DNA from: Parafrankia elaeagni
GTDB taxonomy: Bacteria; Actinomycetota; Actinomycetes; Frankiales; Frankiaceae
Assembly (NCBI RefSeq): GCF_000374165.1
Contig: NZ_KB893731.1
Location: 1-62,294, forward strand
Length of the DNA: 62,294 nucleotides
Direction of reading: 5' to 3'
The position numbers and the translations under genes were made by a program. The notes under the pieces are model-generated. The model searched no databases and was not told the DNA's origin. It saw only the letters and a program-made list of their open reading frames with translations. Below, in pieces: positions 1-62,294 of the stretch (position 1 is the first letter of the stretch; each line of letters starts with the position of its first letter).

Positions 1-672
1 GGGGGGTGGGGTGTGGGTGTCGAGGATGTGGCGGAGCATGCCGGCGATCATGGTGAGGGTCTGGTTGCCGGCGTGTTCGAGGAGCTGGTGGTGGAAGTGG
101 TTGGGGTCGGGGTGGGTGAGGGCGGTGTGCAGGGCGGTGAGGGTGGTGTCGGTGTGGTGGGTGGCGAGGAGGCGGACGGCGGCGGGTTCGAGCAGGGTGT
201 GGGCGGTGTGGACGTCGGCGACGGTGGTGTGGCGGTGTTCGAGGACGAGGCCGGCGTAGCGGGCGGCGACCTGGCCGTCGGGGGTGTGGACGCGGGCTCC
301 GCCGTGGGCGCCGCGGCGGACGGAGATGAGGGCTTCGGATTCGAGGACGCGGAAGGCTTCGCGCAGGGTGGGGCGGGAGACGCCGAACTGTTCCATGAGG
401 ACGGCTTCGGGGGGCAGGGCGTCGCCTTCGACGAGTTCACCGCGGACGATCTGGCGGCGGAGCTGGGCTGCGACGAGTTCCGCGGTCTTCGGCACCCGGA
501 CCTGCTGGCCGACCTTGTTCTCGGACAGCGGGTTGACGCGTGGTGGACCCGCGGCGCCGACGCCCGGTCCGTCGGCGGGTGTGCCGCCCACGGGCTCGCC
601 GCCGCGCCGGGGCACGCGCAACGCGTGTCCCCCGCGCACCGCGCTGATGTTGGCCGGATTCAGTAACGCCAT
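1..672 (-). CDS. GntR-family (FadR/FCD subfamily) transcriptional regulator, 3'-truncated by the window edge
   Basis: The frame is open from an ATG at 672 down to base 1 (224 codons, no stop), so the C-terminus lies outside the window. A good Shine-Dalgarno (GGGGGAG) sits 7 nt upstream. After about 55 Pro/Gly-rich residues comes a classical GntR winged helix: 'AAQLRRQIVRGELVEGDALP' followed by 'EQFGVSRPTLREAFRVLE'. The following all-helical part, with 'HHQLLEHAGNQTLTMIAGML', matches an FCD ligand-binding domain, which in this family senses carboxylic acids or CoA esters. The regulated genes are not visible; autoregulation through palindromes upstream is possible. The same-length plus-strand frame over this gene is an antisense shadow of high GC3. 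Confidence 0.85.
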   Translation of the reverse strand, partial: MALLNPANISAVRGGHALRVPRRGGEPVGGTPADGPGVGAAGPPRVNPLSENKVGQQVRVPKTAELVAAQLRRQIVRGELVEGDALPPEAVLMEQFGVSRPTLREAFRVLESEALISVRRGAHGGARVHTPDGQVAARYAGLVLEHRHTTVADVHTAHTLLEPAAVRLLATHHTDTTLTALHTALTHPDPNHFHHQLLEHAGNQTLTMIAGMLRHILDTHTPPP

Positions 673-1171
673 GACGGTGCTCCCCCAGTTCCTCGAGCCG
701 CCGCCGCGGTCGGCCTGCGGTGACCGGTGCGTCGGCGGTGTTGATGTGCACGCCCGGCATTGGCCGGCAGCCAGGTCGGGCGACCAGGCGGATCGGCGGT
801 CGCCCGCCGGGCCTCGTCACGTCGCCCGGCGGGCGAAACCTCACCTCGACTACCTGGCGTGCTTGTGAAGATGCATTCTGGCACCAGATGGTCGGCTTGG
901 TTGGCCTGCGAGGAATCAGACCACGCTGTAAACCAGAACTGGCTAGTCGTAATACGGCGTCATGGTTACTCAAAGTGGCGGCATCGAGTCGGTGGTCCGC
1001 GGTTCCGGCCGTGCCGCCCGCTGCCCGGCGCGGCCGGCGATCCGCGTGCTGAGCGGACTCGTCGATGGTGAGGCGGCTGCGGGGGGCGCCGCTCGGCACC
1101 CGGCCGGGCCGGGTGGTGCCGCCCCGTGCGATCACGCAGGGTCGCTCCCGCGGCCGGGTGACTGCCGTCAC
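673..1171. other. Intergenic region upstream of the GntR gene with short palindromes
   Basis: No convincing gene. The open frames here have no recognisable domains and lack ribosome sites. Two small perfect palindromes are visible: TCTGG-CA-CCAGA (877-888) and CCAG-AA-CTGG (933-942). Both resemble the short dyads bound by GntR/FadR proteins, but lie about 205 and 260 nt before the GntR start, so their role is a guess. The stretch around 860-970 is clearly less GC-rich than its surroundings, as expected for a promoter region. Confidence 0.4.
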
Positions 1172-1258
1172 GCGTCCGGCGCGTCGCGGTCACGCGTCCG
1201 GCGCGTCGCGCGATGCCGAGTGCCGCCGCCGGACGCGTGACCGCGACGCGCCGGACGC
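1172..1258. repeat. Large perfect inverted repeat (32-nt arms) containing a 22-bp tandem repeat
   Basis: Bases 1172-1203 are the exact reverse complement of 1227-1258, leaving a 23-nt loop. The left arm itself lies in a 22-bp direct repeat (1169-1190 and 1191-1212) built on CACGCGTCCGGCGCGTCGCG. The element lies between the GntR gene and the ahpD terminator. A transcript would form a very stable stem. It could be a dispersed intergenic repeat, a transcription barrier, or the remnant of a small mobile element; the sequence does not decide. Confidence 0.75.
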
Positions 1259-1283
1259 CGGCCGCCAGGCACCCGGGACACGG

Positions 1284-1328
1284 CAGGGCCCGGCACCGTG
1301 GCAGCCACTGCCACGGTGCCGGGCCCTG
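1284..1328 (-). terminator. Factor-independent-like terminator of ahpC-ahpD
   Basis: A perfect 21-bp stem (1284-1304 with 1308-1328) closes on a 3-nt loop, 38 bp past the ahpD stop codon. There is no T-tract on either strand, as is usual for high-GC actinobacterial hairpin terminators. Confidence 0.75.
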
Positions 1329-1365
1329 GAGGACGAGTGCCGGAGCTCTGGCTCCGGCCGGACGC

Positions 1366-1905
1366 TCAGGCCGTCGCCGGAACCTGTTCGTGCGCCTCGA
1401 TGGTCACCGCCGCCGCGTGTACGACGGAGGCGACGCGGATCGCGTCCTGGATGACCTCCCGGGACACCCCGCGCTCGCGCAGCTCGTGCTCGTGCGCGGT
1501 CAGGCACATCCCGCACCCGTTGACCGCCGAGACCGCCAGCGACCACAGCTCGAAGTCGATCTTGTCGACTCCCGGGTTGGCGATGGCGTTCATCCGCAGC
1601 CCGGCGCGCAGCCTGGAGTACTCCTTGTCCTCCAGCAGGTGCAGGGTCCGGTAGTACACGTTGTTCATCGCCATGAGGGCCGCGGCGGTCCGGGCCGCCG
1701 TGGCTGCCTCGGGGGTGAGGTGCTCCAGCGCCTCGGCCTCCAGCTCGGCACGCACGGTGGCGCCCCGGCTGGCGATCGCGGCGGCGAGCACCGTGCCCCA
1801 CAGTTGCTGGGCGTTCAGCTGTGACTGCGAGGTCACCGAGCCGAGGTTGAGCCGGATGTCCTTGGCGTAGTCGGGAAGCTGCTCCCGCACCCGGGCGACT
1901 CCCAT
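1366..1905 (-). CDS. ahpD: Alkyl hydroperoxide reductase AhpD (alkylhydroperoxidase)
   Basis: 179 residues, the usual AhpD length. AhpD reduces AhpC and has weak peroxidase activity of its own, linking AhpC to the lipoamide/dihydrolipoamide dehydrogenase system in mycobacteria. The active-site signature is complete: C131-G-M-C134 followed by H138, with the proton-relay Glu at E119 in 'DKIDFELWS'. This is the mycobacterial pattern (E118, C130, C133, H137) shifted by one. The start is the ATG at 1905, which overlaps the ahpC stop as TAATG, so the two genes are translationally coupled. A longer open frame upstream runs antiparallel through ahpC and is not used. Transcription should follow ahpC and respond to OxyR. 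Confidence 0.95.
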
Positions 1906-2468
1906 TACGCCGCGACCTCCACCGGAGCGGCCGCGCCGCTGCCGAGGGTGGCCTCGCCCTTCTGCCAGTTGCACGGGCACAGCTCGTCGGTCTGCAGGGC
2001 GTCGAGCACCCGCAGCACCTCGGCCGGGTTCCGTCCGACGCTGCCGGCGGTGACCATGACGAACTGGATGACGCCGTCCGGGTCGATGATGAAGGTGGCG
2101 CGCTGCGCCACGCCGTCGTCGCCGAGGACGCCGGCGGCCTGCGTCAGCTCGCGCTTGATGTCCGCCAGCATCGGGAAGGGCAGGTCCCGCAGGTCCTCGT
2201 GGTTCTGCCGCCACGCGAGGTGGACGTACTCGCTGTCCGTGGAGACGCCCAGGACCTGGGCGTCACGGTCGGCGAACTCGCTGTTGAGCCGGCCGAACGC
2301 GGCGATCTCGGTGGGACACACGAAGGTGAAGTCCTTCGGCCAGAAGAACACGACCCGCCACTGCCCGGGACGGCTGCTGGACGTCTCCTGGACGAAGGCG
2401 GTGTCGGGGTTGGTGGTGACGACACCGGTCAGGTCGTAGGCGGGGAAGACGTCGCCGACGGTCAGCAT
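1905..2468 (-). CDS. ahpC: Alkyl hydroperoxide reductase AhpC (peroxiredoxin)
   Basis: 187 residues, a typical 2-Cys peroxiredoxin of the AhpC/Prx1 group that reduces H2O2, organic peroxides and peroxynitrite. The peroxidatic cysteine is C51 in '[10 protein letters not shown]'. The resolving end carries C164 and C166 in '[12 protein letters not shown]', the three-cysteine actinobacterial arrangement. The ATG at 2468 has a GAGGAG Shine-Dalgarno 9 nt upstream. The gene is first in ahpC-ahpD and is divergent from oxyR, with 109 bp between the two starts; this is the classical actinobacterial peroxide regulon and argues for OxyR activation. Confidence 0.96.
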
Positions 2469-2564
2469 CCGGAGTTTCTCCTCTCAGAACGCCCCGCGGT
2501 GGGGCGCGGCTCCACTCTTACGACAGCAGACTCAGAAGTGAAATCGAAAAATTCGGGCAGTCTG

Positions 2565-2579
2565 ATAGCTTGAGGCTAT
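2565..2579. promoter_or_regulatory. OxyR-type operator ATAG-N7-CTAT overlapping the oxyR start codon
   Basis: The sequence ATAG-CTTGAGG-CTAT matches both the OxyR half-site consensus (ATAG-N7-CTAT) and the general LysR T-N11-A box. Its last two bases are the first two bases of the oxyR ATG (2578). A -10-like GATAGC at 2564-2569 lies inside it, so bound OxyR would cover its own promoter and start, consistent with autorepression and activation of the divergent ahpC promoter. Confidence 0.75.
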
Positions 2580-3615
2580 GGCTCAACCTCAGCCCACCCT
2601 CGCGCAGCTGCGGGCGCTGGTGGGTGTCGCGGATCACCGGCACTTCGGTCGGGCCGCGGCCTCGCTGCACGTCAGCCAGCCCACCCTCTCCAGCGCCGTG
2701 GCGGCGCTGGAGCGCACCCTGGGCATCCAGCTTGTCGAGCGGACCACTCGCAGTGTGCTGTTGACTTCGGTAGGCGAGGAGATCGTGCGCCGTGCCCGCG
2801 GCGTGCTCGGCGCGCTGGACGACATCACCCAGCTCGCGGTGAGCGCGCGGGAGCCGCTGACCGGCGACATCCGCCTCGGTGTGATCCCGACGGTGGCTCC
2901 TTATCTCCTGCCCCGGCTGCTGCCGTCGCTGCGGGCCCGGCGCCCGCGGGCGCGGCTGCGGCTGCGTGAGGCGCAGACCCACGCGCTGCTGGAGGAGCTC
3001 CGCGGCGGTGCGCTTGACCTCGCGCTCCTCGCCCTGCCGAACGACGAGCCGGGCGTGGCCGAGCTGCCGCTCTACGACGAGGACTTCGTCCTGGTCACGC
3101 CCTCCGACCACCCGTTGGCCGGCGGCAGCGGGCTGCCGGTGGGTGCGCTCGGCGGCCAGGAGCTGCTGCTGCTCGAGGACGGGCACTGTTTCCGCGCGCA
3201 GGCGCTGGACGTCTGTCGCGAGGCCGGCGCCCGGGAGCGCAGCGCGCTGCGCGGCGCCAGCCTCTCCACGATCGTGCAGATGGTCGCCGGCGGCCTGGGT
3301 CTGACACTGGTGCCGGCCGCGGCGGTGGGTGTCGAGGTGGGGGAGGGGCGCGGCCTGGCGACGGCCACCTTCCGCGACCCGCCCCCGCGGCGACGCATCG
3401 GCCTCGCCTTTCGGGCGACGTCCGCGAGAGTGGCCGACTGGGACCTGCTCGCCGCGGAGATCCGTGCCGCCCTCCCGGTGACGGAGCTGCGGGTGACTCC
3501 CGTCGGGGATCTGCCCGCGGCCGCTGTCCGTCGTGACCTGTCCGCGGTCGGCTCCGGCGGACAGTCCGGCTCCGGCGGACAGTCCGGCGGCGGCGAGCCG
3601 CCGGACGAGGCATAG
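2578..3615 (+). CDS. oxyR: Hydrogen peroxide-sensing LysR-family activator OxyR
   Basis: 345 residues. The N-terminal winged helix is canonical ('HFGRAAASLHVSQPTLSSAV') and is followed by a LysR substrate-binding domain. The redox cysteines are C204 ('EDGHCFRAQ') and C213 ('LDVCREAG'), nine residues apart exactly as C199 and C208 of E. coli OxyR, so this is a real peroxide sensor rather than a generic LysR. The C-terminal 40 residues are low complexity with a repeated SGGQSG, absent from most homologues. There is no clear Shine-Dalgarno; the start overlaps the operator and is probably leaderless. Divergent to ahpC-ahpD. Confidence 0.94.
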   Translation: MAQPQPTLAQLRALVGVADHRHFGRAAASLHVSQPTLSSAVAALERTLGIQLVERTTRSVLLTSVGEEIVRRARGVLGALDDITQLAVSAREPLTGDIRLGVIPTVAPYLLPRLLPSLRARRPRARLRLREAQTHALLEELRGGALDLALLALPNDEPGVAELPLYDEDFVLVTPSDHPLAGGSGLPVGALGGQELLLLEDGHCFRAQALDVCREAGARERSALRGASLSTIVQMVAGGLGLTLVPAAAVGVEVGEGRGLATATFRDPPPRRRIGLAFRATSARVADWDLLAAEIRAALPVTELRVTPVGDLPAAAVRRDLSAVGSGGQSGSGGQSGGGEPPDEA

Positions 3616-4345
3616 CCGGCAGGCGGCGCCGCGGCCGGGGGCGAGGGGCGGCGTGGCGCGTCGGAGAGTGGTGGCGGCCGACGGAATCCGTCAGGTCGTC
3701 GCTGCCTTCCTGCGGATTCTTTCCCGGCTTCTGCCCTCCGCCATCCGTCCTGGTCGTTTTCCGGAATCAGATGGATGCCGAAAACGGCGCCGGAGGTGCT
3801 TCCGGATCGTGTTCGGATGCTGCCGCGGCGCACTCCGGTCGGTGCGCCGGGGCGAGTCCGGTCGATCGTGCTGTGGGATTTCTCGTCGGAGTTCGTGCCC
3901 CGGACCGTGGCGCTGGCTCTTGTTCCGCAGTCGGCCGGTCGCCCCGCCCCGGGCCGCAGGCCGGGCGTGGGAGCAGTCGATCCACAGCTGTTCCGGGCGA
4001 TTCGTCACGGTTTAAACACCTTCTCGGTGGGTAATAGAGCCCTGCTGGCGGAGGCGGCGCTTCGTCGTGGCCGGCACGCAGGCGTCGTCCGCTCACGCCC
4101 TGACGGGCAGCAGCGGGACCGTCCGCGGATCCGGCCCACATGGAAACCGCCATGTGTGGCCGGCCGCGCCTGATCAGTTCGGAGCCGATGTGAACAGGCG
4201 AGACCGCGGCACGGCCGCGGCGTCGAGGATTTCCGGCAAGTGCCCGACAACACCTGACATCCCGCGCATGATTGTGCGGACGAGGGCGAGCGGTGACACG
4301 CCCAGGACATATCCCCGTAACCCGTCGGCCCTAGTGTAGGTATTC
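3616..4345. other. Intergenic region, no gene seen
   Basis: About 730 bp in which every open frame is short, compositionally biased and without a ribosome site or domain. The right end holds a probable leaderless promoter for the next gene: TAGTGT at 4332-4337, 8 nt before its ATG. No large hairpin or repeat was found in the rest. Confidence 0.5.
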
Positions 4346-7018
4346 ATGAGCGACGCGCGGATTGCGGCGGTCGGTGTAGAAGAAGAGTTTCACATCCTCG
4401 ATCTGCGGACCCGGCGGCTCGCGCCTCGGGCCGAGGAGATACTGCGCGGGCTTCCCGACGACCAGTTCTCCCCGGAGCTCCTGCGGTCCGTGGTCGAGAC
4501 CAACAGCCGGCCCTGGACGGATCTTTCCGACCTGCGGGCCGACCTGGTGGACCTGCGACGGCGGCTCGCCGCCGTCGCGGAGCCCCTCGGGCTGGGCCCG
4601 GTGGGCGCCGGTACCGTCCCGCTCATCGCCGAGGACCCGCACGACGTCTCGCGGGACCCGCGGTACATCCAGATGGCCCAGGAGTACCAGCTCCTCGCGC
4701 ATGAGCAGCTGATCTGCGGCGCCCAGGTGCATGTGGACGTCGCCGACCGGGATCTGGCGATGGCGGTCACGTCCTGGGTGGCCCCGTGGCTGCCGATGCT
4801 GCTCGCGCTCTCGGCGAGCTCCCCGTACTGGAACGGGGCCGACAGCGGCTACGCCAGCATGCGCACCCTGGTCTGGCAGCGCTGGCCGACCGCCGGCGTG
4901 GCCGGCCCGTTCAGCACCGCGGCCGAGTACGACCAGCTGGTGGCGGACCTGGTCAAGTCGGGCGTGATCAGCGACCCGGGGATGGTGTACTTCGACGTGC
5001 GCCCCTCGGCGCACCTGCCCACCGTCGAGCTGCGGATCTGCGACGCCTGCCCGGACGTCGACACCGTGATCCTGATCGCCGGGCTGTTCCGCGGGCTGGT
5101 GTGCCACGCGATCAACGCCATCCACGCGGGCACCCCGCCCCCGCCGCCCCGGGCGGAGCTGCTGCGCGCCGCCACCTGGCGGGCCGCCCGCTCCGGTATC
5201 GAGGGCGACCTGGTCGACACCTCGGGCACCGGCAGCGTGCCGGCGGAGGAGCTGCTGCACCGGCTGCTCGCCGAGGTCCGCCCGGACCTGGAGCGCGTCG
5301 GCGACTGGGAGCTCGTCCGCCACCTCGCCGAGGCCGCCGTCGGGCGTGGCAGCGCGGCCTCCCGGCAGCGCCGGGCGTTCGCCCGCCGCGGCCGGCTGAC
5401 CGACGTCGCCGACCTGCTGCTCGCCGAGACCCGCGAGTCGCCGCCACCGTCGACGGACCCGCCGGGCGTCCCGTCCGCGGCCCGCCCGGTGTCGGCGCGG
5501 CCGCTGTTCCGGGGCTACCGCCCCACCGGCTTCGACGAGGTCGTCGAGGTCGTCGAGGCCGGCGCGCAGAGCGACGGCGAGCGCGGCGGCGGCGGCGACG
5601 GCGAGCGCGGCGGCGACGCGCAGTGCGGGGGAGAGGCACAGGTGCGGGTCGCCTACCGCGGTGTCGCGCGCACCCTGGAGCGCCTCGGGCCGGCCGTGCT
5701 GGCGGAGCGTCGCGAGGCCATGGAGGCCGAGCAGATCGACCGTGGCGTGGTCTTCCGGGTGGCCGGCGAGTCACAGCAGCGCCCGTTCCCGTTCGACCTG
5801 GTGCCGCGGATCGTCACGGCCGGCGACTGGGCGCGGCTGCAGGCCGGGCTCACCCAGCGGGTCCGCGCGCTGGAGGCGTTCCTGCGCGACACCTACTCCG
5901 AGCGGGCCGCGGTCGCCGACGGGGTCATCCCGCCCTGGGTGGTCAACGACTCGCCCGGCCTGCGCCACGCCGGCCGCCTGCTGTCGCGGGAAGGCTCCCC
6001 GCTGTCCGGTGGCGTCCGGGTGACCGTGGCGGGCATCGACCTCGTCCGCGGCGGTGACGGCGGCTGGCTCGTCCTGGAGGACAACCTGCGGGTGCCGTCG
6101 GGGATCGCCTACGCGATCGAGAGCCGGCAGCTGACCCGCGCGGCGCTGCCCGAACTCAACCCGCCGGGCGCCATCCTCGGGGTGGACGCGGTGCCGTCCC
6201 TGCTGCACGAGGCGTTGGTCGCCGCGGCCCCGCCGGCGGTGCGCGGCGAGCCCTCGGTGGCGGTCCTCAGCGTCGGCCCGCAGGACTCGGCCTACTACGA
6301 GCACACGTTCCTCGCCGAGGAGATGGGCGTCCCGCTGCTCACCCCGGCGGACGTCCTGGTCGACGGGGACGTCCTGTACGCGGTCACCGGCGGCGGGCGG
6401 CGGCGCCTCGACGTCCTGTACCGGCGGGTCGACGAGGACGAGCTGATGGGCCTGGCCGGGGCCGACGGGGCCCCGCTGGGGCCCGGTCTGCTGCGCGCTG
6501 TCCGGGCCGGGTCGCTCGCGCTCGCCAACGCGCTCGGTAACGGGGTCGCCGACGACAAGGTGGTGTACGCCTACGTCGCCCGGATGATCACCTACTACCT
6601 CGGTGAGCAGCCGCTGCTCGACGACGTCCCGACCTACGTGTGCGGGGACGAGGAGCAGTGCGCCCACGTCATCGACAACCTCGACCGGCTCGTCGTCAAG
6701 CCGGTCGACGGCTACGGCGGCGCGGGGGTCCTCATCGGACCCGCTGCCACGCCGGAGGAGCTGGCGCGGGCCCGGGAGCAGATCACCGCCGACCCGCGGG
6801 GCTGGATCGGCCAGGAGGTCGTCGACCTCTCCACCCACCCGACCTGGGTGGACGGTGAGTTCCTGCCGTGTGCGGTCGACCTGCGGGCGTTCGTCTACGC
6901 GGGCCGCGAGACCGTGGTGGCGCCGGCCGCGCTCAGCCGGATGGCGCCGCCCGGCAGCCTGATCGTCAACTCGTCGCGCGGCGGCGGGTGCAAGGACACC
7001 TGGCTGCTCCGCTCCTGA
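4346..7018 (+). CDS. Carboxylate-amine ligase (GCS2/YbdK) fused to circularly permuted type 2 ATP-grasp
   Basis: 890 residues, two enzyme modules. Residues 1-365 are a glutamate-cysteine ligase family 2 (YbdK-like) domain: it opens 'VGVEEEFHILDLRTRRLAP' and keeps the ATP/metal-binding ligase core ('AQVHVDVADRD', 'PTVELRICDACPD'). A linker rich in Gly, Asp and Glu (about 405-435) leads to a circularly permuted ATP-grasp (DUF404/407) from about 440 to the end, with 'WLVLEDNLRVPSG', 'VVKPVDGYGGAGV' and the family's C-terminal 'SSRGGGCKDTW'. Both modules form amide or peptide bonds with ATP. The gene precedes an Asn-synthase-like amidotransferase and an S9 peptidase, so a small peptide or peptide amide is the likely product. 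Probably leaderless (TAGTGT at 4332). The exact substrates are unknown. Confidence 0.88.
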   Translation: MSDARIAAVGVEEEFHILDLRTRRLAPRAEEILRGLPDDQFSPELLRSVVETNSRPWTDLSDLRADLVDLRRRLAAVAEPLGLGPVGAGTVPLIAEDPHDVSRDPRYIQMAQEYQLLAHEQLICGAQVHVDVADRDLAMAVTSWVAPWLPMLLALSASSPYWNGADSGYASMRTLVWQRWPTAGVAGPFSTAAEYDQLVADLVKSGVISDPGMVYFDVRPSAHLPTVELRICDACPDVDTVILIAGLFRGLVCHAINAIHAGTPPPPPRAELLRAATWRAARSGIEGDLVDTSGTGSVPAEELLHRLLAEVRPDLERVGDWELVRHLAEAAVGRGSAASRQRRAFARRGRLTDVADLLLAETRESPPPSTDPPGVPSAARPVSARPLFRGYRPTGFDEVVEVVEAGAQSDGERGGGGDGERGGDAQCGGEAQVRVAYRGVARTLERLGPAVLAERREAMEAEQIDRGVVFRVAGESQQRPFPFDLVPRIVTAGDWARLQAGLTQRVRALEAFLRDTYSERAAVADGVIPPWVVNDSPGLRHAGRLLSREGSPLSGGVRVTVAGIDLVRGGDGGWLVLEDNLRVPSGIAYAIESRQLTRAALPELNPPGAILGVDAVPSLLHEALVAAAPPAVRGEPSVAVLSVGPQDSAYYEHTFLAEEMGVPLLTPADVLVDGDVLYAVTGGGRRRLDVLYRRVDEDELMGLAGADGAPLGPGLLRAVRAGSLALANALGNGVADDKVVYAYVARMITYYLGEQPLLDDVPTYVCGDEEQCAHVIDNLDRLVVKPVDGYGGAGVLIGPAATPEELARAREQITADPRGWIGQEVVDLSTHPTWVDGEFLPCAVDLRAFVYAGRETVVAPAALSRMAPPGSLIVNSSRGGGCKDTWLLRS

Positions 7019-7024
7019 TCACCG

Positions 7025-7065
7025 TGACGCCGGCAGTGCTGTCGTGCACTGCAACACCGGCGTCA
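7025..7065 (+). terminator. Hairpin after the ligase/ATP-grasp gene
   Basis: A two-part stem just after the stop codon: TGACGCCGG (7025-7033) pairs with CCGGCGTCA (7057-7065), and CAGTGC (7034-7039) with GCACTG (7046-7051). It probably ends or attenuates transcription before the amidotransferase gene, which has its own upstream region of about 200 bp. Confidence 0.6.
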
Positions 7066-7261
7066 TCGAGGTGAAACCTCGGCCGTCGAAGGTAGGTGCG
7101 CGGTAGGTCGCGGTCACCGGCTGCATACGTCCGTTACGTCCGACGTGTCCGGTTTCCGGGTCCTACCGTGACCTTCGCCGTTTCTGGTGGCCCGAACGGG
7201 TGGCCTGCGCCGAGGAGGAGCAGAACGACCGTCTGACCGACCGATCGACGGGAGCTGGAAC

Positions 7262-9043
7262 ATGTGCGGGCTGAGCGGTGAACTCAGGTTCGACGGCCGG
7301 GGGGCGGATGTCGCCGCGGTGGAGCGGATGACCGCCGCGATGGTCGCCCGCGGACCGGACGGCGTCGGGACCTGGTCGTCCGGCCCGGTCGCGTTCGGGC
7401 ACCGGCGGCTGCGGATCATCGATCTGTCGGAGCGGGGCGCCCAGCCCATGGTCGACACCGCGCTCGGGCTCACCGTGGTGTTCAACGGCTGCATCTACAA
7501 CTACCAGGAGCTGCGGGACCAGCTCACCGACGCCGGCTACAGCTTCTTCTCGACCTCCGACACGGAGGTCATCGGCAAGGCGTACCACCACTGGGGCGCC
7601 CGCTGTGTCGACCACTTCGCCGGCATGTTCGCCTTCGCCGTGTACGAGCGCGACACCGGCCGCCTCGTCCTCGCCCGCGACCGCCTCGGCATCAAGCCGC
7701 TCTACGTGACCCGGGACGCGCGCCGGCTGCGGTTCGCCTCCAGCCTGCCGGCGCTGCTCGCCGGCGGCGAGGTGTCCTCCGACATCGACCTGGTCGCCTT
7801 TCACCACTACCTGTCGTTCCACGCGGTCGTGCCGCCGCCGCACACCATCCTCGCCGGGGTGCGCAAGCTGCCGCAGGCGACCATCCGGGTGATCGAGGCC
7901 GACGGCACCACCCGCGACGAGGTCTACTGGCGGCCGGAGTTCACCCGCCGGCCCGAGCACGCCGACTGGACCGCGCAGGACTGGCAGGAGGCGATCGGCG
8001 AGCGGCTGCGCACCGCCGTGCGGCGCCGCATGGTCGCGGACGTCCCGGTCGGGGTGCTGCTCTCCGGCGGGCTCGACTCCAGCCTCATCGTCGCCCTGCT
8101 CGCGGAGGCCGGGCAGCGCGACCTGGCGACGTTCAGCGTCGGGTTCGAGGCCGCCGGCGGCGAGTCCGGCGACGAGTTCCACTACTCGGACATCATCGCC
8201 CGCCGCTTCGGGACCGACCACCACCAGATCCGCGTGCCCGGCGCGGGCCTGCTGCCCGCGATCGACGCGGCGGTCGCCGCGATGAGCGAGCCGATGGTCA
8301 GCCACGACTGCGTCGCGTTCTACCTGCTCTCCCAGGAGGTCGCCCGGCACGTCAAGGTCGTGCAGTCCGGGCAGGGGGCGGACGAGGTCTTCGCCGGGTA
8401 CGCCTGGTACCCGCCGCTCGCCAGCGTTCCGCGGGCCGAGGCCGTCGACGCCTACCTGCGGGTGTTCGCCGACCGCCCGCACAGCGACCTGCCCGGGATG
8501 GTCGAGGCGCACCACCTCATCGAGGCCGACGCCAGCCGCCACTTCGTCGCGGAGCGGTTCGCCGAGCCCGGTGCCGCCACCACCCTCGACGCCGCCCTGC
8601 GCCTCGACTCCACCGTCATGCTCGTCGACGACCCGGTGAAGCGGGTCGACAACATGACCATGGCGGCCGGCCTGGAGGCCCGCACCCCGTTCCTCGACCA
8701 CGAGCTGGTCGAGCTGGCCGCGGCCTGCCCGCCCGAGTTCAAGCTCGCCTCGGGGGGCAAGGGCGTCCTCAAGGATCTCAGCCGTCCGCTGATGCCGGTG
8801 GACGTCATCGACCGTCCGAAGGGATACTTCCCGGTCCCGGCCATCCGTCATCTCGACGGGCCCTTCCTGCGCCGGGTCGCGGACGCGCTGACCGACCCGG
8901 CGGCGCGGGCCCGCGGGCTGTTCCGGAAGGACTGGGTCGACTCGATGCTCGCCGAGCCGAACTCGAACCGCACGACGTTGGGAGCGAACGCGCTCTGGCA
9001 GGCAGCCCTGCTGGAGATGTGGTTGCAGACACAGGGGGTGTAA
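7262..9043 (+). CDS. Asparagine synthase-family glutamine amidotransferase (N-acetylglutaminylglutamine amidotransferase type)
   Basis: 593 residues. The start at 7262 gives 'MCGLSG', so Cys2 becomes the N-terminal nucleophile of a class II glutaminase domain (about 2-200). The synthetase half has the PP-loop 'VGVLLSGGLDSSLIVALL' and the AsnB core 'VVQSGQGADEVFAGYAWYP'. Overall features fit the amidotransferase subfamily that makes N-acetylglutaminylglutamine amide in proteobacteria rather than housekeeping AsnB. A GGGAGC Shine-Dalgarno lies 6 nt upstream; a longer frame starting at 7187 would bury the catalytic Cys and is rejected. The stop codon abuts the ATG of the S9 peptidase, so the two are coupled. 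Substrate assignment rests on family resemblance and context. Confidence 0.86.
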   Translation: MCGLSGELRFDGRGADVAAVERMTAAMVARGPDGVGTWSSGPVAFGHRRLRIIDLSERGAQPMVDTALGLTVVFNGCIYNYQELRDQLTDAGYSFFSTSDTEVIGKAYHHWGARCVDHFAGMFAFAVYERDTGRLVLARDRLGIKPLYVTRDARRLRFASSLPALLAGGEVSSDIDLVAFHHYLSFHAVVPPPHTILAGVRKLPQATIRVIEADGTTRDEVYWRPEFTRRPEHADWTAQDWQEAIGERLRTAVRRRMVADVPVGVLLSGGLDSSLIVALLAEAGQRDLATFSVGFEAAGGESGDEFHYSDIIARRFGTDHHQIRVPGAGLLPAIDAAVAAMSEPMVSHDCVAFYLLSQEVARHVKVVQSGQGADEVFAGYAWYPPLASVPRAEAVDAYLRVFADRPHSDLPGMVEAHHLIEADASRHFVAERFAEPGAATTLDAALRLDSTVMLVDDPVKRVDNMTMAAGLEARTPFLDHELVELAAACPPEFKLASGGKGVLKDLSRPLMPVDVIDRPKGYFPVPAIRHLDGPFLRRVADALTDPAARARGLFRKDWVDSMLAEPNSNRTTLGANALWQAALLEMWLQTQGV

Positions 9044-11224
9044 ATGCTCCGTCCGGCCGACCCGGTCTCCACCGGTATTCCGTTGCAGGCCACCGCACCG
9101 GGGCCGGAGAGCCTCGCGGTGGACGTACCGTTTCCGGACCTGCCGTTCCCGCGGAGCGGGGCCGGCACGCGCGACCTGGTCGACGAGTGGGCGGCGCCGC
9201 CCAGCGTGCGCTGCCCCTCACCCGGGCCGGGCGGCACCCTCGCGTTCGTCGGTGACCGCACCGGGCCGCCGGCGCTGTGGATCCGCGGAGCCGACGGCGG
9301 CGAGCGGGTGGTCGACACCGGCCCCGGCCAGGTGCGGTCGGTGATGTGGTCGCCGGACGGTGCCTGGATCGCGGTCGTGGTGGCGCCCGGCGGTGGGGAG
9401 CGCACCGAGGTCCGGGTGCTCCGGCCGGACGGCACCGGGCTGCGTACGCTGGCCGGCGCCGGCGCCGCGGGGTCCGGCGGGCCGAACCCGACCGACCCGG
9501 TCGCGGCCACGGCCGTCCGCTGGCTCGCGGGCGGTACGGCGCTCCTGGTCACCGAGGCGGGCCGGAGCGGCCTGACCCACGCGCTCGCCGTCGAGCTGTC
9601 CGGGCGCCGCCGTCATCTCGCCGCCGGTCTTGCCCTGCAGGTCTGCGCCGTGCACGAGGCGGCCGGCCGGTGGCGCCTGCTGCTGCGCGAGGGCCCCCGC
9701 GGGGCCCGCCGAGCCCTGGTGACGCAGATCGACGTCCAGCCGGCCGATGTGCCGCCGGTGGACGTCCAGCCGGTGGACGTCCTGCCGGCCGACGCGGTGG
9801 CGGCCGGGTCCGCGGTGCCCGGCGGCACGGTGACGGCGCTCGCCGGCACCTTCCTCGCGGACGGCTCCCGGGTGCTGATCGCCTGCGATCTCGGCCGGGA
9901 GCGGCCCGGGCTGCTGGAGGTTCCGCTCGACGCGGACGCCACCCCCGGCCCCGCCCGCCTGCTGGCCGGGCGCGACGACGCCGATCTGGAACGACTCGTC
10001 CTGGTCGACCCGGCCACCGCCGTGCTGAGCTGGAACGCCGGCGGCCGCAGCGAGCTGGCGCTGTGCGATCTCGCCACGGGCGCCTCCCGGCCGTTGCCGC
10101 CGCCGCCGGGGGAGGTGGTCACCGGCCTGCTGAGCGTGGCCGACGGCGCGACCCTGATGCTGGCCCTCGCCGGCCTGACGGCCCTCGGCGAGGTGTGGAC
10201 CTTCGACCTGGCCGGCGCCCGGGCCGACGGCGAGCCGGCGTACCGATGCCTGGTCTCCCACACCCCCACCGCCTACCCGACCGTGGACCTGGCGGCCGTG
10301 GACCTGGCGGCCGTGGACCTGGCGGCCGTGGACCTGGCGACCGTGGACCTCGCGGTCGTCGGCGCCGCTGCCGACCGCGCCCCCGCGGGGCCGCCGGCGC
10401 AGCCGGTGGGCTACCGGCTCGTCCGTCCGGTCGGCCTGCGGTTCCACGCCCACGACGGGCTGGAGCTGAGCGGCTGGTGGTACCGCCCGCCGGCCGGCCC
10501 CGGCCCGCTGCCGACGCTCGTGTACTTCCACGGCGGCCCGGAGGCCCAGGAGCGCCCCGTCCTGAACCCGCTGTTCCACGCGCTGCTCGCGCAGGGCATC
10601 GCGGTGTTCGCTCCGAACGTGCGCGGCTCGACCGGGTTCGGCCGGTCGTTCGAGGAGGCGGACCACGGCGAGCACCGGTTCGCCGGCATCACCGACGCCG
10701 CCAGCGCCGTCCGTCACCTGGTCGACGAGGGCCTGGCCGCGCCGGGCCGCATCGGCGTGGCCGGCCGTTCCTACGGCGGGTACCTGACGCTGGCAGCGCT
10801 CGTCACCTTTCCCGACCTGTTCGCGGTCGGGGTGGACGTCTGCGGGATGGTCGACCTGGAGACCTTCTACCAGCACACCGAGCCGTGGATCGGGGCGCCG
10901 GCGGTCGTCAAGTACGGCGACCCGGTGGCGGACCGGGAGCTGCTGCGGGCCCTGTCGCCGCTGCACCGGATGGACGCGCTCGCCGCCCCGCTCATGGTCG
11001 TGCACGGGGCCAACGACACCAACGTCCCGCTGTTCGAGGCCGAGCAGACCGTCGCGGCCGCGCGGGCCCGCGGGGTGCCGTGCGAGTACCTGCTGTTCGA
11101 GGGGGAGGGCCACGAGGTCGCGGAGCGGGCGAACCGGCTGGCCTTCGTCCGCGGGGTGGCCGGGTTCGTCTCCGCGCACCTGACCGGAGCCGGGGCGGCG
11201 GAAAGCCTCGGTGAGGCCGTCTGA
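9044..11224 (+). CDS. S9-family prolyl oligopeptidase (alpha/beta-hydrolase peptidase)
   Basis: 726 residues. An N-terminal beta-propeller-like region (about 40-440) contains 'SVMWSPDGAWIAVVVAP' and similar blades. The C-terminal alpha/beta-hydrolase has the complete triad: S576 in 'AGRSYGGYLT', D658 in 'HGANDTNVP' and H690 in 'GEGHEVAE'. These enzymes cut short peptides after proline or act as acylaminoacyl peptidases. The ATG follows the amidotransferase TAA directly, so co-translation is likely; a peptidase beside dipeptide-forming enzymes may degrade or recycle the product. Two insertions are odd: repeated DVQP/VDV residues around 230-245, and five VDLAA repeats near 413-437 encoded by a 15-bp tandem repeat. 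Confidence 0.92.
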   Translation: MLRPADPVSTGIPLQATAPGPESLAVDVPFPDLPFPRSGAGTRDLVDEWAAPPSVRCPSPGPGGTLAFVGDRTGPPALWIRGADGGERVVDTGPGQVRSVMWSPDGAWIAVVVAPGGGERTEVRVLRPDGTGLRTLAGAGAAGSGGPNPTDPVAATAVRWLAGGTALLVTEAGRSGLTHALAVELSGRRRHLAAGLALQVCAVHEAAGRWRLLLREGPRGARRALVTQIDVQPADVPPVDVQPVDVLPADAVAAGSAVPGGTVTALAGTFLADGSRVLIACDLGRERPGLLEVPLDADATPGPARLLAGRDDADLERLVLVDPATAVLSWNAGGRSELALCDLATGASRPLPPPPGEVVTGLLSVADGATLMLALAGLTALGEVWTFDLAGARADGEPAYRCLVSHTPTAYPTVDLAAVDLAAVDLAAVDLATVDLAVVGAAADRAPAGPPAQPVGYRLVRPVGLRFHAHDGLELSGWWYRPPAGPGPLPTLVYFHGGPEAQERPVLNPLFHALLAQGIAVFAPNVRGSTGFGRSFEEADHGEHRFAGITDAASAVRHLVDEGLAAPGRIGVAGRSYGGYLTLAALVTFPDLFAVGVDVCGMVDLETFYQHTEPWIGAPAVVKYGDPVADRELLRALSPLHRMDALAAPLMVVHGANDTNVPLFEAEQTVAAARARGVPCEYLLFEGEGHEVAERANRLAFVRGVAGFVSAHLTGAGAAESLGEAV
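10281..10355 (+). repeat. In-frame 15-bp tandem repeat (5 copies) inside the S9 peptidase gene
   Basis: Five contiguous copies of CCGTGGACCTGGCGG: three identical, the last two with one change each. They encode (V)DLAA repeats between the propeller and the hydrolase domain. The unit is a multiple of three, so copy-number change alters the linker length without a frameshift. Confidence 0.9.
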
Positions 11225-11310
11225 CGGCCCGAGTCGGGCGGGAGGGACGCCGTCCACGCAGGAGGGGTGCCGTCCACACATCGCGCGATGGAGCTGTAAC
11301 GTAGCGTAAT

Positions 11311-11736
11311 GTGAAGATAGAGGAGCTGGAGGCCGAACGTACCTGGCTCGCGTTCGACCCCATGCGACAGCTGCGGCCACACCTGACCTCGGCCGGATTC
11401 GTGCGGCTGGTGAACGAGGTACAGCGGCCGCAGGGGTACCGCCTGATCGGCTCGTGGGACGCGGAGTCGGGCCGGGTGGTGGCGGCCATCGGCTTCCGCG
11501 AGAACAGCTCGCTCGCCTACGGCCGCTACCTGCTCGTGGACGACCTGACCACCATGCCGAACATGCGCGGCCGGGGGCACGCCACCCGACTGCTGGCCTG
11601 GCTCGAACGCGAGGCCCGGCGCCTGGGCTGCGCCCAGATCCACCTCGACTCCGGCACCCATCTGCACGACGCCCACCGGCTCCTGCTGCGCAGCGGCTTC
11701 ACGATCCCGGCCTTCCACTTCTCCCGCCGTCTCTGA
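11311..11736 (+). CDS. GNAT-family N-acetyltransferase
   Basis: 141 residues with a GNAT fold: the acetyl-CoA loop is 'NMRGRGHATRLLAWLERE' (motif A), followed by 'GCAQIHLDSGTHLHDAHRLL' (motif B) and a C-terminal 'SGFTIPAFHFSRRL'. It acetylates an amine of unknown identity. It starts with GTG and has TAACGT (11297-11302) 8 nt upstream, so it is probably leaderless with its own promoter. Its position just after the ligase, amidotransferase and peptidase genes makes it a candidate for the N-acetylation step of a dipeptide-amide pathway, but it could equally be an unrelated acetyltransferase. Confidence 0.85.
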   Translation: MKIEELEAERTWLAFDPMRQLRPHLTSAGFVRLVNEVQRPQGYRLIGSWDAESGRVVAAIGFRENSSLAYGRYLLVDDLTTMPNMRGRGHATRLLAWLEREARRLGCAQIHLDSGTHLHDAHRLLLRSGFTIPAFHFSRRL

Positions 11737-11960
11737 TCCGCCGCCGCTGCTCCTCTCCCGCTGCCGTCGATCCGCCCGGCCGTCGATCCGCGGGGCGCCG
11801 AGGTATGGCTAGCCCCAGGGCAAACCGACCAGCCAGCTCGGTCGTGGCGCCCGGTCCGGGTGATTTACCGTCGCGTCAACGGCCGGTCATGGGCCGTACG
11901 ACACGCCGGCCGGGTGCGGGATGCCCGACCGGCGGCGGACGGGGCGGGAGGTGAGGCGGG

Positions 11961-13289
11961 GTGCGGATCCCTGGAGTGGTTCGGCGCCTGGCCCGATCGG
12001 CCTACGGGCCGCAGACGTGGAGGGCGACGATCTTCGTCGCCCAGTCCGCGGTGGTCGCGACGGTGGCGTTCCTCGTGGTGCTGGTCAGCCTGGTCGTCGG
12101 AGTGCCGTTGCTCTTCGTGGCCCTGTTCGGGCTGCCGCTGCTGTGGTTCTGCCTGGTGGCCGCCCGGACCAGCGCCGTCGTCGACGCCTGGCGGTTCACG
12201 GCGGTGCTGGGCTGGCGGCTGTGGCTGCGGCCGCGGGCGGGATCGGTGCCCCCCGGGACGCCCCCGGACCTCGTGCCCGGCCGGCTCGGCCGGGCCGTGC
12301 TGCGGCTGACCAGCCCGGCGGCCTGGCTGGAGGTGCTGTACGCCTTGGTGGTGCTGCCGCTGTTCGGGTGGCTCGGGGCCTGGCTGGTGTTCGTGGTCTG
12401 GGGCGCCGGTCTGTCGTTCACGCTGTTCCCGCTGTACGGGCACGGGCTGGCCGACTCCGGCCGCTTCCTCGGCCTGGACCTGGGCTACCCGGGGTCGCTG
12501 CTGCTCCACCTGGGGATCGGGATCGCCGCTCTGCTCGCGGCGCCGTGGGTCGCCCGAGGGGTGGCCGTGGCCCACTTCGCGGTCGCGCGGCTGGTGCTGT
12601 CCCCGTCGGTCGAGCCCGACCTGCAGGCCCGGGTGGACGACCTGGAGGCGAGCCGCGCCGGCATGGTCGCCGCGGCCACCGCCGAACGCCGGCGCATCGA
12701 ACGTGACCTGCACGACGGTGCGCAGGCCCGCCTGGTCTCGGTCGCGATGACCCTGGGCCGGGCCCAGGAGCGGTTCACCGACGATCCGGAGAGCGCCCGC
12801 GGCCTGGTCGCCGAGGCGCACACCGAGGCCAAGCGGGCGCTGGTCGAGCTGCGTGACCTGGCCCGCGGGATCCATCCGTCGGTGCTCACCGACCGCGGCC
12901 TCGACGCGGCGCTGTCCGGTCTCGCCGCCCGCTCCCCGGTGCCGGTCACGCTCGACATCGAGATCGGCCGGCGGCTGGACATCGCCACCGAGTCCGTCGC
13001 GTACTTCTTCGTCGCCGAGGCGCTGACCAACGTCGCGCACCACGCGCAGGCCACCCAGGTCCGGGTCGGGGTGCGCCCTGCCGGCGACCGACTGGCGGTG
13101 GAGGTCGCCGACGACGGCCGCGGCGGCGCCCGCGAGGACGCCGGGACGGGCATCGCCGGCCTGCGGGACCGCGCCCGCGCCGTCGACGGCGACATCGTCC
13201 TCGTCAGCCCGCCTGGCGGCGGGACCACGCTGCGGATGGAGCTGCCGTGGGCGATGACCGGGGGGACGACCGGAGGGAAGAAGCGATGA
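11961..13289 (+). CDS. Two-component sensor histidine kinase (HisKA_3/NarL-type)
   Basis: 442 residues. Residues 20-205 hold paired hydrophobic segments resembling the actinobacterial 'putative sensor' membrane domain. The dimerisation/phosphoacceptor helix has H251 in 'ERRRIERDLHDGAQARLVSV', typical of kinases that pair with NarL/LuxR-type regulators. The HATPase domain follows with 'VEVADDGRGGAREDAGTGIA' and a G-box near the end. The GTG start has GGAGGTGAG 5 nt upstream. Its stop overlaps the next ATG (ATGA). No response regulator lies next to it in this window, which is unusual; the partner of the kinase is the DUF4097 gene. Confidence 0.92.
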   Translation: MRIPGVVRRLARSAYGPQTWRATIFVAQSAVVATVAFLVVLVSLVVGVPLLFVALFGLPLLWFCLVAARTSAVVDAWRFTAVLGWRLWLRPRAGSVPPGTPPDLVPGRLGRAVLRLTSPAAWLEVLYALVVLPLFGWLGAWLVFVVWGAGLSFTLFPLYGHGLADSGRFLGLDLGYPGSLLLHLGIGIAALLAAPWVARGVAVAHFAVARLVLSPSVEPDLQARVDDLEASRAGMVAAATAERRRIERDLHDGAQARLVSVAMTLGRAQERFTDDPESARGLVAEAHTEAKRALVELRDLARGIHPSVLTDRGLDAALSGLAARSPVPVTLDIEIGRRLDIATESVAYFFVAEALTNVAHHAQATQVRVGVRPAGDRLAVEVADDGRGGAREDAGTGIAGLRDRARAVDGDIVLVSPPGGGTTLRMELPWAMTGGTTGGKKR

Positions 13290-14080
13290 GGGCCGGGTAC
13301 GGACGGGGCCGGATCGCCGCGCTCGCCGCCGGAGCGGTGCTCGCCGCCGCCGCGACGGCGCTGGCCGGCCTGCAGCTCGTCGACTGGACGTCCGGCACCG
13401 TGCAGCGGATCGAGCGGCGCAGCTTCGCCGCCGACATCGAGCGGATCAGTGTGCGGACCGGATCCGGGGAGATCCGGATCGCCGGAGCCCCCGGCGGTGC
13501 GGTCACCGTCGAGGGCAGGCTGTCCGGCTCCGTCGCGGTGCCGCGGCTGTCGGCGGTGGTCCGCGACGGCGTCCTGTTCGTCGACACCACCTGCGGCTTC
13601 GCGCTCTGGTCCTGCCAGGGGTCGCTCGACCTGCGGGTGCCGCCGAACATCCCGGTGTCGGCGCGGACCGGTTCCGGCGCCATCACGGCGACGGACCTGC
13701 CTGCCGCCGCGACGCTGCACACCGGCTCGGGCTCGGTGCGGGTGGACGGCGCCGGCGCGACCCTGGCCCTGTCGACCGGTTCCGGTGATCTTCGCGCCCG
13801 GCGCGTCACCGCCGGGCAGGTCAGGGCTTCCACCGGGTCCGGCAACGTGCGGGTCGAGCTGGACCGGGTCCCCGAGGAGGTCGCGGTCCGGACCGGGTCG
13901 GGGAACGCGGAGATCGTGCTCCCGCCAGGCGGCACGCCGTATGCGACCGACATCCACACCGGGTCGGGGGACTCCCGGATCAGCGTGCCGACCGACCCGG
14001 CGGCAGCGCGTCACCTGCGCGTCTCCACGGGCAGCGGCGACGTGGTCGTCAGCCACCCCGAGCCGGCCGGCGTCGGCTGA
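13286..14080 (+). CDS. DUF4097-family beta-repeat protein, membrane-anchored
   Basis: 264 residues. One N-terminal transmembrane or signal segment (about 10-30, 'IAALAAGAVLAAAATALAGL') is followed by an extracytoplasmic domain with eight TGSG-x-(I/V/L) motifs spaced 15-30 residues apart, the hallmark of DUF4097 beta-repeats. Function is unknown; members often sit beside envelope-stress regulators. The start is the ATG at 13286 (GGAGGG 8 nt upstream), overlapping the kinase stop by 4 nt. A longer in-frame GTG start at 13247 would lie within the kinase and add a charged extension, so I do not use it. The protein could act as the kinase's accessory or target. Confidence 0.85.
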   Translation: MRAGYGRGRIAALAAGAVLAAAATALAGLQLVDWTSGTVQRIERRSFAADIERISVRTGSGEIRIAGAPGGAVTVEGRLSGSVAVPRLSAVVRDGVLFVDTTCGFALWSCQGSLDLRVPPNIPVSARTGSGAITATDLPAAATLHTGSGSVRVDGAGATLALSTGSGDLRARRVTAGQVRASTGSGNVRVELDRVPEEVAVRTGSGNAEIVLPPGGTPYATDIHTGSGDSRISVPTDPAAARHLRVSTGSGDVVVSHPEPAGVG

Positions 14081-14087
14081 CCCGTGG

Positions 14088-14126
14088 CGCGGTGGTGGCC
14101 CGGGAGGGAGCCGGCCCACCACCGCG
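14088..14126. terminator. Bidirectional terminator between convergent genes
   Basis: An 11-bp perfect stem (CGCGGTGGTGG at 14088-14098 with CCACCACCGCG at 14116-14126) lies between the DUF4097 gene (+) and the Spo0M gene (-), and can serve both. Confidence 0.65.
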
Positions 14127-14195
14127 TCAGGCACCCGGGCGCCCCCGGAAGCCGGGCTCGGTACCGGCCCGGCGCCGAACAACGCCGAACTGGTG

Positions 14196-14975
14196 TCAGA
14201 ACCAGCCGCGGCGGGCGCCGAGGGCCTGGAGCTGCTGGTGCAGCGCGCCGGCCAGGGCGTGGCGGTCGGTGTCGTGGTGGCCCACCCGGAACCGGCTGAG
14301 CTGGTCGCCGCCGGAGTGGAGCAGCCCACCGCGGCGGTCCGCCTCCAGAACGATGTCCATGCCGGAACCGTCCACCAGGAAGGTGACCTCCAGCTCCTTG
14401 ATCCGGCGGGCGTACTCACCGGAGGGCGCCAGCTCGATCTCCTGGTAGAAGGGCAGGTCCGAGCCGTGCAGCCGGCCCTTCTCCACGTCCGCCGACCGGA
14501 ACTGGAAACCCAGGTCGCCGAGCGCGGCGAGGACCGCCTCCTGGGCGGGCAGCGGGTGCACGTTCACCGGGTCGAGATCGCCCGGGTCAAGCGCACCGGG
14601 GATCGACAGCGTCGTGCGCACACCGATCTTCATGCCGTGCAGGTGCCAGCCGCCGACGTCGGTGATCGGCGTCTGCCACGGCACCGCCAGCTCGAAGCGG
14701 CCGGACTGCTGCTCACCGGCGCGGATCACGAAGCCGCCGCCGATCTGCTGGGACCCGAAGGTCACCTGCTCGTACCAGGTGGAGTCCTCCGTCTCGACCT
14801 CGACCGTCGCCTCCAGCGCGACCAGGATCTTCTCGATCTCCTGGTCGACCTTCCCACCGGTGATCGTGGTCTGGCCGGTCACCACCGCGCCCGGCAGGGT
14901 CTCCGGGCGGTCCAGCACCGTCTCCACCTCGGCGGCGCCCACTCCGAGCCGTGACATGAAGCGCTTCATCCCCAT
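14196..14975 (-). CDS. Spo0M-like (SpoOM) arrestin-fold protein
   Basis: 259 residues with Spo0M features: 'MKRFMSRLGVGAAEVETVLD' at the N-terminus, a first beta-sandwich with 'YEQVTFGSQQ', the conserved 'RFELAVPWQTPITDVGGW', and the C-terminal acidic/aromatic part with 'LEADRRGGLLHSGGDQ'. In Bacillus Spo0M affects sporulation and cell division; in actinobacteria these proteins are abundant but poorly defined, cytosolic and without a signal peptide. Monocistronic by context: convergent with DUF4097, divergent from fdhD. The residues 'MGMKRF' offer two close starts; either gives the same domain. Confidence 0.9.
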   Translation of the reverse strand: MGMKRFMSRLGVGAAEVETVLDRPETLPGAVVTGQTTITGGKVDQEIEKILVALEATVEVETEDSTWYEQVTFGSQQIGGGFVIRAGEQQSGRFELAVPWQTPITDVGGWHLHGMKIGVRTTLSIPGALDPGDLDPVNVHPLPAQEAVLAALGDLGFQFRSADVEKGRLHGSDLPFYQEIELAPSGEYARRIKELEVTFLVDGSGMDIVLEADRRGGLLHSGGDQLSRFRVGHHDTDRHALAGALHQQLQALGARRGWF

Positions 14976-15272
14976 GGCGTTTTCGTCCCCTCGTCGTCGA
15001 GTCCGTGGCTTTCACATAGCTCTAGCAGGTGGAGGCTGTCCAGGGCCGATGCGTCAGCGACCAGACACCGCATCTCTGTGTCCCCGTGTCCCCGCGCTGC
15101 CGGGGGCGCGGCCGCCGGTCGGCTGGTCCACCGGTGGGGTGATCCGCTGACCAGGCCCCGCTGGGTGCTTTCCTGTCATTCGTCCTGATACGCCCGGGTA
15201 GTCGGCGCGGAACGACCGCGTCGAAGGCTCGACATGATGGATTTCGCGACCCACCTGGGGGACGGTGACCCT

Positions 15273-16133
15273 ATGGGGCGAGCAAGCACGCGACGTCGGG
15301 TCATGCGGGTGACTCTGGGCGCGGAGCCGGTCCTGCGGCCGGACACGGTGGTCGGGGAGGAACCGCTTGAGATCCGCGTCGGCGGCCAGCCCCTGGCCGT
15401 CACGATGCGCACCCCGGGCGACGACATGGATCTCGCGGTCGGCTTCCTGCTCGGCGAGGGCCTGATCGCCACCGGCGCGGACATCGCGGGCATGCGCTAC
15501 TGCGCCGGCCCCGAGGGCTCCGTCGACGAGGAGGGCCGGCTCACCTACAACGTGCTCGACGTGACGCTCGCCGCCGGCGTGCCCGAGCCCGAGGTCGACC
15601 TGCGTCGCAACTTCTACACCACCAGCTCGTGCGGCGTGTGCGGGCGTGCCAGCATCGACGCCGTGCGGCTGCGCGGGCGCCACGACATCCGCGACGACCC
15701 GCTGCGGATCACCGCCGAGGTGCTCGCCGACCTGCCCGGGCGGCTGCGTCGCGCGCAGCGCCTGTTCGCCGCCACCGGTGGCCTGCACGCGGCGGCGCTC
15801 GCCGACCCCGACGGCGGCGTCCTGGCTGTCCGTGAGGACGTCGGCCGGCACAACGCGGTCGACAAGGTCGTCGGGTGGGCCGCGCGGGCGGGGATGGTGC
15901 CGCTGCGCGGCCACGTGCTGCTGGTCAGCGGGCGCGCGTCCTTCGAACTGGTGCAGAAGGCGCTGCTCGCCGGGATCCCGGTGCTCGCCGCGGTGTCGGC
16001 GCCGTCCGCGCTCGCGGTCGACCTCGCCGAGGAGAGCGGGATGACCCTCGCCGGTTTTGTCCGGGGCTCGTCGATGAACCTCTACACCGGCTTCCACCGG
16101 GTGATCCTGCCCGGCGTCGCCGCCGCCCGGTGA
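15273..16133 (+). CDS. fdhD: Formate dehydrogenase accessory sulfurtransferase FdhD
   Basis: 286 residues from the ATG at 15273. FdhD transfers sulfur from a cysteine desulfurase to the Mo/W-bis-MGD cofactor of formate dehydrogenases. The essential CxxC is present as 'TTSSCGVCGRAS', together with the conserved 'PGDDMDLAVGFLLGEGLI', 'REDVGRHNAVDKVVGWA' and 'VSGRASFELVQKALLAGIP'. I chose 15273 because homologues begin 'MGR...' and GGGGGA lies 10 nt upstream; an in-frame ATG at 15234 would add 13 residues. No formate dehydrogenase subunit lies in the window, so the client enzyme is elsewhere. Confidence 0.95.
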   Translation: MGRASTRRRVMRVTLGAEPVLRPDTVVGEEPLEIRVGGQPLAVTMRTPGDDMDLAVGFLLGEGLIATGADIAGMRYCAGPEGSVDEEGRLTYNVLDVTLAAGVPEPEVDLRRNFYTTSSCGVCGRASIDAVRLRGRHDIRDDPLRITAEVLADLPGRLRRAQRLFAATGGLHAAALADPDGGVLAVREDVGRHNAVDKVVGWAARAGMVPLRGHVLLVSGRASFELVQKALLAGIPVLAAVSAPSALAVDLAEESGMTLAGFVRGSSMNLYTGFHRVILPGVAAAR

Positions 16134-16264
16134 TCGCCAGATGATCATCGGGATGGCTGCGTCCCGGCCCCGAAAACCGTCATCGGACGGGTTCCGTGCG
16201 CCCGGCGGAGGGTGCGGCGGCGGGCGCCGTCCGGGCCTGCGAACCACCCGATAACATCTGAACC

Positions 16265-16840
16265 GTGACCTGCATCGTCGGTGTGGAGCACGACGGCCGG
16301 GTCGTGATCGGGGGAGACAGCGCTGGCGTCGCCGGCTGGTCGATCACGGTCCGTGCGGATACGAAGGTGTTTCGCAACGGCGAGTTCATCATGGGCTTCA
16401 CGGACTCGTTCCGCATGGGCCAGCTGCTGCGGTACAGCCTCGTCCCGCCCGTCCCGCACACCTGGGATCTCGACCGTTTCATGGCCACCGAGTTCGTCTC
16501 GGTCGTCCGAGACTGCCTGCGCGACGGCGGCTTCGCCCGCAACGACGCCGGCAACGAGACGGGTGGGCAGTTCCTGGTCGGCATCCGGGGGCAGTTGTAC
16601 CGGATCGACTCCGACTACCAGATCGGTCGCACCGTCGACAACTACGACGCGGCTGGCTGCGGCGAGGAGTACGCCCGCGGCTCTCTGCACAGCACGGTCG
16701 GCGAGGAGCCCGAGGAGCGGGTCCGCAAGGCCCTGGAAGCCGCGGCCCACCACTCGACCGGCGTCTGCCCGCCCTTCCACATCCTCTCCGGCGACGCCGG
16801 GCACGACGTCGGAGACCTCGAGGACCGCACCACCTTCTGA
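16265..16840 (+). CDS. Stand-alone proteasome/HslV-fold N-terminal nucleophile hydrolase
   Basis: 191 residues, not obviously part of a named protease. The start resembles HslV and proteasome beta subunits: after Met removal Thr is residue 1 ('TCIVGVEHDGRVVIGGDSAG'), Asp is residue 17 (in GGDS) and Lys is residue 33 ('ADTKVF'), the three catalytic positions in the usual numbering. Further on, 'AAGCGEEYARGSL' aligns with the 'GSGGxYA' turn of HslV. No HslU, Mpa/ARC ATPase or alpha subunit is adjacent. GTG start, with TAACAT (16252-16257) 7 nt upstream, so probably leaderless. It lies 136 bp before the TIR-NACHT operon on the same strand and may belong to it functionally. The fold assignment comes from motif alignment by eye. 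Confidence 0.7.
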   Translation: MTCIVGVEHDGRVVIGGDSAGVAGWSITVRADTKVFRNGEFIMGFTDSFRMGQLLRYSLVPPVPHTWDLDRFMATEFVSVVRDCLRDGGFARNDAGNETGGQFLVGIRGQLYRIDSDYQIGRTVDNYDAAGCGEEYARGSLHSTVGEEPEERVRKALEAAAHHSTGVCPPFHILSGDAGHDVGDLEDRTTF

Positions 16841-16976
16841 CCCGGCGCCAGCCGTGGCTGTGTCGCGTCCACCATCTCGAGGAAAGCAACTGTTTCCATA
16901 ATCGTGCCTGGAATACCTGGTCAAACCCGTCTTTGGACGGTATGAGTGCGAGGAATGTCCCTCTACGATTCGTCGC

Positions 16977-17984
16977 ATGGGACGCCTCGGGGGCTGGCTC
17001 GGCCGCTACGCGGAGAGTCTTATCTCGCTCGCCGTGGCCTTCGTGGTGGCCATCCTCAGTCTGGTCGACGTACTCGACGTCGATGCCGTGAACAGCTCGA
17101 TCCTGCTGGTACTGGCGCTGCTGGCGGCCGCGGTTCTACGCGACCGCGCGCACGGCGAGACCGTGGAAAGAGCTCTCGCCGCCTCCCGGCGGCACCTGGA
17201 CGAGGTTCTGACCCCACTGACCCCGCAGGTCGCCCGGCTGAATGGTGTGGGGCACACCCTCGAGCTCGCCCGGGTCGCCCTGGACGAGACGCTGAAGATC
17301 CGGGTCATCTCCGGAACGGAGGTCACCGACGCTCTCGCCGAGGCCCGCGCGGACACCCGGGAATGGATGTTCAAGGGAGGCACCGGAACGTACATGAGGG
17401 CGGTGACCCTGCCCAGCTGTGTGGAGGCGGCGCGGCGAGGGCGCCGGGAACTCAAGATGTCCGTCGAGATCATCGACCCCACCGACCGCCTGGTCTGTGA
17501 ACGTTACGCACGGTTTCGTCGGGACATGTCACCCGGGCCGGACGGCACCGGCCAGGAATGGACGTTCCGGCGCACCCGAAACGAGGCCTACGCGATGATT
17601 CTGGCTGCTGCCTGGTACGAGCAGCGGTTCAACCTCCTCGACATCGACGTGCGGCTGTCTCCGGTCATGACGACGTTTCGCTGGGACCTCTCCTCGCACT
17701 GCCTGATCATCACCCAGGACGACCCGGGTGCCGCGAGCACCCTGATCCGCCGGGGCGGGCGCCAGTACGACAGCTGGCGGATCGAGCTCCGCAAAAGCCT
17801 CGACCAGGCCCGGCGCGTGCCGATGGAGCTCGCCGACCAGGCGCCGCTGAGCGAGGAGCCCCGGATCGGCGAGGCGCGGGCCCTGCTCGACTGCCTGGCC
17901 GTCCCACTGCCGGCGGGTCTTCCGGACGCCGAGGTAGAGGACATCATCGACCGCGCGATTCGTGCCCGCAACCCGTATGCGTGA
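16977..17984 (+). CDS. Two-transmembrane protein of unknown function, first gene of the TIR-NACHT operon
   Basis: 335 residues. Two hydrophobic helices (about 14-34 and 39-55) with a short loop anchor a cytoplasmic C-terminal domain of about 270 residues. That domain has a recognisable but unnamed core: 'ISGTEVTDALAEA', 'WMFKGGTGTYMRAVTLPSCV', 'VEIIDPTDRLVCERYARFRR' and 'CLIITQDDPGAAS'. The architecture (2TM plus soluble domain beside an NTPase/TIR protein) is reminiscent of membrane effectors associated with nucleotide-signalling conflict systems, but I cannot assign a family. TACGAT (16964-16969) sits 7 nt before the ATG, marking the likely leaderless promoter of the whole operon. Only 8 nt separate it from the next gene. 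Confidence 0.8.
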   Translation: MGRLGGWLGRYAESLISLAVAFVVAILSLVDVLDVDAVNSSILLVLALLAAAVLRDRAHGETVERALAASRRHLDEVLTPLTPQVARLNGVGHTLELARVALDETLKIRVISGTEVTDALAEARADTREWMFKGGTGTYMRAVTLPSCVEAARRGRRELKMSVEIIDPTDRLVCERYARFRRDMSPGPDGTGQEWTFRRTRNEAYAMILAAAWYEQRFNLLDIDVRLSPVMTTFRWDLSSHCLIITQDDPGAASTLIRRGGRQYDSWRIELRKSLDQARRVPMELADQAPLSEEPRIGEARALLDCLAVPLPAGLPDAEVEDIIDRAIRARNPYA

Positions 17985-17992
17985 GGACCACG

Positions 17993-18721
17993 ATGAATGC
18001 CACGGCGACCGCCCCCATCCTTTCGGTCGCGGACATCCGCGCATCCGTCGCCACCGCCGTCGAAAAATACATCCTCGACCGGGACGACGCGTCGGGGAAC
18101 CCTCGCCCGCTCGCGTTCCGGCATCCTCTCGGTTTCGCGTGCCTACCCGTCCTGCGCGGCGCGGTCGGACTGTGCGTCCATATGTGGACCACCGCCTCGG
18201 TTCGCGACGATCTGACCACATCGCCGTTCCACTGTCATAGCTGGGACCTGCACAGTCTTGTCCTGGAAGGCTCCGTCCTAAATCAGTGCCTTGATGTGCT
18301 TGATATAAAGGCAAGCGAGGCTTACCGGGTTTTCGAGGTGCGGAGTCATCCCGAGTTCGACGAGATCCACGCCAGCCGGGATCTCGTGGTGGTCCGCATG
18401 GGAGAGACGCGGCTCAACAACGCGCGGGACATCTATCATCTGGCTGCAGGGGTCTTCCACCGCACAGTGGTTCCGGGAGGTGAGGCGTGCACAATGGTCA
18501 TCGGTCTGAGTCGGCCCGGCGGCACCGACCGCTCACTGGGCCCACCGAGTACCGGCTCGCATTGTCGGCGTCGCCGCTACTGCGATCCTGAAGAAACCGA
18601 ACAGCTGGCGCATCGGGCGGCGGAGCATCTCCGCGCCGCGACGGCCGAGGGCCTGGTCGAGCGGCTGTTAGCCGCCGTCACCTGCGAATACGTCACCATG
18701 ACCGTCGAGGGAGAGACGTGA
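17993..18721 (+). CDS. Cupin-like protein in the TIR-NACHT operon
   Basis: 242 residues. The middle resembles a single cupin barrel: the first metal-site motif is 'PFHCHSWDLHSLVLEGSVLN' (H80, H82, E92), and a second histidine-rich strand is 'DIYHLAAGVFHRTVVPGGEA' (H149, H156). This pattern suggests a mononuclear metal site as in cysteine-dioxygenase-like or sugar-isomerase cupins; the substrate is unknown. The C-terminal 60 residues are helical. No TM segment. Starts 8 nt after the upstream stop and ends by overlapping the phosphatase GTG (GTGA), so it is tightly coupled. The call as a cupin rests on His/Glu spacing and is moderate. Confidence 0.72.
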   Translation: MNATATAPILSVADIRASVATAVEKYILDRDDASGNPRPLAFRHPLGFACLPVLRGAVGLCVHMWTTASVRDDLTTSPFHCHSWDLHSLVLEGSVLNQCLDVLDIKASEAYRVFEVRSHPEFDEIHASRDLVVVRMGETRLNNARDIYHLAAGVFHRTVVPGGEACTMVIGLSRPGGTDRSLGPPSTGSHCRRRRYCDPEETEQLAHRAAEHLRAATAEGLVERLLAAVTCEYVTMTVEGET

Positions 18722-19617
18722 GCGCCATCAGCCGGCCGCCCGGGTACCGGTGGGATGCCGACCTCGACCTCGACCATGCCCGTGCCGTCGCCGTGGAGGC
18801 CGCCGAGACGGCGGGGGCCATGCTGCGCGGTCGTGCCCTGGGTGAGCTCGGTGTGGCGGCGAAGGGCTCGGCCGGCGACCTGGCAACCGTGCTTGACACG
18901 GCGGCCGAGGAGATCATCCGGGAGCGGATCAGGGTGAGCTTCCCGGACCACCGGATCCGCGGGGAGGAGGGCGGGGCCTCCGGCCCGGCGAGCCGCTGGG
19001 AGTGGTTGATAGACCCGCTCGACGGCACCAACAACATCGCGATCGGGATGCCGAACTACGTGGTGGGCGTCGCGCTGTGCTCGGACCGGCAGCCCACGGT
19101 CGGCGTCGTGCACGACCCGGTCGCGGGGCGCACCTGGTCGGCGCTGCGGGGCGGGGGGATGCACGGCCCCCGCGGCGGGCACGCGGCCAGGGCCCGCGCG
19201 AAGGGGCGCGACCACAGCCTCACGATCGCCTGGACCCAGGGCTACCAGGTCGGCCGGCACAACATCGCGGCCCGGGCCCTCAAGTACGTGCTCGACGCGG
19301 CGGCGCTGCGCATCCTGCCCCTCTGGGCGCCGCTCGCCTCCTGGTCGATGCTCGCGCGGGACGACATCGACGGCTTCATCGGCTACTGCGCCGAGGAGGT
19401 CGACCTGCCGGCCGGCTATCTGCTCGCCGTCGAGGCCGGCGTGACCGTCCTGACGCTCGACGGCGGCCATTTCGACGGCCGCATCGGGCAGGCCGCCCGC
19501 CGCCGCTCGTTCGTCGCGGCCCGGCCCGGGCACGTCGACACGTTGCTGAGCATCGTCAAGACCGCGGCCGCGCTCGAGCCGGAGCTCCCTGACATCCGTG
19601 TCCCGGGGCTGACCTGA
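18718..19617 (+). CDS. Inositol monophosphatase-family phosphatase in the TIR-NACHT operon
   Basis: 299 residues with the complete metal-dependent phosphatase signature: 'RGEEGG' (E83, E84), '[11 protein letters not shown]' (D99, D102, T104) and a C-terminal '[17 protein letters not shown]' supplying the last aspartate (about 225). The family dephosphorylates inositol phosphates, 3'-phosphoadenosine nucleotides, fructose bisphosphate or histidinol phosphate. The small substrate loops do not let me choose. GTG start overlaps the cupin gene by 4 nt; the stop overlaps the next start as TGATG. Being locked between a cupin and a TIR/NACHT gene, it may process a phosphorylated nucleotide signal, which is inference. 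Confidence 0.88.
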
Positions 19618-22600
19618 TGGCCGCCGACGCGGCCGACGCCGCAGGGCCGGTGGGGCCGGCGGGGCCGGTGGGCGAAGCGGTCCGGCCGCCGTCCTTCTTC
19701 ATCAGCTACTCGCCGACGGACGTCCGCTGGGCGAGCTGGATCGCCTGGGAGCTGGAGGACGCCGGGTACCGCACGGTGCTGCAGGCCTGGGACTTCGTCC
19801 CGGGAACCAACTTCATGGAGTTCATGGACCGCGGGGTCACCGAGGCCCATGTCGTCATCGCGGTCATGTCCCACCACTACCTGAAGTCGCGCTGGGGCAT
19901 GCTCGAATGGCAGACCGCGATGCGCGGGAACCCGAACGATCCGAAGAGCCGGCTCATCACCGTGCGCACGGACGACGCGCCCCTTGACGGCTTCCTGGCG
20001 GTCGTGACCTTCGTCGATCTCGCCGGTGTGCTGGATGCCGACGAGGCTCATCGTCGCCTCCTCGACGGGGTGGCCGAGTCGGTCGCCGGCCGGGCGAAGC
20101 CCGCGGCCAGACCCCCCTACCCGCTGGAGAAGGCGCCCGCGGCAGCCGCCGTCGGCGTGGCGGTCGATCGGGCTGAGCGCCGCCGTCCCCGCATCCCACC
20201 GGCCTTCCCTCCGACCCAGCCGACCCGCAGGCGTTCGGCTGGGTCGGTGACGGTGCTGCACCTGCCCGGCCCCCGCTTCGGGCGGGCCGACGCCTCCGAC
20301 CTGCGGGACCGGATCTGGGGGCGGCTCGCCGCCATCGAGCGGGCGGGCGGGCCCGCCCCCGACCTGGTGGTGATCGCCGGCGATCTCACCGAGAGCGGGA
20401 CCCGGCGCCAGTTCGACGCCGCGCTGGACTTCGTGAGCGACCTGCGCGCGATGCTGAGCCTGGAGACGCGGCGCATCCTGCTGGTGCCGGGCCGGCACGA
20501 CGTCTCCCACGCGGCGTCCGAGGCGTACTTCGCCACCTGCCGGGCGGACGACAACGAACCGCGCCGCCCCTACTGGCCGAAATGGCGCCACTACAGCCGG
20601 ATGGTCGCCGAGTTCTACCAGGAGGTGGACGGCGCCCTGTTCGACCCGGCGCAGCCGTGGCACCTGCTGCCCGTCCCGGATCTCGCCGTGGTGCTGGCCG
20701 GGATCAACACGACGATCGCGCAGAGCCACCGGGACGAGGATGACCACGGCCTGGTCGGCGCCGAACAGGCAGCCTCCCTGGAACGGCACCTCGCGCTCTT
20801 CGAGGACGACAACTGGCTGCGGATCGGGGTGGCGCACCACGCTCTGGCCGCGCCGTCGGTCTCCCGCACCGACACGATCCGCGACACCCAGCTGCTCCGG
20901 GAGAAACTGGGCCCCCGGCTCAACCTCCTGATCACCGGCCGCGGGGACACGGCTCCCGGTCTCGCTCCGGTCGTCGTGACGCCCCCGGCCCGGGAGGGCC
21001 TCCAGCTGCTGGAGATCCGTCAGGACGGCCTGCGTTCCTGGCGGGAGGGTGCCGACGGGAAGCAGTCCGAGGCCTGGCGGGCGCACCGGTGGGTGTCGGT
21101 GGGCGCGGCCTTCTCCGCGGCCCGGCCCGGGACGACCGGGCACGGCGACCCCGGCCCCGCCGAGCCGTCCGGAGCGAGCGCCGGCGGCGACGATCCGCGG
21201 ACGGTGGCGGCTCCCGACCCGGCAGAGGAACTGCTGGAGCAGGTCGCCGAGGTCTGCCGGGTCAGCAACGAGCGCGCGCGCATCCGGCGCGTCGGCGGCG
21301 AGGCGCCGCACCTGGTCGTCACCCGCCCGGGTGACGGCGTGACGCCGGTGGTCCGCATCGGCGCGCATGTCGGTGAGCTCACCCATGCCGACCTCGAGCG
21401 TTTCGCCGACCGGGTGCGGGCCCTCGACCCGGACGGCGAGACCGAGCTGATCTGCTCCGTGCCGCCCTCCCCGGGGCTGCGCCTGGAGGCGAAGCGGTGG
21501 GGGATCCGGCTGCGCAGCTTCCTGGAGTTCCAGGGCCTGCTCGACCTGCGCGAGTTCGTCGCCCGCCAGAGCGCCGACATCGCCGCCGACCGGCGTTACC
21601 CGCCGTCGCTGTACGTCCCGCAACGGTTCCGGGAGATGGTCGGCGCGACCCGCACCGTCCGGGAGGGCCTGAGTGAGGAGCTGATGCGGCTGGTCGCCGA
21701 GGAGGAGGGCCGGTTCGTCCTGGTCCTCGGTGACTTCGGCCGGGGGAAGACCTTCGCGCTGCGGGAGGTGGCCCGCCGGATCCCGGCCGAGCTGCCCCAC
21801 CTGACACCGATCTTCATCGAGCTGCGGGCCCTCGACAAGGCACATTCCATGGACGGCCTTGTCGCCGCGCACCTGGCCAACCACGGGCAGAGCCTCGCCG
21901 ACCTGCAGGCCTTCCGCTACATGCTGCGCGAAGGCAGGATCGTGCTGCTCTTCGACGGGTTCGACGAACTGGCGAGCCGGGTGACCTACGAGCGGGCCAC
22001 CGAGCACCTCGCGACGATCATCGAGGCCACCGAGGGCAACGCGAAGGTGATCGTCGCGAGCCGCACCCATCACTTCCGGACCGACGAGCAGGTGCTGACC
22101 GGGCTCGGCCACCGCGTCGGGCTCCTCCCGCGGCGCCGGGTGCTCACCATCGAGGACTTCGGCTCGTCCCAGATCCATGACTACCTGCGCAACCGCTACC
22201 GGGACGAGGCCACCGCCGACACCCGCCTGCGCCTCATCAACGGCATCCGGGACCTGATCGGGCTGTCCCGCAACCCCCGGATGCTCAGCTTCATCGCGGA
22301 CCTGCCCGCCGAGCGGCTCACCCGGGTCGCCGGTGCCCACGACACGATCAGCGCTGCCAGCCTCTACCGGGAGATCCTCGACAGCTGGCTCGCCTTCGAG
22401 ATCAACCGCACCCACGGCGTCGCGGGCAGCCCACCGGGGCTGGGACTGACCGACATGTGGACGGCCGTGACGACCCTGGCGCTGCGGCTGTGGACAACGG
22501 AGGAGCAGCTGCTGCGGCTGTCCGATCTGCGCGAGGTCGCGCAGACCCTGGCCGGCATGACGGAGGAACGCCCGTCCCCGGCCCAGACCGAGCACGCGCT

Positions 22601-25600
22601 CGGCGCCGGAAGCCTGCTGGTCCGCACCGAGGACGGGCTGTTCGGCTTCATCCACTCCTCGGTGGCGGAGTGGCTCGTCGCCAACGAGATCGCGACGGCT
22701 GTCTCGTCCCGCGGTGGCGCCCGGACGTCCACCGTCGCCGTGGCCACCGCGGCGGCCTCGGACCTGGCGGACGTCGCGGAGCCACTGGGGCACCGCCAGC
22801 TGTCCGCGCTCACGGTCGAGTTCCTCTGTGACCTGGCCGATCCGAAGGCGCTCCGGAGCTGGACCAGAAGTGTGCTCGACGACCCGGCGTCCGACGAGAC
22901 CTCCCGGGCGAACGCAGTGAAGATCAACGTTCGGATGCGCACCCCGGTCCGCGGTGACCTGCGCGGCGCCTCGATGCGCGGCGAGGACCTCTCGCACCGT
23001 GAGCTGCGGGGTGTCGACCTCACCGGCGCCGACCTCGCCGAGACCCGTCTGATCGGTGCCGACCTGACCGGCGCGACGCTGCGCGGGGCCACCCTGGCGG
23101 GTGCCTGCCTCGACGGCGCGAAGCTGCGCGGCGCGGATCTGCGCGAGGCGGACCTGACCGGTGCCCGTCTGCTCGGTGCCGACCTGCGGGAGGTGCGGTT
23201 CGCCGGGAGCCGCTGGCCGCGGGCCCTGGTGATCAACGCCGGTGCCGCGCCCGAGCTCGTCGCCCGGGCACGGGCGTCCGGCGCCGCCGTCATGCCGGGC
23301 GGCAAGGTCGAGGTCGGGCTGGCGCCGCCCGCGGTCAGCGTCAACTTCGGCTTCGAGACCGGCCGGCTCCCCACGCCGGTCAGCTACAGCCCGGACGGTT
23401 CGATCATGGTGATCGCCGGTGAGGACGGCGGCGCACTCGTCTGCGACACCGACGGCCGGCCGCTGCGGACACTGCAGGGCCACACGGGTCGGGTGTACGC
23501 CGTGGCTCAGAACGACGACCACATCGTGACCGTGTCGATCGACCGGGTGATCCGGTTGTGGGACTCCCGGGCCGGCGAGCCGCTCGGCGACCTGCGCGGG
23601 CACCAGGACTGGATCTGGCCCGTCGCGCTCAGCCCGGACGGCGTGCTGCTCGTCAACGGCGACCGCGGGGGCAGCGTCCGGGTGTGGGACATGGCCGCGC
23701 GGGAGATCAGGCACACCCTGCCCGGCCACGGGGAACGGGTCTGGAGCGCCGCCTTCCACCCCACCGCCCGGCTGCTCGCGATCGGGGACGACACCGGAAC
23801 CGTCCGGCTGTGGAACCCCTATGACGGCAGGCTGGTGAAGGTGCTCGGCGGGCACGCGGGCAGCGTGTTCCGGCTGGCCTTCGCCGCGGACGGCGCGGAG
23901 CTGGCGACCGCCGACGGCCAGGGGGACATCCGCCGGTGGGACAGCGCCACCGGCCGGCTCCGGCAGGTCCTGCGCGGCCACGAGAACGCCGTGTACACCC
24001 TGGACTACCGGTCGGACGGCGCCGAGCTCGCCAGCGGCGACACCCGCGGCGTGGTGCGGGTGTGGGACCTGCGCACCGGCGAGGGGCGGGTCGTCGTGCG
24101 GCACACCGGCGCCGTCTACCGGGTCGCCTACAGCCCCGACGACACGATCCTCAGCTCCGGCGACAGCGACGGGGTGGTGCAGCTGACGAGCACCGCGACC
24201 GACATCCGCCTGCACACGCTCGGCGGTCACCGGGGCTCGGTGTGGCCGCAGGTGTTCCGGGGCGACAGCCAGCGCCTGGTGACCGCGAGCAACGACGGGA
24301 CCGCGCGGATCTGGGAGACCCGCACCGGGACCTGCCGTACGACGGTGACCGGGCACGGCCGCCGCAACACGATGGTCCGCTTCAGCTCGGACGGCCGGCT
24401 GGTGGCGGTGTGCGGCAACGACGGGCTGGTCCGGGTGTGGGACCCGCGGACCGGCCGGCGGCTCGGCCAGCTCGGCGGCATCTCCGACCGGGTCGTCTCC
24501 GCGCTGTTCAGCCCGGTCGACCACCGGATCACGGCGAGCAGCAGCGCCGGCTCCGCCCACGTGTGGAACCTGCAGCCCGTCGCCGAGGCTCTCGGCGGGC
24601 TGGACGAGAGCTCCACGGAGCCCGCCGGCGGCGCGGACCAGTCCGGCGGCCCCGGCCCCGGCCCCGGCGCCGACGACGTCGATGCGTCTGACGTCGATGC
24701 GTCTGACGTCGGGGTGTCCGAGATCGGGACGTCCGAGATCGGGGTGTACGAACGCGAGGTGCGGGTGGGCACCGAGCACGTCTGGGCCGAGGCCTACGAC
24801 TCCGACGGGGACGTCCTCGCCACCGCCAACGACGACGACTCCGTCCAGCTCTGGTACCGCACGACGGGGCGGCATCTGCTCACCCTCGCCGACCACAACG
24901 GCCGGGTGCGGTCCCTGGCCTTCAGCCCGGACCGCCGGATCCTGGCCTCCGGCTGCGATGACCGGCTGGTGCGGCTGTGGCTGGTCGAGGCGAAGGTCCC
25001 CAGCCGGCCGGAGGACTGGAAGGCAGGCCCGCCCCTGATCCTCGAAGGGCACACCGACCGGGTCTACGCCGTCCGTTTCAGTCCCGACGGGTGCCACCTC
25101 GCCAGCGCGAGCAACGACGGGACAGCCCGGATCTGGGACGTCGCCTCCGGGACGTGCCTGCACGTCCTCGGGGACGGGACGGCGCGGCTGTGGGCCGCCG
25201 CGTTCAGCCCGGACGGCAGCTTCCTCGCCACCGCCGGGGACGACCTTCTCATCAGGCTGTGGGACCCGCGTTCCGGACGGCAGATCGCGGCCCTGGCCGG
25301 GCACACCCGCCGGATCTGGTCGATCGACGTCTCGCCGGACGGCCGGCTGTTGGTGAGCTGTGGCGATGACGGCACCGCCCGTCTGTGGGACGTCTCCCGG
25401 CAGTCCCGGCAGGCCGAGGCCACCCGGGCGCCGACCGTCACCCTGGTCGGGCTCGACTCCGGGTGGGCGGCCATCGCACCGGACGGGCGGTACAAGTTCG
25501 CCGGGGACGTCGCCGGCCAGGTCTGGCACGTGATCGGGATGTCCCGCTTCGAACTCGGTGAACTCGACGGGCACCTGGGTGACGTGCGTCGGCTGGCGCT

Positions 25601-25616
25601 CGGCGAGCTGTTCTGA
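19617..25616 (+). CDS. TIR - degenerate metallophosphoesterase - NACHT - pentapeptide - WD40 mega-protein
   Basis: 1,999 residues. (1) TIR domain, about 24-160: '[20 protein letters not shown]', then W93-G-M-L-E97, a WxxxE motif whose Glu is catalytic in NAD-cleaving TIRs. (2) Calcineurin-like phosphoesterase, about 211-470, lacking several metal ligands (DxH is G218/R220, GNHD is GRHD at 292-295, GHxH is GRGD), though G255-D256 remains. (3) A conserved pre-NACHT region, about 520-690. (4) NACHT/STAND NTPase: Walker A GDFGRGKT (705-712), Walker B '[11 protein letters not shown]' (D780, D783, E784). (5) Pentapeptide A(D/N)LxG repeats, about 1114-1199. (6) About 15 WD40 repeats, 1250-1935, split after the tenth by a DVDAS-type repeat linker. 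(7) Conserved C-terminal module ending '[10 protein letters not shown]'. The design is a sensor (propellers), an NTP switch and an NAD-consuming effector. No secretion signal. Confidence 0.92.
24675..24749 (+). repeat. 15-bp tandem repeats in the WD40 linker
   Basis: Five contiguous 15-bp units of the type GACGTCGATGCGTCT, the first two identical and the others diverged, encode SDVDA/SEIGV-like repeats between the tenth and eleventh WD repeat, after a Gly/Pro-rich stretch. They probably form a flexible hinge between two beta-propellers. Confidence 0.85.
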
Positions 25617-25630
25617 GCGGCCAGTGCGTG

Positions 25631-25688
25631 GATATCGCAGCGCGGGCCGCCCAGCCGAGTGAACCCGGTGCCCCGTCGCGGCGATATC
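25631..25688. repeat. Inverted repeat GATATCGC / GCGATATC after the TIR-NACHT gene
   Basis: Perfect 8-bp arms (25631-25638 and 25681-25688) flank 42 bp with further GC pairing, beginning 15 bp after the stop codon. It may be the operon terminator or a regulatory dyad for the next gene, whose start is 36 bp downstream. Confidence 0.5.
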
Positions 25689-25723
25689 AGCCGCTGCCGC
25701 AGATTGCTGACTAGGGTCATGGT

Positions 25724-26899
25724 GTGGCGGTAGTGCAAGTATCCCTGCTGGCGATCGCCGTCATCGGTGTTTTCGTGCCCCGGTTGCCGAGCTGGTTGGT
25801 ACCCGTCGCGGCGGCCGTCGTTCTTCTGCTTACCGGCGGTATTTCGCTCAGCGCGGGCTCGGAGGTGCTCGAACCACTCGTCGCGCCTCTGGCCTTCCTG
25901 CTGCTGGCCGTTCCCCTCGCGGTGATGCTCGACCGGGTCGGATTCTTCAGTGCCGCGGCGGCTCTCATCGACCGGGGGCGTGACCCGAGGCTCGGGCTGT
26001 GGGCGTTGGCCGCCTCCGTCACCACCTTTCTGAACCTCGACGCCTCCGTCGTTCTACTCACGCCGCTGTACATCCGATTTGCCCGCCGGCACGGCCTGGA
26101 TGCCCGACTGCTGGCATTTCAACCGGTCCTGCTCGCCTGCCTGGCGTCGAGTGCGCTTCCCATCTCCAACCTCACGAATCTGATCGCGGCGGATGCCCTC
26201 GATATCGGATTCGAGGACTTTCTCCTCCGCCTCGGCCCGGCGTCACTCGCGGCGGTCGTCGTCGGCTGGTGCTGCTACCGGCGGCTGCCGGGCAGCGTCG
26301 ACCGGCCCGTACCGGTACACGAGCCGGTGGACCGGCGAGCACTGCGCCTCGGCCTGCCGATCGTGGTCTTCGTGATCCTCGGGTTCACCGTCGGCGACGC
26401 GCTGGGCATCAAGGCCTGGATGATCGCCCTCGTCGCCGACGCCGTGCTGCTGGCGATGACACGGGATCTGCGCTGGGGGGACTTTCCCTGGGGAGCGGCC
26501 GGTCTCGCCGTCGGCCTCGGCCTGCTCGCCGCCGCGGCGGCACCGCACCTGGGAATCGACCGGGCCTTCGACGACAGCGGCTGGCTCGCACAGCTGCGCA
26601 CCGCGCTGCTCGCCATGGCGGCGGCCGACACCATCAACAATCTGCCGGCGCTGCTCGTCAGCCTGCCCGGCCTCGAATCCGGTTCGGACCACATCTGGCC
26701 GTTGCTGTTCGGGGTGAACTTCGGCCCGATCTTCGTCCTGCACGGAGCGCTTGCCGGGCTGCTGTGGCGTGACACCGCGGCACGCCTGGGAGTGCAGGTA
26801 AGCGCCTGGGAATACACCCGGGTCGGCGTTCGGGTGGGTACCCCGGCTTTGCTGGCCGGCCTGGCGATCGTCCTGGCGACCGGAGCCCTCGTCGACTGA
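25724..26899 (+). CDS. ArsB/NhaD/SLC13-type permease (ion or anion transporter)
   Basis: 391 residues, nearly all hydrophobic, about 10-11 helices. The two family repeats are visible: 'LNLDASVVLLTPLYIRFARR' and 'AAADTINNLPALLVSLPGL' carry the pore-lining re-entrant motifs typical of the ion-transporter superfamily (ArsB, NhaD, DASS), and 'SNLTNLIAADALD' corresponds to the first-half signature. The substrate (arsenite, sodium or dicarboxylate) cannot be told. The GTG start is preceded by TAGGGT (25712-25717), 6 nt upstream, so it is probably leaderless. No ars genes adjoin. It is transcribed in the same direction as, but separately from, the TIR-NACHT operon. Confidence 0.85.
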   Translation: MAVVQVSLLAIAVIGVFVPRLPSWLVPVAAAVVLLLTGGISLSAGSEVLEPLVAPLAFLLLAVPLAVMLDRVGFFSAAAALIDRGRDPRLGLWALAASVTTFLNLDASVVLLTPLYIRFARRHGLDARLLAFQPVLLACLASSALPISNLTNLIAADALDIGFEDFLLRLGPASLAAVVVGWCCYRRLPGSVDRPVPVHEPVDRRALRLGLPIVVFVILGFTVGDALGIKAWMIALVADAVLLAMTRDLRWGDFPWGAAGLAVGLGLLAAAAAPHLGIDRAFDDSGWLAQLRTALLAMAAADTINNLPALLVSLPGLESGSDHIWPLLFGVNFGPIFVLHGALAGLLWRDTAARLGVQVSAWEYTRVGVRVGTPALLAGLAIVLATGALVD

Positions 26900-26967
26900 C
26901 CGCCGCAGCCGCAGCCCGCACTGCTCATGACAGCCGCCCGCACCCCTCGTGACAGGAGTACCCGCCC

Positions 26968-27732
26968 ATGCCGCGTTCCGCCGCGGACCGTGCTGTGAGC
27001 CCCGCGGTCCATGTCCTCGACGTCGTCCTGCTGCCCTCACCCGAGCTGTCCGCGACGACCGCGGGGCAGAGCCGCTCCCTCGCCGGACGCATGCGTCAGA
27101 TCGGAAACCCGTCCCACTTCGCGCTGGGCAGCGACTTCCCGGCCGGCGACGCCGCGGTGTGCGCTCCCCATGTGTCGCTGTTCATGTTCGTGGCCACGGA
27201 CGCCGACCTTCCCGCCGTGGTGGCCGCGCTGCACGACGTGGCCAGTGGCGTGCCGCCGCTGGACGCGGTCGGCGCCCGGTACGGGCACAACCCGCACGGG
27301 GCGCCGGAGCTGTACTTCGAGCGGTCGGCTGCCTGGTTCGACCTGCAGCGGCTGGTCGTCCCGGCCTTCGAGCCGATCCGGCGCGGCCGGCTACGCGAGG
27401 CCGACCCGGCGGGAACACCGCTGTCCGCGGTGCTCGCCGACGATGGTCCCCGCTGGGCCGCCCGGCGGCGGCAGCTGCTCGCCTACGGCTACGACGAGAT
27501 CACCGACGAGGTCGACGACCTGTTCCACCCGCACATCACGCTGGCCTGGCCCGAGCGGGCCGAGCCCAGGGTGGAGCTCGGCCCGCTCGGCCGGGCGGAC
27601 GGTGTGCGTGCCACCTTCGACCGCCTCGCCGTCTGCGGCATGAGCGCGTGGGGCACCTGCACGACCCTCGTCGGGGCCGCCACCACCGCGGGCCGGTGTG
27701 CCGCCGAGCACGGTGCCCGCCCCGGCACCTGA
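26968..27732 (+). CDS. 2H phosphoesterase superfamily protein (2'-5' RNA ligase-like)
   Basis: 254 residues with two HxT/S motifs set about 120 residues apart: H68-V-S70 in 'CAPHVSLFMFVA' and H189-I-T191 in 'LFHPHITLAWPER'. These are the two catalytic histidine motifs of the 2H family, which hydrolyse cyclic phosphodiesters or act on 2'-5' linkages in RNA or nucleotides. Cytosolic, no TM. A Shine-Dalgarno-like CAGGAG lies about 10 nt before the ATG. The gene is alone between a permease and a convergent aldo/keto reductase. Nearness to a TIR operon is suggestive because 2H enzymes can cleave cyclic nucleotides, but 1.3 kb and another gene separate them. Confidence 0.82.
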   Translation: MPRSAADRAVSPAVHVLDVVLLPSPELSATTAGQSRSLAGRMRQIGNPSHFALGSDFPAGDAAVCAPHVSLFMFVATDADLPAVVAALHDVASGVPPLDAVGARYGHNPHGAPELYFERSAAWFDLQRLVVPAFEPIRRGRLREADPAGTPLSAVLADDGPRWAARRRQLLAYGYDEITDEVDDLFHPHITLAWPERAEPRVELGPLGRADGVRATFDRLAVCGMSAWGTCTTLVGAATTAGRCAAEHGARPGT

Positions 27733-27774
27733 CGGCGCGGCGGCGCCTGGCGGGGGCGGCGGCTCAGCGCCCGG

Positions 27775-28761
27775 TCAGGACCGGCCCACGCGTTCCGCCG
27801 CGAGCGCGGCCCAGGAGGACGGGCCGGTCAGCGGGGCGAAGCTGTCCGCCGCGGTGGTCAGCGCGTCGTACTCGGCGTCGGTGAGAGTGATGTCGGCGGC
27901 CGCGGCGTTGCTCTCCGCCTGCGCCACGCTCGACGCACCCGGGATCGCGACGACCTGTGGGTGGTGCACCGCCCAGGCGAGGGCGATCTGGGCGGGCGTC
28001 GCGTCATGCGCGGACCCGACCTCGCGCAGCACGTCGAGCAGCGGGGTGAGCCGGGCGAGGTTCTCGGTGAGGAACAGCGGGTTCGCGGCCCGCACCGCGC
28101 CGCGTGGGCGCGTCGTGACGTCGTAGCGCCCCGACAGCAGACCCTGTGCCAGCGGGCTGTAGGCGATGATCAGACGGCCCTCCCGCCGTGCGAACGGGAT
28201 GAGGTCGCGGTCGGCCTGGCGGCGGATCAGGCTGTACTGGACCTGGTTGGACAGCACCCGGCCGCCGAGTGCCTCCTCGGCGGTGCGCCAGCGGTCCAGC
28301 GAATAGTTGCTCACCCCGACCTCGTCGACGAGGCCGACCCGGCGCAGCGAGGCCATCCCGCGCATCGTGGTGCCGTCCCGGACGAGCGGATTGGGCTGGT
28401 GGATCTGGTAGAGGTCGATGGTCCGCACGCCGAGCCGGTTCGCGCTGGCGACGGCGCGCTGCTCGACGACCGGTGCCACCGGCAGCACCGGGAAGATCTT
28501 GGTGGCGATGAACGCGGCCTCGACGGGCACCGGCGCGTCGGCGAGCGCCGCGCCGAGAATGCGTTCACTGCGGCCGAAAGCATACATCTCGGCGGTGTCG
28601 AACAAGGTGACACCGAGCTCGAGGGCACGGCGGACGATCAGCGCGGCCTCCGTGCCCGCGTAGGACGGCCCATAGCCCCATTCCCGTGAGCCGAACTGCC
28701 AGGTCCCCAGGCCGATCTTGGAGATCTTCTTGGTAGTGGAGACGGCTTCCACGTAGCGCAT
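27775..28761 (-). CDS. Aldo/keto reductase
   Basis: 328 residues, a full-length NADPH-dependent aldo/keto reductase barrel. The catalytic tetrad is visible: Asp and Tyr in 'LFDTAEMYAFGRSERILG', Lys in 'AAFIATKIFP' and His in 'DLYQIHQPNP'. NADP-binding loop residues are in 'VVAIPGASSVAQAESNAAA'. It reduces aldehydes or ketones; the natural substrate is unknown. An alternative start a few codons in, after 'MRYVEAVSTT', cannot be excluded. Convergent with the 2H gene and divergent from the TerD-AIM24 gene. Confidence 0.93.
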   Translation of the reverse strand: MRYVEAVSTTKKISKIGLGTWQFGSREWGYGPSYAGTEAALIVRRALELGVTLFDTAEMYAFGRSERILGAALADAPVPVEAAFIATKIFPVLPVAPVVEQRAVASANRLGVRTIDLYQIHQPNPLVRDGTTMRGMASLRRVGLVDEVGVSNYSLDRWRTAEEALGGRVLSNQVQYSLIRRQADRDLIPFARREGRLIIAYSPLAQGLLSGRYDVTTRPRGAVRAANPLFLTENLARLTPLLDVLREVGSAHDATPAQIALAWAVHHPQVVAIPGASSVAQAESNAAAADITLTDAEYDALTTAADSFAPLTGPSSWAALAAERVGRS

Positions 28762-28973
28762 GGCATCCAGTCAACGCCACCGCCGCGCCGACGGCGAGGG
28801 GAGACGGGGCGGCGCGGATCGTGATGTCCGAGGTCCGACAGGTGCTCGGTAGGATCCACGTCCTGTCAGATGCGGGCCGGGCTGCTAGTTTTCCGGACAT
28901 CCGGTCCGTGGGGTTCGGTGGGACTCCGGCGTGGGCCCGCTCCCGCGGCGACGCACCGACGGAGGGGAGAGCG

Positions 28974-30704
28974 GTGGCAACGCAGTTCAGTCGAGGGCAG
29001 AAGTCCCCCCTGTCGGCGATCACCGCTGGCACCGATCTGTACATCGGGATCCAGATCACGGCGCCGGGCGACTGGGACGTCTCCTGCTTCGGCCTGGATG
29101 GTGCGGGCCGGCTCTCCGACGACCGGTACTTCGTCTTCTTCAACCAGCCGCGGTCACCCGAGTCGTCCATCCAGCTGCTCGGCACGCAGGCCGGTGACAC
29201 CCAGTCGTTCCGGTTGACTCTCGACAAGGTGCCCGACTCGGTGCACAAGCTGTCGTTCTGCGCCGCGCTCGACGGTGCGGGCAGCGCGGCGCAGATCGCC
29301 TCCGGGTACTTCCGGATCGTGGCCGGCGGTACCGAGGTGCTCCGTTACGCCTTCACCGGCGCCGACTTCTCGGACGAGCGCGCGGTCATGATCGGCGACG
29401 TCTACCGCAAGGGCGTCTGGCGGGTCGCGGCGGTCGGCCAGGGTTTCAGGGGCGGGCTGGCGGAGCTCATCCGCAGCTACGGCGGTGAGGTCGCGGACGA
29501 GCCGGAGCCGGAGCCCGCTCCCGCCCCGGCCGGGCCGCCCGGCTTCGGGCCGCCGCCCGGCGCGGCGCCAGCCGGCCCGCCGGCGTTCGGCGCTCCGGCC
29601 GCACCCACCCAGCAGTTCCCGCCCGCTCCCGCACCGGCGTTCAACCCGCCGCCGGCACCGCCCGCACCGCCACCCCCGCCGCCGGCGCAGGGACCGGGCC
29701 ACGGGCAGCCGCAACCGGCCTACGGGCAGCCGCAGCCGGGCTATGGCCAGCCACAGCCCGGCTATGGTCAGCCACAGCCCGGATACGGCCAGCCGCAGCC
29801 GGCGTACGGGCAGGCCGGTGGGCCCGCCGGCTACCCTCAGGCCCCGCCGGCTCCGCCCGCGCCAGGAGGTTTCGGCGGCCAGGGCGGTCCCGGGGGCCAG
29901 GGCGGTCCCGGGGGCCACGGGGGCCACGGAGGTCCCACACCCGGCGGCTTCGGGGCCGGGCCGGGTGGGCAGCAGCACCCGCCGGCGGGCTTCGGCGGGC
30001 CGACGCAGATACTCCCGACCCAGGTTCTCCCCTCGCAGGCCCAGCCGATCCAGCCGGGTGCGATGAACAGCCTCAACCCGTACCGGGAGGTGGCGACGGC
30101 GGGCCGCTGGACCCAGCAGAACAGCAAGCTGGTGAAGGTCACCCTCGGGGCGGAGGCGCTCGCGCTGCGTGGAGCGATGGTCGCCTACCAGGGCAACGTG
30201 GACTTCGACTACAAGAGCGGCGGAATCCGCGGCCTGATCGAGGAAAAGCTCACCGGCCAGGGTCTGAAACTGATGACCTGCAAGGGCAACGGTGAGGTCT
30301 TCCTCGCCCGGGACGCGTCCGACCTGCACATCGTCGATCTCGGCGACAAGTCGCTGTGCATCAACGCGAAGAACCTGCTCGCGATGGACGCCACCGTGCG
30401 CTCCGAGGTGCGCCGGATCGAAAGCCCCGGAATCCCCGGCGGGGGTTTCTTCCACTTCGAGGTGTCCGGGCCCGGGTCGGTGGTGGTGATGACCAAGGGG
30501 ACACCGATGACGCTCAACGTCGCCGGGCCGACGTTCGCGGACATGAACGCGCTGGTGGCGTGGACGTCCGGTATGCGGGTGAGCGTTTCCACGCAGGTCC
30601 GGGTCTCGCGCCAGATCTATGCGGGGGCGAGCGGTGAGTCGTTCGCGCTCCAGTTCATGGGATTCGCCGGTCACTTCGTCGTGGTGCAGCCCTATGAGGT
30701 CTGA
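28974..30704 (+). CDS. TerD-domain protein fused to an AIM24 domain by a repeat-rich linker
   Basis: 576 residues. Residues 1-172 are a TerD (tellurium/chemical-stress resistance) domain: it opens 'ATQFSRGQKSPLSAITAGTD' and has 'DRYFVFFNQPRSPE' with acidic Ca2+-binding candidates. A linker (175-360) is almost pure Pro/Gly/Gln with five 7-residue YGQPQPG units and GGQGGP repeats. Residues 365-576 are an AIM24 (DUF124/TIGR00266) beta domain with 'VTLGAEALALRGAMVAYQGN'. The start is the GTG at 28974 with GGAGGGGA 5 nt upstream; the frame is open further upstream but without a domain. It heads three AIM24 genes in tandem. TerD proteins act in membrane-linked stress complexes; the AIM24 role is not established. 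Confidence 0.9.
   Translation: MATQFSRGQKSPLSAITAGTDLYIGIQITAPGDWDVSCFGLDGAGRLSDDRYFVFFNQPRSPESSIQLLGTQAGDTQSFRLTLDKVPDSVHKLSFCAALDGAGSAAQIASGYFRIVAGGTEVLRYAFTGADFSDERAVMIGDVYRKGVWRVAAVGQGFRGGLAELIRSYGGEVADEPEPEPAPAPAGPPGFGPPPGAAPAGPPAFGAPAAPTQQFPPAPAPAFNPPPAPPAPPPPPPAQGPGHGQPQPAYGQPQPGYGQPQPGYGQPQPGYGQPQPAYGQAGGPAGYPQAPPAPPAPGGFGGQGGPGGQGGPGGHGGHGGPTPGGFGAGPGGQQHPPAGFGGPTQILPTQVLPSQAQPIQPGAMNSLNPYREVATAGRWTQQNSKLVKVTLGAEALALRGAMVAYQGNVDFDYKSGGIRGLIEEKLTGQGLKLMTCKGNGEVFLARDASDLHIVDLGDKSLCINAKNLLAMDATVRSEVRRIESPGIPGGGFFHFEVSGPGSVVVMTKGTPMTLNVAGPTFADMNALVAWTSGMRVSVSTQVRVSRQIYAGASGESFALQFMGFAGHFVVVQPYEV
29700..29804 (+). repeat. 21-bp tandem repeat encoding YGQPQPG units
   Basis: Five 21-bp units, slightly diverged at third positions, encode (Y/H)GQPQP(G/A). 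Third-position divergence shows selection on the protein repeat rather than a recent DNA expansion. A second low-complexity block encoding GGQGGPGG follows at about 29869-29930. Confidence 0.85.
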
Positions 30705-30791
30705 CGTGTCCCGCCCCGGCGGTTGGCGGGGCGCGCGGCGTCGCGGGGCACCCGCGGTAGATCGCGGCACCGGGCGAGAGGGGAGCAGGTC

Positions 30792-31469
30792 GTGCACGGC
30801 AGCCTGATGGACCACTACGGTCCCACGCCGATCATGGATCGGATGAGCAGGCACGGATCCAAGATCGCCAAGGTCGTCATGCAGCCCGGCCAGGACCTCT
30901 TCGCCCGGGTCGGCTCGATGATCGCCTACGAGGGGCTCATCGACTTCAACCCGCAGCCGCCGCAGCTCGGGCGGATCGCGTCGTCCTGGGCGACCGGCGA
31001 AGGCGTCCCGCTGATGACGGCCACCGGGCAGGGCCTGCTCTACCTGGCCGACTACGGCAAGGAGGTCATCGTCGCCCAGCTCGCCGGCGAGGGCCTCTCG
31101 ATCAACGGCAAGAACGTCCTGGCCTTCGACGCGAGCCTGCAGTGGGGCATCGAGCGGGTCAAGGGCGTCAACATGCTCTCCGGGATGGGGATGTTCAACG
31201 TCGTCGTCCGCGGGCACGGCTGGGTCGCACTCACCGCCAAGGGGAACCCGATCATGCTCGACACCCGGGAGGCCGCGACCTTCGTCGACACCGACGCGCT
31301 CGTCGCCTACACCGACGGCCTGCGGGTGGAGCCGCGCCGCACCGCCCGCCTGGGCGGGCTGATCGGCCGCGGCTCGGGCGAGGCGTTCCAGCTCGGCTTC
31401 TCCGGCCAGGGTTTCGTCGTGGTACAGCCGAGCGAGGACGAGCGCCCGTCGTTCTCGGTGCGCGGATGA
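30792..31469 (+). CDS. AIM24 family protein (second copy)
   Basis: 225 residues, a stand-alone AIM24 domain: 'SKIAKVVMQPGQDLFARVGS', 'MIAYEGLIDFNPQ', 'GLSINGKNVLAFD' and the C-terminal 'AFQLGFSGQGFVVVQPSE', the last matching the ends of the other two copies. Mitochondrial AIM24 (inner-membrane organisation) gives the family its name; the bacterial function is unknown. GTG start with a GGGAG ribosome site; a longer frame from 30723 has no domain. It sits 87 bp after the TerD-AIM24 gene and 28 bp before the third copy, so one transcript is likely. Confidence 0.88.
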   Translation: MHGSLMDHYGPTPIMDRMSRHGSKIAKVVMQPGQDLFARVGSMIAYEGLIDFNPQPPQLGRIASSWATGEGVPLMTATGQGLLYLADYGKEVIVAQLAGEGLSINGKNVLAFDASLQWGIERVKGVNMLSGMGMFNVVVRGHGWVALTAKGNPIMLDTREAATFVDTDALVAYTDGLRVEPRRTARLGGLIGRGSGEAFQLGFSGQGFVVVQPSEDERPSFSVRG

Positions 31470-31497
31470 CCGTCGGCGCGGGTGAGAGGATCGGATC

Positions 31498-32508
31498 ATG
31501 ACGCACGGCGGGATGTACGGCGGCAACCCCGGCGGAGCCGGCTACCCCGGCGGCCCGCCTGGTGGCCAGGGCTACCCCGGGGGACCAGGGATGCCTGGTG
31601 GGCCCGGAATGCCGGGCGGTCCGGGAATGCCCCCGGGACCGGGCGGCCCGGGCGGGGGGCTGCGGAGCAGCCTGCTCGACAACCCCGAGGTCACCAGCAA
31701 CGAACGGTTCACCCTGCAGAACGGCAAGATGCTCAAGGCGACCCTCGGCGCGCAGGGGATGAACAAGTTCTACGCGCGCCGCGGAGCCATGGTCGCCTAC
31801 CAGGGCGCGGCGACCTTCGACGCCCAGTGGGAGGGCTGGGGCTCGCGGTTCCGCGGCTTCTTCAGTGGCGGCGAGGGCCTGAACCTGATGAAGGTCGCCG
31901 GCTCCGGGGCGGTCTACCTCGCCAACCAGGCGCAGGACATCCACATTCTCGACCTGGCCGGCGACGGCCTGACCGTCGACGGCAAGAACGTCCTCGCCTT
32001 CGACTCCGCGCTGAACTGGGACCTCGTCCGGGTCGACAGCCAGGTCGGGATCGCCGGTGTCGGCGGCTACCAGGTCGAGCTGCGCGGGAACGGCCAGGTC
32101 GTCGTGTGCACCACCGGCGCTCCGCTGGTGATGCGGGTGACCACCCAGAACTACTACTTCGCGGACGCCGACGCGGTGGTCGGCTGGTCCTCCAGCCTGC
32201 AGGTCTCCATGCAGGCCGCGGTCACCTCCAGCGCGGCCTGGAAACCGCGGGGGAACACCGGCGAGAGCTGGCAGCTCCAGTTCAGCGGCGAGGGCTTCGT
32301 GATCGTCCAGCCGTGTGAGCTGCTCCCGCCCTACGACGCGCTGGCCGGCTCCGGTCTGGCCGGCCAGTTCGGCCTCGGTCAGGGCGGTTTCGCGGGCAAC
32401 CAGCTCGGCGGGCACGGCGGCGGGCACGGCGGGCATGGCGGGGGTGGGTTCGGCGGAGGCGGCGCGGGCGGCTTCGGCGGTCTGTTCGGCAATTCCGGCC
32501 GCCACTGA
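31498..32508 (+). CDS. AIM24 family protein with Gly-rich N- and C-terminal tails (third copy)
   Basis: 336 residues. The N-terminal 55 residues are collagen-like Gly/Pro/Met repeats (GGPGMP units); the AIM24 domain spans about 60-275 with 'LGAQGMNKFYARRGAMVAYQ', 'GLTVDGKNVLAFDSALNWDL' and 'WQLQFSGEGFVIVQPCE'; the last 55 residues are Gly/His-rich (GGHGGGHGGHGG), a possible metal-binding or phase-forming tail. ATG start with GAGAGG about 8 nt upstream. Last of the three tandem AIM24 genes, followed by a stem-loop before a convergent gene. No signal peptide. Confidence 0.88.
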   Translation: MTHGGMYGGNPGGAGYPGGPPGGQGYPGGPGMPGGPGMPGGPGMPPGPGGPGGGLRSSLLDNPEVTSNERFTLQNGKMLKATLGAQGMNKFYARRGAMVAYQGAATFDAQWEGWGSRFRGFFSGGEGLNLMKVAGSGAVYLANQAQDIHILDLAGDGLTVDGKNVLAFDSALNWDLVRVDSQVGIAGVGGYQVELRGNGQVVVCTTGAPLVMRVTTQNYYFADADAVVGWSSSLQVSMQAAVTSSAAWKPRGNTGESWQLQFSGEGFVIVQPCELLPPYDALAGSGLAGQFGLGQGGFAGNQLGGHGGGHGGHGGGGFGGGGAGGFGGLFGNSGRH

Positions 32509-32548
32509 CCCTGACCGCTTCGGTCCGGTCCCGCTGCCGGCGTCAGGG
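32509..32548. terminator. Stem-loop between the AIM24 genes and the convergent DMT gene
   Basis: CCCTGAC immediately after the AIM24 stop (32509-32515) pairs with GTCAGGG (32542-32548), which covers the end of the DMT gene. It is a weak but well-placed bidirectional terminator. Confidence 0.45.
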
Positions 32549-33436
32549 CAGCTGGCCGGTCGGCCGGGGGAGCGCGGGGGCACGGGCGAGCAGCACCACC
32601 CCCACCGTGATCAGAGCTGCGCCGAACGTGACGCCGAGCAGCTGGCCGGCGGTGCCGGGTGCCGGCACCCCGTACAGCAGCACCGCCAGCACGTAGGAGA
32701 CCACCGGATTGGTGATGTTCATCGCGGTGACCGCAGGTGCCAGTGGGCCGCACGCATAGGCGGCCTGCCCGAGCAGCAGACTGCACGTCGCCGCCGCGGC
32801 GACGGCGTAGCCGTCCCAGTGCGACATCGCACCGAGGAGCCCCTCGCGGAGAAGCTGCTCCGTCGCCTCCTTCATCAGGACCGCGCTGAGCGCGCAGAAC
32901 AGCCCGGCCGCGAGGCCGAACAACGCGGCCCGGAACGCGGGCGGGCGGCCGCGGGAGAGTGCGATCAGCACCCCGGCCAGGGCCGCCACCGCCCCGATCG
33001 AGGCGACCAGCCGCGGCTCGTCCACGCCCGTCGCCGCCGGTAGCTTCCCGCGTGCGGACAGCAGGGCGGCCAGCCCCGCGCAGACGCCGGCCGCCCCCCA
33101 CCAGGCACCGGCCGACATCCGCCGGCCGGTGCCGACCAGGCCCAGTGGGAGAGCGAACAGCAGCTGACAGACCATCAGCGGCTGGACCTCGGCCACCGAC
33201 CCCAGATGCAGCGCAGCGGCCTGCACGCAGAAGCCGCTGATGTTCGCCACCCACCCCAGCACCCACACCGGCTCCCGGGCGAGCTCGGCCAGCAGCCCGG
33301 GACCCGGTACCGCGTGCGCGTTGTCCGTGCGGGTCGCGAAGCTGGTCCGCCCCGCCGCCCGTTGCTGCAGGGCGGCGGACGCGGCGATCAGGAAGGCGGC
33401 GAGCAGGGTGAGCGGGATGACGGCGGGCACGGTCAC
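32543..33436 (-). CDS. DMT-superfamily (EamA-like) membrane transporter
   Basis: 297 residues with 9-10 hydrophobic helices arranged as two EamA-like halves ('FCVQAAALHLGSVAEVQPLM' in the first, 'ACGPLAPAVTAMNITNPVVS' in the second). Actinobacteria have many such proteins, probably exporters of small metabolites, mostly uncharacterised. GTG start. Only 30 bp downstream of the WS/DGAT gene on the same strand, so the two are probably co-transcribed; the pairing may be incidental. Confidence 0.85.
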   Translation of the reverse strand: MTVPAVIPLTLLAAFLIAASAALQQRAAGRTSFATRTDNAHAVPGPGLLAELAREPVWVLGWVANISGFCVQAAALHLGSVAEVQPLMVCQLLFALPLGLVGTGRRMSAGAWWGAAGVCAGLAALLSARGKLPAATGVDEPRLVASIGAVAALAGVLIALSRGRPPAFRAALFGLAAGLFCALSAVLMKEATEQLLREGLLGAMSHWDGYAVAAAATCSLLLGQAAYACGPLAPAVTAMNITNPVVSYVLAVLLYGVPAPGTAGQLLGVTFGAALITVGVVLLARAPALPRPTGQLP

Positions 33437-33466
33437 CCAACCAGCATGGCCACCGTAACGGCAGGA

Positions 33467-35032
33467 TCACGAAATCGGAATTGTCACAGGGTGCTGGTGG
33501 CACCACGCTCCCGTGTCCGTAGCCCGGTCGTCGCCCCGGTGCGATGCGGTGCGGCCCGGTGCGGGTGCGGCCCGGTAGGGGGCGGACAGCGCGGCCAGCG
33601 CGTCGTTCAGACCGGCGGCGAAGGCCGCCGGGTCGACCAGGGCCGGGTCGACCAGGGCCGGGTCGACCGTGGCCGCGACGCAGTAGCGGTCGTTCCAGCC
33701 CAGCGCGCCCACGGAGATCGGCACCCGCGCGGCCAGCGGGACGATGGGGTGGACGTCCAGCAGAGGGCGGCCGAGCAGCTCCAGCGGCCGCGGTGCCCCG
33801 CGCATGTTCGACACGATCGCCGTGAAGAACCGTGCCTGGTAGACCGACCGGACGGCTGCCCGGTGCAGGGAGGGCGGCAGGACGCCCATCAGTCGTACGG
33901 CCGCCGTGCTCGCCAGCAGTCCGGCGGACGTCCGGCGGCCTCGCGCCGCCCGGCCCACCTGCTCGGCGCGCCGGGCGGCGGGCATCGGGCCCAGCGGCAC
34001 GTCGAGACGCAGCGCCGCGGTCCTGTTGCCGGGCCCGCGCGGGACTCCCGGGCCCGCGGGCCCGGGCAGGCTCAGCGTCACGGGGACGGCCGCCCTCAGC
34101 ACCTGGCCGGCCGGCTCCTCCCCGGTGGCTGCCACCGCCCTCGCCGCGGCCTGCCCGACCGCGGCGAGCAGCAGGTCGGTCATTCGGACGTCCAGCCGGT
34201 CGGCGCAGGCGCGCAGCCGCGGGAGGGACCAGGTCGAGGTGAGGTAGGCCCGGGACCGGCTCAGCGGGCCGCACAGCGACATCGGGGGCGCGGCAGCGTC
34301 CCGGCCGAGGCTCACCAGCCCCTGGACGACGGCCACCGGCCGCGTCAGACAGGCGTGCGCGGCCGGGGCCACGGCCCGGCGCGCGGCGCGGCACGCGGGC
34401 CGTGGCGTCGCCTCTCCTGCCGCCGTGGGAGGGATGGCGCCGGGTGCGTCGAGGAGGTTCCGCAGCAGGGCCACGACACCGAGCCCGTCCGCCACGGCAT
34501 GGTGGACGATCACCACGACGGCCGTCCGATGCAGGTCCGGGCCGTGGACCAGCCAGATTCGCCACGGCGGGCGGTCCGGGTCGAGTGGGGTCGTGCCGAG
34601 GGTGGCGACGAGCTCGTCGAGGGCCGGCCGGCCGCCGCGGCCCGGCAGCGCCGTCTCCTGTACGTGCCAGGCCAGGTCGAGCTGCCCACCGGCCACCCAC
34701 CGGTGATGCCGCGCCCGGCCGGCCGGGCGCAGCCGGCGGGTCAGCCGGGACATCGCCGGGAGCCGCTCCGCGAGGTGCCCGCGCAGCGCCTCCACGGTCG
34801 GCGGGGGTGCGGCCGAGGTGTCGAGGATCGCCACGCCGCCGACGTACTGCGGGTTGTCCGGCGTCTGCACGTGCAGGAAGAACTCGTCGGCGGCGGCGAC
34901 CCGCCGGGCGCGAGCAGCGTACGGAGGCTCTCGCGGCTCTCGCGGCTCTCGTCTTCTGCCCGCCGCGCGCCGGGCAGCGGGGCCGAGGCATACGGGTGCC
35001 CGCACCCGCCGGCTGGGTGTGAAACGGTTCAT
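33467..35032 (-). CDS. Wax ester synthase/acyl-CoA:diacylglycerol acyltransferase (WS/DGAT)
   Basis: 521 residues, typical for the family. The catalytic HHxxxDG motif is intact in 'VIVHHAVADGLGVVALLRNL', and the N-terminal family signature 'DEFFLHVQTPDNPQYVGGVA' and C-terminal 'VSNMRGAPRPLELLGRPLL' are present. It esterifies acyl-CoA with diacylglycerol or long-chain alcohols to make storage triacylglycerol or wax esters at the membrane-lipid body interface. The start at 35032 has AGGGGGCG upstream; the next ATG upstream (35077) has none. The TetR and MFS genes lie further upstream on the same strand. Confidence 0.92.
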   Translation of the reverse strand: MNRFTPSRRVRAPVCLGPAARRAAGRRREPREPREPPYAARARRVAAADEFFLHVQTPDNPQYVGGVAILDTSAAPPPTVEALRGHLAERLPAMSRLTRRLRPAGRARHHRWVAGGQLDLAWHVQETALPGRGGRPALDELVATLGTTPLDPDRPPWRIWLVHGPDLHRTAVVVIVHHAVADGLGVVALLRNLLDAPGAIPPTAAGEATPRPACRAARRAVAPAAHACLTRPVAVVQGLVSLGRDAAAPPMSLCGPLSRSRAYLTSTWSLPRLRACADRLDVRMTDLLLAAVGQAAARAVAATGEEPAGQVLRAAVPVTLSLPGPAGPGVPRGPGNRTAALRLDVPLGPMPAARRAEQVGRAARGRRTSAGLLASTAAVRLMGVLPPSLHRAAVRSVYQARFFTAIVSNMRGAPRPLELLGRPLLDVHPIVPLAARVPISVGALGWNDRYCVAATVDPALVDPALVDPAAFAAGLNDALAALSAPYRAAPAPGRTASHRGDDRATDTGAWCHQHPVTIPIS

Positions 35033-35124
35033 GGATCGCCCCCTGCCTTCACCGTGCCCCGCAGCGGTACTGGTCATACCGGGCCAGGACGGGGCGCGCA
35101 GGCACTGCGCACCGGGCAGGGCGG

Positions 35125-35173
35125 CAGGGCGGCGGCGGCAGGGCGGCGGCGGCAGAGCGGCGGCGGCAGAGCG
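35125..35173. repeat. 14-bp minisatellite between the TetR and WS/DGAT genes
   Basis: Three and a half copies of CAG(G/A)GCGGCGGCGG in the spacer between two minus-strand genes. Non-coding as far as can be seen. It lies about 95-140 bp upstream of the WS/DGAT start, so copy number could affect its promoter or act as a transcription barrier. Confidence 0.8.
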
Positions 35174-35192
35174 CCGGCCCGGCTGCCGCGAG

Positions 35193-35801
35193 TCAGGGGC
35201 GCAGCGCTGCCATCACCATGTCGGCGTAGCGGCGCCACTGCTCGGGGTCGCGGACCCCGAGTTCCGCCAGCACCCGGGAACAGCCGCCGATCAGGACGCG
35301 GACGTCCGTCGCGGTGACGTCGGGGCGCAGCGCGCCCTGGTCGCGGGCCGCCTCGACGAGACCCGCCAGCAGCTGGAGGGTCTGTGCCCTGACCATGGGC
35401 CTGTCCTGCTGGGGTAGTACCTGCGCCAGCAGCAGCTGGCTGCCGGCCAGCAATGCGAAGACGTCCCGGACGAAGCCGTGCAGCCCGGCGACCGGATCGG
35501 CGTGCTCGGTGGCGGTCCTGAGACGCGCGTCGACCCAGCTGAGCTGGTGTTCGGCGACGGCCTCGACCAGGGCGGCCTTCGTCGGGTAGCTGCGGTACAC
35601 GGTGGCCTTGCCGACCCCCGCCCGGGCCGCCACCTCGGGAACCGTGGCAGCCAGGCCCTTCTCGGAGAAGACCTCGATCGCCGCGGCCATGATCTGTTCG
35701 TGGTTGCGGCGGGCGTCCGCGCGGCGTTCGGACCAGTCGGGTGACGGGCCGTGCGGCGCGGGCGGCATGCGCGTGCGCGCGGAGGACCACGAGACGGACA
35801 T
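35193..35801 (-). CDS. TetR-family transcriptional regulator
   Basis: 202 residues. The N-terminal helix-turn-helix is standard ('AAAIEVFSEKGLAATVPEVA' then 'RAGVGKATVYRSYPTKAALV'), with an all-helical ligand domain after it. ATG at 35801; a much longer open frame continues into the MFS gene region in another frame and is not a protein. It lies directly after the MFS transporter gene on the same strand (122 bp spacing), the common layout of a drug-responsive repressor and its efflux pump, so repression of that pump is likely. Confidence 0.92.
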   Translation of the reverse strand: MSVSWSSARTRMPPAPHGPSPDWSERRADARRNHEQIMAAAIEVFSEKGLAATVPEVAARAGVGKATVYRSYPTKAALVEAVAEHQLSWVDARLRTATEHADPVAGLHGFVRDVFALLAGSQLLLAQVLPQQDRPMVRAQTLQLLAGLVEAARDQGALRPDVTATDVRVLIGGCSRVLAELGVRDPEQWRRYADMVMAALRP

Positions 35802-35923
35802 GGTGGCCAGTCTGCCCGACCGCCCCGCGGTGATGCTCTGACCAGGGATTACAAATCCCGCGGCCGTGGAGTCGGCCACCGAAAGTCCGTCCGTCCCGAG
35901 GGCGACACACCCTATCGACGGAT

Positions 35924-37483
35924 TCACCCCTCCCCGGAAAGGGGAGCGGGCCGGCTCCGGCGTGGAATGAGAAGAGCGGCCAGCGCCGCGAGGACGAGGC
36001 CGCCGGCACCGAGCAGGAACGCGTCGGCGAAGGCGCCGTCCGTGGGCAGAGGATGCTCGGCGCTGGCGCTGCGGGTCAGCAGGGTGGCCGCCACCTGCGA
36101 CCCGAGCGCGGAACCCACCGAGCGGACCAGCGCGTTCACACCGGTCGCCTGCCCGGTCATCTCCGCGGGTACCGCACCCATGATGATGTTGGGGACGGCC
36201 GCCATGCCGGTGCCGATGCCGGTGAAGACGACCAGACAGAGGCCGAGCACCATCCCCTCGCTGCCGTGCTGGGCGGAGAGCAGGACCAGGCCGGCGGCGG
36301 AGACGGCGAGGCCGCCCACGAGCGCGGCCCGCGAGCCGATCCGCGCGTTCACCCTCCCCGCGAGACTGCCGGTGACCAGCATCGCGAGGCAGGCCGGCAG
36401 CAGCAGGAGCCCGGAGCCGGTGGCGTCGAGGCCGAAGCCGTAGCCCGCGGATTCGGGGGTCTGGGCGATCTGCGGCACCAGCACGAACGCGCCGAACAGC
36501 CCGAAGCCCACCAGCAGCGTGGCGAAGTTCGTCGCCGCGACCGCGGGGATGGCGAGCGCACGCATGTCGACGAGGGGCTCGGCGACACGTCGCTCGTACA
36601 CACCGAACAGCACCAGGACGACCAGCCCCGCACCCATCAGGCCGAGCGTGCGTGGGCTTCCCCAGCCCCAGGTGGTCGTCCTGGTCAGCGCGATCAGCGG
36701 GGCGGTGAGACCGATGGCGAGCAGCACCGCGCCGGGCACGTCGACCCGGCCCGGGGTGGTCGTGCCGGAGTCCGCGAGACGTAGCGCCCCGAGCGCCGCG
36801 CCACCCGACATGATCGCCCCGATCCAGAAGATCCACTGCCAGGACGCGTAGTCGATCAGGACGCCGCCCATGATCAGCCCGGCACCGGCGCCGATCCCCG
36901 CGATGGCCGCGATCAGGCCGACAGCCCCGGCCCGACGTTCCGCCGGGATGTTGTCCCGGATGAGCCCGAAGCACAACGGGAAGATGCCGCCGCCGGCTCC
37001 CTGCACCACCCGGGCGAGCACGAGCACCCAGACGTTCGGTGCCAGCGCCGCCAGCGCGCATCCCACGGCGAAACCCGTCAGGGAGACGACCAGCATCCGC
37101 CGCTTGCCGAACATGTCGCCGAGCCGCCCGATCACCGGCGTGAGGATGGCGGCCGAGACCAGGTAGCCGCTCACCACCCAGGAGACGTCCTCCCGGCTCG
37201 CGTGGAGCGCCTCGGTGAGGTGGGTCAGGCCCGGTACGACCGCTGTCTGGGCCAGCGAGAAGGCCAGGGCCGCCAGGATGAGGACCGTCAGGGCCCCGTT
37301 GCTCGTCGACGCCTGCCGGGCCTGCCGGGCCTGCCGTTTCTGCGGTGCCTGCGACCCGCCCGACCCGCCCGACCCGGCGGACCCGCCCGACCCGGCCTGC
37401 ACTGCCGACTCGGCCTGCACTGCCGACTCGGTCCGCGTCGCCGGCCTGGCCAGCGTCGCCCGTGCTGTCTCGCGGTCCTTCAT
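35924..37483 (-). CDS. MFS transporter, DHA2-like drug exporter
   Basis: 519 residues with about 14 hydrophobic helices beginning near residue 50. MFS loop signatures are visible: 'GYLVSAAILTPVIGRLGDMF-GKRRML' (motif A) and 'ARVVQGAGGGIFPLCFGLI' (antiporter-type motif). It should export drugs or amphiphiles with proton antiport. The first 45 residues are unusual: charged, then two copies of SAVQAES/AGSGGS-type repeats, unlike most family members. Likely controlled by the TetR gene downstream. Confidence 0.92.
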   Translation of the reverse strand: MKDRETARATLARPATRTESAVQAESAVQAGSGGSAGSGGSGGSQAPQKRQARQARQASTSNGALTVLILAALAFSLAQTAVVPGLTHLTEALHASREDVSWVVSGYLVSAAILTPVIGRLGDMFGKRRMLVVSLTGFAVGCALAALAPNVWVLVLARVVQGAGGGIFPLCFGLIRDNIPAERRAGAVGLIAAIAGIGAGAGLIMGGVLIDYASWQWIFWIGAIMSGGAALGALRLADSGTTTPGRVDVPGAVLLAIGLTAPLIALTRTTTWGWGSPRTLGLMGAGLVVLVLFGVYERRVAEPLVDMRALAIPAVAATNFATLLVGFGLFGAFVLVPQIAQTPESAGYGFGLDATGSGLLLLPACLAMLVTGSLAGRVNARIGSRAALVGGLAVSAAGLVLLSAQHGSEGMVLGLCLVVFTGIGTGMAAVPNIIMGAVPAEMTGQATGVNALVRSVGSALGSQVAATLLTRSASAEHPLPTDGAFADAFLLGAGGLVLAALAALLIPRRSRPAPLSGEG

Positions 37484-37633
37484 GCGTCACCCCGCGCTCG
37501 CCGTCGAAGCGGACTCACGAGTCCGTTTGTTGCGCGAGGTCGATCATAAGGACCGGGGAGTCCGCGGTCCACGTGACCCCCTCGGGCGCCTCGCCGACCG
37601 TGTTCTGTCGGACCCGGTCGGCATCATGCCGCC

Positions 37634-38518
37634 ATGCCTTCCTCGGCCCATGAGACGCCGATCGAGCTGGTTCGGCTCGACCCGTCCCTGCCTGACTGGG
37701 TGCAGACGCTGCTCGGCGACGACACCCCGGCCTTCGACCAGGCGCGACTGTACGACCCGAACGTTCGCCCGCGGACCTACCAGGCCGATGCCATGGTGCT
37801 GCTCTGCGGGCCCGACGGCAGGCCGGTACGGGCTGTCGTGTTCGAGGTGCAGCGCGGCCGGGACCCGGAGAAACTCGCTTCCTGGAAGCTCTACGTCGGG
37901 CATCTTGAGCGGGAGTTCGCGATCAAGGCCTCGCTGGTGGTCTTCTTCCCCGATCCGGCTGTCGCGGCCTGGTATGGCAGGCAGATCGAGCAGGACACCG
38001 CCAGCGGCGCGCAGCTTCGGCCGCGTTTCGGTACGCCCTCCGACGTCCCTGCGATTGTCGACGAAGAGGTGGCGGCTGCCTGGCCGGCGCGCATGCTGCT
38101 CTCGGCGATGTGCCATCTCACCGATGCCGACGTGGACGTGATGTTCCCCGCGCTGCTGGCGGCGCTGGTCACGTTGGAACCGGACGCGAAGATCTTTTAC
38201 CATAATGTGACGGTGGCCAGGCTGACCGAGGCGGCCCGGGCCCGGTGGGAGGAGTTCCTCATGACCACGGCGGTTGGAAAGCGCTACTACGACGACATGC
38301 TGAACGAGGTCGACGCTCGGGCTGAGGCACGTGGCGAGGCGCGTGGCGAGGCACGTGGTGAGGCGCGGTCGGTGCTACTGGTCCTGGAGAGCCGCGGCGT
38401 GTCGGTGCCTGCCGCGCTGCGGGAGCGGATCCTGGCCACTGCCGACGCTGGTCAGCTCGACCTGTGGCTTCGCCACGCGGCCACCGCGACCACTGTCGAG
38501 GATGTCGTCCAGGACTGA
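37634..38518 (+). CDS. Rpn-like PD-(D/E)XK nuclease family protein
   Basis: 294 residues. The N-terminal 150 residues match the recombination-promoting nuclease/putative transposase group: 'DAMVLLCGPDGRPVRAVVFE' followed by 'VQRGRDPEKLASWKLYVGHL', giving an ExQ catalytic pair in place of ExK. The helical region with 'GKRYYDDMLNEVDARAEARG' and the terminal 'LWLRHAATATTVEDV' are also typical. Such proteins nick or cut DNA and are multi-copy in Frankia-like genomes. A tandem GEAR repeat (12-bp unit) interrupts the C-terminal helix. No clear Shine-Dalgarno; a likely accessory gene acquired by transfer. Confidence 0.8.
   Translation: MPSSAHETPIELVRLDPSLPDWVQTLLGDDTPAFDQARLYDPNVRPRTYQADAMVLLCGPDGRPVRAVVFEVQRGRDPEKLASWKLYVGHLEREFAIKASLVVFFPDPAVAAWYGRQIEQDTASGAQLRPRFGTPSDVPAIVDEEVAAAWPARMLLSAMCHLTDADVDVMFPALLAALVTLEPDAKIFYHNVTVARLTEAARARWEEFLMTTAVGKRYYDDMLNEVDARAEARGEARGEARGEARSVLLVLESRGVSVPAALRERILATADAGQLDLWLRHAATATTVEDVVQD
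38321..38368 (+). repeat. 12-bp tandem repeat (GEAR codons) in the Rpn-like gene
   Basis: Four 12-bp units of the type GGCGAGGCRCGT encode (A/G)EAR repeats, extending a charged helix before the C-terminal domain. Related Rpn proteins often vary at the same place. Confidence 0.85.
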
Positions 38519-38565
38519 TCGGGGTTGGTGCGGCCTGCGGGCAGGGTACGGCCGGAGTCGGTCAG

Positions 38566-38841
38566 TCAGTCTGCGGACGGAATCCAGGTGTCGTCGTCGT
38601 CGACGCGGTGGACGGCGATGTCGGCGATGTCGGCGATGTCGGTGGTGTGGTGCGGGAACATCACCCGCCCGAACCGGAGCCCGTTCGCGAGCTGCGCGAG
38701 CGGCGCCCCGCCCACGGTGGCGTCGTCGGTGTAGGCCCCGGGCAGGGCCGCCAGCGCGATGTTGTCGAACACGTGCGGATGCCTGGCGAGGAGGTCGCGG
38801 ACCTCGGCGTAGGTCGCCGCGTCGACCGGCACGACTCTCAC
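38566..38841 (-). CDS. Small conserved-looking protein, downstream partner of the SnoaL-like gene
   Basis: 91 residues from a GTG (38841) that overlaps the upstream stop as GTGA, so it is translationally coupled. It begins 'RVVPVDAATYAEVRDLLARH' and contains 'PHVFDNIALAALPGAY' and 'LANGLRFGRVMFPHHTTDI'. A GATGTCGGC tandem repeat encodes DIADIADIA near the end. It has no TM and I do not recognise the family. A longer open frame from 39003 overlaps the SnoaL-like gene out of frame and is rejected. Confidence 0.68.
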   Translation of the reverse strand: MRVVPVDAATYAEVRDLLARHPHVFDNIALAALPGAYTDDATVGGAPLAQLANGLRFGRVMFPHHTTDIADIADIAVHRVDDDDTWIPSAD

Positions 38842-39344
38842 ACCCACGGTGTCGTCCCGTCGGCGACGACGGCCGGGCCGCCGTGGCGCGGGTGCACGGT
38901 CCGCCGGGTCACCCGCCAGCCGGCGGGCGTCTCGGTGAGAAGGTCGAGGACGTCGGCGCTCGCGGCACTGCCGTCGCCGGCGATCGTCACCAGCCGGCTC
39001 CACGCGGCCAGGCCGCCGGGCACCCGCTTCACCTCGGTGTTCACGGTGTGGTGGGACGGGGATGGCGCCGCATCGCCGAGGGCGGGCGGGTCACCGAGCA
39101 CGGGCGGGTCGGCGAACACCTGGGCCAGCAGCTCCGCGTCGCCGTTGTCGACCGCATGCCCGTGGAGCGCGAGAAGCTGCGCGACCGCCGCGCTCTGCTC
39201 GCCGGACGCGTCCGGCAGCGCGGCGAACGCGGCGTAGGTCAGGGGCAGGCGGTGCTGTTCCACCCGCACGTCGGCACTGTCGCGGACGCCGCCGGGCGGG
39301 TGCCCGCCGGGTCGCAGATGCCCCGCGATGTGATTTGTCGTCAT
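38838..39344 (-). CDS. SnoaL-like/NTF2-fold protein
   Basis: 168 residues resembling a SnoaL-like (NTF2 cone-fold) domain: 'EQSAAVAQLLALHGHAVDNG-DAELLAQVFADP' is the usual N-terminal helix pair of the fold, and 'GDGSAASADVLDLLTETPAG-WRVTRRTVHPRHG' is the central sheet. These are small-molecule cyclases, isomerases or binding proteins. Divergent from the luciferase-like monooxygenase, with 162 bp of shared upstream DNA containing an AT-rich promoter-like stretch (39400-39450). The pair may be regulated together; the substrate is unknown. Confidence 0.75.
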   Translation of the reverse strand: MTTNHIAGHLRPGGHPPGGVRDSADVRVEQHRLPLTYAAFAALPDASGEQSAAVAQLLALHGHAVDNGDAELLAQVFADPPVLGDPPALGDAAPSPSHHTVNTEVKRVPGGLAAWSRLVTIAGDGSAASADVLDLLTETPAGWRVTRRTVHPRHGGPAVVADGTTPWV

Positions 39345-39506
39345 CGTGTGAACGCTGGCCCTTCGAGACTGGGTCGCCGAGGCAACCGAGGACAGAGGTC
39401 GATAAAAACCTACACTTGTCTATCGGTTTGATGGAGTTTTGAATCTGACTCACCGTCGTCTGGGAGCGTTGGCGATGGCGATGGTTCGGGAAGTGGGAGA
39501 CACCGC

Positions 39507-40628
39507 ATGAGGTTTCTGGCCATCACCCTGATCGTGCACACGCCCGATCCGTCGACCGGGGCGCGCGGCTCCACCGCCGCCCGGTTCCGGGAGGTGGTCG
39601 ACAACGCGATCCTGGCCGAGGAACTGGGGTTCGACGGCTTCGGGATCGGCGAGCGGCACAAGCGGCCGTTCATCTCCTCGTCGCCACCGGTCGTGCTCAG
39701 CCACATCGCGGCGCGCACGACGAAAATCCGGCTGTTCACTGCCGTCACGACGCTGAGCCTGCTCGACCCGGTGCGCGCCTACGAGGACTACGCCACCCTC
39801 GACCAGCTCTCCGGCGGGCGCCTGGAGCTGATGGTCGGCAAGGGCAACGGCGCCGCGCAGGCCCAGCTGTTCCACGTGACGACCGCCGACCGGTGGGACC
39901 GCAACCACGAGTCCTACGAGCTGTTCCGCCGGCTGTGGCGGGAGGACAAGGTCACCTGGTCCGGCCGGTTCCGGCCGTCACTGGAGGACGCCGAGACCTG
40001 GCCCCGGCCGCTGCAGCCGGAGATCCGGATCTGGCACGGCAGCGCGACCAGCAGGGAGTCGGTGGACCTCGCCGCCCGGTACGGCGACCCGCTCTTCTCC
40101 GCGAATGTGACCAATCCGGTGGAGCCCTACGCGGAGCTGGTCCAGCACTACCGGGAGCGCTGGGTGGCCTACGGGCGTGACCCCGCCGACGTCCTCGTCG
40201 GTGCCGGAACAGCCGGCTACTACGGCGCCCGCCGTTCCCAGGACGCCGTCGACCGCTACCGGCCGATCTTCGACGCCCGGGTCGCGCTGTTCCGGAAGAT
40301 GGGGATGGAGCCGGTCTTCCCGACCCTCGAGGACGCGATCGAGCGCAGCTCGATTCTCGTCGGCAGTCCGCAGCAGATCATCGAGAAGGTCCACTGGTAC
40401 CACGAGCGGCTCGGCCACGAAGTGATGCACCTGCACGCCGACGCCGACGGCCTCACCGCGAAGGAGCACCGCGAGACGATGGAGCTCTTCCAGAGCGACA
40501 TCGCGCCCGTTCTGCGCGCGGAGATCCCCAGCCGCCCCTTCCCCGGCCAGGTGGCGCCCGCCGACACCCAGGTCGGTGCCCAGGCGGACGGCCCGGGTTC
40601 GATCACGGCGCCGCGACCGTCGGCGTGA
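39507..40628 (+). CDS. LLM-class (luciferase-like) flavin-dependent oxidoreductase
   Basis: 373 residues. A bacterial luciferase-like TIM barrel: 'DGFGIGERHKRPFISSSPPV', 'VTTLSLLDPVRAYEDYATLD-QLSGGRLELMVGKG' and 'ILVGSPQQIIEKVHWYHERL' are standard signatures. It uses FMNH2 or F420H2; which one is not decided by the sequence. A GGGAG ribosome site lies about 7 nt before the ATG. The last 30 residues are Pro/Ala-rich. Divergent from the SnoaL-like gene, with which it may form a catabolic unit. Confidence 0.9.
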   Translation: MRFLAITLIVHTPDPSTGARGSTAARFREVVDNAILAEELGFDGFGIGERHKRPFISSSPPVVLSHIAARTTKIRLFTAVTTLSLLDPVRAYEDYATLDQLSGGRLELMVGKGNGAAQAQLFHVTTADRWDRNHESYELFRRLWREDKVTWSGRFRPSLEDAETWPRPLQPEIRIWHGSATSRESVDLAARYGDPLFSANVTNPVEPYAELVQHYRERWVAYGRDPADVLVGAGTAGYYGARRSQDAVDRYRPIFDARVALFRKMGMEPVFPTLEDAIERSSILVGSPQQIIEKVHWYHERLGHEVMHLHADADGLTAKEHRETMELFQSDIAPVLRAEIPSRPFPGQVAPADTQVGAQADGPGSITAPRPSA

Positions 40629-40748
40629 ACCGGATCGCTGTCGACCGGTGGACGTCCACCGCCCGGCCTGAGCTCGCGACCTGGACGACCTCCAGGCGGC
40701 GCGCGGCGAGGCGGGCCCCTCCCGAATCGTTGGTAAGATCTTTCCGTT

Positions 40749-41438
40749 GTGGACGTAGGTAAGGCATCAGAGATGATCCACATCCCGGCGGGGCTGGTGA
40801 CGTTGTCGGATCGGCGGACGCAGCGGACCTGGTCGGTCGAGCTCGCGCCGTACCGCCTCGCCGCGTTTCCGGTCACCCAGGCGCTCTATGCGCAGGTCAC
40901 CGGTGAGCCGCCGAGTGCCGTCCAGGGCGATCGGCTCCCGGTCGAGAGCGTCTCCTGGTGGGACGCCGTCCGATTCTGCAACGAGTTGTCGCTGCGCGAA
41001 GGCCTGGTGCCCGCCTACAGCATCCAGGCCGACGGTGAGCGTGTCGACTGGGACGCCTCCGCCGACGGATACCGGCTGCCCACCGAGGCCGAGTGGGAAC
41101 ATGCCTGCCGGGCGGATTCCGTCGGCCCACGTTACGGAGCTCTCGACGAGATCGCCTGGTACCGCGCCAACTCGGGCGAGCGGATTCACGAGGTGGGTGG
41201 CAAGGCACCCAACACGTGGGGCCTCCACGACATGCTGGGGAATGTGTGGGACTGGTGCTGGGACACCTACGATCCCACGGTCTACGGCGACTACAGGGTG
41301 CTGCGAGGCGGCGGCTGGTTCGACGAGCACTGGAGCTGTCGGGCGTCCGTGCGGCGCCGCAGCCATCCGGATCTCCGGGTGGACGACGTGGGTTTTCGCG
41401 TGGCACGCGGTCGTCGCGACCCCCGTCACCGCGCTTAG
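40749..41438 (+). CDS. SUMF1/formylglycine-generating-enzyme-like domain protein
   Basis: 229 residues, a single FGE-sulfatase domain: 'VESVSWWDAVRFCNELSLRE', 'GYRLPTEAEWEHACRA', 'NTWGLHDMLGNVWDWCWDTY' and 'RVLRGGGWFDEHWSCRASVR'. True FGE uses two copper-binding cysteines in the last motif; here only the second is kept (WSC), the first being acidic. So it is probably not a formylglycine-generating enzyme but another SUMF1-fold protein. GTG start with TAAGAT (40734-40739) 9 nt upstream, probably leaderless. No sulfatase gene adjoins. Confidence 0.88.
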   Translation: MDVGKASEMIHIPAGLVTLSDRRTQRTWSVELAPYRLAAFPVTQALYAQVTGEPPSAVQGDRLPVESVSWWDAVRFCNELSLREGLVPAYSIQADGERVDWDASADGYRLPTEAEWEHACRADSVGPRYGALDEIAWYRANSGERIHEVGGKAPNTWGLHDMLGNVWDWCWDTYDPTVYGDYRVLRGGGWFDEHWSCRASVRRRSHPDLRVDDVGFRVARGRRDPRHRA

Positions 41439-41502
41439 CGTCGCCGCGCGCCACCGTCCCGGCGTCGCCGGCCGGGCCCAGGATGCCCGAATCGCTACCG
41501 GG

Positions 41503-42984
41503 TCAACTCGGGCGGCACAGGACCAGCGGATCCGCAGGACCGCGCCGGGGCGGTCCGGCGACACCGGATAACTCACCCGCACGGAACCGGCCGCTGACAG
41601 CTTTCTGGGCGAGGAGGAGGACTGCGGCGAGCGTGAGCAGGCCGAGGGCCCGCAGGTAGACGGTGCCCTCGCGGTGGACCAGCGGGGAGGCCAGCGCCGC
41701 GCAGGACAGCGCGCCGAGCGCCGGGGCCCAGGTGGGGGCACGGTAGGCGCCCGGCGGGACGGGCTCGCGCCGCAGTACCAGCGCGCTGGTGTTGACGACG
41801 AAGAAGACCAGCAGCAGGAGGACGACGGTGGTGTCGGCAAGGCCGGCCAGCTGGCCGGTGCCGGCCAGCACCACCGCCAGGACCGTCACGAATCCGATCG
41901 CCACGAGCGGGGTCCGTCGGCCGGGCAGCACCCGTGCGAAGACGGTCGGGATCGTGCCCTGGGCCGCCATGCCGTAGACGAGACGGGAGGCCATCACCAT
42001 GTTCATCAGGGCGGTGTTGGCGACCGCGATCAGTGCGACCGCGGCGAACAGCTTCGACGGCACCGGCTCGCCTGCGGCCTTCACCACTTCCAGCAGGGGG
42101 GCACCGGAACCGGCGAGGATGGCGGGATCCACCAACATCGCGCAGGTGAACGCGACGAACAGGTAGACCATGCCGGCGATGAACATGCCGCCGAACAGAG
42201 CCCGGGGCAGGTCCCGGCGCGGCCGGCGGGCCTCCTCGACGAGGTTCACCGAGTTCTCGAAGCCGAGCATCGCGTACAGCGCGAGCGTCGTGCCGGCGAG
42301 CAGGGCGAGCGGCGCGGGCCCCTCGGTACGCAGCTCGAAGGCCCGTCCCGGTTCACCCGCTCCGGTAACCAGCGCGTGCACGCCGATCCCGACGATCAGC
42401 AACAGCCCCGTCAGCTCGATCACGGTGAGCACAAGGTTCACCCGGGCCGACTCCTGGATCCCACGGGCGTTGAGGAAGGCGGTCAGCAGGATGAACACGA
42501 CCGCGACGACAACCGTCGGGGCCGTCACGAACTCCGCGAGGTACTTGCCCCCGATGGCCCGCGCGGCCGTGGCGGTGGAGGTGACCCCGGCGGCCAGCAC
42601 GGTGAAGCCGACCATGAAGGTGAGGAACGGGCGACGGAACGCCTCGTTGGCGTACAGTGCTGCTCCGGCTGCCCGGGGATACTTGCCGACGAGCTCGGCG
42701 TAGGCCGTCCCGGTGAGGAATGCCAGGGCGAAGGCGATCAGGAACGGCGCCCAGATCATCCCACCGACGTCGGCGGCGATCTGTCCGGTGAGTGCGTAGA
42801 TCCCCGATCCGAGGACGTCACCGAGCACGAGGAACAACAGCATCCGCCCACTCAGGACGCGCGCCAGGGTGGGCTGTGCGGCACGTGCCGGTTGCCCGGT
42901 CACCGCCGTCCCGTCATCGGTTGTCCTGTCCCCGCGGGCTTGGCCGGCCGTCGTCCGGCCGACAGCGGTCGGACGCCCTTTCAT
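41503..42984 (-). CDS. APC-family amino acid permease
   Basis: 493 residues with about 12 helices after a 45-residue charged N-terminus. APC-superfamily motifs: 'GDVLGSGIYALTGQIAADVG' in the first helix and 'AMLGFENSVNLVEEARRPRR' in helix 6, which line the substrate site. It should import or exchange amino acids or polyamines with protons. I set the start at the ATG at 42984 (AGGGGCAG 7 nt upstream), 65 codons inside the longest open frame. Convergent with the SUMF1 gene; the 64-bp spacer has only weak stem potential. Confidence 0.9.
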   Translation of the reverse strand: MKGRPTAVGRTTAGQARGDRTTDDGTAVTGQPARAAQPTLARVLSGRMLLFLVLGDVLGSGIYALTGQIAADVGGMIWAPFLIAFALAFLTGTAYAELVGKYPRAAGAALYANEAFRRPFLTFMVGFTVLAAGVTSTATAARAIGGKYLAEFVTAPTVVVAVVFILLTAFLNARGIQESARVNLVLTVIELTGLLLIVGIGVHALVTGAGEPGRAFELRTEGPAPLALLAGTTLALYAMLGFENSVNLVEEARRPRRDLPRALFGGMFIAGMVYLFVAFTCAMLVDPAILAGSGAPLLEVVKAAGEPVPSKLFAAVALIAVANTALMNMVMASRLVYGMAAQGTIPTVFARVLPGRRTPLVAIGFVTVLAVVLAGTGQLAGLADTTVVLLLLVFFVVNTSALVLRREPVPPGAYRAPTWAPALGALSCAALASPLVHREGTVYLRALGLLTLAAVLLLAQKAVSGRFRAGELSGVAGPPRRGPADPLVLCRPS

Positions 42985-43537
42985 CGTGTGGCTGCCCCTG
43001 ATCTGCGGGTTGCTCGCCGCCCGCCACGCCGTCGGGAGCACCGGGCCGACGTCCCCGGGCCCTGAATACTGGCACCGTGCCCGCCAGCCCGCCTGTCGGA
43101 GCTTGCCCGGCTCACACGCAGTGGCGGCGCGGAAAAGTCTGCATGGACGCCGTGTCGGGAACGCGGGCGAAGCCGGCATTCGCTCCCAGCTTTCCTCGAC
43201 ACGGCAAGACTGTTTCTGTTTTGACCGGAACGCCAGGAACGCCAGGAACTCACGGACGAGCTGTGCGGCTGGTTCCAGGCTGGATCGCCAGGCCGCTTCG
43301 GTCTGATCGGCCCCGGGATTGGGGCGAGGAACGTACGGAGGGCGTATCGGGCCTCCTCGGCTTTTCGGCTCGTTGGCGGTCCTCGTCCGCCCGTACTAAT
43401 GTACGTGCCGTCACTCTGGCTATATATGGCATTGCTTTCGGTTGATCGGCCCGAGGAGGCCGCGTCGAGGCTATCCGTTCCGGCCGGCAGGGCGATCCAG
43501 GTCGAGCGGGCGAAAATGATCCCAGGCGGAGAGGTCG
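42985..43537. other. Intergenic region before the GGDEF-EAL gene
   Basis: No supported gene. It contains an AT-richer stretch around 43395-43445 with TACTAATGTA and CTATATATGG, plausible promoter elements for the downstream gene, and a short direct repeat (GAACGCCAG twice near 43229-43246). Open frames are short and match nothing recognisable. Confidence 0.4.
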
Positions 43538-46051
43538 ATGTCGCGCGCGGAGATCAATCGAGCGGCCGCGGTGGAATGCGACGCACCGAACTGCGGCGCG
43601 GCCTTTTTCCGCCGAATAGTGTATGTGTGGGCGGCAGTCACGCTCGTGGTCATGCTCGCTTCCTTCATCCTTCCCTCGCGCACCGCTGATCTGGTGGTCC
43701 GCGCCTGCGGCATGGCCGCCATAGCGTTCCAGGGTGGGTGCGAACTGTGGTCGGCACGGCGAGCGAGGGGTGGCGAGCGGCGTTGGCGAGTGCTCCTTCT
43801 CGCCGGATGGATCACGGTGGCAGCCGGCCTGGCCATCACTTCCATCAGGGCGTTGTTCTCGGGCCAGAGCCCGGTGCCACCCCTGTCGGGGACGGAGCCG
43901 GCGTATCTGGCGTTCATTCCAGCATCCGTTGCCGCGCTGCTGGCTTTTCCCACCGACCCACTCAGCCCGGAGGACGACCCGGCGCGCCGAGCCGGCCAGC
44001 ACGGCACCCATTGGCGGACTGTCACCGTCATGGACGCGGTGCTCTTTGCCGGCTCGCTGAGCCTGCTCGGCTGGGTGGTCGTCCTCCAGCCTCTGGTACG
44101 TGCGCGAGCACCCACACCAGCCAGTCTCGCGGTCTTGTTGGCGTTCGGCCTCGGATGTCTCCTGCTACTGATCACCCTCCTGCTCGTAGCGGCGTTCCGG
44201 CGCCCGCACCAGAACACGTCGTTCGCATTGCTCGGCGGTGGGCTGGCCTCTATCACCATACTTCTGCATGTGTCGCTCTACTTCATCGCGAGCGACCAAC
44301 CGGAACCCCTGCAACTCGGCGCAGCCAACGCAGTCGGCACTGTGATGATCGGGCTTGCCTGCATCGCACCACCACGGCCACCGACTGGTTCCGCGGTTGA
44401 CGCCGCCCCCCTCGGTCTTGAATCCGGTTCTGACCGCAGGGCCTCATGGCGCATCCGGTGGGCTGGCTGGCGGGCCGGACCCGGCGTACGCTGGACAAGG
44501 ATATTCCTCCCGTACGTTCCACTGTCCGCGCTGGGCGTGCTGGTGGGATTTCAGGTGTCAACCGAGGCGCGGGTCGAACCGGTCGAAATATACGGTTTCT
44601 TCGCGCTCGTGATACTGGTGCTGATCCGGCAGATGCTTACTTTGGCGGACAACCAGAAGCTGCTGGACAGGGTTGAGTACAGTCGTCGCCAGTTGCACCA
44701 CCAGGCACTCCACGACCCGCTGACCGGGCTGGCGAACCGTGTGCTGTTCGGTGACCGGGTGGAAGAGGAGGTCGCTCGGGGGGCCCGCCGCCGGCTGGCT
44801 CTGCTCTTCTGCGATCTCGATGACTTCAAGAGTGTCAACGACACCCTGGGCCATCCGGCCGGGGACGAATTGCTGAGGATAACCGCTCGGCGGCTGCTTG
44901 GTTGTGTACCGCCTTCGGGCACTGTCGCCCGTCTCGGTGGCGACGAGTTCGCGGTTCTTCTGGCGGACGATGCCGCGGACGCCGAGGAGGTCGGCAGGAG
45001 GGTGGCCGCGGTGGTCCGGGCACCGTGCTTTCTCGCCGGGCAGCCGTGCGCCATTCACGCGAGCCTTGGCCTGACAGTCGCCGCGCCGGGATCCTCGATC
45101 AGTGCCGAGGACCTGGTCCAGCAGGCGGATCTCGCCATGTACGCAGCCAAGCGGCGGGGAAAGAACAGCCTGGTCGTCTACGATCCTGACATTTTCGCCC
45201 ACGGCTGGTCGCCGACGGCGCAACTCGCGCTGTCCCAGGTTCTGCGAGGCGATCCCGCCGGCGGCGTCATCGATATCCTCTATCAGCCGATCGTCGATCT
45301 GACCCGCCATCACACGGTCGCGTTTCAGGCTTCACCGTGCTGGCACCATCCGACGCTCGGGTCGTTCACGGCGGAGCAGACGGCCATGGTCGCGACCAGA
45401 GCGGGGCTAAGAGCACAGCTCGAACAGTTGATCCTCGGTCGCGCCTGCTGTGACATCGGCCGCTACCGAAGGCAGACGGGGCAGAAGGTCGCCGTCTGCG
45501 TCGGCGTTTCGGCGGCGAGGCCGGCTGGTGACCTGCTGCCAGACGTCGAGGCGGCGCTGGTGGCCTCCCGCCTCCCCGCCCAGGCACTGATTCTTGAGCT
45601 TACGGGCATGGAATGCCTCGACGAGGAGGCCGTGCGCAGCCTGCGGACATTCGTCACCCGTGGCCTGCGCCTCGCGCTGAACGCCATCGCCAGGAAGCAG
45701 AGCACCTTTCTGGCACTCGACGAGCTGCCGATCCAGATACTCATGTTCGACGGCTCCTACGCCGGCGGCCTGACAGGCAGCGCCAACCGGGCCGACCTGC
45801 TCCGCCGGGCACTGCTCGCCCTCGCCAGGGACCTCGGTCTGACGGTCGTCGCCACCGGTGTCCAGAACAGAGAACAGGCACGCACACTGGCACGCCATGG
45901 CTGCCGTTTCGGACAAGGGCAGTTCTTCGGACCGCCAGCCGCACTGCCTGGTCAGCCGCCGCCTCACCGCTACGACGACACCGACGGCCGGGCTGGTTAC
46001 GGGAGCAGGAACGGGAACAGGAACGGGAATGGGAACGGGAACCAGCGGTAA
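43538..46051 (+). CDS. Membrane-bound diguanylate cyclase (GGDEF) with a degenerate EAL domain
   Basis: 837 residues. N-terminal membrane sensor with about 8 helices (28-370), then a GGDEF domain with an intact active site, 'VARLGGDEFAVLLAD' (GGDEF at about 468-472), so c-di-GMP synthesis is expected. The inhibitory I-site RxxD is missing (the residues before it are PPSGT). The EAL domain (about 555-805) is degenerate: EAL is replaced by 'VAFQASPCWH', the ELTE motif reads ELTG, the catalytic Asp motif reads 'MFDGSYAGGL', and EGVE reads TGVQ. It is probably a non-catalytic regulator or c-di-GMP binder. GGAGAGG lies just before the ATG. The C-terminus is a GN-repeat tail from a 6-bp tandem repeat (46001-46042). 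Confidence 0.92.
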   Translation: MSRAEINRAAAVECDAPNCGAAFFRRIVYVWAAVTLVVMLASFILPSRTADLVVRACGMAAIAFQGGCELWSARRARGGERRWRVLLLAGWITVAAGLAITSIRALFSGQSPVPPLSGTEPAYLAFIPASVAALLAFPTDPLSPEDDPARRAGQHGTHWRTVTVMDAVLFAGSLSLLGWVVVLQPLVRARAPTPASLAVLLAFGLGCLLLLITLLLVAAFRRPHQNTSFALLGGGLASITILLHVSLYFIASDQPEPLQLGAANAVGTVMIGLACIAPPRPPTGSAVDAAPLGLESGSDRRASWRIRWAGWRAGPGVRWTRIFLPYVPLSALGVLVGFQVSTEARVEPVEIYGFFALVILVLIRQMLTLADNQKLLDRVEYSRRQLHHQALHDPLTGLANRVLFGDRVEEEVARGARRRLALLFCDLDDFKSVNDTLGHPAGDELLRITARRLLGCVPPSGTVARLGGDEFAVLLADDAADAEEVGRRVAAVVRAPCFLAGQPCAIHASLGLTVAAPGSSISAEDLVQQADLAMYAAKRRGKNSLVVYDPDIFAHGWSPTAQLALSQVLRGDPAGGVIDILYQPIVDLTRHHTVAFQASPCWHHPTLGSFTAEQTAMVATRAGLRAQLEQLILGRACCDIGRYRRQTGQKVAVCVGVSAARPAGDLLPDVEAALVASRLPAQALILELTGMECLDEEAVRSLRTFVTRGLRLALNAIARKQSTFLALDELPIQILMFDGSYAGGLTGSANRADLLRRALLALARDLGLTVVATGVQNREQARTLARHGCRFGQGQFFGPPAALPGQPPPHRYDDTDGRAGYGSRNGNRNGNGNGNQR
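46001..46042 (+). repeat. 6-bp tandem repeat at the 3' end of the GGDEF gene
   Basis: Seven hexamers of the form (G/A)GGAAC encode an RNGN-type tail just before the stop. The unit keeps the frame, so length variation would be tolerated. Confidence 0.85.
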
Positions 46052-46200
46052 GGAGTCCGACCGTCCCGGCCGAACCGTCCGAGTCCGGCGGCTGGCTCGA
46101 TAGCTGTCGCCCCGGTGAGTGGCGCCTGCCAGCCGGCATCCAGGCCATGCCCGGGCGCGCACCCAGGCCCGGCATCGGCGGTGGCCATAGCATGACCGCG

Positions 46201-46656
46201 ATGTCGACGCTGCTGATCGTCCACCACACCCCGTCGCCGACGATGCAGGCGATGTTGGAAGCCGTGCTCGCGGGCGCGCGAGACGAGGCGATCGAGGGCG
46301 TCGAGGTGGTGGTGCGGCCAGCGCTGGCCGCGACCGCAGTGGATGTGCTCGCCGCTGACGGCTACCTGCTCGGCACCCCGGCCAACATCGGCTACATGTC
46401 CGGCGCGCTGAAGCACTTCTTCGACACCGTTTACTATCCGTGTCTTGACGCTACAGTGGGTCGTCCCTACGCCTTGTACGTGCACGGCAACAACGACACC
46501 ACCGGCGCCGTGCGAGCAGTCGAGGCGATCGCGACCGGTCTGCGCTGGAAACGCCTGCGCGACCCGGTCACCGTGATCGGTGTCCCGGACGCCGCCGCCC
46601 GCGAGGCCTGCTGGGAAGTCGGCGCCACGACCGCCGCCAGCCTCATGTCCAGCTGA
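46201..46656 (+). CDS. Flavodoxin-like / NADPH-dependent FMN reductase family protein
   Basis: 151 residues. A flavodoxin fold: 'STLLIVHHTPSPTMQAMLEA' is the phosphate-binding loop, 'DGYLLGTPANIGYMSGALKH' and 'FFDTVYYPCLDATVGRPYAL' are typical of small flavodoxin-like reductases. It likely uses FMN. I chose the second ATG (46201) because TAGCAT (46188-46193) lies exactly 7 nt before it, the leaderless spacing seen at other genes here, and homologues start there; an ATG at 46192 is also in frame. A remnant of a similar 3' end lies downstream (46740). Confidence 0.82.
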   Translation: MSTLLIVHHTPSPTMQAMLEAVLAGARDEAIEGVEVVVRPALAATAVDVLAADGYLLGTPANIGYMSGALKHFFDTVYYPCLDATVGRPYALYVHGNNDTTGAVRAVEAIATGLRWKRLRDPVTVIGVPDAAAREACWEVGATTAASLMSS

Positions 46657-46739
46657 CGACGCGCCACCCGCGGCGCCGCTCCTGCCCACGAGAAGATCGG
46701 TCTCGTAGGTGGATCGGTAACCCGGACGCGAAGGACCGG

Positions 46740-46790
46740 GATGGATGCTGGGAGCTGGGCGCCAGCACGGCGGCGGGCCTGACGCCGTGG
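46740..46790 (+). pseudogene. Remnant of a second flavodoxin-like gene (C-terminal end only)
   Basis: One frame reads 'CWELGASTAAGLTP', closely matching the end of the intact upstream protein, 'CWEVGATTAASLMSS'. Nothing of the rest remains between 46657 and 46860. It looks like the tail of a duplicated copy that was deleted or replaced. Confidence 0.5.
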
Positions 46791-46859
46791 TGCTCGGGTC
46801 TGGTCGGGCACCGAGCGTGCGTTCATGCGCCATGCATGAACGCGTGGTAACGTGGACAT

Positions 46860-47105
46860 ATGAGCGAGTCCGTCGACGGCGGCATCATCCAGGTGCGCGA
46901 TGTCGATCCGACGACGCTCGCGGTCCTCCGCGAGCGCGCTAGATCGCTCGGCCAGTCACTGTCCGGGTACTTGCGGGATCTGATGGATGCGGACGCGGCC
47001 ACGGAGACCAACGCCGAGGTCATCGCCCGCATCGCCCGCGACAGGGAACCGGTGGAGCTCACGATGGACGACATCCTCGCGGCGCGCGACGAGGGACGGC
47101 GTTGA
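46860..47105 (+). CDS. VapB/FitA-type antitoxin
   Basis: 81 residues, predicted to begin with a ribbon-helix-helix ('IIQVRDVDPTTLAVLRERAR-SLGQSLSGYLRDLM'), followed by a flexible toxin-binding tail. It should bind the operon promoter and neutralise the following PIN toxin. TAACGT (46848-46853) ends 6 nt before the ATG, so it is probably leaderless; the promoter region also has a palindrome-like CATGCGCCATGCATG before it. The stop overlaps the toxin start by 3 nt. Confidence 0.88.
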   Translation: MSESVDGGIIQVRDVDPTTLAVLRERARSLGQSLSGYLRDLMDADAATETNAEVIARIARDREPVELTMDDILAARDEGRR

Positions 47106-47503
47106 CCCTCACGTACGTGGTCGACTGCTCGCTCGTCATCGATGTGCTGTCCGTCCGCGATGGCGACGAGGTGCTCCGGCAGCGCCTGTCCGCCCTGCGC
47201 ACCCTGCACGCCCCGCACCACCTCGACGTCGAGGTGGCGTCAACAGTCCGCGGGCTTGCCGCCGGAAAGAAGATCACTGACCATCGCGGCGAGCAGATGC
47301 TGGCTGACTACGCGCGCCTGCGGATCACCCGTCATCCGGTCTGGCCCTACCACCCCCGGATGTGGGAGCTGCGGCACAACCTCGGCGCCTACGACGCCGC
47401 CTACCTCGCGCTCGCTGAGGCACTCGGCTGCGAACTGCTCACCGGCGACACTAGGCTCAAGAACGCTGCCGGACACCGCGCGACGGTCATCGTCACCCGG
47501 TAG
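47102..47503 (+). CDS. VapC-type PIN-domain ribonuclease toxin
   Basis: 133 residues with the acidic PIN residues: D8 in 'YVVDCSLVIDVL', Glu in 'HLDVEVAST', Asp in 'GAYDAAYLALAEALGCELLT' and Asp in 'TGDTRLKNAAG'. These toxins cut tRNA or rRNA and stop translation. The start is a TTG (47102) overlapping the antitoxin stop as TTGA, which keeps toxin translation coupled and weak. Other starts in the frame would remove the first catalytic Asp. Confidence 0.9.
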   Translation: MTLTYVVDCSLVIDVLSVRDGDEVLRQRLSALRTLHAPHHLDVEVASTVRGLAAGKKITDHRGEQMLADYARLRITRHPVWPYHPRMWELRHNLGAYDAAYLALAEALGCELLTGDTRLKNAAGHRATVIVTR

Positions 47504-47693
47504 CGGAAGCAGGCACGCCCCCCTGGGGGTGACCGTGAAACGTAGCGTGCAGACCCCGCCCTTCAGGGTAGGGGCAGGGCGTCGATGTCGAGTCCACCGC
47601 AAGTGCTGTATTTTTTAACTTGTTCCCGATTTTGGTCATGGCCAGGTGGTAATCACAGGTTTCCGGACCGACGCCGCTCAGACCGTCAGCGGC
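47504..47693. other. Non-coding region with a possible IS200/IS605 (TnpB-type) end
   Basis: Just after vapC, around 47546-47575, is CCCCGCCCTTCAGGGTAGGGG, an imperfect stem-loop similar in form to the 3' hairpins at the right ends of IS605-group elements and their omega-RNAs. No tnpA or tnpB remains nearby. The following 60 bp are AT-rich (TATTTTTTAACTTG), unlike the rest of the window. The identification is tentative. Confidence 0.35.
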
Positions 47694-47883
47694 TCAAGTA
47701 CCGGGACTCCATGCCGCCGTGAGCCACTCCAGATTCTCTTGGTCCTTGGTCCTTGGTCCGTGCCTCGGCCTCGTCGGTGAAGAGTGCGTCGGTCTTGTGG
47801 AGGACGAGCGTGTAGGGGCGGCCCTGCCGCCGGGTGACGTGGCTGACGGGCAGTTCGGCGGCGTCGATGCGGGAGTGATCAGC
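47694..47883 (-). pseudogene. 3' remnant of an unidentified gene, frameshifted by a 7-bp triplication
   Basis: Minus-strand codons give 'SRIDAAELPVSHVTRRQGRP' and then 'YTLVLHKTDALFTDEAEART', protein-like in composition. The frame then passes TTGGTCC repeated three times (47739-47759). With one copy fewer the frame continues as 'KDQENLEWLTAAWSPGT' and stops at 47694; with three copies it is broken. The upstream part is missing and the region is replaced by the GNAT/membrane pair. I do not know the parent family. Confidence 0.5.
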
Positions 47884-48367
47884 TGACTCGCGGCTGAGGC
47901 GGTGCGGACGTCGGAGGAGGACCGTCGAGCCACCAGGCGGACCGTTCCTCCTCGTGCAGGCCCGCGAGAGTGGGATACCAGGCGCTGTTCTCGGAGAAGT
48001 AGCTCCTCATGGCCGGCGACGAGTTGAAGAGGTCCAGAATCCACGCGCGCCAGGAGTTGAGATCCTTCTTGGAGTACTCGAGTTTCCGATCCCAGATGCA
48101 TTCCATGATGTCGAGGCAGAACTCGGTGATCGCCAGCACCTGGTTGCGGTCCTGGTGCGCTGAATCTGCAGGTATCGGCTCGTCCTCGTAGAAAAAGGGT
48201 CGCCACTGAGGGTACTCGATGAAGACTCTGTCCACTTGGAGGGCCAGATCGGTTGTACTGTTGTAGGTGGTGACTGTCCGATTTCTTCTGGCATCCGACA
48301 CGGATAGTGCCGTCGCGCCGATGGAAAGCATCAGCGCGACGAGCGCGACAATGTTTGAGAATTCCAT
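47879..48367 (-). CDS. Small membrane-anchored protein paired with a GNAT gene
   Basis: 162 residues. One N-terminal helix (about 5-22, 'NIVALVALMLSIGATALSVS') anchors a soluble domain rich in aromatic residues: 'VFIEYPQWRPFFYEDEPIPA', 'ITEFCLDIMECIWDRKLEYS' and 'SENSAWYPTLAGLHEEERSA'. This pattern resembles small actinobacterial proteins of the DUF6082 kind, though I hold that loosely. It starts 6 nt after the GNAT stop. Codons are less GC-biased than those of the neighbours, suggesting transfer. Confidence 0.75.
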   Translation of the reverse strand: MEFSNIVALVALMLSIGATALSVSDARRNRTVTTYNSTTDLALQVDRVFIEYPQWRPFFYEDEPIPADSAHQDRNQVLAITEFCLDIMECIWDRKLEYSKKDLNSWRAWILDLFNSSPAMRSYFSENSAWYPTLAGLHEEERSAWWLDGPPPTSAPPQPRVS

Positions 48368-48373
48368 CCGAGG

Positions 48374-48994
48374 TCACTTTCCAGATGTCGAGATGACAAG
48401 CGGGTGGTCGGGAGGGAGATCGTAACCCTCTTCGTACAGTGCTCGAACGAGGTCGGTCAGCTCGTCGCCGGTCGGCGGGTCCGGTCGGGTGGCCGGTGCC
48501 CACATCAGAAGCATCGGTTTTTCGCCGTCTCCCTGGAGAAGCGGAACCCGGAAGTCGGTGATGGGCAACCTGCGGGCGCCTCTGTTCTCGTAGAAGCAGA
48601 TACGCCGTCGGCGTGTGACGGCCGTTCCTGGATCGATATCCGGCTCGTCGGGGTCCTCGACCTCGAGGACAATCGCTGTCACGTCCTGACGGTGCTGGGC
48701 GTCGGTACGGAGGTGATACCACAGCTCGCCACCGAAACCGCCGCCGCGATGCATCTCGTCGATCGCGAGGTATTCAAGAAAGAACGTCTGGACCGACTGG
48801 AGTACGTAGGCCGACGCAAAGCCCAGTGCAGTGCCCTCGTCGAGTGCGACGTAGGCGACGCGAACACCCTCGGCGGCGTCTCGCAATATCTCCTCGAACG
48901 GCATCCGCTCGCCTGCGGGGAAGGCCTCCAGATAAATTCTCTCAACTGAACTGACCTGCGACGGATCGAGATCGGACAACGCCGTGACGCGCAT
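48374..48994 (-). CDS. GNAT-family acetyltransferase paired with a membrane protein
   Basis: 206 residues. GNAT core: 'FFLEYLAIDEMHRGGGFGGE' holds the catalytic strand and the acetyl-CoA loop, followed by 'TAIVLEVEDPDEPDIDPGTA' and 'RICFYENRGARRLPITDFRV'. I use the second ATG (48994) since TAGTAT lies exactly 7 nt upstream, the leaderless spacing; the first (49001-49003) is within that box. The gene is transcribed with the membrane protein downstream. Lower GC than the surrounding genes and a nearby gene remnant suggest a recently inserted pair. Confidence 0.82.
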   Translation of the reverse strand: MRVTALSDLDPSQVSSVERIYLEAFPAGERMPFEEILRDAAEGVRVAYVALDEGTALGFASAYVLQSVQTFFLEYLAIDEMHRGGGFGGELWYHLRTDAQHRQDVTAIVLEVEDPDEPDIDPGTAVTRRRRICFYENRGARRLPITDFRVPLLQGDGEKPMLLMWAPATRPDPPTGDELTDLVRALYEEGYDLPPDHPLVISTSGK

Positions 48995-49226
48995 ACCCCG
49001 CATACTAGCCGGTTTGGTGACATCCCCGTATGGATTACTACGGAATTCGATACCTTGACCTGGGTCTGATCATGACCGGTTGCGGGCGACGATCACACTG
49101 GGTGATGCCAACGGCCCTCGCGTGGTTATCGAGATTGTCGGTCGCCTCGTCGGAACGGCCGGCTGGTCCGCCATCGACCCTGGCATCGACGGCCACGCTT
49201 CATGCTGCATCACTGGCTGCGGGTGG

Positions 49227-49535
49227 TCAGGGGCTGGGGAGGGGCGCGTAGGTGGCGGGTCCGGGGGTGCGGCCCTGCGGCGGGTATTCGCAGTCCGGCG
49301 CGGACGAGTCCACATCGGAGCCCTCGTCGCCGTCGGTGTTGACGATGATCGTGCAGACCCTGCCGTGGGCGTCGGTGAAGGTGACGACCTCGTTGCGGTC
49401 GTTGCTCCCGCAGGCTGTCGCCATGAGGCCGAGCAGGCCGAGCAGACCACCCATGGCCACCAGACGTGCCTGGCGCCGTGTCGTCGGGCGGGGTCGGCCG
49501 AGCCCGGACTGCCGGTGCGGATTTCCGCGCGTCAT
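49227..49535 (-). CDS. Small secreted lipoprotein
   Basis: 102 residues. Basic N-terminus, hydrophobic stretch ('LVAMGGLLGLLGLMATACGS') and a lipobox-like 'MATAC' with the lipidated Cys near residue 42. The mature part is about 60 residues, polar, with two further cysteines that could form a disulphide. GGGAGC lies 5 nt before the ATG. No known domain. It stands alone between two other minus-strand units. Confidence 0.7.
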   Translation of the reverse strand: MTRGNPHRQSGLGRPRPTTRRQARLVAMGGLLGLLGLMATACGSNDRNEVVTFTDAHGRVCTIIVNTDGDEGSDVDSSAPDCEYPPQGRTPGPATYAPLPSP

Positions 49536-49731
49536 AGAAGCTCCCGTTCATGGTCAGGGCCGCGCCGCGGAGGTTCCGGAGTTTCGATCCTCCACCCTGT
49601 GGATGAATCCCGGCTGTCACGGAAGTGACAGGACAGCGGCGCGGGCAGCCGGCCTGCCTCGCCTCATGCTGACAGATAGGGCGGGGAGCAGGCCGCCAGG
49701 CTGCTGGTTGATGCGCCGCCCGCCCTGACCG

Positions 49732-50568
49732 TCAGATCGGGAGCCCCGCCGCTGCGCGGAGTGGCGCGAGCGCGGGATGGCTGCGCAGCCCCCCCACTCC
49801 GTGCAGGGCCCAGGTGACGTAGGCGGCGATCGCCGGGCTGTTCGGGCCGCTCAGACGTAGTGGCGGGGTATCCGGGAAGTCGATGACCAGGAACCAGTTC
49901 TCCGGCTCCGGGTAGAAGGCGCGGACCCCGGCGTAGTCGAAGGTCAACCAGCTGGACCAGGTCTGGCAGACCAGGCGCTGGTTCGTGACGACGACCTGCA
50001 CGGTCTCGTGGTCGCGCCAGCGCTGTGCCGCCTCGGCGAGCGCCGCGTTACGACGCGCCGTGTTTCCCATCGCCGTCAGCGCGTAACCGGCCGCCACGAA
50101 CGGCAGGCTCCCCATGAAGAAGCCGTTGACGTGCGTGTAGCTGCTGTCGCCGCCGTAGTGGCGGGAGTAGACGGCTGGGAGTACGAGGTGCGCCTCCTCC
50201 CCGGGACGCAGCACCAGGCCCCAGATGGTCACCGGAGCGGGGAACTGGCCCGCGGCCAGGTGGCGGAGAAGATACGCGGCTCCGTCCCAGCCCTGGCGTG
50301 CGGCGTCGCGCGCACTGGCCTGGTGGGCCGCGGCGGTGGCTGCTGCCCTGGCGCGGTCTGCCCGGTGAGCCTCGACCATGGCGACGATGCCGAGGACGAG
50401 GGTGGCGGCCAGAGAGACCAGGAAGACCAGGCCTGTGATGACGCCGACCACCGTGCGGGCGGTACCGACAGAGGTCGTCTGATCGTCGTCCGGGAGAACG
50501 GCGGCATTCAGGGCACCCGAAACGACGGTGAGGGTGAGGGGCACAGCCCACAGCAGGTGTCTGCGCAT
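49732..50568 (-). CDS. Two-transmembrane protein of unknown function
   Basis: 278 residues from the ATG at 50568. Helices at about 7-25 and 40-65 ('VVGVITGLVFLVSLAATLVL') precede a cytoplasmic domain with 'YLLRHLAAGQFPAPVTIWGL', 'VVVTNQRLVCQTWSSWLTFD' and a C-terminal 'PLRLSGPNSPAIAAYVTWAL'. The 'VTNQRL' segment resembles the core of PH-like domains that read membrane or nucleotide ligands, though I cannot confirm this. A longer frame to 51045 runs antisense to the Clp-N remnant and is not used. Confidence 0.75.
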   Translation of the reverse strand: MRRHLLWAVPLTLTVVSGALNAAVLPDDDQTTSVGTARTVVGVITGLVFLVSLAATLVLGIVAMVEAHRADRARAAATAAAHQASARDAARQGWDGAAYLLRHLAAGQFPAPVTIWGLVLRPGEEAHLVLPAVYSRHYGGDSSYTHVNGFFMGSLPFVAAGYALTAMGNTARRNAALAEAAQRWRDHETVQVVVTNQRLVCQTWSSWLTFDYAGVRAFYPEPENWFLVIDFPDTPPLRLSGPNSPAIAAYVTWALHGVGGLRSHPALAPLRAAAGLPI

Positions 50569-50777
50569 GACATCGACTCCCGGGGCAGAGGCGGTCGAAG
50601 AGGATATTCTGTTCGAACGGTTGGACGCAGCGTCAGAAACTTCGCTTTCCCCAGCGACTTTAGAGACTCTGGGCGCGGACCGCGCGACGTTCTGTGTCCT
50701 GACTGTGGTGAACGCGATGGGGCGCCCCGGCCTGGTGGCGGCGTTGCCGGAATGATCGGGAGCTCCGCCATGCCTAC

Positions 50778-51172
50778 GTGGGCTCCGGGCATCTCCTGCT
50801 CGGGCTGCTGGCAGCGAATGATGGCCGCACCGCGGAGTTCCCGGCCCGTCTCGGCAGCAGCACGGAGGAAGCTCGCCGCCGAGTCCTCGCAGCCATCGCC
50901 GCCGTACCGGAAGCTGCTCCGCCCGGGACGACCCCCTGCCCCGATCCGCCCTGGATCTCGCCCTCGCCCTGGCCAATGCCCGAGCCGGTGAGATCGCCGC
51001 GCAGCTCAGCCAGGCGAAGGCGGAGATGGACGCCGCGCATGCCACCGGTGATGGCGTACGCGTGACCGCGATGCGCGACCGGGAGCAAGCACTGCTCGCG
51101 CAACGCGCCGAGCTGACGGCGGAGCTTCTGGCGGACAGTCGGCCCCCACCGCCCTCCGCCTCGCCGGAATAA
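50778..51172 (+). pseudogene. Frameshifted Clp N-terminal-domain protein with UVR-like coiled coil
   Basis: One frame (from about 50760) reads 'ELRHAYVGSGHLLLGLLAAN' then 'DGRTAEFPARLG' and 'EEARRRVLAAIAAV', a Clp-N (ClpC/ClpA N-terminal) repeat. Near 50915-50945 the match moves to another frame: 'LDLALALANARAGEIAAQLS' and 'AMRDREQALLAQRAELTAEL', a UVR-like coiled coil often found after Clp-N, ending in TAA at 51172. So the gene is split by one frameshift (or a sequencing error), and its N-terminus is also unclear. It probably belonged to the ClpC-like stress family without ATPase domains. Confidence 0.65.
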
Positions 51173-51564
51173 CCGCGACGTGCGCCTGGCCGAAGGCCCT
51201 CGGTGACCTTGGTGAATTCGTCCAGCCGACGCCTGCTCTGCTCGTTCGCTCAGGGTTCGTTCGGACCCGGTCGAACGCGGCGCGGTAGCTCGGAGGCCGG
51301 TCGCCGCGCCAACGCCGCGTGGACCCAGGCGCGTGGACCGTCGACGTGGCGGGCCTGCGCGCCGCGTTCGCCGCCGGCCCACCAGGCTCGCCGAGAACTG
51401 CAGGAGAACCGCACAGGCCCGGTGCCAGTCAAGATAGTCAACGATGTTGACGACCGCCCGTGCCGCAATGGATCTTGAAAAAGTCCACGCGATACATGGT
51501 GGGAAACGTCAGACGATCAGCCTCAGGTCGCGGACGTCGGACGTCGGACGTTGGACGTCAGGTG
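51173..51564. other. Non-coding region between the Clp-N remnant and an AhpD-like gene
   Basis: No supported gene. It contains a perfect operator-like dyad GTCAAC-GAT-GTTGAC (51437-51451) and, near the end of the neighbouring gene (about 51528-51573), several copies of GGACGTC/ACGTCGG. The rest has only biased short frames. Confidence 0.45.
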
Positions 51565-52005
51565 TCAGACGTCGGTGGGTGGCTGCGTGCGGGTGGTGAC
51601 CGAGATGCGGTTCCAGACGTTGATTGTCGCGATGGCCACGATGAGGTTCGCGGTCTCCTCCTCGCTCCAGACCTTCGTCACCGAGTCCCACACGTCGTCG
51701 GGGACGCCGTCGGGGCCGAGTCGGGTGACGGCGTCGGTCAGGGCCAGGGCGGCCCGCTCCTTCTCCGTGAAGAACGGGGATTCCTGCCAGGCGGCCACCG
51801 AGAACAGCCGGCGGCTGGACTCGCCGGCGGCGAGCGCGTCGCGGCTGTGCAGATCCACGCAGAACGCACACCCGTTGAGGATGGAGGCGCGCAGCTTCAC
51901 CAGCTCCAGGACCGTCGGGTCGACGGCCGACCGGACGTACTTCTCCAGCCCGGCGACCGCCCGGTAGGCGCCGGGAGCGATCGTGGCGACGTCGAGACGC
52001 TGCAT
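51565..52005 (-). CDS. AhpD-like carboxymuconolactone decarboxylase family protein
   Basis: 146 residues. The CxxC-xxxH site is complete in 'NGCAFCVDLHSRDAL', and 'YRAVAGLEKYVRSAVDPTVL-ELVKLRASIL' is the family's leading helical part. Members are peroxidases or thiol-dependent reductases; paralogues of ahpD are common in actinobacteria. The ATG at 52005 has AGAGGAGATC just upstream, so I trim the 11 extra residues of the longer frame. No sigma-factor gene adjoins, though many of these are co-transcribed with one. Confidence 0.92.
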   Translation of the reverse strand: MQRLDVATIAPGAYRAVAGLEKYVRSAVDPTVLELVKLRASILNGCAFCVDLHSRDALAAGESSRRLFSVAAWQESPFFTEKERAALALTDAVTRLGPDGVPDDVWDSVTKVWSEEETANLIVAIATINVWNRISVTTRTQPPTDV

Positions 52006-52158
52006 GATGATCTCCTCTGATCCTGCTGGGTCGTGCACGGTCGGTCACATCATCGCTGCCGGAGAAGGAGATCTTCTCCGGCCGGCCCATGGCACAGACC
52101 GCCGTGGGTGACCGGCGCGGCAGTTCACGGGCGCGGCTCAGCAGGTCTCCGCGGGGGG

Positions 52159-54162
52159 TCAGCAGGGCTCCGCGGTGGGGGTGGCGACGAACGACTCCGT
52201 CCGGCTGCCGGCTGCGCACGGCGTGCCGGTCGGGGAGCCGCTCGGTGCCGTCGGGGCGGGCGCGTCCGGGCTGGCTGACGCACTGGCGGTGGGGGAGACG
52301 GCTGATGTCGGCCCGGGCCCCGCGTCCCCGGTCGGCCCTGCTCCCGTGGTGAGAGCGGGCTGGTCGGTGGCGGTCGCGCTCCCTGCCCGAGGGCCGGGGC
52401 GGCCGGTGTAGGCCATCGTCGGCACGGCGGTGACGGCCGGCTGGGACGTCCGTACCGGCGGGGTCGTGGTGGTGACGCCCGACGGCGACGGATCAGGCGC
52501 CGGCGTTCCCGGGCTGCCTTCCGCCCGCTGCCCGTCGGCGGCGGTGAGCAGGACGACCATGCTGACGACAAGCCCGATCGCGACGACGGCGGCGACCATG
52601 GCGGCCCGGTCACGCCGCCTCGTCGTGGCCAGCAGCGCCAGCCAGGCCCGCGGGTCGGGCGGCCAGGTACCCCACACCGGCGGGCCGTTGCCGCCGCCGC
52701 CGTTGCCGCCGTTGCCGCCGCCGGCGCGGTCACCGTTGCTGGTGCGGTCACTGCTGCTCGTGTGGTTGCCGTTGCTGCTACCGGGACCGGAGCCCGGGCC
52801 GGACCCGCTGTGCCGGGGCCTGATCGACGGGGCGGTGATCTCGCTGCGCGAGCCGGCGAGGCCGGACAACCGCGGAACCGGAATGGTGCCGAGGGAGGAG
52901 TCCCCGCCCGGCGGCTCCTCCCAGAAGCCGGTATCCGCCCGGGAGGCCAGCGGCTGCGTGGGCCGGTCGATGGCGGGGAGCCTTCCGCTCGGCCCGCCCG
53001 CCTCGTTCCTGGCCGGTCCGGTCCCCCTGGCGCCGCCCCGGTCCACGGTCGCGCCGGCGCCGCGTGCCGCGAGGCCGGCCGCGCTGCTGGGCGCCGCCGC
53101 CCCGGCTGCTCCACCGGGTCGCGCGAAGGCCTCGGAACCAGCGGGACCGGCAGAACCAGCGGGACCGGCAACGCGTGCGGAGCCGGCAACGCGTGCGGAG
53201 CCGGTGGGGTTGGCGGGGCGTGCCGACGCGGCGGCCGCGGCCGCCAGGGCCTGGTCGCGTCCGGCGGGCGCGTTCGGATCCCATTTGTCCCACTGCCAGG
53301 GGGTGAGCGCGTGCGCGGCCGCGCGGGCGGGGTCCGGGACACCACGGCCACCGGGCTGATCGGTCACCAGAGCGCGGACCAGCTCGGCCGCGGTCGGGCG
53401 GTCCTCGGGCCGGCGGGAGAGGGTGGCCAGCACCGCGTCCAGCAGGTTCGCGGGCACGCCGTCGAGGTCGGGCTGCTCGTCGCGGTGCAGCACGGTCAGG
53501 ACGTCCGCGGGGTCGCCGGTGCCGAACGGCGGGTGCCCGGTGGCGGCGTAGGTGACGCAGGCGCCCCAGGCGAACACGTCGGCCGCCGGGGTGGCCCGCT
53601 CCCCGCGGAGCTGCTCGGGTGCCATCCAGGCAGGGGTGCCGACGAGGATGCCGGTGTGGGTGTGCGTCGGAGTGCCGGTGGCCCGGGCGATGCCGAAGTC
53701 GATCACCTTGGGGCCGTCCCAGGCGAGCAGGATGTTGGACGGCTTGAGGTCGCGGTGAACGACACCGACGGCGTGGATGGCGATCAGCGCATCGGCCAGC
53801 CCGACGCCGAAGCCGTGCAGGAGGCGCTGCTCCAGCGGCCCGTGCCGGATGACGGCGTCGGCCAGGCTGGTGCCCTCGACGTACTCGACGGCCATCCACG
53901 GGGGGGCGGCGTCCGGGTCGGCGTCGACGACCGCGGCGACGGCGCGGCCGCGGACCCGGCGGGCGGCCTCGACCTCGCGCCGGAACCGGGCGCGGAACTC
54001 GGGGTCACCGGCGAGGCTGTCGGCGGGTACTTTCACCGCGGCCGCTCGGCCCTCGGCGGTGAAGCCGAGGTAGACCGAGCCCATCCCGCCCGCGCCGATC
54101 CGGTTGTGGATCTCGAACGGGCCGATGCGCCGAGGATCCCCCGCCGCCAGCGGTGTCAGCAC
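52159..54162 (-). CDS. Membrane Ser/Thr protein kinase (Pkn-type, first of a tandem pair)
   Basis: 667 residues. Intact Hanks-type kinase, 15-270: P-loop 'RIGAGGMGSVYLGF', Lys in 'AAVKVPADSL', catalytic 'GVVHRDLKPSNILLA', DFG in 'VIDFGIARATG', and 'WMAPEQLRGERATPAADVFA'. A long Pro/Gly/Ala-rich juxtamembrane linker (290-515) leads to one TM helix (about 520-543) and a Ser/Thr/Pro-rich extracellular tail without PASTA repeats. GTG start with GAGGGGG upstream. It signals from envelope to cytoplasm by phosphorylating unknown substrates. Its kinase domain closely resembles the next gene's, so the pair arose by duplication. Confidence 0.93.
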   Translation of the reverse strand: MLTPLAAGDPRRIGPFEIHNRIGAGGMGSVYLGFTAEGRAAAVKVPADSLAGDPEFRARFRREVEAARRVRGRAVAAVVDADPDAAPPWMAVEYVEGTSLADAVIRHGPLEQRLLHGFGVGLADALIAIHAVGVVHRDLKPSNILLAWDGPKVIDFGIARATGTPTHTHTGILVGTPAWMAPEQLRGERATPAADVFAWGACVTYAATGHPPFGTGDPADVLTVLHRDEQPDLDGVPANLLDAVLATLSRRPEDRPTAAELVRALVTDQPGGRGVPDPARAAAHALTPWQWDKWDPNAPAGRDQALAAAAAASARPANPTGSARVAGSARVAGPAGSAGPAGSEAFARPGGAAGAAAPSSAAGLAARGAGATVDRGGARGTGPARNEAGGPSGRLPAIDRPTQPLASRADTGFWEEPPGGDSSLGTIPVPRLSGLAGSRSEITAPSIRPRHSGSGPGSGPGSSNGNHTSSSDRTSNGDRAGGGNGGNGGGGNGPPVWGTWPPDPRAWLALLATTRRRDRAAMVAAVVAIGLVVSMVVLLTAADGQRAEGSPGTPAPDPSPSGVTTTTPPVRTSQPAVTAVPTMAYTGRPGPRAGSATATDQPALTTGAGPTGDAGPGPTSAVSPTASASASPDAPAPTAPSGSPTGTPCAAGSRTESFVATPTAEPC

Positions 54163-54426
54163 CGTGCCCCCTCGTGACCGGCCCGCGCGGGCTCCAGTGT
54201 CGTTCCTGCCCCGGGCGCCGCCGGAGCGGCTCCCGTGATGTCACGACCGTGGCGCTTGCACCCACTCCGGTCGGGCTTCTCACCATCCCAACATTGACGC
54301 CCGAATACCGGTAGGCCCATCCGGGTGGCTTCGTTGTGCCGCTCACACTTGTTTGGCCTGAAGGTGGGTCTGTTCGCCGGCGCGATGGTGTGCTTCCCGC
54401 CGGCCGCCTGCGCCGGCGTCCCCGTG

Positions 54427-56349
54427 TCAGCGATGGTTGGCCGCCGTGGGGTCCTCGGTCGGGATCGTGTCGAGGGCCACGAACTCGGTGCCGTTCCAGC
54501 GGAACCGCACCGTGACCTCGCCGGTGGGAGCCGTCCCGCCGGCGTCGTAGGTCCGGTAGGTCACCGTCGCGTCGACGGGCCCCGAGTGGTCGACGGCGAT
54601 GCTCGTGCTCGGCGCCCGGGTGTCGGTGCCCTGATAGGCGCCGTCGGCGAACACGAAGGCCAGCTCCTGATGGCGCCCGCCCTCCTCGCGGCTGCCGCGG
54701 ACGAGGCTGAGCATCCGCCGCGGGTCGTAGGTGCCCATGTCCGGGGTGTAGCCCTCGCGCCGGATGATCTGCGCGGCGTCGTTCGCGGTCAGCACCTGTG
54801 CCGGTGTGGTGGCCGAGCCCGTGCCGCCGGACTGCTGGCCGGATGACGGCGTGACCGGCGCGGACGGTGTGGGCGACGAACCCGAGGAGGGGTCGGTGCC
54901 GGGCGTGCCGGGTGTCCCGGGTGTCCCGGGGCCGGCGGTGCTGGCGGGCGGAGCCGTGGACGGCGTGCCCTCCGGGGAGGGCGCCGCGGTCTGCGTGCCG
55001 GTTCCGGGATCCTCCCTGCCATTGAGCAGGACGGCCGCCGCCACCCCGCCGGCGACCAGCAGCAGGCCGAGGACGACCGCCATCGCGACGGGCACCGTGC
55101 TGTGGCGCCGACCGCCTCCGGGCCGGCCTGACCGGCCTGACCGGTCGGGAGGGCCGGGATCGCGGTATCCGCCCGGGGGCGGTCCGGGCTGCCGGTAGCC
55201 AGAACCCGGGTACCCGGGATTCCGGTACCCGGGGCCGGGCTGGCCGGGGTGGCCGTGCTGACCGTGCTGACCGGGGTTGTGATGGCCCGGGTACGGCTGT
55301 CCGGCGGGCGGCGGTGGGTGATCCGGCAGGGTCCGGTGGACCCGCCCCGGGGCCGGCGGGCCGGGCGCCGGGGCCCGGGACGCCGCCGGTGGCTGGGGCG
55401 GCCACGAGCTGGCCGGCACCTGCCCGGGCCGGGCCGTCGGGGTGCCCGGCCGCCGGGCGGGCCCGCCGCCGGGCGGGGTGCCCGGCAGGTTCCACCACTC
55501 GCGCATCACCTGGCCGGTGGCGGCGGGGTCGGCGGGCGCGCCCGGTGGACGTCCGAGCAGCTGCGCGAGGATCTCGGCGGCGGTGGGGCGCTCGGCTGGC
55601 TCCTTGCGCAGCGCGGCGCGCACCTGTGATGTCAGGGACGGCGGGAGCCGCTCCAGGTCGGGCTCGCCGGTGAGGATCTGTAGCGCGACGACCTGCGCCG
55701 TGTCTCCGCGGAAGGCCGGCCGGCCGGCCGCCGCGAACGCGACGCACGCGCCCCAGGCGAAGATGTCGGCGGCCGGCCCGGCCCGCTCGCCGCGCAGCTG
55801 CTCGGGCGCCATCCAGGCCAGGGTTCCGATGAGGCTCCCGGCCTGCGTCTGGGTGGGGCTGTGGTCGTCGCGGGCCACTCCGAAGTCGATGACCCGGGGT
55901 CCGTCGAAGGCGAGCAGGACGTTGGCCGGCTTGAGATCGCGGTGCACCACGCCGGCGGCGTGGATCGCGACCAGCGCGTCGGCGAGCCCGACGGCGACGG
56001 CGGTGACAAGGTGCTCGTCGAACGGGCCGCGGGTCTGCACCGCCTCGGAGAGGCTGCGGCCCTCCACGTACTCGGTGGCCATCCACGGCTGCTGCCCGCT
56101 GGGGTCGGCGTCGAGGACGGCGGCGACGGAGGCGCTGCGGACGCGGCCGGCGGCCGCCACCTCCTGGTGGAAGCGGGCCCGGAACTCCGGAGTGTCCACC
56201 AGTGCCGCGGAGGGGACCTTGACCGCGGCAGCCTGGCCGTCGTCGGTGAAACCGAGGTAGACGACGCCCATCCCGCCCGCGCCGATGCGGTTGGTGAGCT
56301 GGTAGGGCCCGATCCGCTGGGGATCGTCCCGGGTGAGCGGCGTCAGCAC
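54427..56349 (-). CDS. Membrane Ser/Thr protein kinase (Pkn-type, second of a tandem pair)
   Basis: 640 residues. Kinase domain 15-270 with all motifs: 'RIGAGGMGVVYLGFTDDG', 'AAVKVPSAAL', 'GVVHRDLKPANVLLAFDG', 'VIDFGVARDD', 'WMAPEQLRGERAGPAADIFA'. A Pro/Gly/Tyr-rich linker, then one TM helix (about 420-443, 'VVLGLLLVAGGVAAAVLLNG') and an extracellular region of about 195 residues whose last 130 ('VLTANDAAQIIRREGYTPDM' onward) look folded, a possible ligand domain. GTG start. It lies upstream of the first kinase on the same strand, 264 bp apart, and is divergent from the lysine aminotransferase operon. Confidence 0.93.
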   Translation of the reverse strand: MLTPLTRDDPQRIGPYQLTNRIGAGGMGVVYLGFTDDGQAAAVKVPSAALVDTPEFRARFHQEVAAAGRVRSASVAAVLDADPSGQQPWMATEYVEGRSLSEAVQTRGPFDEHLVTAVAVGLADALVAIHAAGVVHRDLKPANVLLAFDGPRVIDFGVARDDHSPTQTQAGSLIGTLAWMAPEQLRGERAGPAADIFAWGACVAFAAAGRPAFRGDTAQVVALQILTGEPDLERLPPSLTSQVRAALRKEPAERPTAAEILAQLLGRPPGAPADPAATGQVMREWWNLPGTPPGGGPARRPGTPTARPGQVPASSWPPQPPAASRAPAPGPPAPGRVHRTLPDHPPPPAGQPYPGHHNPGQHGQHGHPGQPGPGYRNPGYPGSGYRQPGPPPGGYRDPGPPDRSGRSGRPGGGRRHSTVPVAMAVVLGLLLVAGGVAAAVLLNGREDPGTGTQTAAPSPEGTPSTAPPASTAGPGTPGTPGTPGTDPSSGSSPTPSAPVTPSSGQQSGGTGSATTPAQVLTANDAAQIIRREGYTPDMGTYDPRRMLSLVRGSREEGGRHQELAFVFADGAYQGTDTRAPSTSIAVDHSGPVDATVTYRTYDAGGTAPTGEVTVRFRWNGTEFVALDTIPTEDPTAANHR

Positions 56350-56740
56350 CGCGTCCTCGACACCTCGTCTCCTGCGCCCGGTTCCGTGGTCTTTTCGTGT
56401 CTTCGTGGTGGATGGTTTCTGCTGGTGTCCGTCTGTTGCCTCCCCCCGGGGAGAACCCGGGATAACGCGGGTTCTTGTCGCGTTTGCTGCGTTTCCCCCC
56501 AGCCGATGTTCTCAGAAGGATCTCCCGCGGGCGCAGGCGCCGTCGGCGAGGCCGCCCGGCAGCCCGGAACCTGGCGGCCCCGCAGGCCGGCCCGCGTGTG
56601 GTTCGCCGGTCGACGTGCAGGTCGCGGCGCCGACCGGCCGCGGGAGATCGGATTCGCGGTTCTGCCTGGCAACCGCGACGCTGGCATCGTGGCGCCGGCC
56701 TCCCACCGGGAGGGCCGCGCCGCAGGGGAGGAGGCACGCA
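56350..56740. other. Divergent promoter region between a kinase and the lysine aminotransferase operon
   Basis: No gene. It includes a palindrome GAACCCG-N8-CGGGTTC (56453-56474) suited to a dimeric regulator (Lrp or similar; Lrp genes adjoin lat in mycobacteria, but this is inference) and a CTTTTCGTGTCTTCGTGGTG motif near 56391-56410. The right end has GGGGAGGAGG (56724-56733), the ribosome site of the next gene. Confidence 0.45.
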
Positions 56741-58279
56741 GTGGCTGTCGGAGAGGTCCAGGTGGGCACCTCGGCCCACGCCCAGGGTCACCTGGCGCCC
56801 ACCGAGGTGATCCCGACCTTGTCCCGTCATGTCCTGACCGACGGGTACGACATCGTCTGCGACCTGGAGGCCAGCTCCGGCAGCACGATCGTCGACGCCC
56901 GCACCGGAGCGCGTTACCTCGACCTGTACAGCTTCTTCGCCTCCGCGCCGCTCGGGGTCAACCCGCCCGCGCTCGTCGGTGATCCGGCCTTCCTCGCCGA
57001 GCTCGCCCGGGCCGCCGTCAACAAGCCCGCGAACCCGGACATGGCCTCCGCTCCGTACGCGGAGTTCGTCGCCGCCTTCACCCGCGTGCTGGGCGACCCG
57101 GAGCTGCCGCACCTGTTCTTCGTCGAGGGCGGCTCGGCGGCCGTCGAGAACGCGCTGAAGTGCGCCTTCGACTGGAAGAGCCGGCACAACGAGGCCCACG
57201 GACGGTCCGCCGGGCTCGGCCGGCTGGTGCTGCACCTGCGGTCGGCCTTCCACGGCCGCGGCGGCTACACGCTGTCGGTCACCAACACCGACCCGGCCAA
57301 GACCGCCCGGTTCCCGGCCTTCGCCTGGCCGCGTATCGACTGCCCGGCGGTCACCTTCCCGTGCACCGGTGCGGCGCTCGACGCGGTGGTGGCTGCCGAG
57401 CGGCGCGCACTCGCCCAGGCCGAGGAGGCCTTCGCCCGCCACCCGCACGACATCGCCTGCTTCCTCGCCGAGCCGATCCAGGGCGAGGGCGGTGACAACC
57501 ACCTGCGCGGCGAGTTCCTGCGCGCGATGGCCGCCCTGTGCGAGCGCCACGACGCGCTGCTGGTCGTGGACGAGGTGCAGACCGGCGTCGGCCTGACCGG
57601 CACCGCCTGGGCCCACACCCAGCTCGGGCTGCGCCCCGACATCGTCGCGTTCGGCAAGAAGGTCCAGCTCGGTGGGGTGATGGCCGGGCGGCGGGTGGAC
57701 GAGGTCCCCGACAACGTCTTCCGGGTGCCCGGCCGGATCAGCTCCACCTGGGGCGGCGGCCTGGTCGACATGGTCCGCTCCCGGCGGATGCTGGAGATCA
57801 TGGAGTCGGAGCGGTTGTTCGACCGGGCCGCGGCGCTGGGGACCGATCTGCTCGCCGCGCTGCGGGACGTCGTCGATCGCCATCCCGGTCTGGTGGGGAA
57901 CGCGCGCGGCCGCGGACTGATGTGTGCCGTCGACGTGGTGGACGGCGTCCGCCGCGACGAGGCGGTCCGCCGGCTCCGGGAGCACGAGCGGGTCCTGCTG
58001 CTGCCCGCCGGGGAGCGGGCGCTGCGCTTCCGCCCCGCGCTCACCATCGGCGCCGAGGAGCTCGCCGCCGGCGTCGGCGCCCTCGACCGCGTCCTGACCG
58101 GTCTGGGTCCCGCCCTGCCCTCACCGGCTTCACCGGCCACCCCGGCCGCGCCCGGCAGACCCGCCGCGCCCGGCAGACCCGCCGCGCCCACGACCGGGCC
58201 TGTCACACCCGTCAGGCCTGCCACACCCGTCAGACCCGCCGCAGCCGTCGACGCGGGCTCATCAACGCAGGAGACGTGA
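56741..58279 (+). CDS. lat: L-lysine 6-aminotransferase (lysine epsilon-transaminase)
   Basis: 512 residues, a class III PLP aminotransferase converting L-lysine to alpha-aminoadipate semialdehyde (as piperideine-6-carboxylate). Markers: 'LFFVEGGSAAVENALKCAFD', 'HGRGGYTLSVTNTDPAKTAR', the cofactor Asp in 'LLVVDEVQTGVGLTG' and the PLP-binding Lys in 'IVAFGKKVQLGGVMAGRRVD'. GTG start at 56741 with GGGGAGGAGG 7 nt upstream; the longer open frame upstream is non-coding. The C-terminus is extended by about 55 residues of Ala/Pro/Gly-Arg repeats not found in the approximately 450-residue mycobacterial enzyme. The operon partner is the aldehyde dehydrogenase. Confidence 0.92.
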   Translation: MAVGEVQVGTSAHAQGHLAPTEVIPTLSRHVLTDGYDIVCDLEASSGSTIVDARTGARYLDLYSFFASAPLGVNPPALVGDPAFLAELARAAVNKPANPDMASAPYAEFVAAFTRVLGDPELPHLFFVEGGSAAVENALKCAFDWKSRHNEAHGRSAGLGRLVLHLRSAFHGRGGYTLSVTNTDPAKTARFPAFAWPRIDCPAVTFPCTGAALDAVVAAERRALAQAEEAFARHPHDIACFLAEPIQGEGGDNHLRGEFLRAMAALCERHDALLVVDEVQTGVGLTGTAWAHTQLGLRPDIVAFGKKVQLGGVMAGRRVDEVPDNVFRVPGRISSTWGGGLVDMVRSRRMLEIMESERLFDRAAALGTDLLAALRDVVDRHPGLVGNARGRGLMCAVDVVDGVRRDEAVRRLREHERVLLLPAGERALRFRPALTIGAEELAAGVGALDRVLTGLGPALPSPASPATPAAPGRPAAPGRPAAPTTGPVTPVRPATPVRPAAAVDAGSSTQET

Positions 58280-58284
58280 CTGTC

Positions 58285-59904
58285 ATGACTCTCGTTCAGC
58301 CCCGCCGGGTGGCCGCGGTGATCGGTGGACGCCAGCACGGCCTGTACGCGGCCGCCGGACCCGCGGGCATCGCGCCGGAGGAGGCTCGGGTGATCACCTC
58401 GACGAACCCGGCCCACCTCGGCGAGGTCGTCGCCGAGGTCGTCCTGGACGGTGTGGAGGCGATCGTCGCGGCGGCGGCCGCGGCCTGTGCCGCCCAGCGG
58501 GAGTGGGCGGATGTCCCGCCGCCGGTGCGCGGCGAGGTGATCGGCGCGTTCGGGCGCCTCGTCGAGGACAACGCCGAGGCGCTGGCCCGGCTCGTCACCC
58601 GGGAGGTCGGCAAGCCGCTCGCCGAGGCCCGGGGGGAGGTCCAGGAGATCGTCGACACCTGCACGCTGTTCCGGGCCGAGGGCCGGCGCCCGCAGGGGCA
58701 GACGGTCCCCTCCGAGATGCCCGACCGGGAGCTGTTCACCTACCGCGAGCCGCTCGGCGTGGTCATGGTGATCACCGCCGGGAACTTCCCGGTGGCGGTG
58801 CCGTCCTGGTATCTCGTTCCCGCGTTGCTGACCGGCAACGCGGTGGTGTGGAAGCCGGCCGAGTACGCCGCGGCGTGCGCCGCCGCCCTGGTGGACCTGC
58901 TGACGGCGGCCGGCGTCCCCGCCGGAGTCGTGAACCTGGTGCTCGCCGACGGCGCCGCCACCTCCGTCGGCCTCGAGCGGGCGCTGGACGCCGGGCTGGT
59001 CGACAAGGTCGGCTTCACCGGGTCGACGCCCGTCGGCCGGTTCGTCGGCGCGCTGTGCGGCCGTCACCTGCAGACGCCGTGCCTGGAGCTCGGCGGCAAG
59101 AACCCGATGGTCCTCGCCCCCGACGCCGATCTGGACGCCGCCGCGAACGCCGCGCTGTTCGCCGGTTTCGGCACCGCCGGCCAGCGCTGCACCTCGCTGG
59201 GCACGGTGATCGCGCACGAGTCGGTGCACGACGCGTTCCGCCGCCGGCTCACTGCGGCGCTGGAACGCGCGGTGATCGGCGACCCGATGCGGGACGTCCT
59301 GTACGGGCCGCTGCTCGACGCCCGGTTCGCGGCCGGCTTCGAGGAGCACCTGGCGAGCATCCGGGACCACCACGAGCCGTTCGGCTCGACCGCGCTCGGC
59401 CGCATCGGCCCGGCGAGCCCGCGGCGCGGTTTCGCCGGCGACCCGGAGGCGGGCCTGTACTACCACCCGGTGGTCGTCGACGGTGTCCGTCCCGACGACG
59501 AACTGTTCACCGAGGAGACTTTCGGGCCGCTCGTCGGGCTGACGTCCTACCGGAACCTGGAGGAGGCGGTCGAGCTCGCCAACCTCCCCGGCTACGGCCT
59601 GTCGTCGTCGATCTTCACCGGCGACCCGGTGACGGTCCGGCGGTTCCGCCGGGGGATCCGGGCCGGCATGGTCAGCGTCAACACGTCGACGTCCGGGGCC
59701 GAGGCGCACCTGCCGTTCGGCGGGAACGGCCGGTCGGGCAACGGCGCCCGTCAGTCCGGCCAGTGGGTGCTCGACCAGATGACCCGCTGGCAGTCCCTGA
59801 CCTGGGAACTGTCCGGGCGCCTCCAGAAGGCCCAGATGGACGTCTCCGTCCCCGCCGCCGACCTCTCCTTCCGCCTGCCCATGCCGGCCGGGCCCCAGCA
59901 GTGA
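58285..59904 (+). CDS. Aldehyde dehydrogenase, probable piperideine-6-carboxylate/aminoadipate-semialdehyde dehydrogenase
   Basis: 539 residues, NAD(P)-dependent aldehyde dehydrogenase. Catalytic Cys in 'GFGTAGQRCTSLGTVI', Glu in 'CLELGGKNPMVLAPDAD' and the cofactor motif 'VGFTGSTPVGRFVG'. By position directly after lat (6 nt to the ATG, or a GTGA overlap if the GTG at 58276 is used), it should oxidise the aminoadipate semialdehyde/piperideine-6-carboxylate made by Lat to alpha-aminoadipate, a precursor in lysine catabolism and beta-lactam pathways. No beta-lactam genes are present, so catabolism is more likely. The pcd symbol is not assigned because specificity is inferred. Confidence 0.9.
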   Translation: MTLVQPRRVAAVIGGRQHGLYAAAGPAGIAPEEARVITSTNPAHLGEVVAEVVLDGVEAIVAAAAAACAAQREWADVPPPVRGEVIGAFGRLVEDNAEALARLVTREVGKPLAEARGEVQEIVDTCTLFRAEGRRPQGQTVPSEMPDRELFTYREPLGVVMVITAGNFPVAVPSWYLVPALLTGNAVVWKPAEYAAACAAALVDLLTAAGVPAGVVNLVLADGAATSVGLERALDAGLVDKVGFTGSTPVGRFVGALCGRHLQTPCLELGGKNPMVLAPDADLDAAANAALFAGFGTAGQRCTSLGTVIAHESVHDAFRRRLTAALERAVIGDPMRDVLYGPLLDARFAAGFEEHLASIRDHHEPFGSTALGRIGPASPRRGFAGDPEAGLYYHPVVVDGVRPDDELFTEETFGPLVGLTSYRNLEEAVELANLPGYGLSSSIFTGDPVTVRRFRRGIRAGMVSVNTSTSGAEAHLPFGGNGRSGNGARQSGQWVLDQMTRWQSLTWELSGRLQKAQMDVSVPAADLSFRLPMPAGPQQ

Positions 59905-59958
59905 CGGGCCCCGGCCGGACGGGCCCGGCGACGGACGATCTCAGTAGGACGGGCGGTT

Positions 59959-61401
59959 TCAGTAGGACGGGCGGAGCGGCTGCTGGGAGGCACCGGCGGC
60001 GGGCCGGACGCCGAGGACCTGGTGGATCTGGGACAGGCCGGCTTCGAAGCTGAGCGCCGAGCCGGCCATGTACAGCAGCCAGACCCGGGCCCGGCCGGGG
60101 CCGACCAGGGCGACCGCCTCGTCCCAGCGTTTCTCCAGGTTGCCGACCCAGGCCCGCAGGGTGAGCGCGTAGTGCTCGCGCAGGTTCTCGACGTGGCGCA
60201 CCTCGAACCCGCCACCCTGCATCAGGGTCACCAGGGCACCGATCTCGTGCAGCTCGCCGTCGGGGAAGACGTAGCGGTGCAGGAAGTCCGCGTCCCTCGG
60301 CAGCGGGATCGGGCCGATCCGGGGCTGGCTGCGGGCGGCACTCGCCGGGTCGCCGGGGAAGGAGATACCGTGGTTGAGCAGGCGACCGCCCGGGCGGAGC
60401 AGCTCGAACAGACCGCGGAAGTAGACCGGCAGCTTCGCCCGCCCGACGTGCTCGACCATACCGACCGAGCTGATCGCGTCGAAGGGGCCGTCCGTGATCT
60501 CACGGTAGTCCTGGAGGCGGATCTCGATCCGGTCGTCCAGGCCGGCCTCGGCCACGCGGCGGCGGGCCTCGGCGGCCTGCTCCGCCGAGATCGTGATCCC
60601 GACGCCGGTCACCCCGTGGTGGCGGGCCGCGTGCAGGAGCATGCTGCCCCAGCCACAGCCGACGTCCAGCAGCCGCTCGCCGGGCCGCAGACCCAGCTTG
60701 CGGCAGATCAGCTCGTGCTTGGCTTCCTGAGCGGCCGTCAGGCCGGTCGAGGGGGACTCCCAGACCGCGCACGAGTAGGTCAGGGCCGGCCCGAGAACCA
60801 GCCGGTAGAAGTCGTTCGAGACGTCGTAGTGGTGGGAGATCGCGTCGGCGTCGCGGGCCCGGCTGTGCGCCCGGCCACGCAGGCGGGCCTCCTCCGGTGG
60901 CGGCTGCGGCGGTCGTGGGCCGAACTGCCGGGCCAGCACCAGCGCCGCCCGCAGCGCCGCCGCCGACGGCCGCAACCGGGTGATCTGCGCCCGCAGGGCG
61001 AGGGCCTCGAAGATGTCGCCGTCGATCTCCAGATCACCGGCGACGAAGGCGCGCGCGAAGCCCAGCTCCCCGGGGTGGGACAGCGCCCGGCGCAGCGCGT
61101 GCGGGTTGCGGACCAGTACGCGGGTGCCCGCCCGCGGGCCGAGCGCGTAGCCGTCCCACAGCTCGACGCGGATCGTCGGTGATGGTCCGAACACGTCCAG
61201 CAGCAGCTCGCGGGACGCCCTCTCGACCGCGGGCGGCCAGTCGAACCCGGCGGGCCGGGGCTCCTGCGGTGCCCACTGCCGGGCAGCTCCCGACTCTCCC
61301 GGCCCGGGTGGCGCCGGGGACCGGCTCGCGGCCGCGGCTGGGAGTGCTCCTCCCTGCGCTGGTGTTGTGGCTTGCGACTTGACGGGGTGATCGACCGTCA
61401 C
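59959..61401 (-). CDS. Cyclopropane-fatty-acyl-phospholipid synthase family methyltransferase
   Basis: 480 residues. The C-terminal half is the SAM methyltransferase: 'LLDVGCGWGSMLLHAARHHG' (motif I), 'VGITISAEQAAEARRRVAEA', 'RLQDYREITDGPFDAISSVG' and 'MVEHVGRAKLPVYFRGLFEL' with the active-site Glu-His. It methylates cis double bonds of membrane phospholipid chains to cyclopropane or methyl-branched forms. The N-terminal 100 residues include an Ala/Pro-rich leader and a lipid-binding part. The GTG at 61401 has GGAGGAC upstream; the longer frame to 61677 is rejected. Its last codons lie in an 18-bp direct repeat (59941-59974). Confidence 0.93.
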   Translation of the reverse strand: MTVDHPVKSQATTPAQGGALPAAAASRSPAPPGPGESGAARQWAPQEPRPAGFDWPPAVERASRELLLDVFGPSPTIRVELWDGYALGPRAGTRVLVRNPHALRRALSHPGELGFARAFVAGDLEIDGDIFEALALRAQITRLRPSAAALRAALVLARQFGPRPPQPPPEEARLRGRAHSRARDADAISHHYDVSNDFYRLVLGPALTYSCAVWESPSTGLTAAQEAKHELICRKLGLRPGERLLDVGCGWGSMLLHAARHHGVTGVGITISAEQAAEARRRVAEAGLDDRIEIRLQDYREITDGPFDAISSVGMVEHVGRAKLPVYFRGLFELLRPGGRLLNHGISFPGDPASAARSQPRIGPIPLPRDADFLHRYVFPDGELHEIGALVTLMQGGGFEVRHVENLREHYALTLRAWVGNLEKRWDEAVALVGPGRARVWLLYMAGSALSFEAGLSQIHQVLGVRPAAGASQQPLRPSY

Positions 61402-62087
61402 AGCGTCCTCCGGGTCCTTCCGGGCACCGAGGACCGTGGCCACCACGGGGAGTGCCAGCACGCCCGTACGGCGACCGCACGGCACGGGCGACACGGCGAC
61501 GTCGCGGAGGAGCACCGGCCCTGCGTGCCCATCGTGTGCCAGGGCGGCGTCGGCGGAGACAGGGCGACGCGGGCCCACCTGAACCGGATGTTCCCCCAAC
61601 ACCCGGGTGGCGCAAACTACCGCGTGCCGCGCCGGGGAGTCTCGTACGCCACACGCTGTGCGTGACGGATCGGACACTCGTCATCGTCAACTCGTCATCG
61701 TCAACACGATGGCGACCCGCGCGGAACGTACGCCCCGGGAGCCGGCCCGCCCCACGGAACCCATCGGATATGGCACTCGGCAAAAGCAGGCGGCGGATTC
61801 ATCCGTCGGAGACCGTTGATAATCTCGCCCGGTCGCCTCCGTATCCCGTACGTTCTTTCTTCGGATACGCGAGACCAGTAGTCGGTTCTGCATTCACGGC
61901 AGGGCACGCGTTCGTCCTGATCCTGTGTGGTTCCCGTCGAAGGAGTGCACGATGAAAGCGAACGGTGAGGATTCTCCCGCTCGGTCGCGGAGACGTCCAC
62001 GATGGTTAAGGAACTGTAATGAAATAATTTGATTTTCTTGTTCGGTTGGTGATCGGCTTGTGTGATTGCCTGGATAGAGTCCGGGCT
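61402..62087. other. Intergenic region between the CFA synthase and an insertion element
   Basis: No supported gene. It contains a direct repeat CTCGTCATCGTCAA (two copies around 61677-61704). Base composition becomes AT-rich from about 62000 (GTAATGAAATAATTTGATTT), probably the left end of the insertion element. TAGAGT at 62075-62080 is the likely -10 of the transposase gene. I could not place the terminal inverted repeat without the other end. Confidence 0.4.
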
Positions 62088-62294
62088 GTGGCGGTTGACC
62101 GGTCGGTGGAGTTCGCGGCGATGGCCGCACGGCTTGAGGTGCTGTTGCCTCGGTTGAACGAGCGGGACCGGCGGCTGGCGTTGGGGGCGGAGGCGCGTTC
62201 CTGGGGGTATGGGGGCATTGCTGCGGTCGCGCGGGCGACCGGCGTCGCGAAGGGAACGATCGCCAGGGGCCGTGCGGAGGTGGACGCCGACGCT
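62088..62294 (+). CDS. ISAzo13-like transposase, N-terminal part (truncated by the window edge)
   Basis: 69 codons from a GTG (62088) to the window end, open. The residues 'MAARLEVLLPRLNERDRRLA' and 'SWGYGGIAAVARATGVAKGT' match the N-terminal helix-turn-helix of ISAzo13-family transposases ('LdERqRRL...aea...GrGGiaavaraTGvs...I'). TAGAGT lies 7 nt upstream, so it is probably leaderless. Whether the element is intact cannot be seen. It is the only clear transposase in the window. Confidence 0.85.
   Translation, partial: MAVDRSVEFAAMAARLEVLLPRLNERDRRLALGAEARSWGYGGIAAVARATGVAKGTIARGRAEVDADA

Follow-up and report, generated by a model that had tools for sequence, protein, structure and literature searches.

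The window, the whole analysed stretch of 62,294 nucleotides of Parafrankia elaeagni DNA, carries a row of six same-strand genes, here called A to F, the first four of which form its front part. Gene A (16977..17984, + strand, 335 residues) is followed after an 8-nt gap by gene B (17993..18721, + strand, 242 residues); B overlaps gene C (18718..19617, + strand, 299 residues) by 4 nt (GTGA), and C overlaps gene D (19617..25616, + strand, 1,999 residues) by one base (TGATG). The extents of A, C and D, and the frame and start of B, were taken from the open reading frames and their translations. Re-reading the positions in the window reproduced the four reading frames and their junctions as given in the preliminary description of this DNA; the description of the unit as a four-gene operon was revised, since E (25724..26899, + strand) and F (26968..27732, + strand) follow D on the same strand. 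E encodes a CitMHS/ArsB-type permease of the ion-transporter superfamily (PF03600, 3.1e-16; PF02040, 1.2e-7), and F encodes a 2H-type phosphoesterase with the motifs H68/S70 and H189/T191 (PF13563, 1.5e-5). A longer reading frame in another frame (26949-27884) was considered as the sixth gene and rejected as a shadow, because the conserved frame is 26968-27732. The row is ended downstream by an aldo/keto reductase gene (27775-28761) convergent to the block. Ordinary chromosomal genes neighbour the block, among them this one and those for an amino-acid permease and a TetR regulator.

Protein D is composed of an N-terminal TIR domain (residues 27-148; TIR_2, 4.8e-33), a degenerate calcineurin-like phosphoesterase domain (about 213-450; Metallophos PF00149, 7.4e-5), an NA-iREase3 domain (537-644; 4.6e-31), a NACHT domain (about 699-863; PF05729, 1.3e-10, 41.8 bits against a cut-off of 26.7), pentapeptide repeats (about 1120-1200; Pentapeptide, 3.5e-25) and WD40 repeats (about 1255-1999; WD40, 2.2e-102). 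The NA-iREase3 and WD40 values were obtained with whole D and the others by Pfam searches with pieces of it; the NA-iREase3 domain is an addition to the earlier list of domains. An N-terminal TIR effector, a NACHT domain and C-terminal superstructure-forming repeats (pentapeptide and WD40) make up the STAND/NLR-like layout, and on this domain make-up D is predicted to be an NLR-like (STAND) NACHT receptor.

The residue status of the domains differs along the chain. E97, positioned within RWGMLEWQ and taken by us from its place in the motif to be the TIR catalytic glutamate, is invariant in all 16 aligned rows of D, and the NACHT Walker A (GK[ST]) and Walker B (LLFDGFDE) motifs are kept in 13/13 rows, so both sites hold up as originally described. 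Active calcineurin-like phosphoesterases carry the metal-site motifs DxH, GDxxD, GNH[DE] and GHxH. DxH at motif I and GNH[DE] are absent from 14/14 D rows, and GHxH is absent from all 13 rows that span the domain. The phosphoesterase that had been proposed for D is thus retained as a domain, with its PF00149 match, but not as an active enzyme, the canonical catalytic motifs being lost in every orthologue read. The best match of the MPE-iREase profile in a sequence search of the PDB was Rv0805 (1.3e-5). Fast-evolving fungal sensors contain WD40 repeats of high mutual identity; such repeats were rejected for D, where TRF over 22800-25700 gave arrays in the pentapeptide region and linker only.

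The smaller proteins range from a well-defined enzyme family to a protein outside known families. A is composed of an N-terminal hairpin of two transmembrane segments (about residues 15-33 and 35-53, from hydropathy) followed by a soluble α/β domain outside known families, with no Pfam family above cut-off for 18 A members and a best PDB match by sequence of E 0.027. The cupin signature consists of HxH(x)3-4[ED] and G(x)2H within a β-barrel. Cupin_2 is matched weakly by 5/21 members of the B family (best 0.0038); no Pfam model matches the window B itself, and a PDB search by sequence returned nothing for it. H80, H82 and H156 are kept in 21/21 aligned B-family members and D or E at position 85 (D85 in the window) in 20/21, making the HxH pair (H80, H82), D85 and H156 candidate metal ligands. 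The predicted structures of A and B are of low confidence (mean pLDDT 38 and 36, respectively). C belongs to the IMPase superfamily (Inositol_P PF00459, 3e-36; nearest in the PDB, inositol monophosphatases, E 5e-40), and its metal site is intact, with D60, E83, E84, D99, D102 and D229, in the motifs GEE and DPLDG[TS] and the later D, kept in 13/13 rows. F scores 25.6 bits with PF13563, just under the cut-off of 27, and has both HxS/T motifs in 6/6 aligned rows; PDB searches by sequence gave nothing below 0.07. C and E are members of broad metabolic families.

Recurrence of the set was followed in a sample of 394 genomes of the class, including all 36 of the family. Genes scoring 498 bits or more with a D-specific profile, 19 in all, were taken as true D; the paralogues in Frankiaceae, none above 346 bits, were excluded; genomes with the paralogues alone gave no B match, except one (G300) with A-B-C elsewhere in the genome. 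The idea of a system had been made to depend on homologues of the first four genes being found together elsewhere, and much the same gene set does recur in distantly related actinobacteria. B is present in 19/19 D genomes, in 17 of them no more than about 14 kb from D and on the same contig, and in two across contig ends, and A and C are present in 16, the remaining three D loci lacking both. A permease adjoins D in all 19, which leaves B, D and E as the components common to all D loci. F is present at 7/7 Frankiaceae D loci and at 1/12 others. Matches to the A profile occur in 21/394 genomes. The profiles A3, A4 and A5 include rows from sampled genomes, with 9 of the 19 D genomes feeding rows into A3, and the Fisher values for A with D (1.6e-21) and B with D (2.0e-26) cannot be read as probabilities for independent events, because relatives are not independent.

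The arrangement of the loci bears on whether the grouping is more than proximity. In Frankiaceae E follows D downstream, whereas at the other loci the two genes diverge, and since E changes side and orientation yet stays with D, the linkage survives rearrangement. Relatives in at least three other locus groups were found for 33/57 block ORFs versus 1/110 flank ORFs, the single flank case being a TIR paralogue; the ORF picking missed some true genes, and the block counts are therefore low. The grouping of the block is thus not due to chance, because the block recurs elsewhere, unlike most of the genes that flank it. Some of the synteny does reflect inheritance, as three loci (L040, L046 and L086) have flanking genes in common.

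The small genes also occur apart from D. A and B form an overlapping pair without D on one Methylobacterium plasmid and one Rhodococcus plasmid, and there is no D beside A-B-C in G300 or beside A-B in G446 and G543, showing that the small genes are not dependent on D. In one operon (L015), separated by gaps of a few bases, a Nudix gene is followed by a gene for a TIR-like/Macro protein and then by B, the first two occupying the places expected for A and C. This Nudix protein is of the YffH/AdpP type, an ADP-ribose diphosphatase family (TIGR00052, 125 bits, over the cut-off), and the middle protein resembles TIR in part (PADLOC, 2.4e-6) and matches Macro weakly (0.0011). At a further locus (L054) B is fused to Nudix (1.4e-15). 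The suggestion that the phosphatase, cupin and 2TM proteins process a signal gains circumstantial support from genes of NAD/ADP-ribose type linked to B or D elsewhere, namely F, the YffH/AdpP Nudix, the TIR-like/Macro protein and the B-Nudix fusion. Weak B-like cupins in G579, G128 and G447, which have a different 2TM protein and a Nudix gene in convergent orientation beside them, were not counted, and the weak B-like cupin of G435 was likewise not counted as a system. Searches of viral contigs with A and B found no copy, and searches of phages with the Methylobacterium A-like protein found none.

We estimate a probability of roughly 0.55 that the block encodes a conserved system of NLR-like (STAND) type that acts in conflict or stress response through NAD+/ADP-ribose-type chemistry. 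Judging by the action of TIR-STAND proteins in other settings, defence would be its likeliest purpose. The order of the genes, the conservation of the group and the residue status were read directly from the loci; activities, order of steps, trigger and purpose are predictions. D would act as the receptor, its WD40 and pentapeptide repeats keeping it off or sensing the trigger, and the pseudo-phosphoesterase and inactive REase-like domains may serve as binding or regulatory modules. ATP hydrolysis or oligomerisation by the NACHT domain would switch D, whereupon the TIR domain, the one N-terminal enzyme of D that still looks active, would cleave NAD+. B, the putative cupin, with its usual partner A, the 2TM protein, is predicted to form a response or modifying pair. 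C and F, as phospho-hydrolases, may process the product derived from NAD or clear it; Nudix or Macro proteins would fill this role at other loci, and the permease E would be required at every D locus.

A more speculative and rather unlikely extension is that A and B form a mobile two-gene cassette for reading or remodelling an NAD-derived messenger, in which the cupin would bind the product of the TIR domain or alter it chemically and A would translate it into a membrane response, actinobacteria having wired the cassette to D, to dedicated phospho-hydrolases (C, F or Nudix/Macro) and to a permease; the result would be a signalling pathway with a novel messenger. If the conflict-system reading is true, the block offers a genetically defined case of an NLR-like TIR receptor tied to fixed small-molecule enzymes and a family-less membrane protein, and the fate and the reader of the TIR product become testable in actinobacteria. 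On a sober reading too, it provides a six-gene unit with clear mutable sites (the cupin histidines, E97 and Walker A), and the plasmid pair is a two-gene cassette of a size that allows study by itself.

D shares with Avs-type and other bacterial NACHT STAND proteins a central NACHT domain with intact Walker motifs, an N-terminal effector and a C-terminal repeat sensor, but it combines TIR, pseudo-phosphoesterase, inactive REase-like, pentapeptide and WD40 parts and has five partner genes; those proteins are anti-phage, a defence role being a prediction for the present block. The NCBIfam model for the NACHT antiphage protein HyoA gives 19 bits with D against a cut-off of 1200. Apart from WD40 similarity, matches of D to the NCBIfam and PADLOC anti-phage models are partial and far below cut-offs, those to PADLOC TIR effectors being weak, and no PADLOC model matches A, B, C, E or F. 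Thoeris consists of a ThsB TIR protein and a ThsA effector gene (SLOG/Macro/TM). Assignment of the block to Thoeris was rejected, as Pfam and PADLOC place no ThsA-type SLOG/Macro/TM partner among the six genes; a CD-NTase is likewise absent from these matches. With the TIR NADase systems (Thoeris, CBASS TIR effectors and Swarozyc) D has in common the catalytic-type glutamate, and NAD-derived chemistry is likely to be shared; D differs in holding TIR and receptor in one chain.

Actinobacterial conflict systems with STAND NTPases that carry TIR, calcineurin, pentapeptide and β-propeller parts have been described (Kaur et al. 2020, PMC7159879; 2021, PMC8195603), and D is built of the same types of part as these multi-gene NTP-dependent systems of multicellular bacteria; the present six genes differ in that no vWA-MoxR or GTPase is seen among them. 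The NAD+-ADPr network includes 2H, Macro, Nudix and TIR members (Iyer et al. 2022, PMC9503650), paralleled here by the 2H gene F and by the Nudix and Macro genes that adjoin or are fused to B elsewhere. The terms 'cupin' and 'inositol' are absent from the accessible text of all three papers, and that of the last showed no such set with a member of the IMPase superfamily. The present gene set was not found in the mainly open-access literature searched, in so far as its text was accessible (including PMC7159879, PMC8195603, PMC10907252, PMC9503650, PMC13118837 and PMC13174449), nor were the NCBIfam names DS9/DS8 traced there.

It is possible, and in our view doubtful, that D acts alone as an abortive NADase receptor that depletes NAD, with A, B, C, E and F limiting the damage through recovery or housekeeping roles such as ion balance and the salvage of NAD or phosphate. 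D by itself combines a sensor, a switch and a TIR domain, C and E come from metabolic families, an ADP-ribose diphosphatase-family Nudix together with F would recycle ADP-ribose products, and Swarozyc, as far as its accessible description goes, provides the precedent of a TIR-like NADase acting by NAD depletion (PMC13174449). A pure recovery role fits poorly, however, with plasmid A-B pairs that lack D and with the presence of B at 19/19 D loci versus 16/19 for C.

A role in developmental or stress signalling of filamentous actinobacteria rather than against phages, in which D would sense a cue from within the cell and the small genes would serve membrane or envelope physiology, appears less probable again. 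The recovered loci lie mostly in 5-9 Mb genomes from a few actinobacterial families, the window neighbours are ordinary chromosomal genes, and Spo0M genes lie near A-B in 8/22 sequences tested; the orientation of Spo0M is variable, however, its flanks are partly inherited, and D is patchily distributed, being found in 19/394 genomes and in two of the seven listed genomes of the genus to which the window belongs.

The last alternative, in which unrelated genes form a loose neighbourhood through shared descent and have no common function, is very improbable. The shared flanks, the 96-99% identity between the window and L003 and some A-B-C groups standing 7-14 kb from D with other genes between might speak for it, but it is already largely refuted by the recurrence of block over flank ORFs, by the permease that moves and stays, and by A and B, whose genes abut or overlap at most loci and do so again on the two plasmids.

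The gene row that contains the 1,999-residue protein D (19617–25616, +; TIR, phosphoesterase, NA-iREase3, NACHT, pentapeptide and WD40 domains) had been described as a four-gene operon with genes for a 2TM protein (A, 16977–17984, +), a cupin-like protein (B, 17993–18721, +) and an IMPase-superfamily protein (C, 18718–19617, +). All four positions were confirmed on the window, as were the junctions between them: A and B are 8 nt apart, B and C overlap by 4 nt (GTGA), and C and D share 1 nt (TGATG). The A–D row therefore stands, but it is longer than first drawn: a gene for a CitMHS/ArsB-type permease (E, 25724–26899) directly follows D on the same strand, and after it, also on D's strand, comes the gene of a 2H phosphoesterase that bears a pair of HxS/T motifs (F, 26968–27732), the row being closed by a convergent aldo/keto reductase gene (27775–28761). 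The host belongs to the Frankiaceae, and among named records Parafrankia colletiae comes closest, its block being 96–99% identical to that of the window. On the 3′ side of the operon, 28821–32508 (+) encodes two AIM24 proteins, the first of them fused to TerD, and a GGDEF-EAL protein is encoded at 43538–46051 (+).

Profiles for A, B and D were searched against 394 genomes of the class and matched 21, 27 and 32 genomes, respectively. Scores of the D profile, built on the phosphoesterase and iREase region, fall into two classes: 19 genomes reach 498 bits or more, and the other matches, all from the window's family, do not exceed 346 bits. B is present in all 19 D genomes and lies on the same contig as D in 17; the longest gaps measured between them are ~14.1 kb (G486), 8.8 kb (G344), 8.1 kb (G399), 6.9 kb (G455), 6.6 kb (G578) and 2.7 kb (G302), the remaining same-contig pairs being closer than 2.7 kb. 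In G306 and G557 the B and D parts stop at contig ends that match each other. A occurs in 16/19 D genomes, and C adjoins it in the same 16; G302, G310 and G319 are without A and C but have B, D and E, and of these loci only that of G302 is flanked by long sequence on either side. A permease gene adjoins D in 19/19, its side and orientation varying between families, and in Nonomuraea gerenzanensis (NZ_LT559118.1, not among the 394) A-B-C is followed by E divergent from D. F follows E in 7/7 Frankiaceae D loci (one interrupted by a contig end) and in 1/12 others. As a control, relatives in at least three other locus groups were found for 33 of 57 block ORFs versus 1 of 110 flank ORFs, a TIR paralogue; with one other group sufficing, the figures were 44/57 and 23/110, the passing flank ORFs coming mostly from L040, L046 and L086, loci whose surroundings are inherited in common. 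The idea of a set, which depended on homologues being found together elsewhere, thus survives this test, although genomes of one family do not count as independent events. G307 encodes a second, separate TIR protein (L012 13694–15121, +), which lies downstream of its D cluster at a distance of ~3 kb.

Scanned in pieces, D matched TIR_2 (4.8e-33), Metallophos (7.4e-5), NACHT (1.3e-10) and Pentapeptide (3.5e-25); scanned whole, it matched NA-iREase3 (4.6e-31, residues 537–644) and WD40 (2.2e-102). The catalytic-type TIR glutamate and the intact NACHT motifs noted in the window proved general, Glu97 being kept in 16/16 D rows and GK[ST] with Walker B LLFDGFDE in 13/13. Of the phosphoesterase metal motifs, DxH of motif I and GNH[DE] are absent from 14/14 aligned rows and GHxH from all 13 rows spanning the domain; what remains in most rows is the motif II sequence GDLT alone (12/14 rows, the others having GELT and GNLT). 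Since these motifs are missing although the region still resembles Rv0805-type phosphodiesterases (1.3e-5), the domain is best called, from its sequence, a pseudo-enzyme. C matches the IMPase superfamily (3e-36) with its metal ligands kept in 13/13, and F retains both HxS/T motifs in 6/6 rows. A and B alone matched no Pfam family, and their predicted structures reach a pLDDT of only 38 and 36; weak Cupin_2 matches in 5/21 B members and three histidines conserved in 21/21 suggest that B is cupin-like.

Loci with A, B and C or with A and B that lack D count against full dependence of the small genes on D. G300 has A-B-C with D not nearby, and divergent from this operon is a gene for a TIR protein that probably has several membrane segments (L016 ~11459–13756, +); G446 and G543 have A and B without C or D. 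In G316, A is read in three frames (L053 9407–10285) and is therefore broken or misassembled, while G620 encodes an A-like protein and a B-Nudix fusion (Nudix match 1.4e-15). The Methylobacterium plasmid NZ_CP099612.1 encodes two hypothetical proteins that hhalign relates distantly to A and B (E 4e-15 across 152 columns, 1.4e-14 across 165); their genes overlap by 11 nt. In the A-B pair of the Rhodococcus opacus plasmid pCP135 (NZ_CP093382.1), recognised by hmmsearch at 1.2e-20 and 2.7e-12, the overlap is 17 nt. A recombinase gene comes next after both pairs, and neither C nor D was detected in the plasmid stretches around them. A and B thus have the look of an autonomous cassette that became linked with D, C, E and F in actinobacteria. 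Beside the Methylobacterium pair, genes for a Dam methylase, a metallophosphoesterase and an ORC-CDC6-like ATPase (L087 1602–6500, −) look like another defence cassette. In three genomes (L117 6897–9604, L118 and L119) a distant B-like cupin overlaps or follows a 2TM protein whose soluble part differs from that of A, and a Nudix gene lies convergent nearby.

TIR-STAND receptors are already a known kind. No description of the A–F set was met in the literature searched, which did not cover most subscription journals, and neither "cupin" nor "inositol" occurs in two papers by Kaur (2020, PMC7159879; 2021, PMC8195603) or in Iyer 2022 (PMC9503650); the newest part of the set is the A-B cassette.

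Enzymes of the 2H, Nudix and Macro types are described in PMC9503650 as parts of the NAD+-ADPr network, and several separate links tie the set to them: F itself, the B-Nudix fusion and an operon in G302 (L015). There, a Nudix gene of the YffH/AdpP family (TIGR00052, 125 bits against a cut-off of 79.6) and a gene for a protein with a TIR-like part (10547–11713, −; 2.4e-6 with the PADLOC TIR effector model, and weakly similar to Macro at 0.0011, below the cut-off of that model) lie upstream of B with spacings of a few bases, and D, E and F stand beside this operon on the opposite strand.

We give a probability of roughly 55% to the following model as a whole, in which D is an NLR-like TIR receptor with product-handling partner genes. 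D would sense a trigger through its WD40 region, the retained Walker motifs suggest that NACHT switches it, and the retained Glu97 that the TIR domain cleaves NAD+. B and C would then handle the TIR product, with F, Nudix or Macro proteins predicted from gene context to provide further or alternative steps. The fixed A-B pairing suggests that A, with its 2TM hairpin, may act as membrane output or localize B; E is constant at D loci. The main rivals to this receptor model are NAD depletion accompanied by recovery genes, which we consider unlikely, and a developmental role, which seems slightly less probable. A Spo0M gene lies in the window at 14196–14975 (−; PF07070, 1.8e-79), and one is found near A-B in 8/22 sequences tested (the window, L003, L053, L040, L046, L047, L048 and L086); its orientation relative to A-B varies, and three of the other Spo0M-bearing loci share wider inherited flanks.
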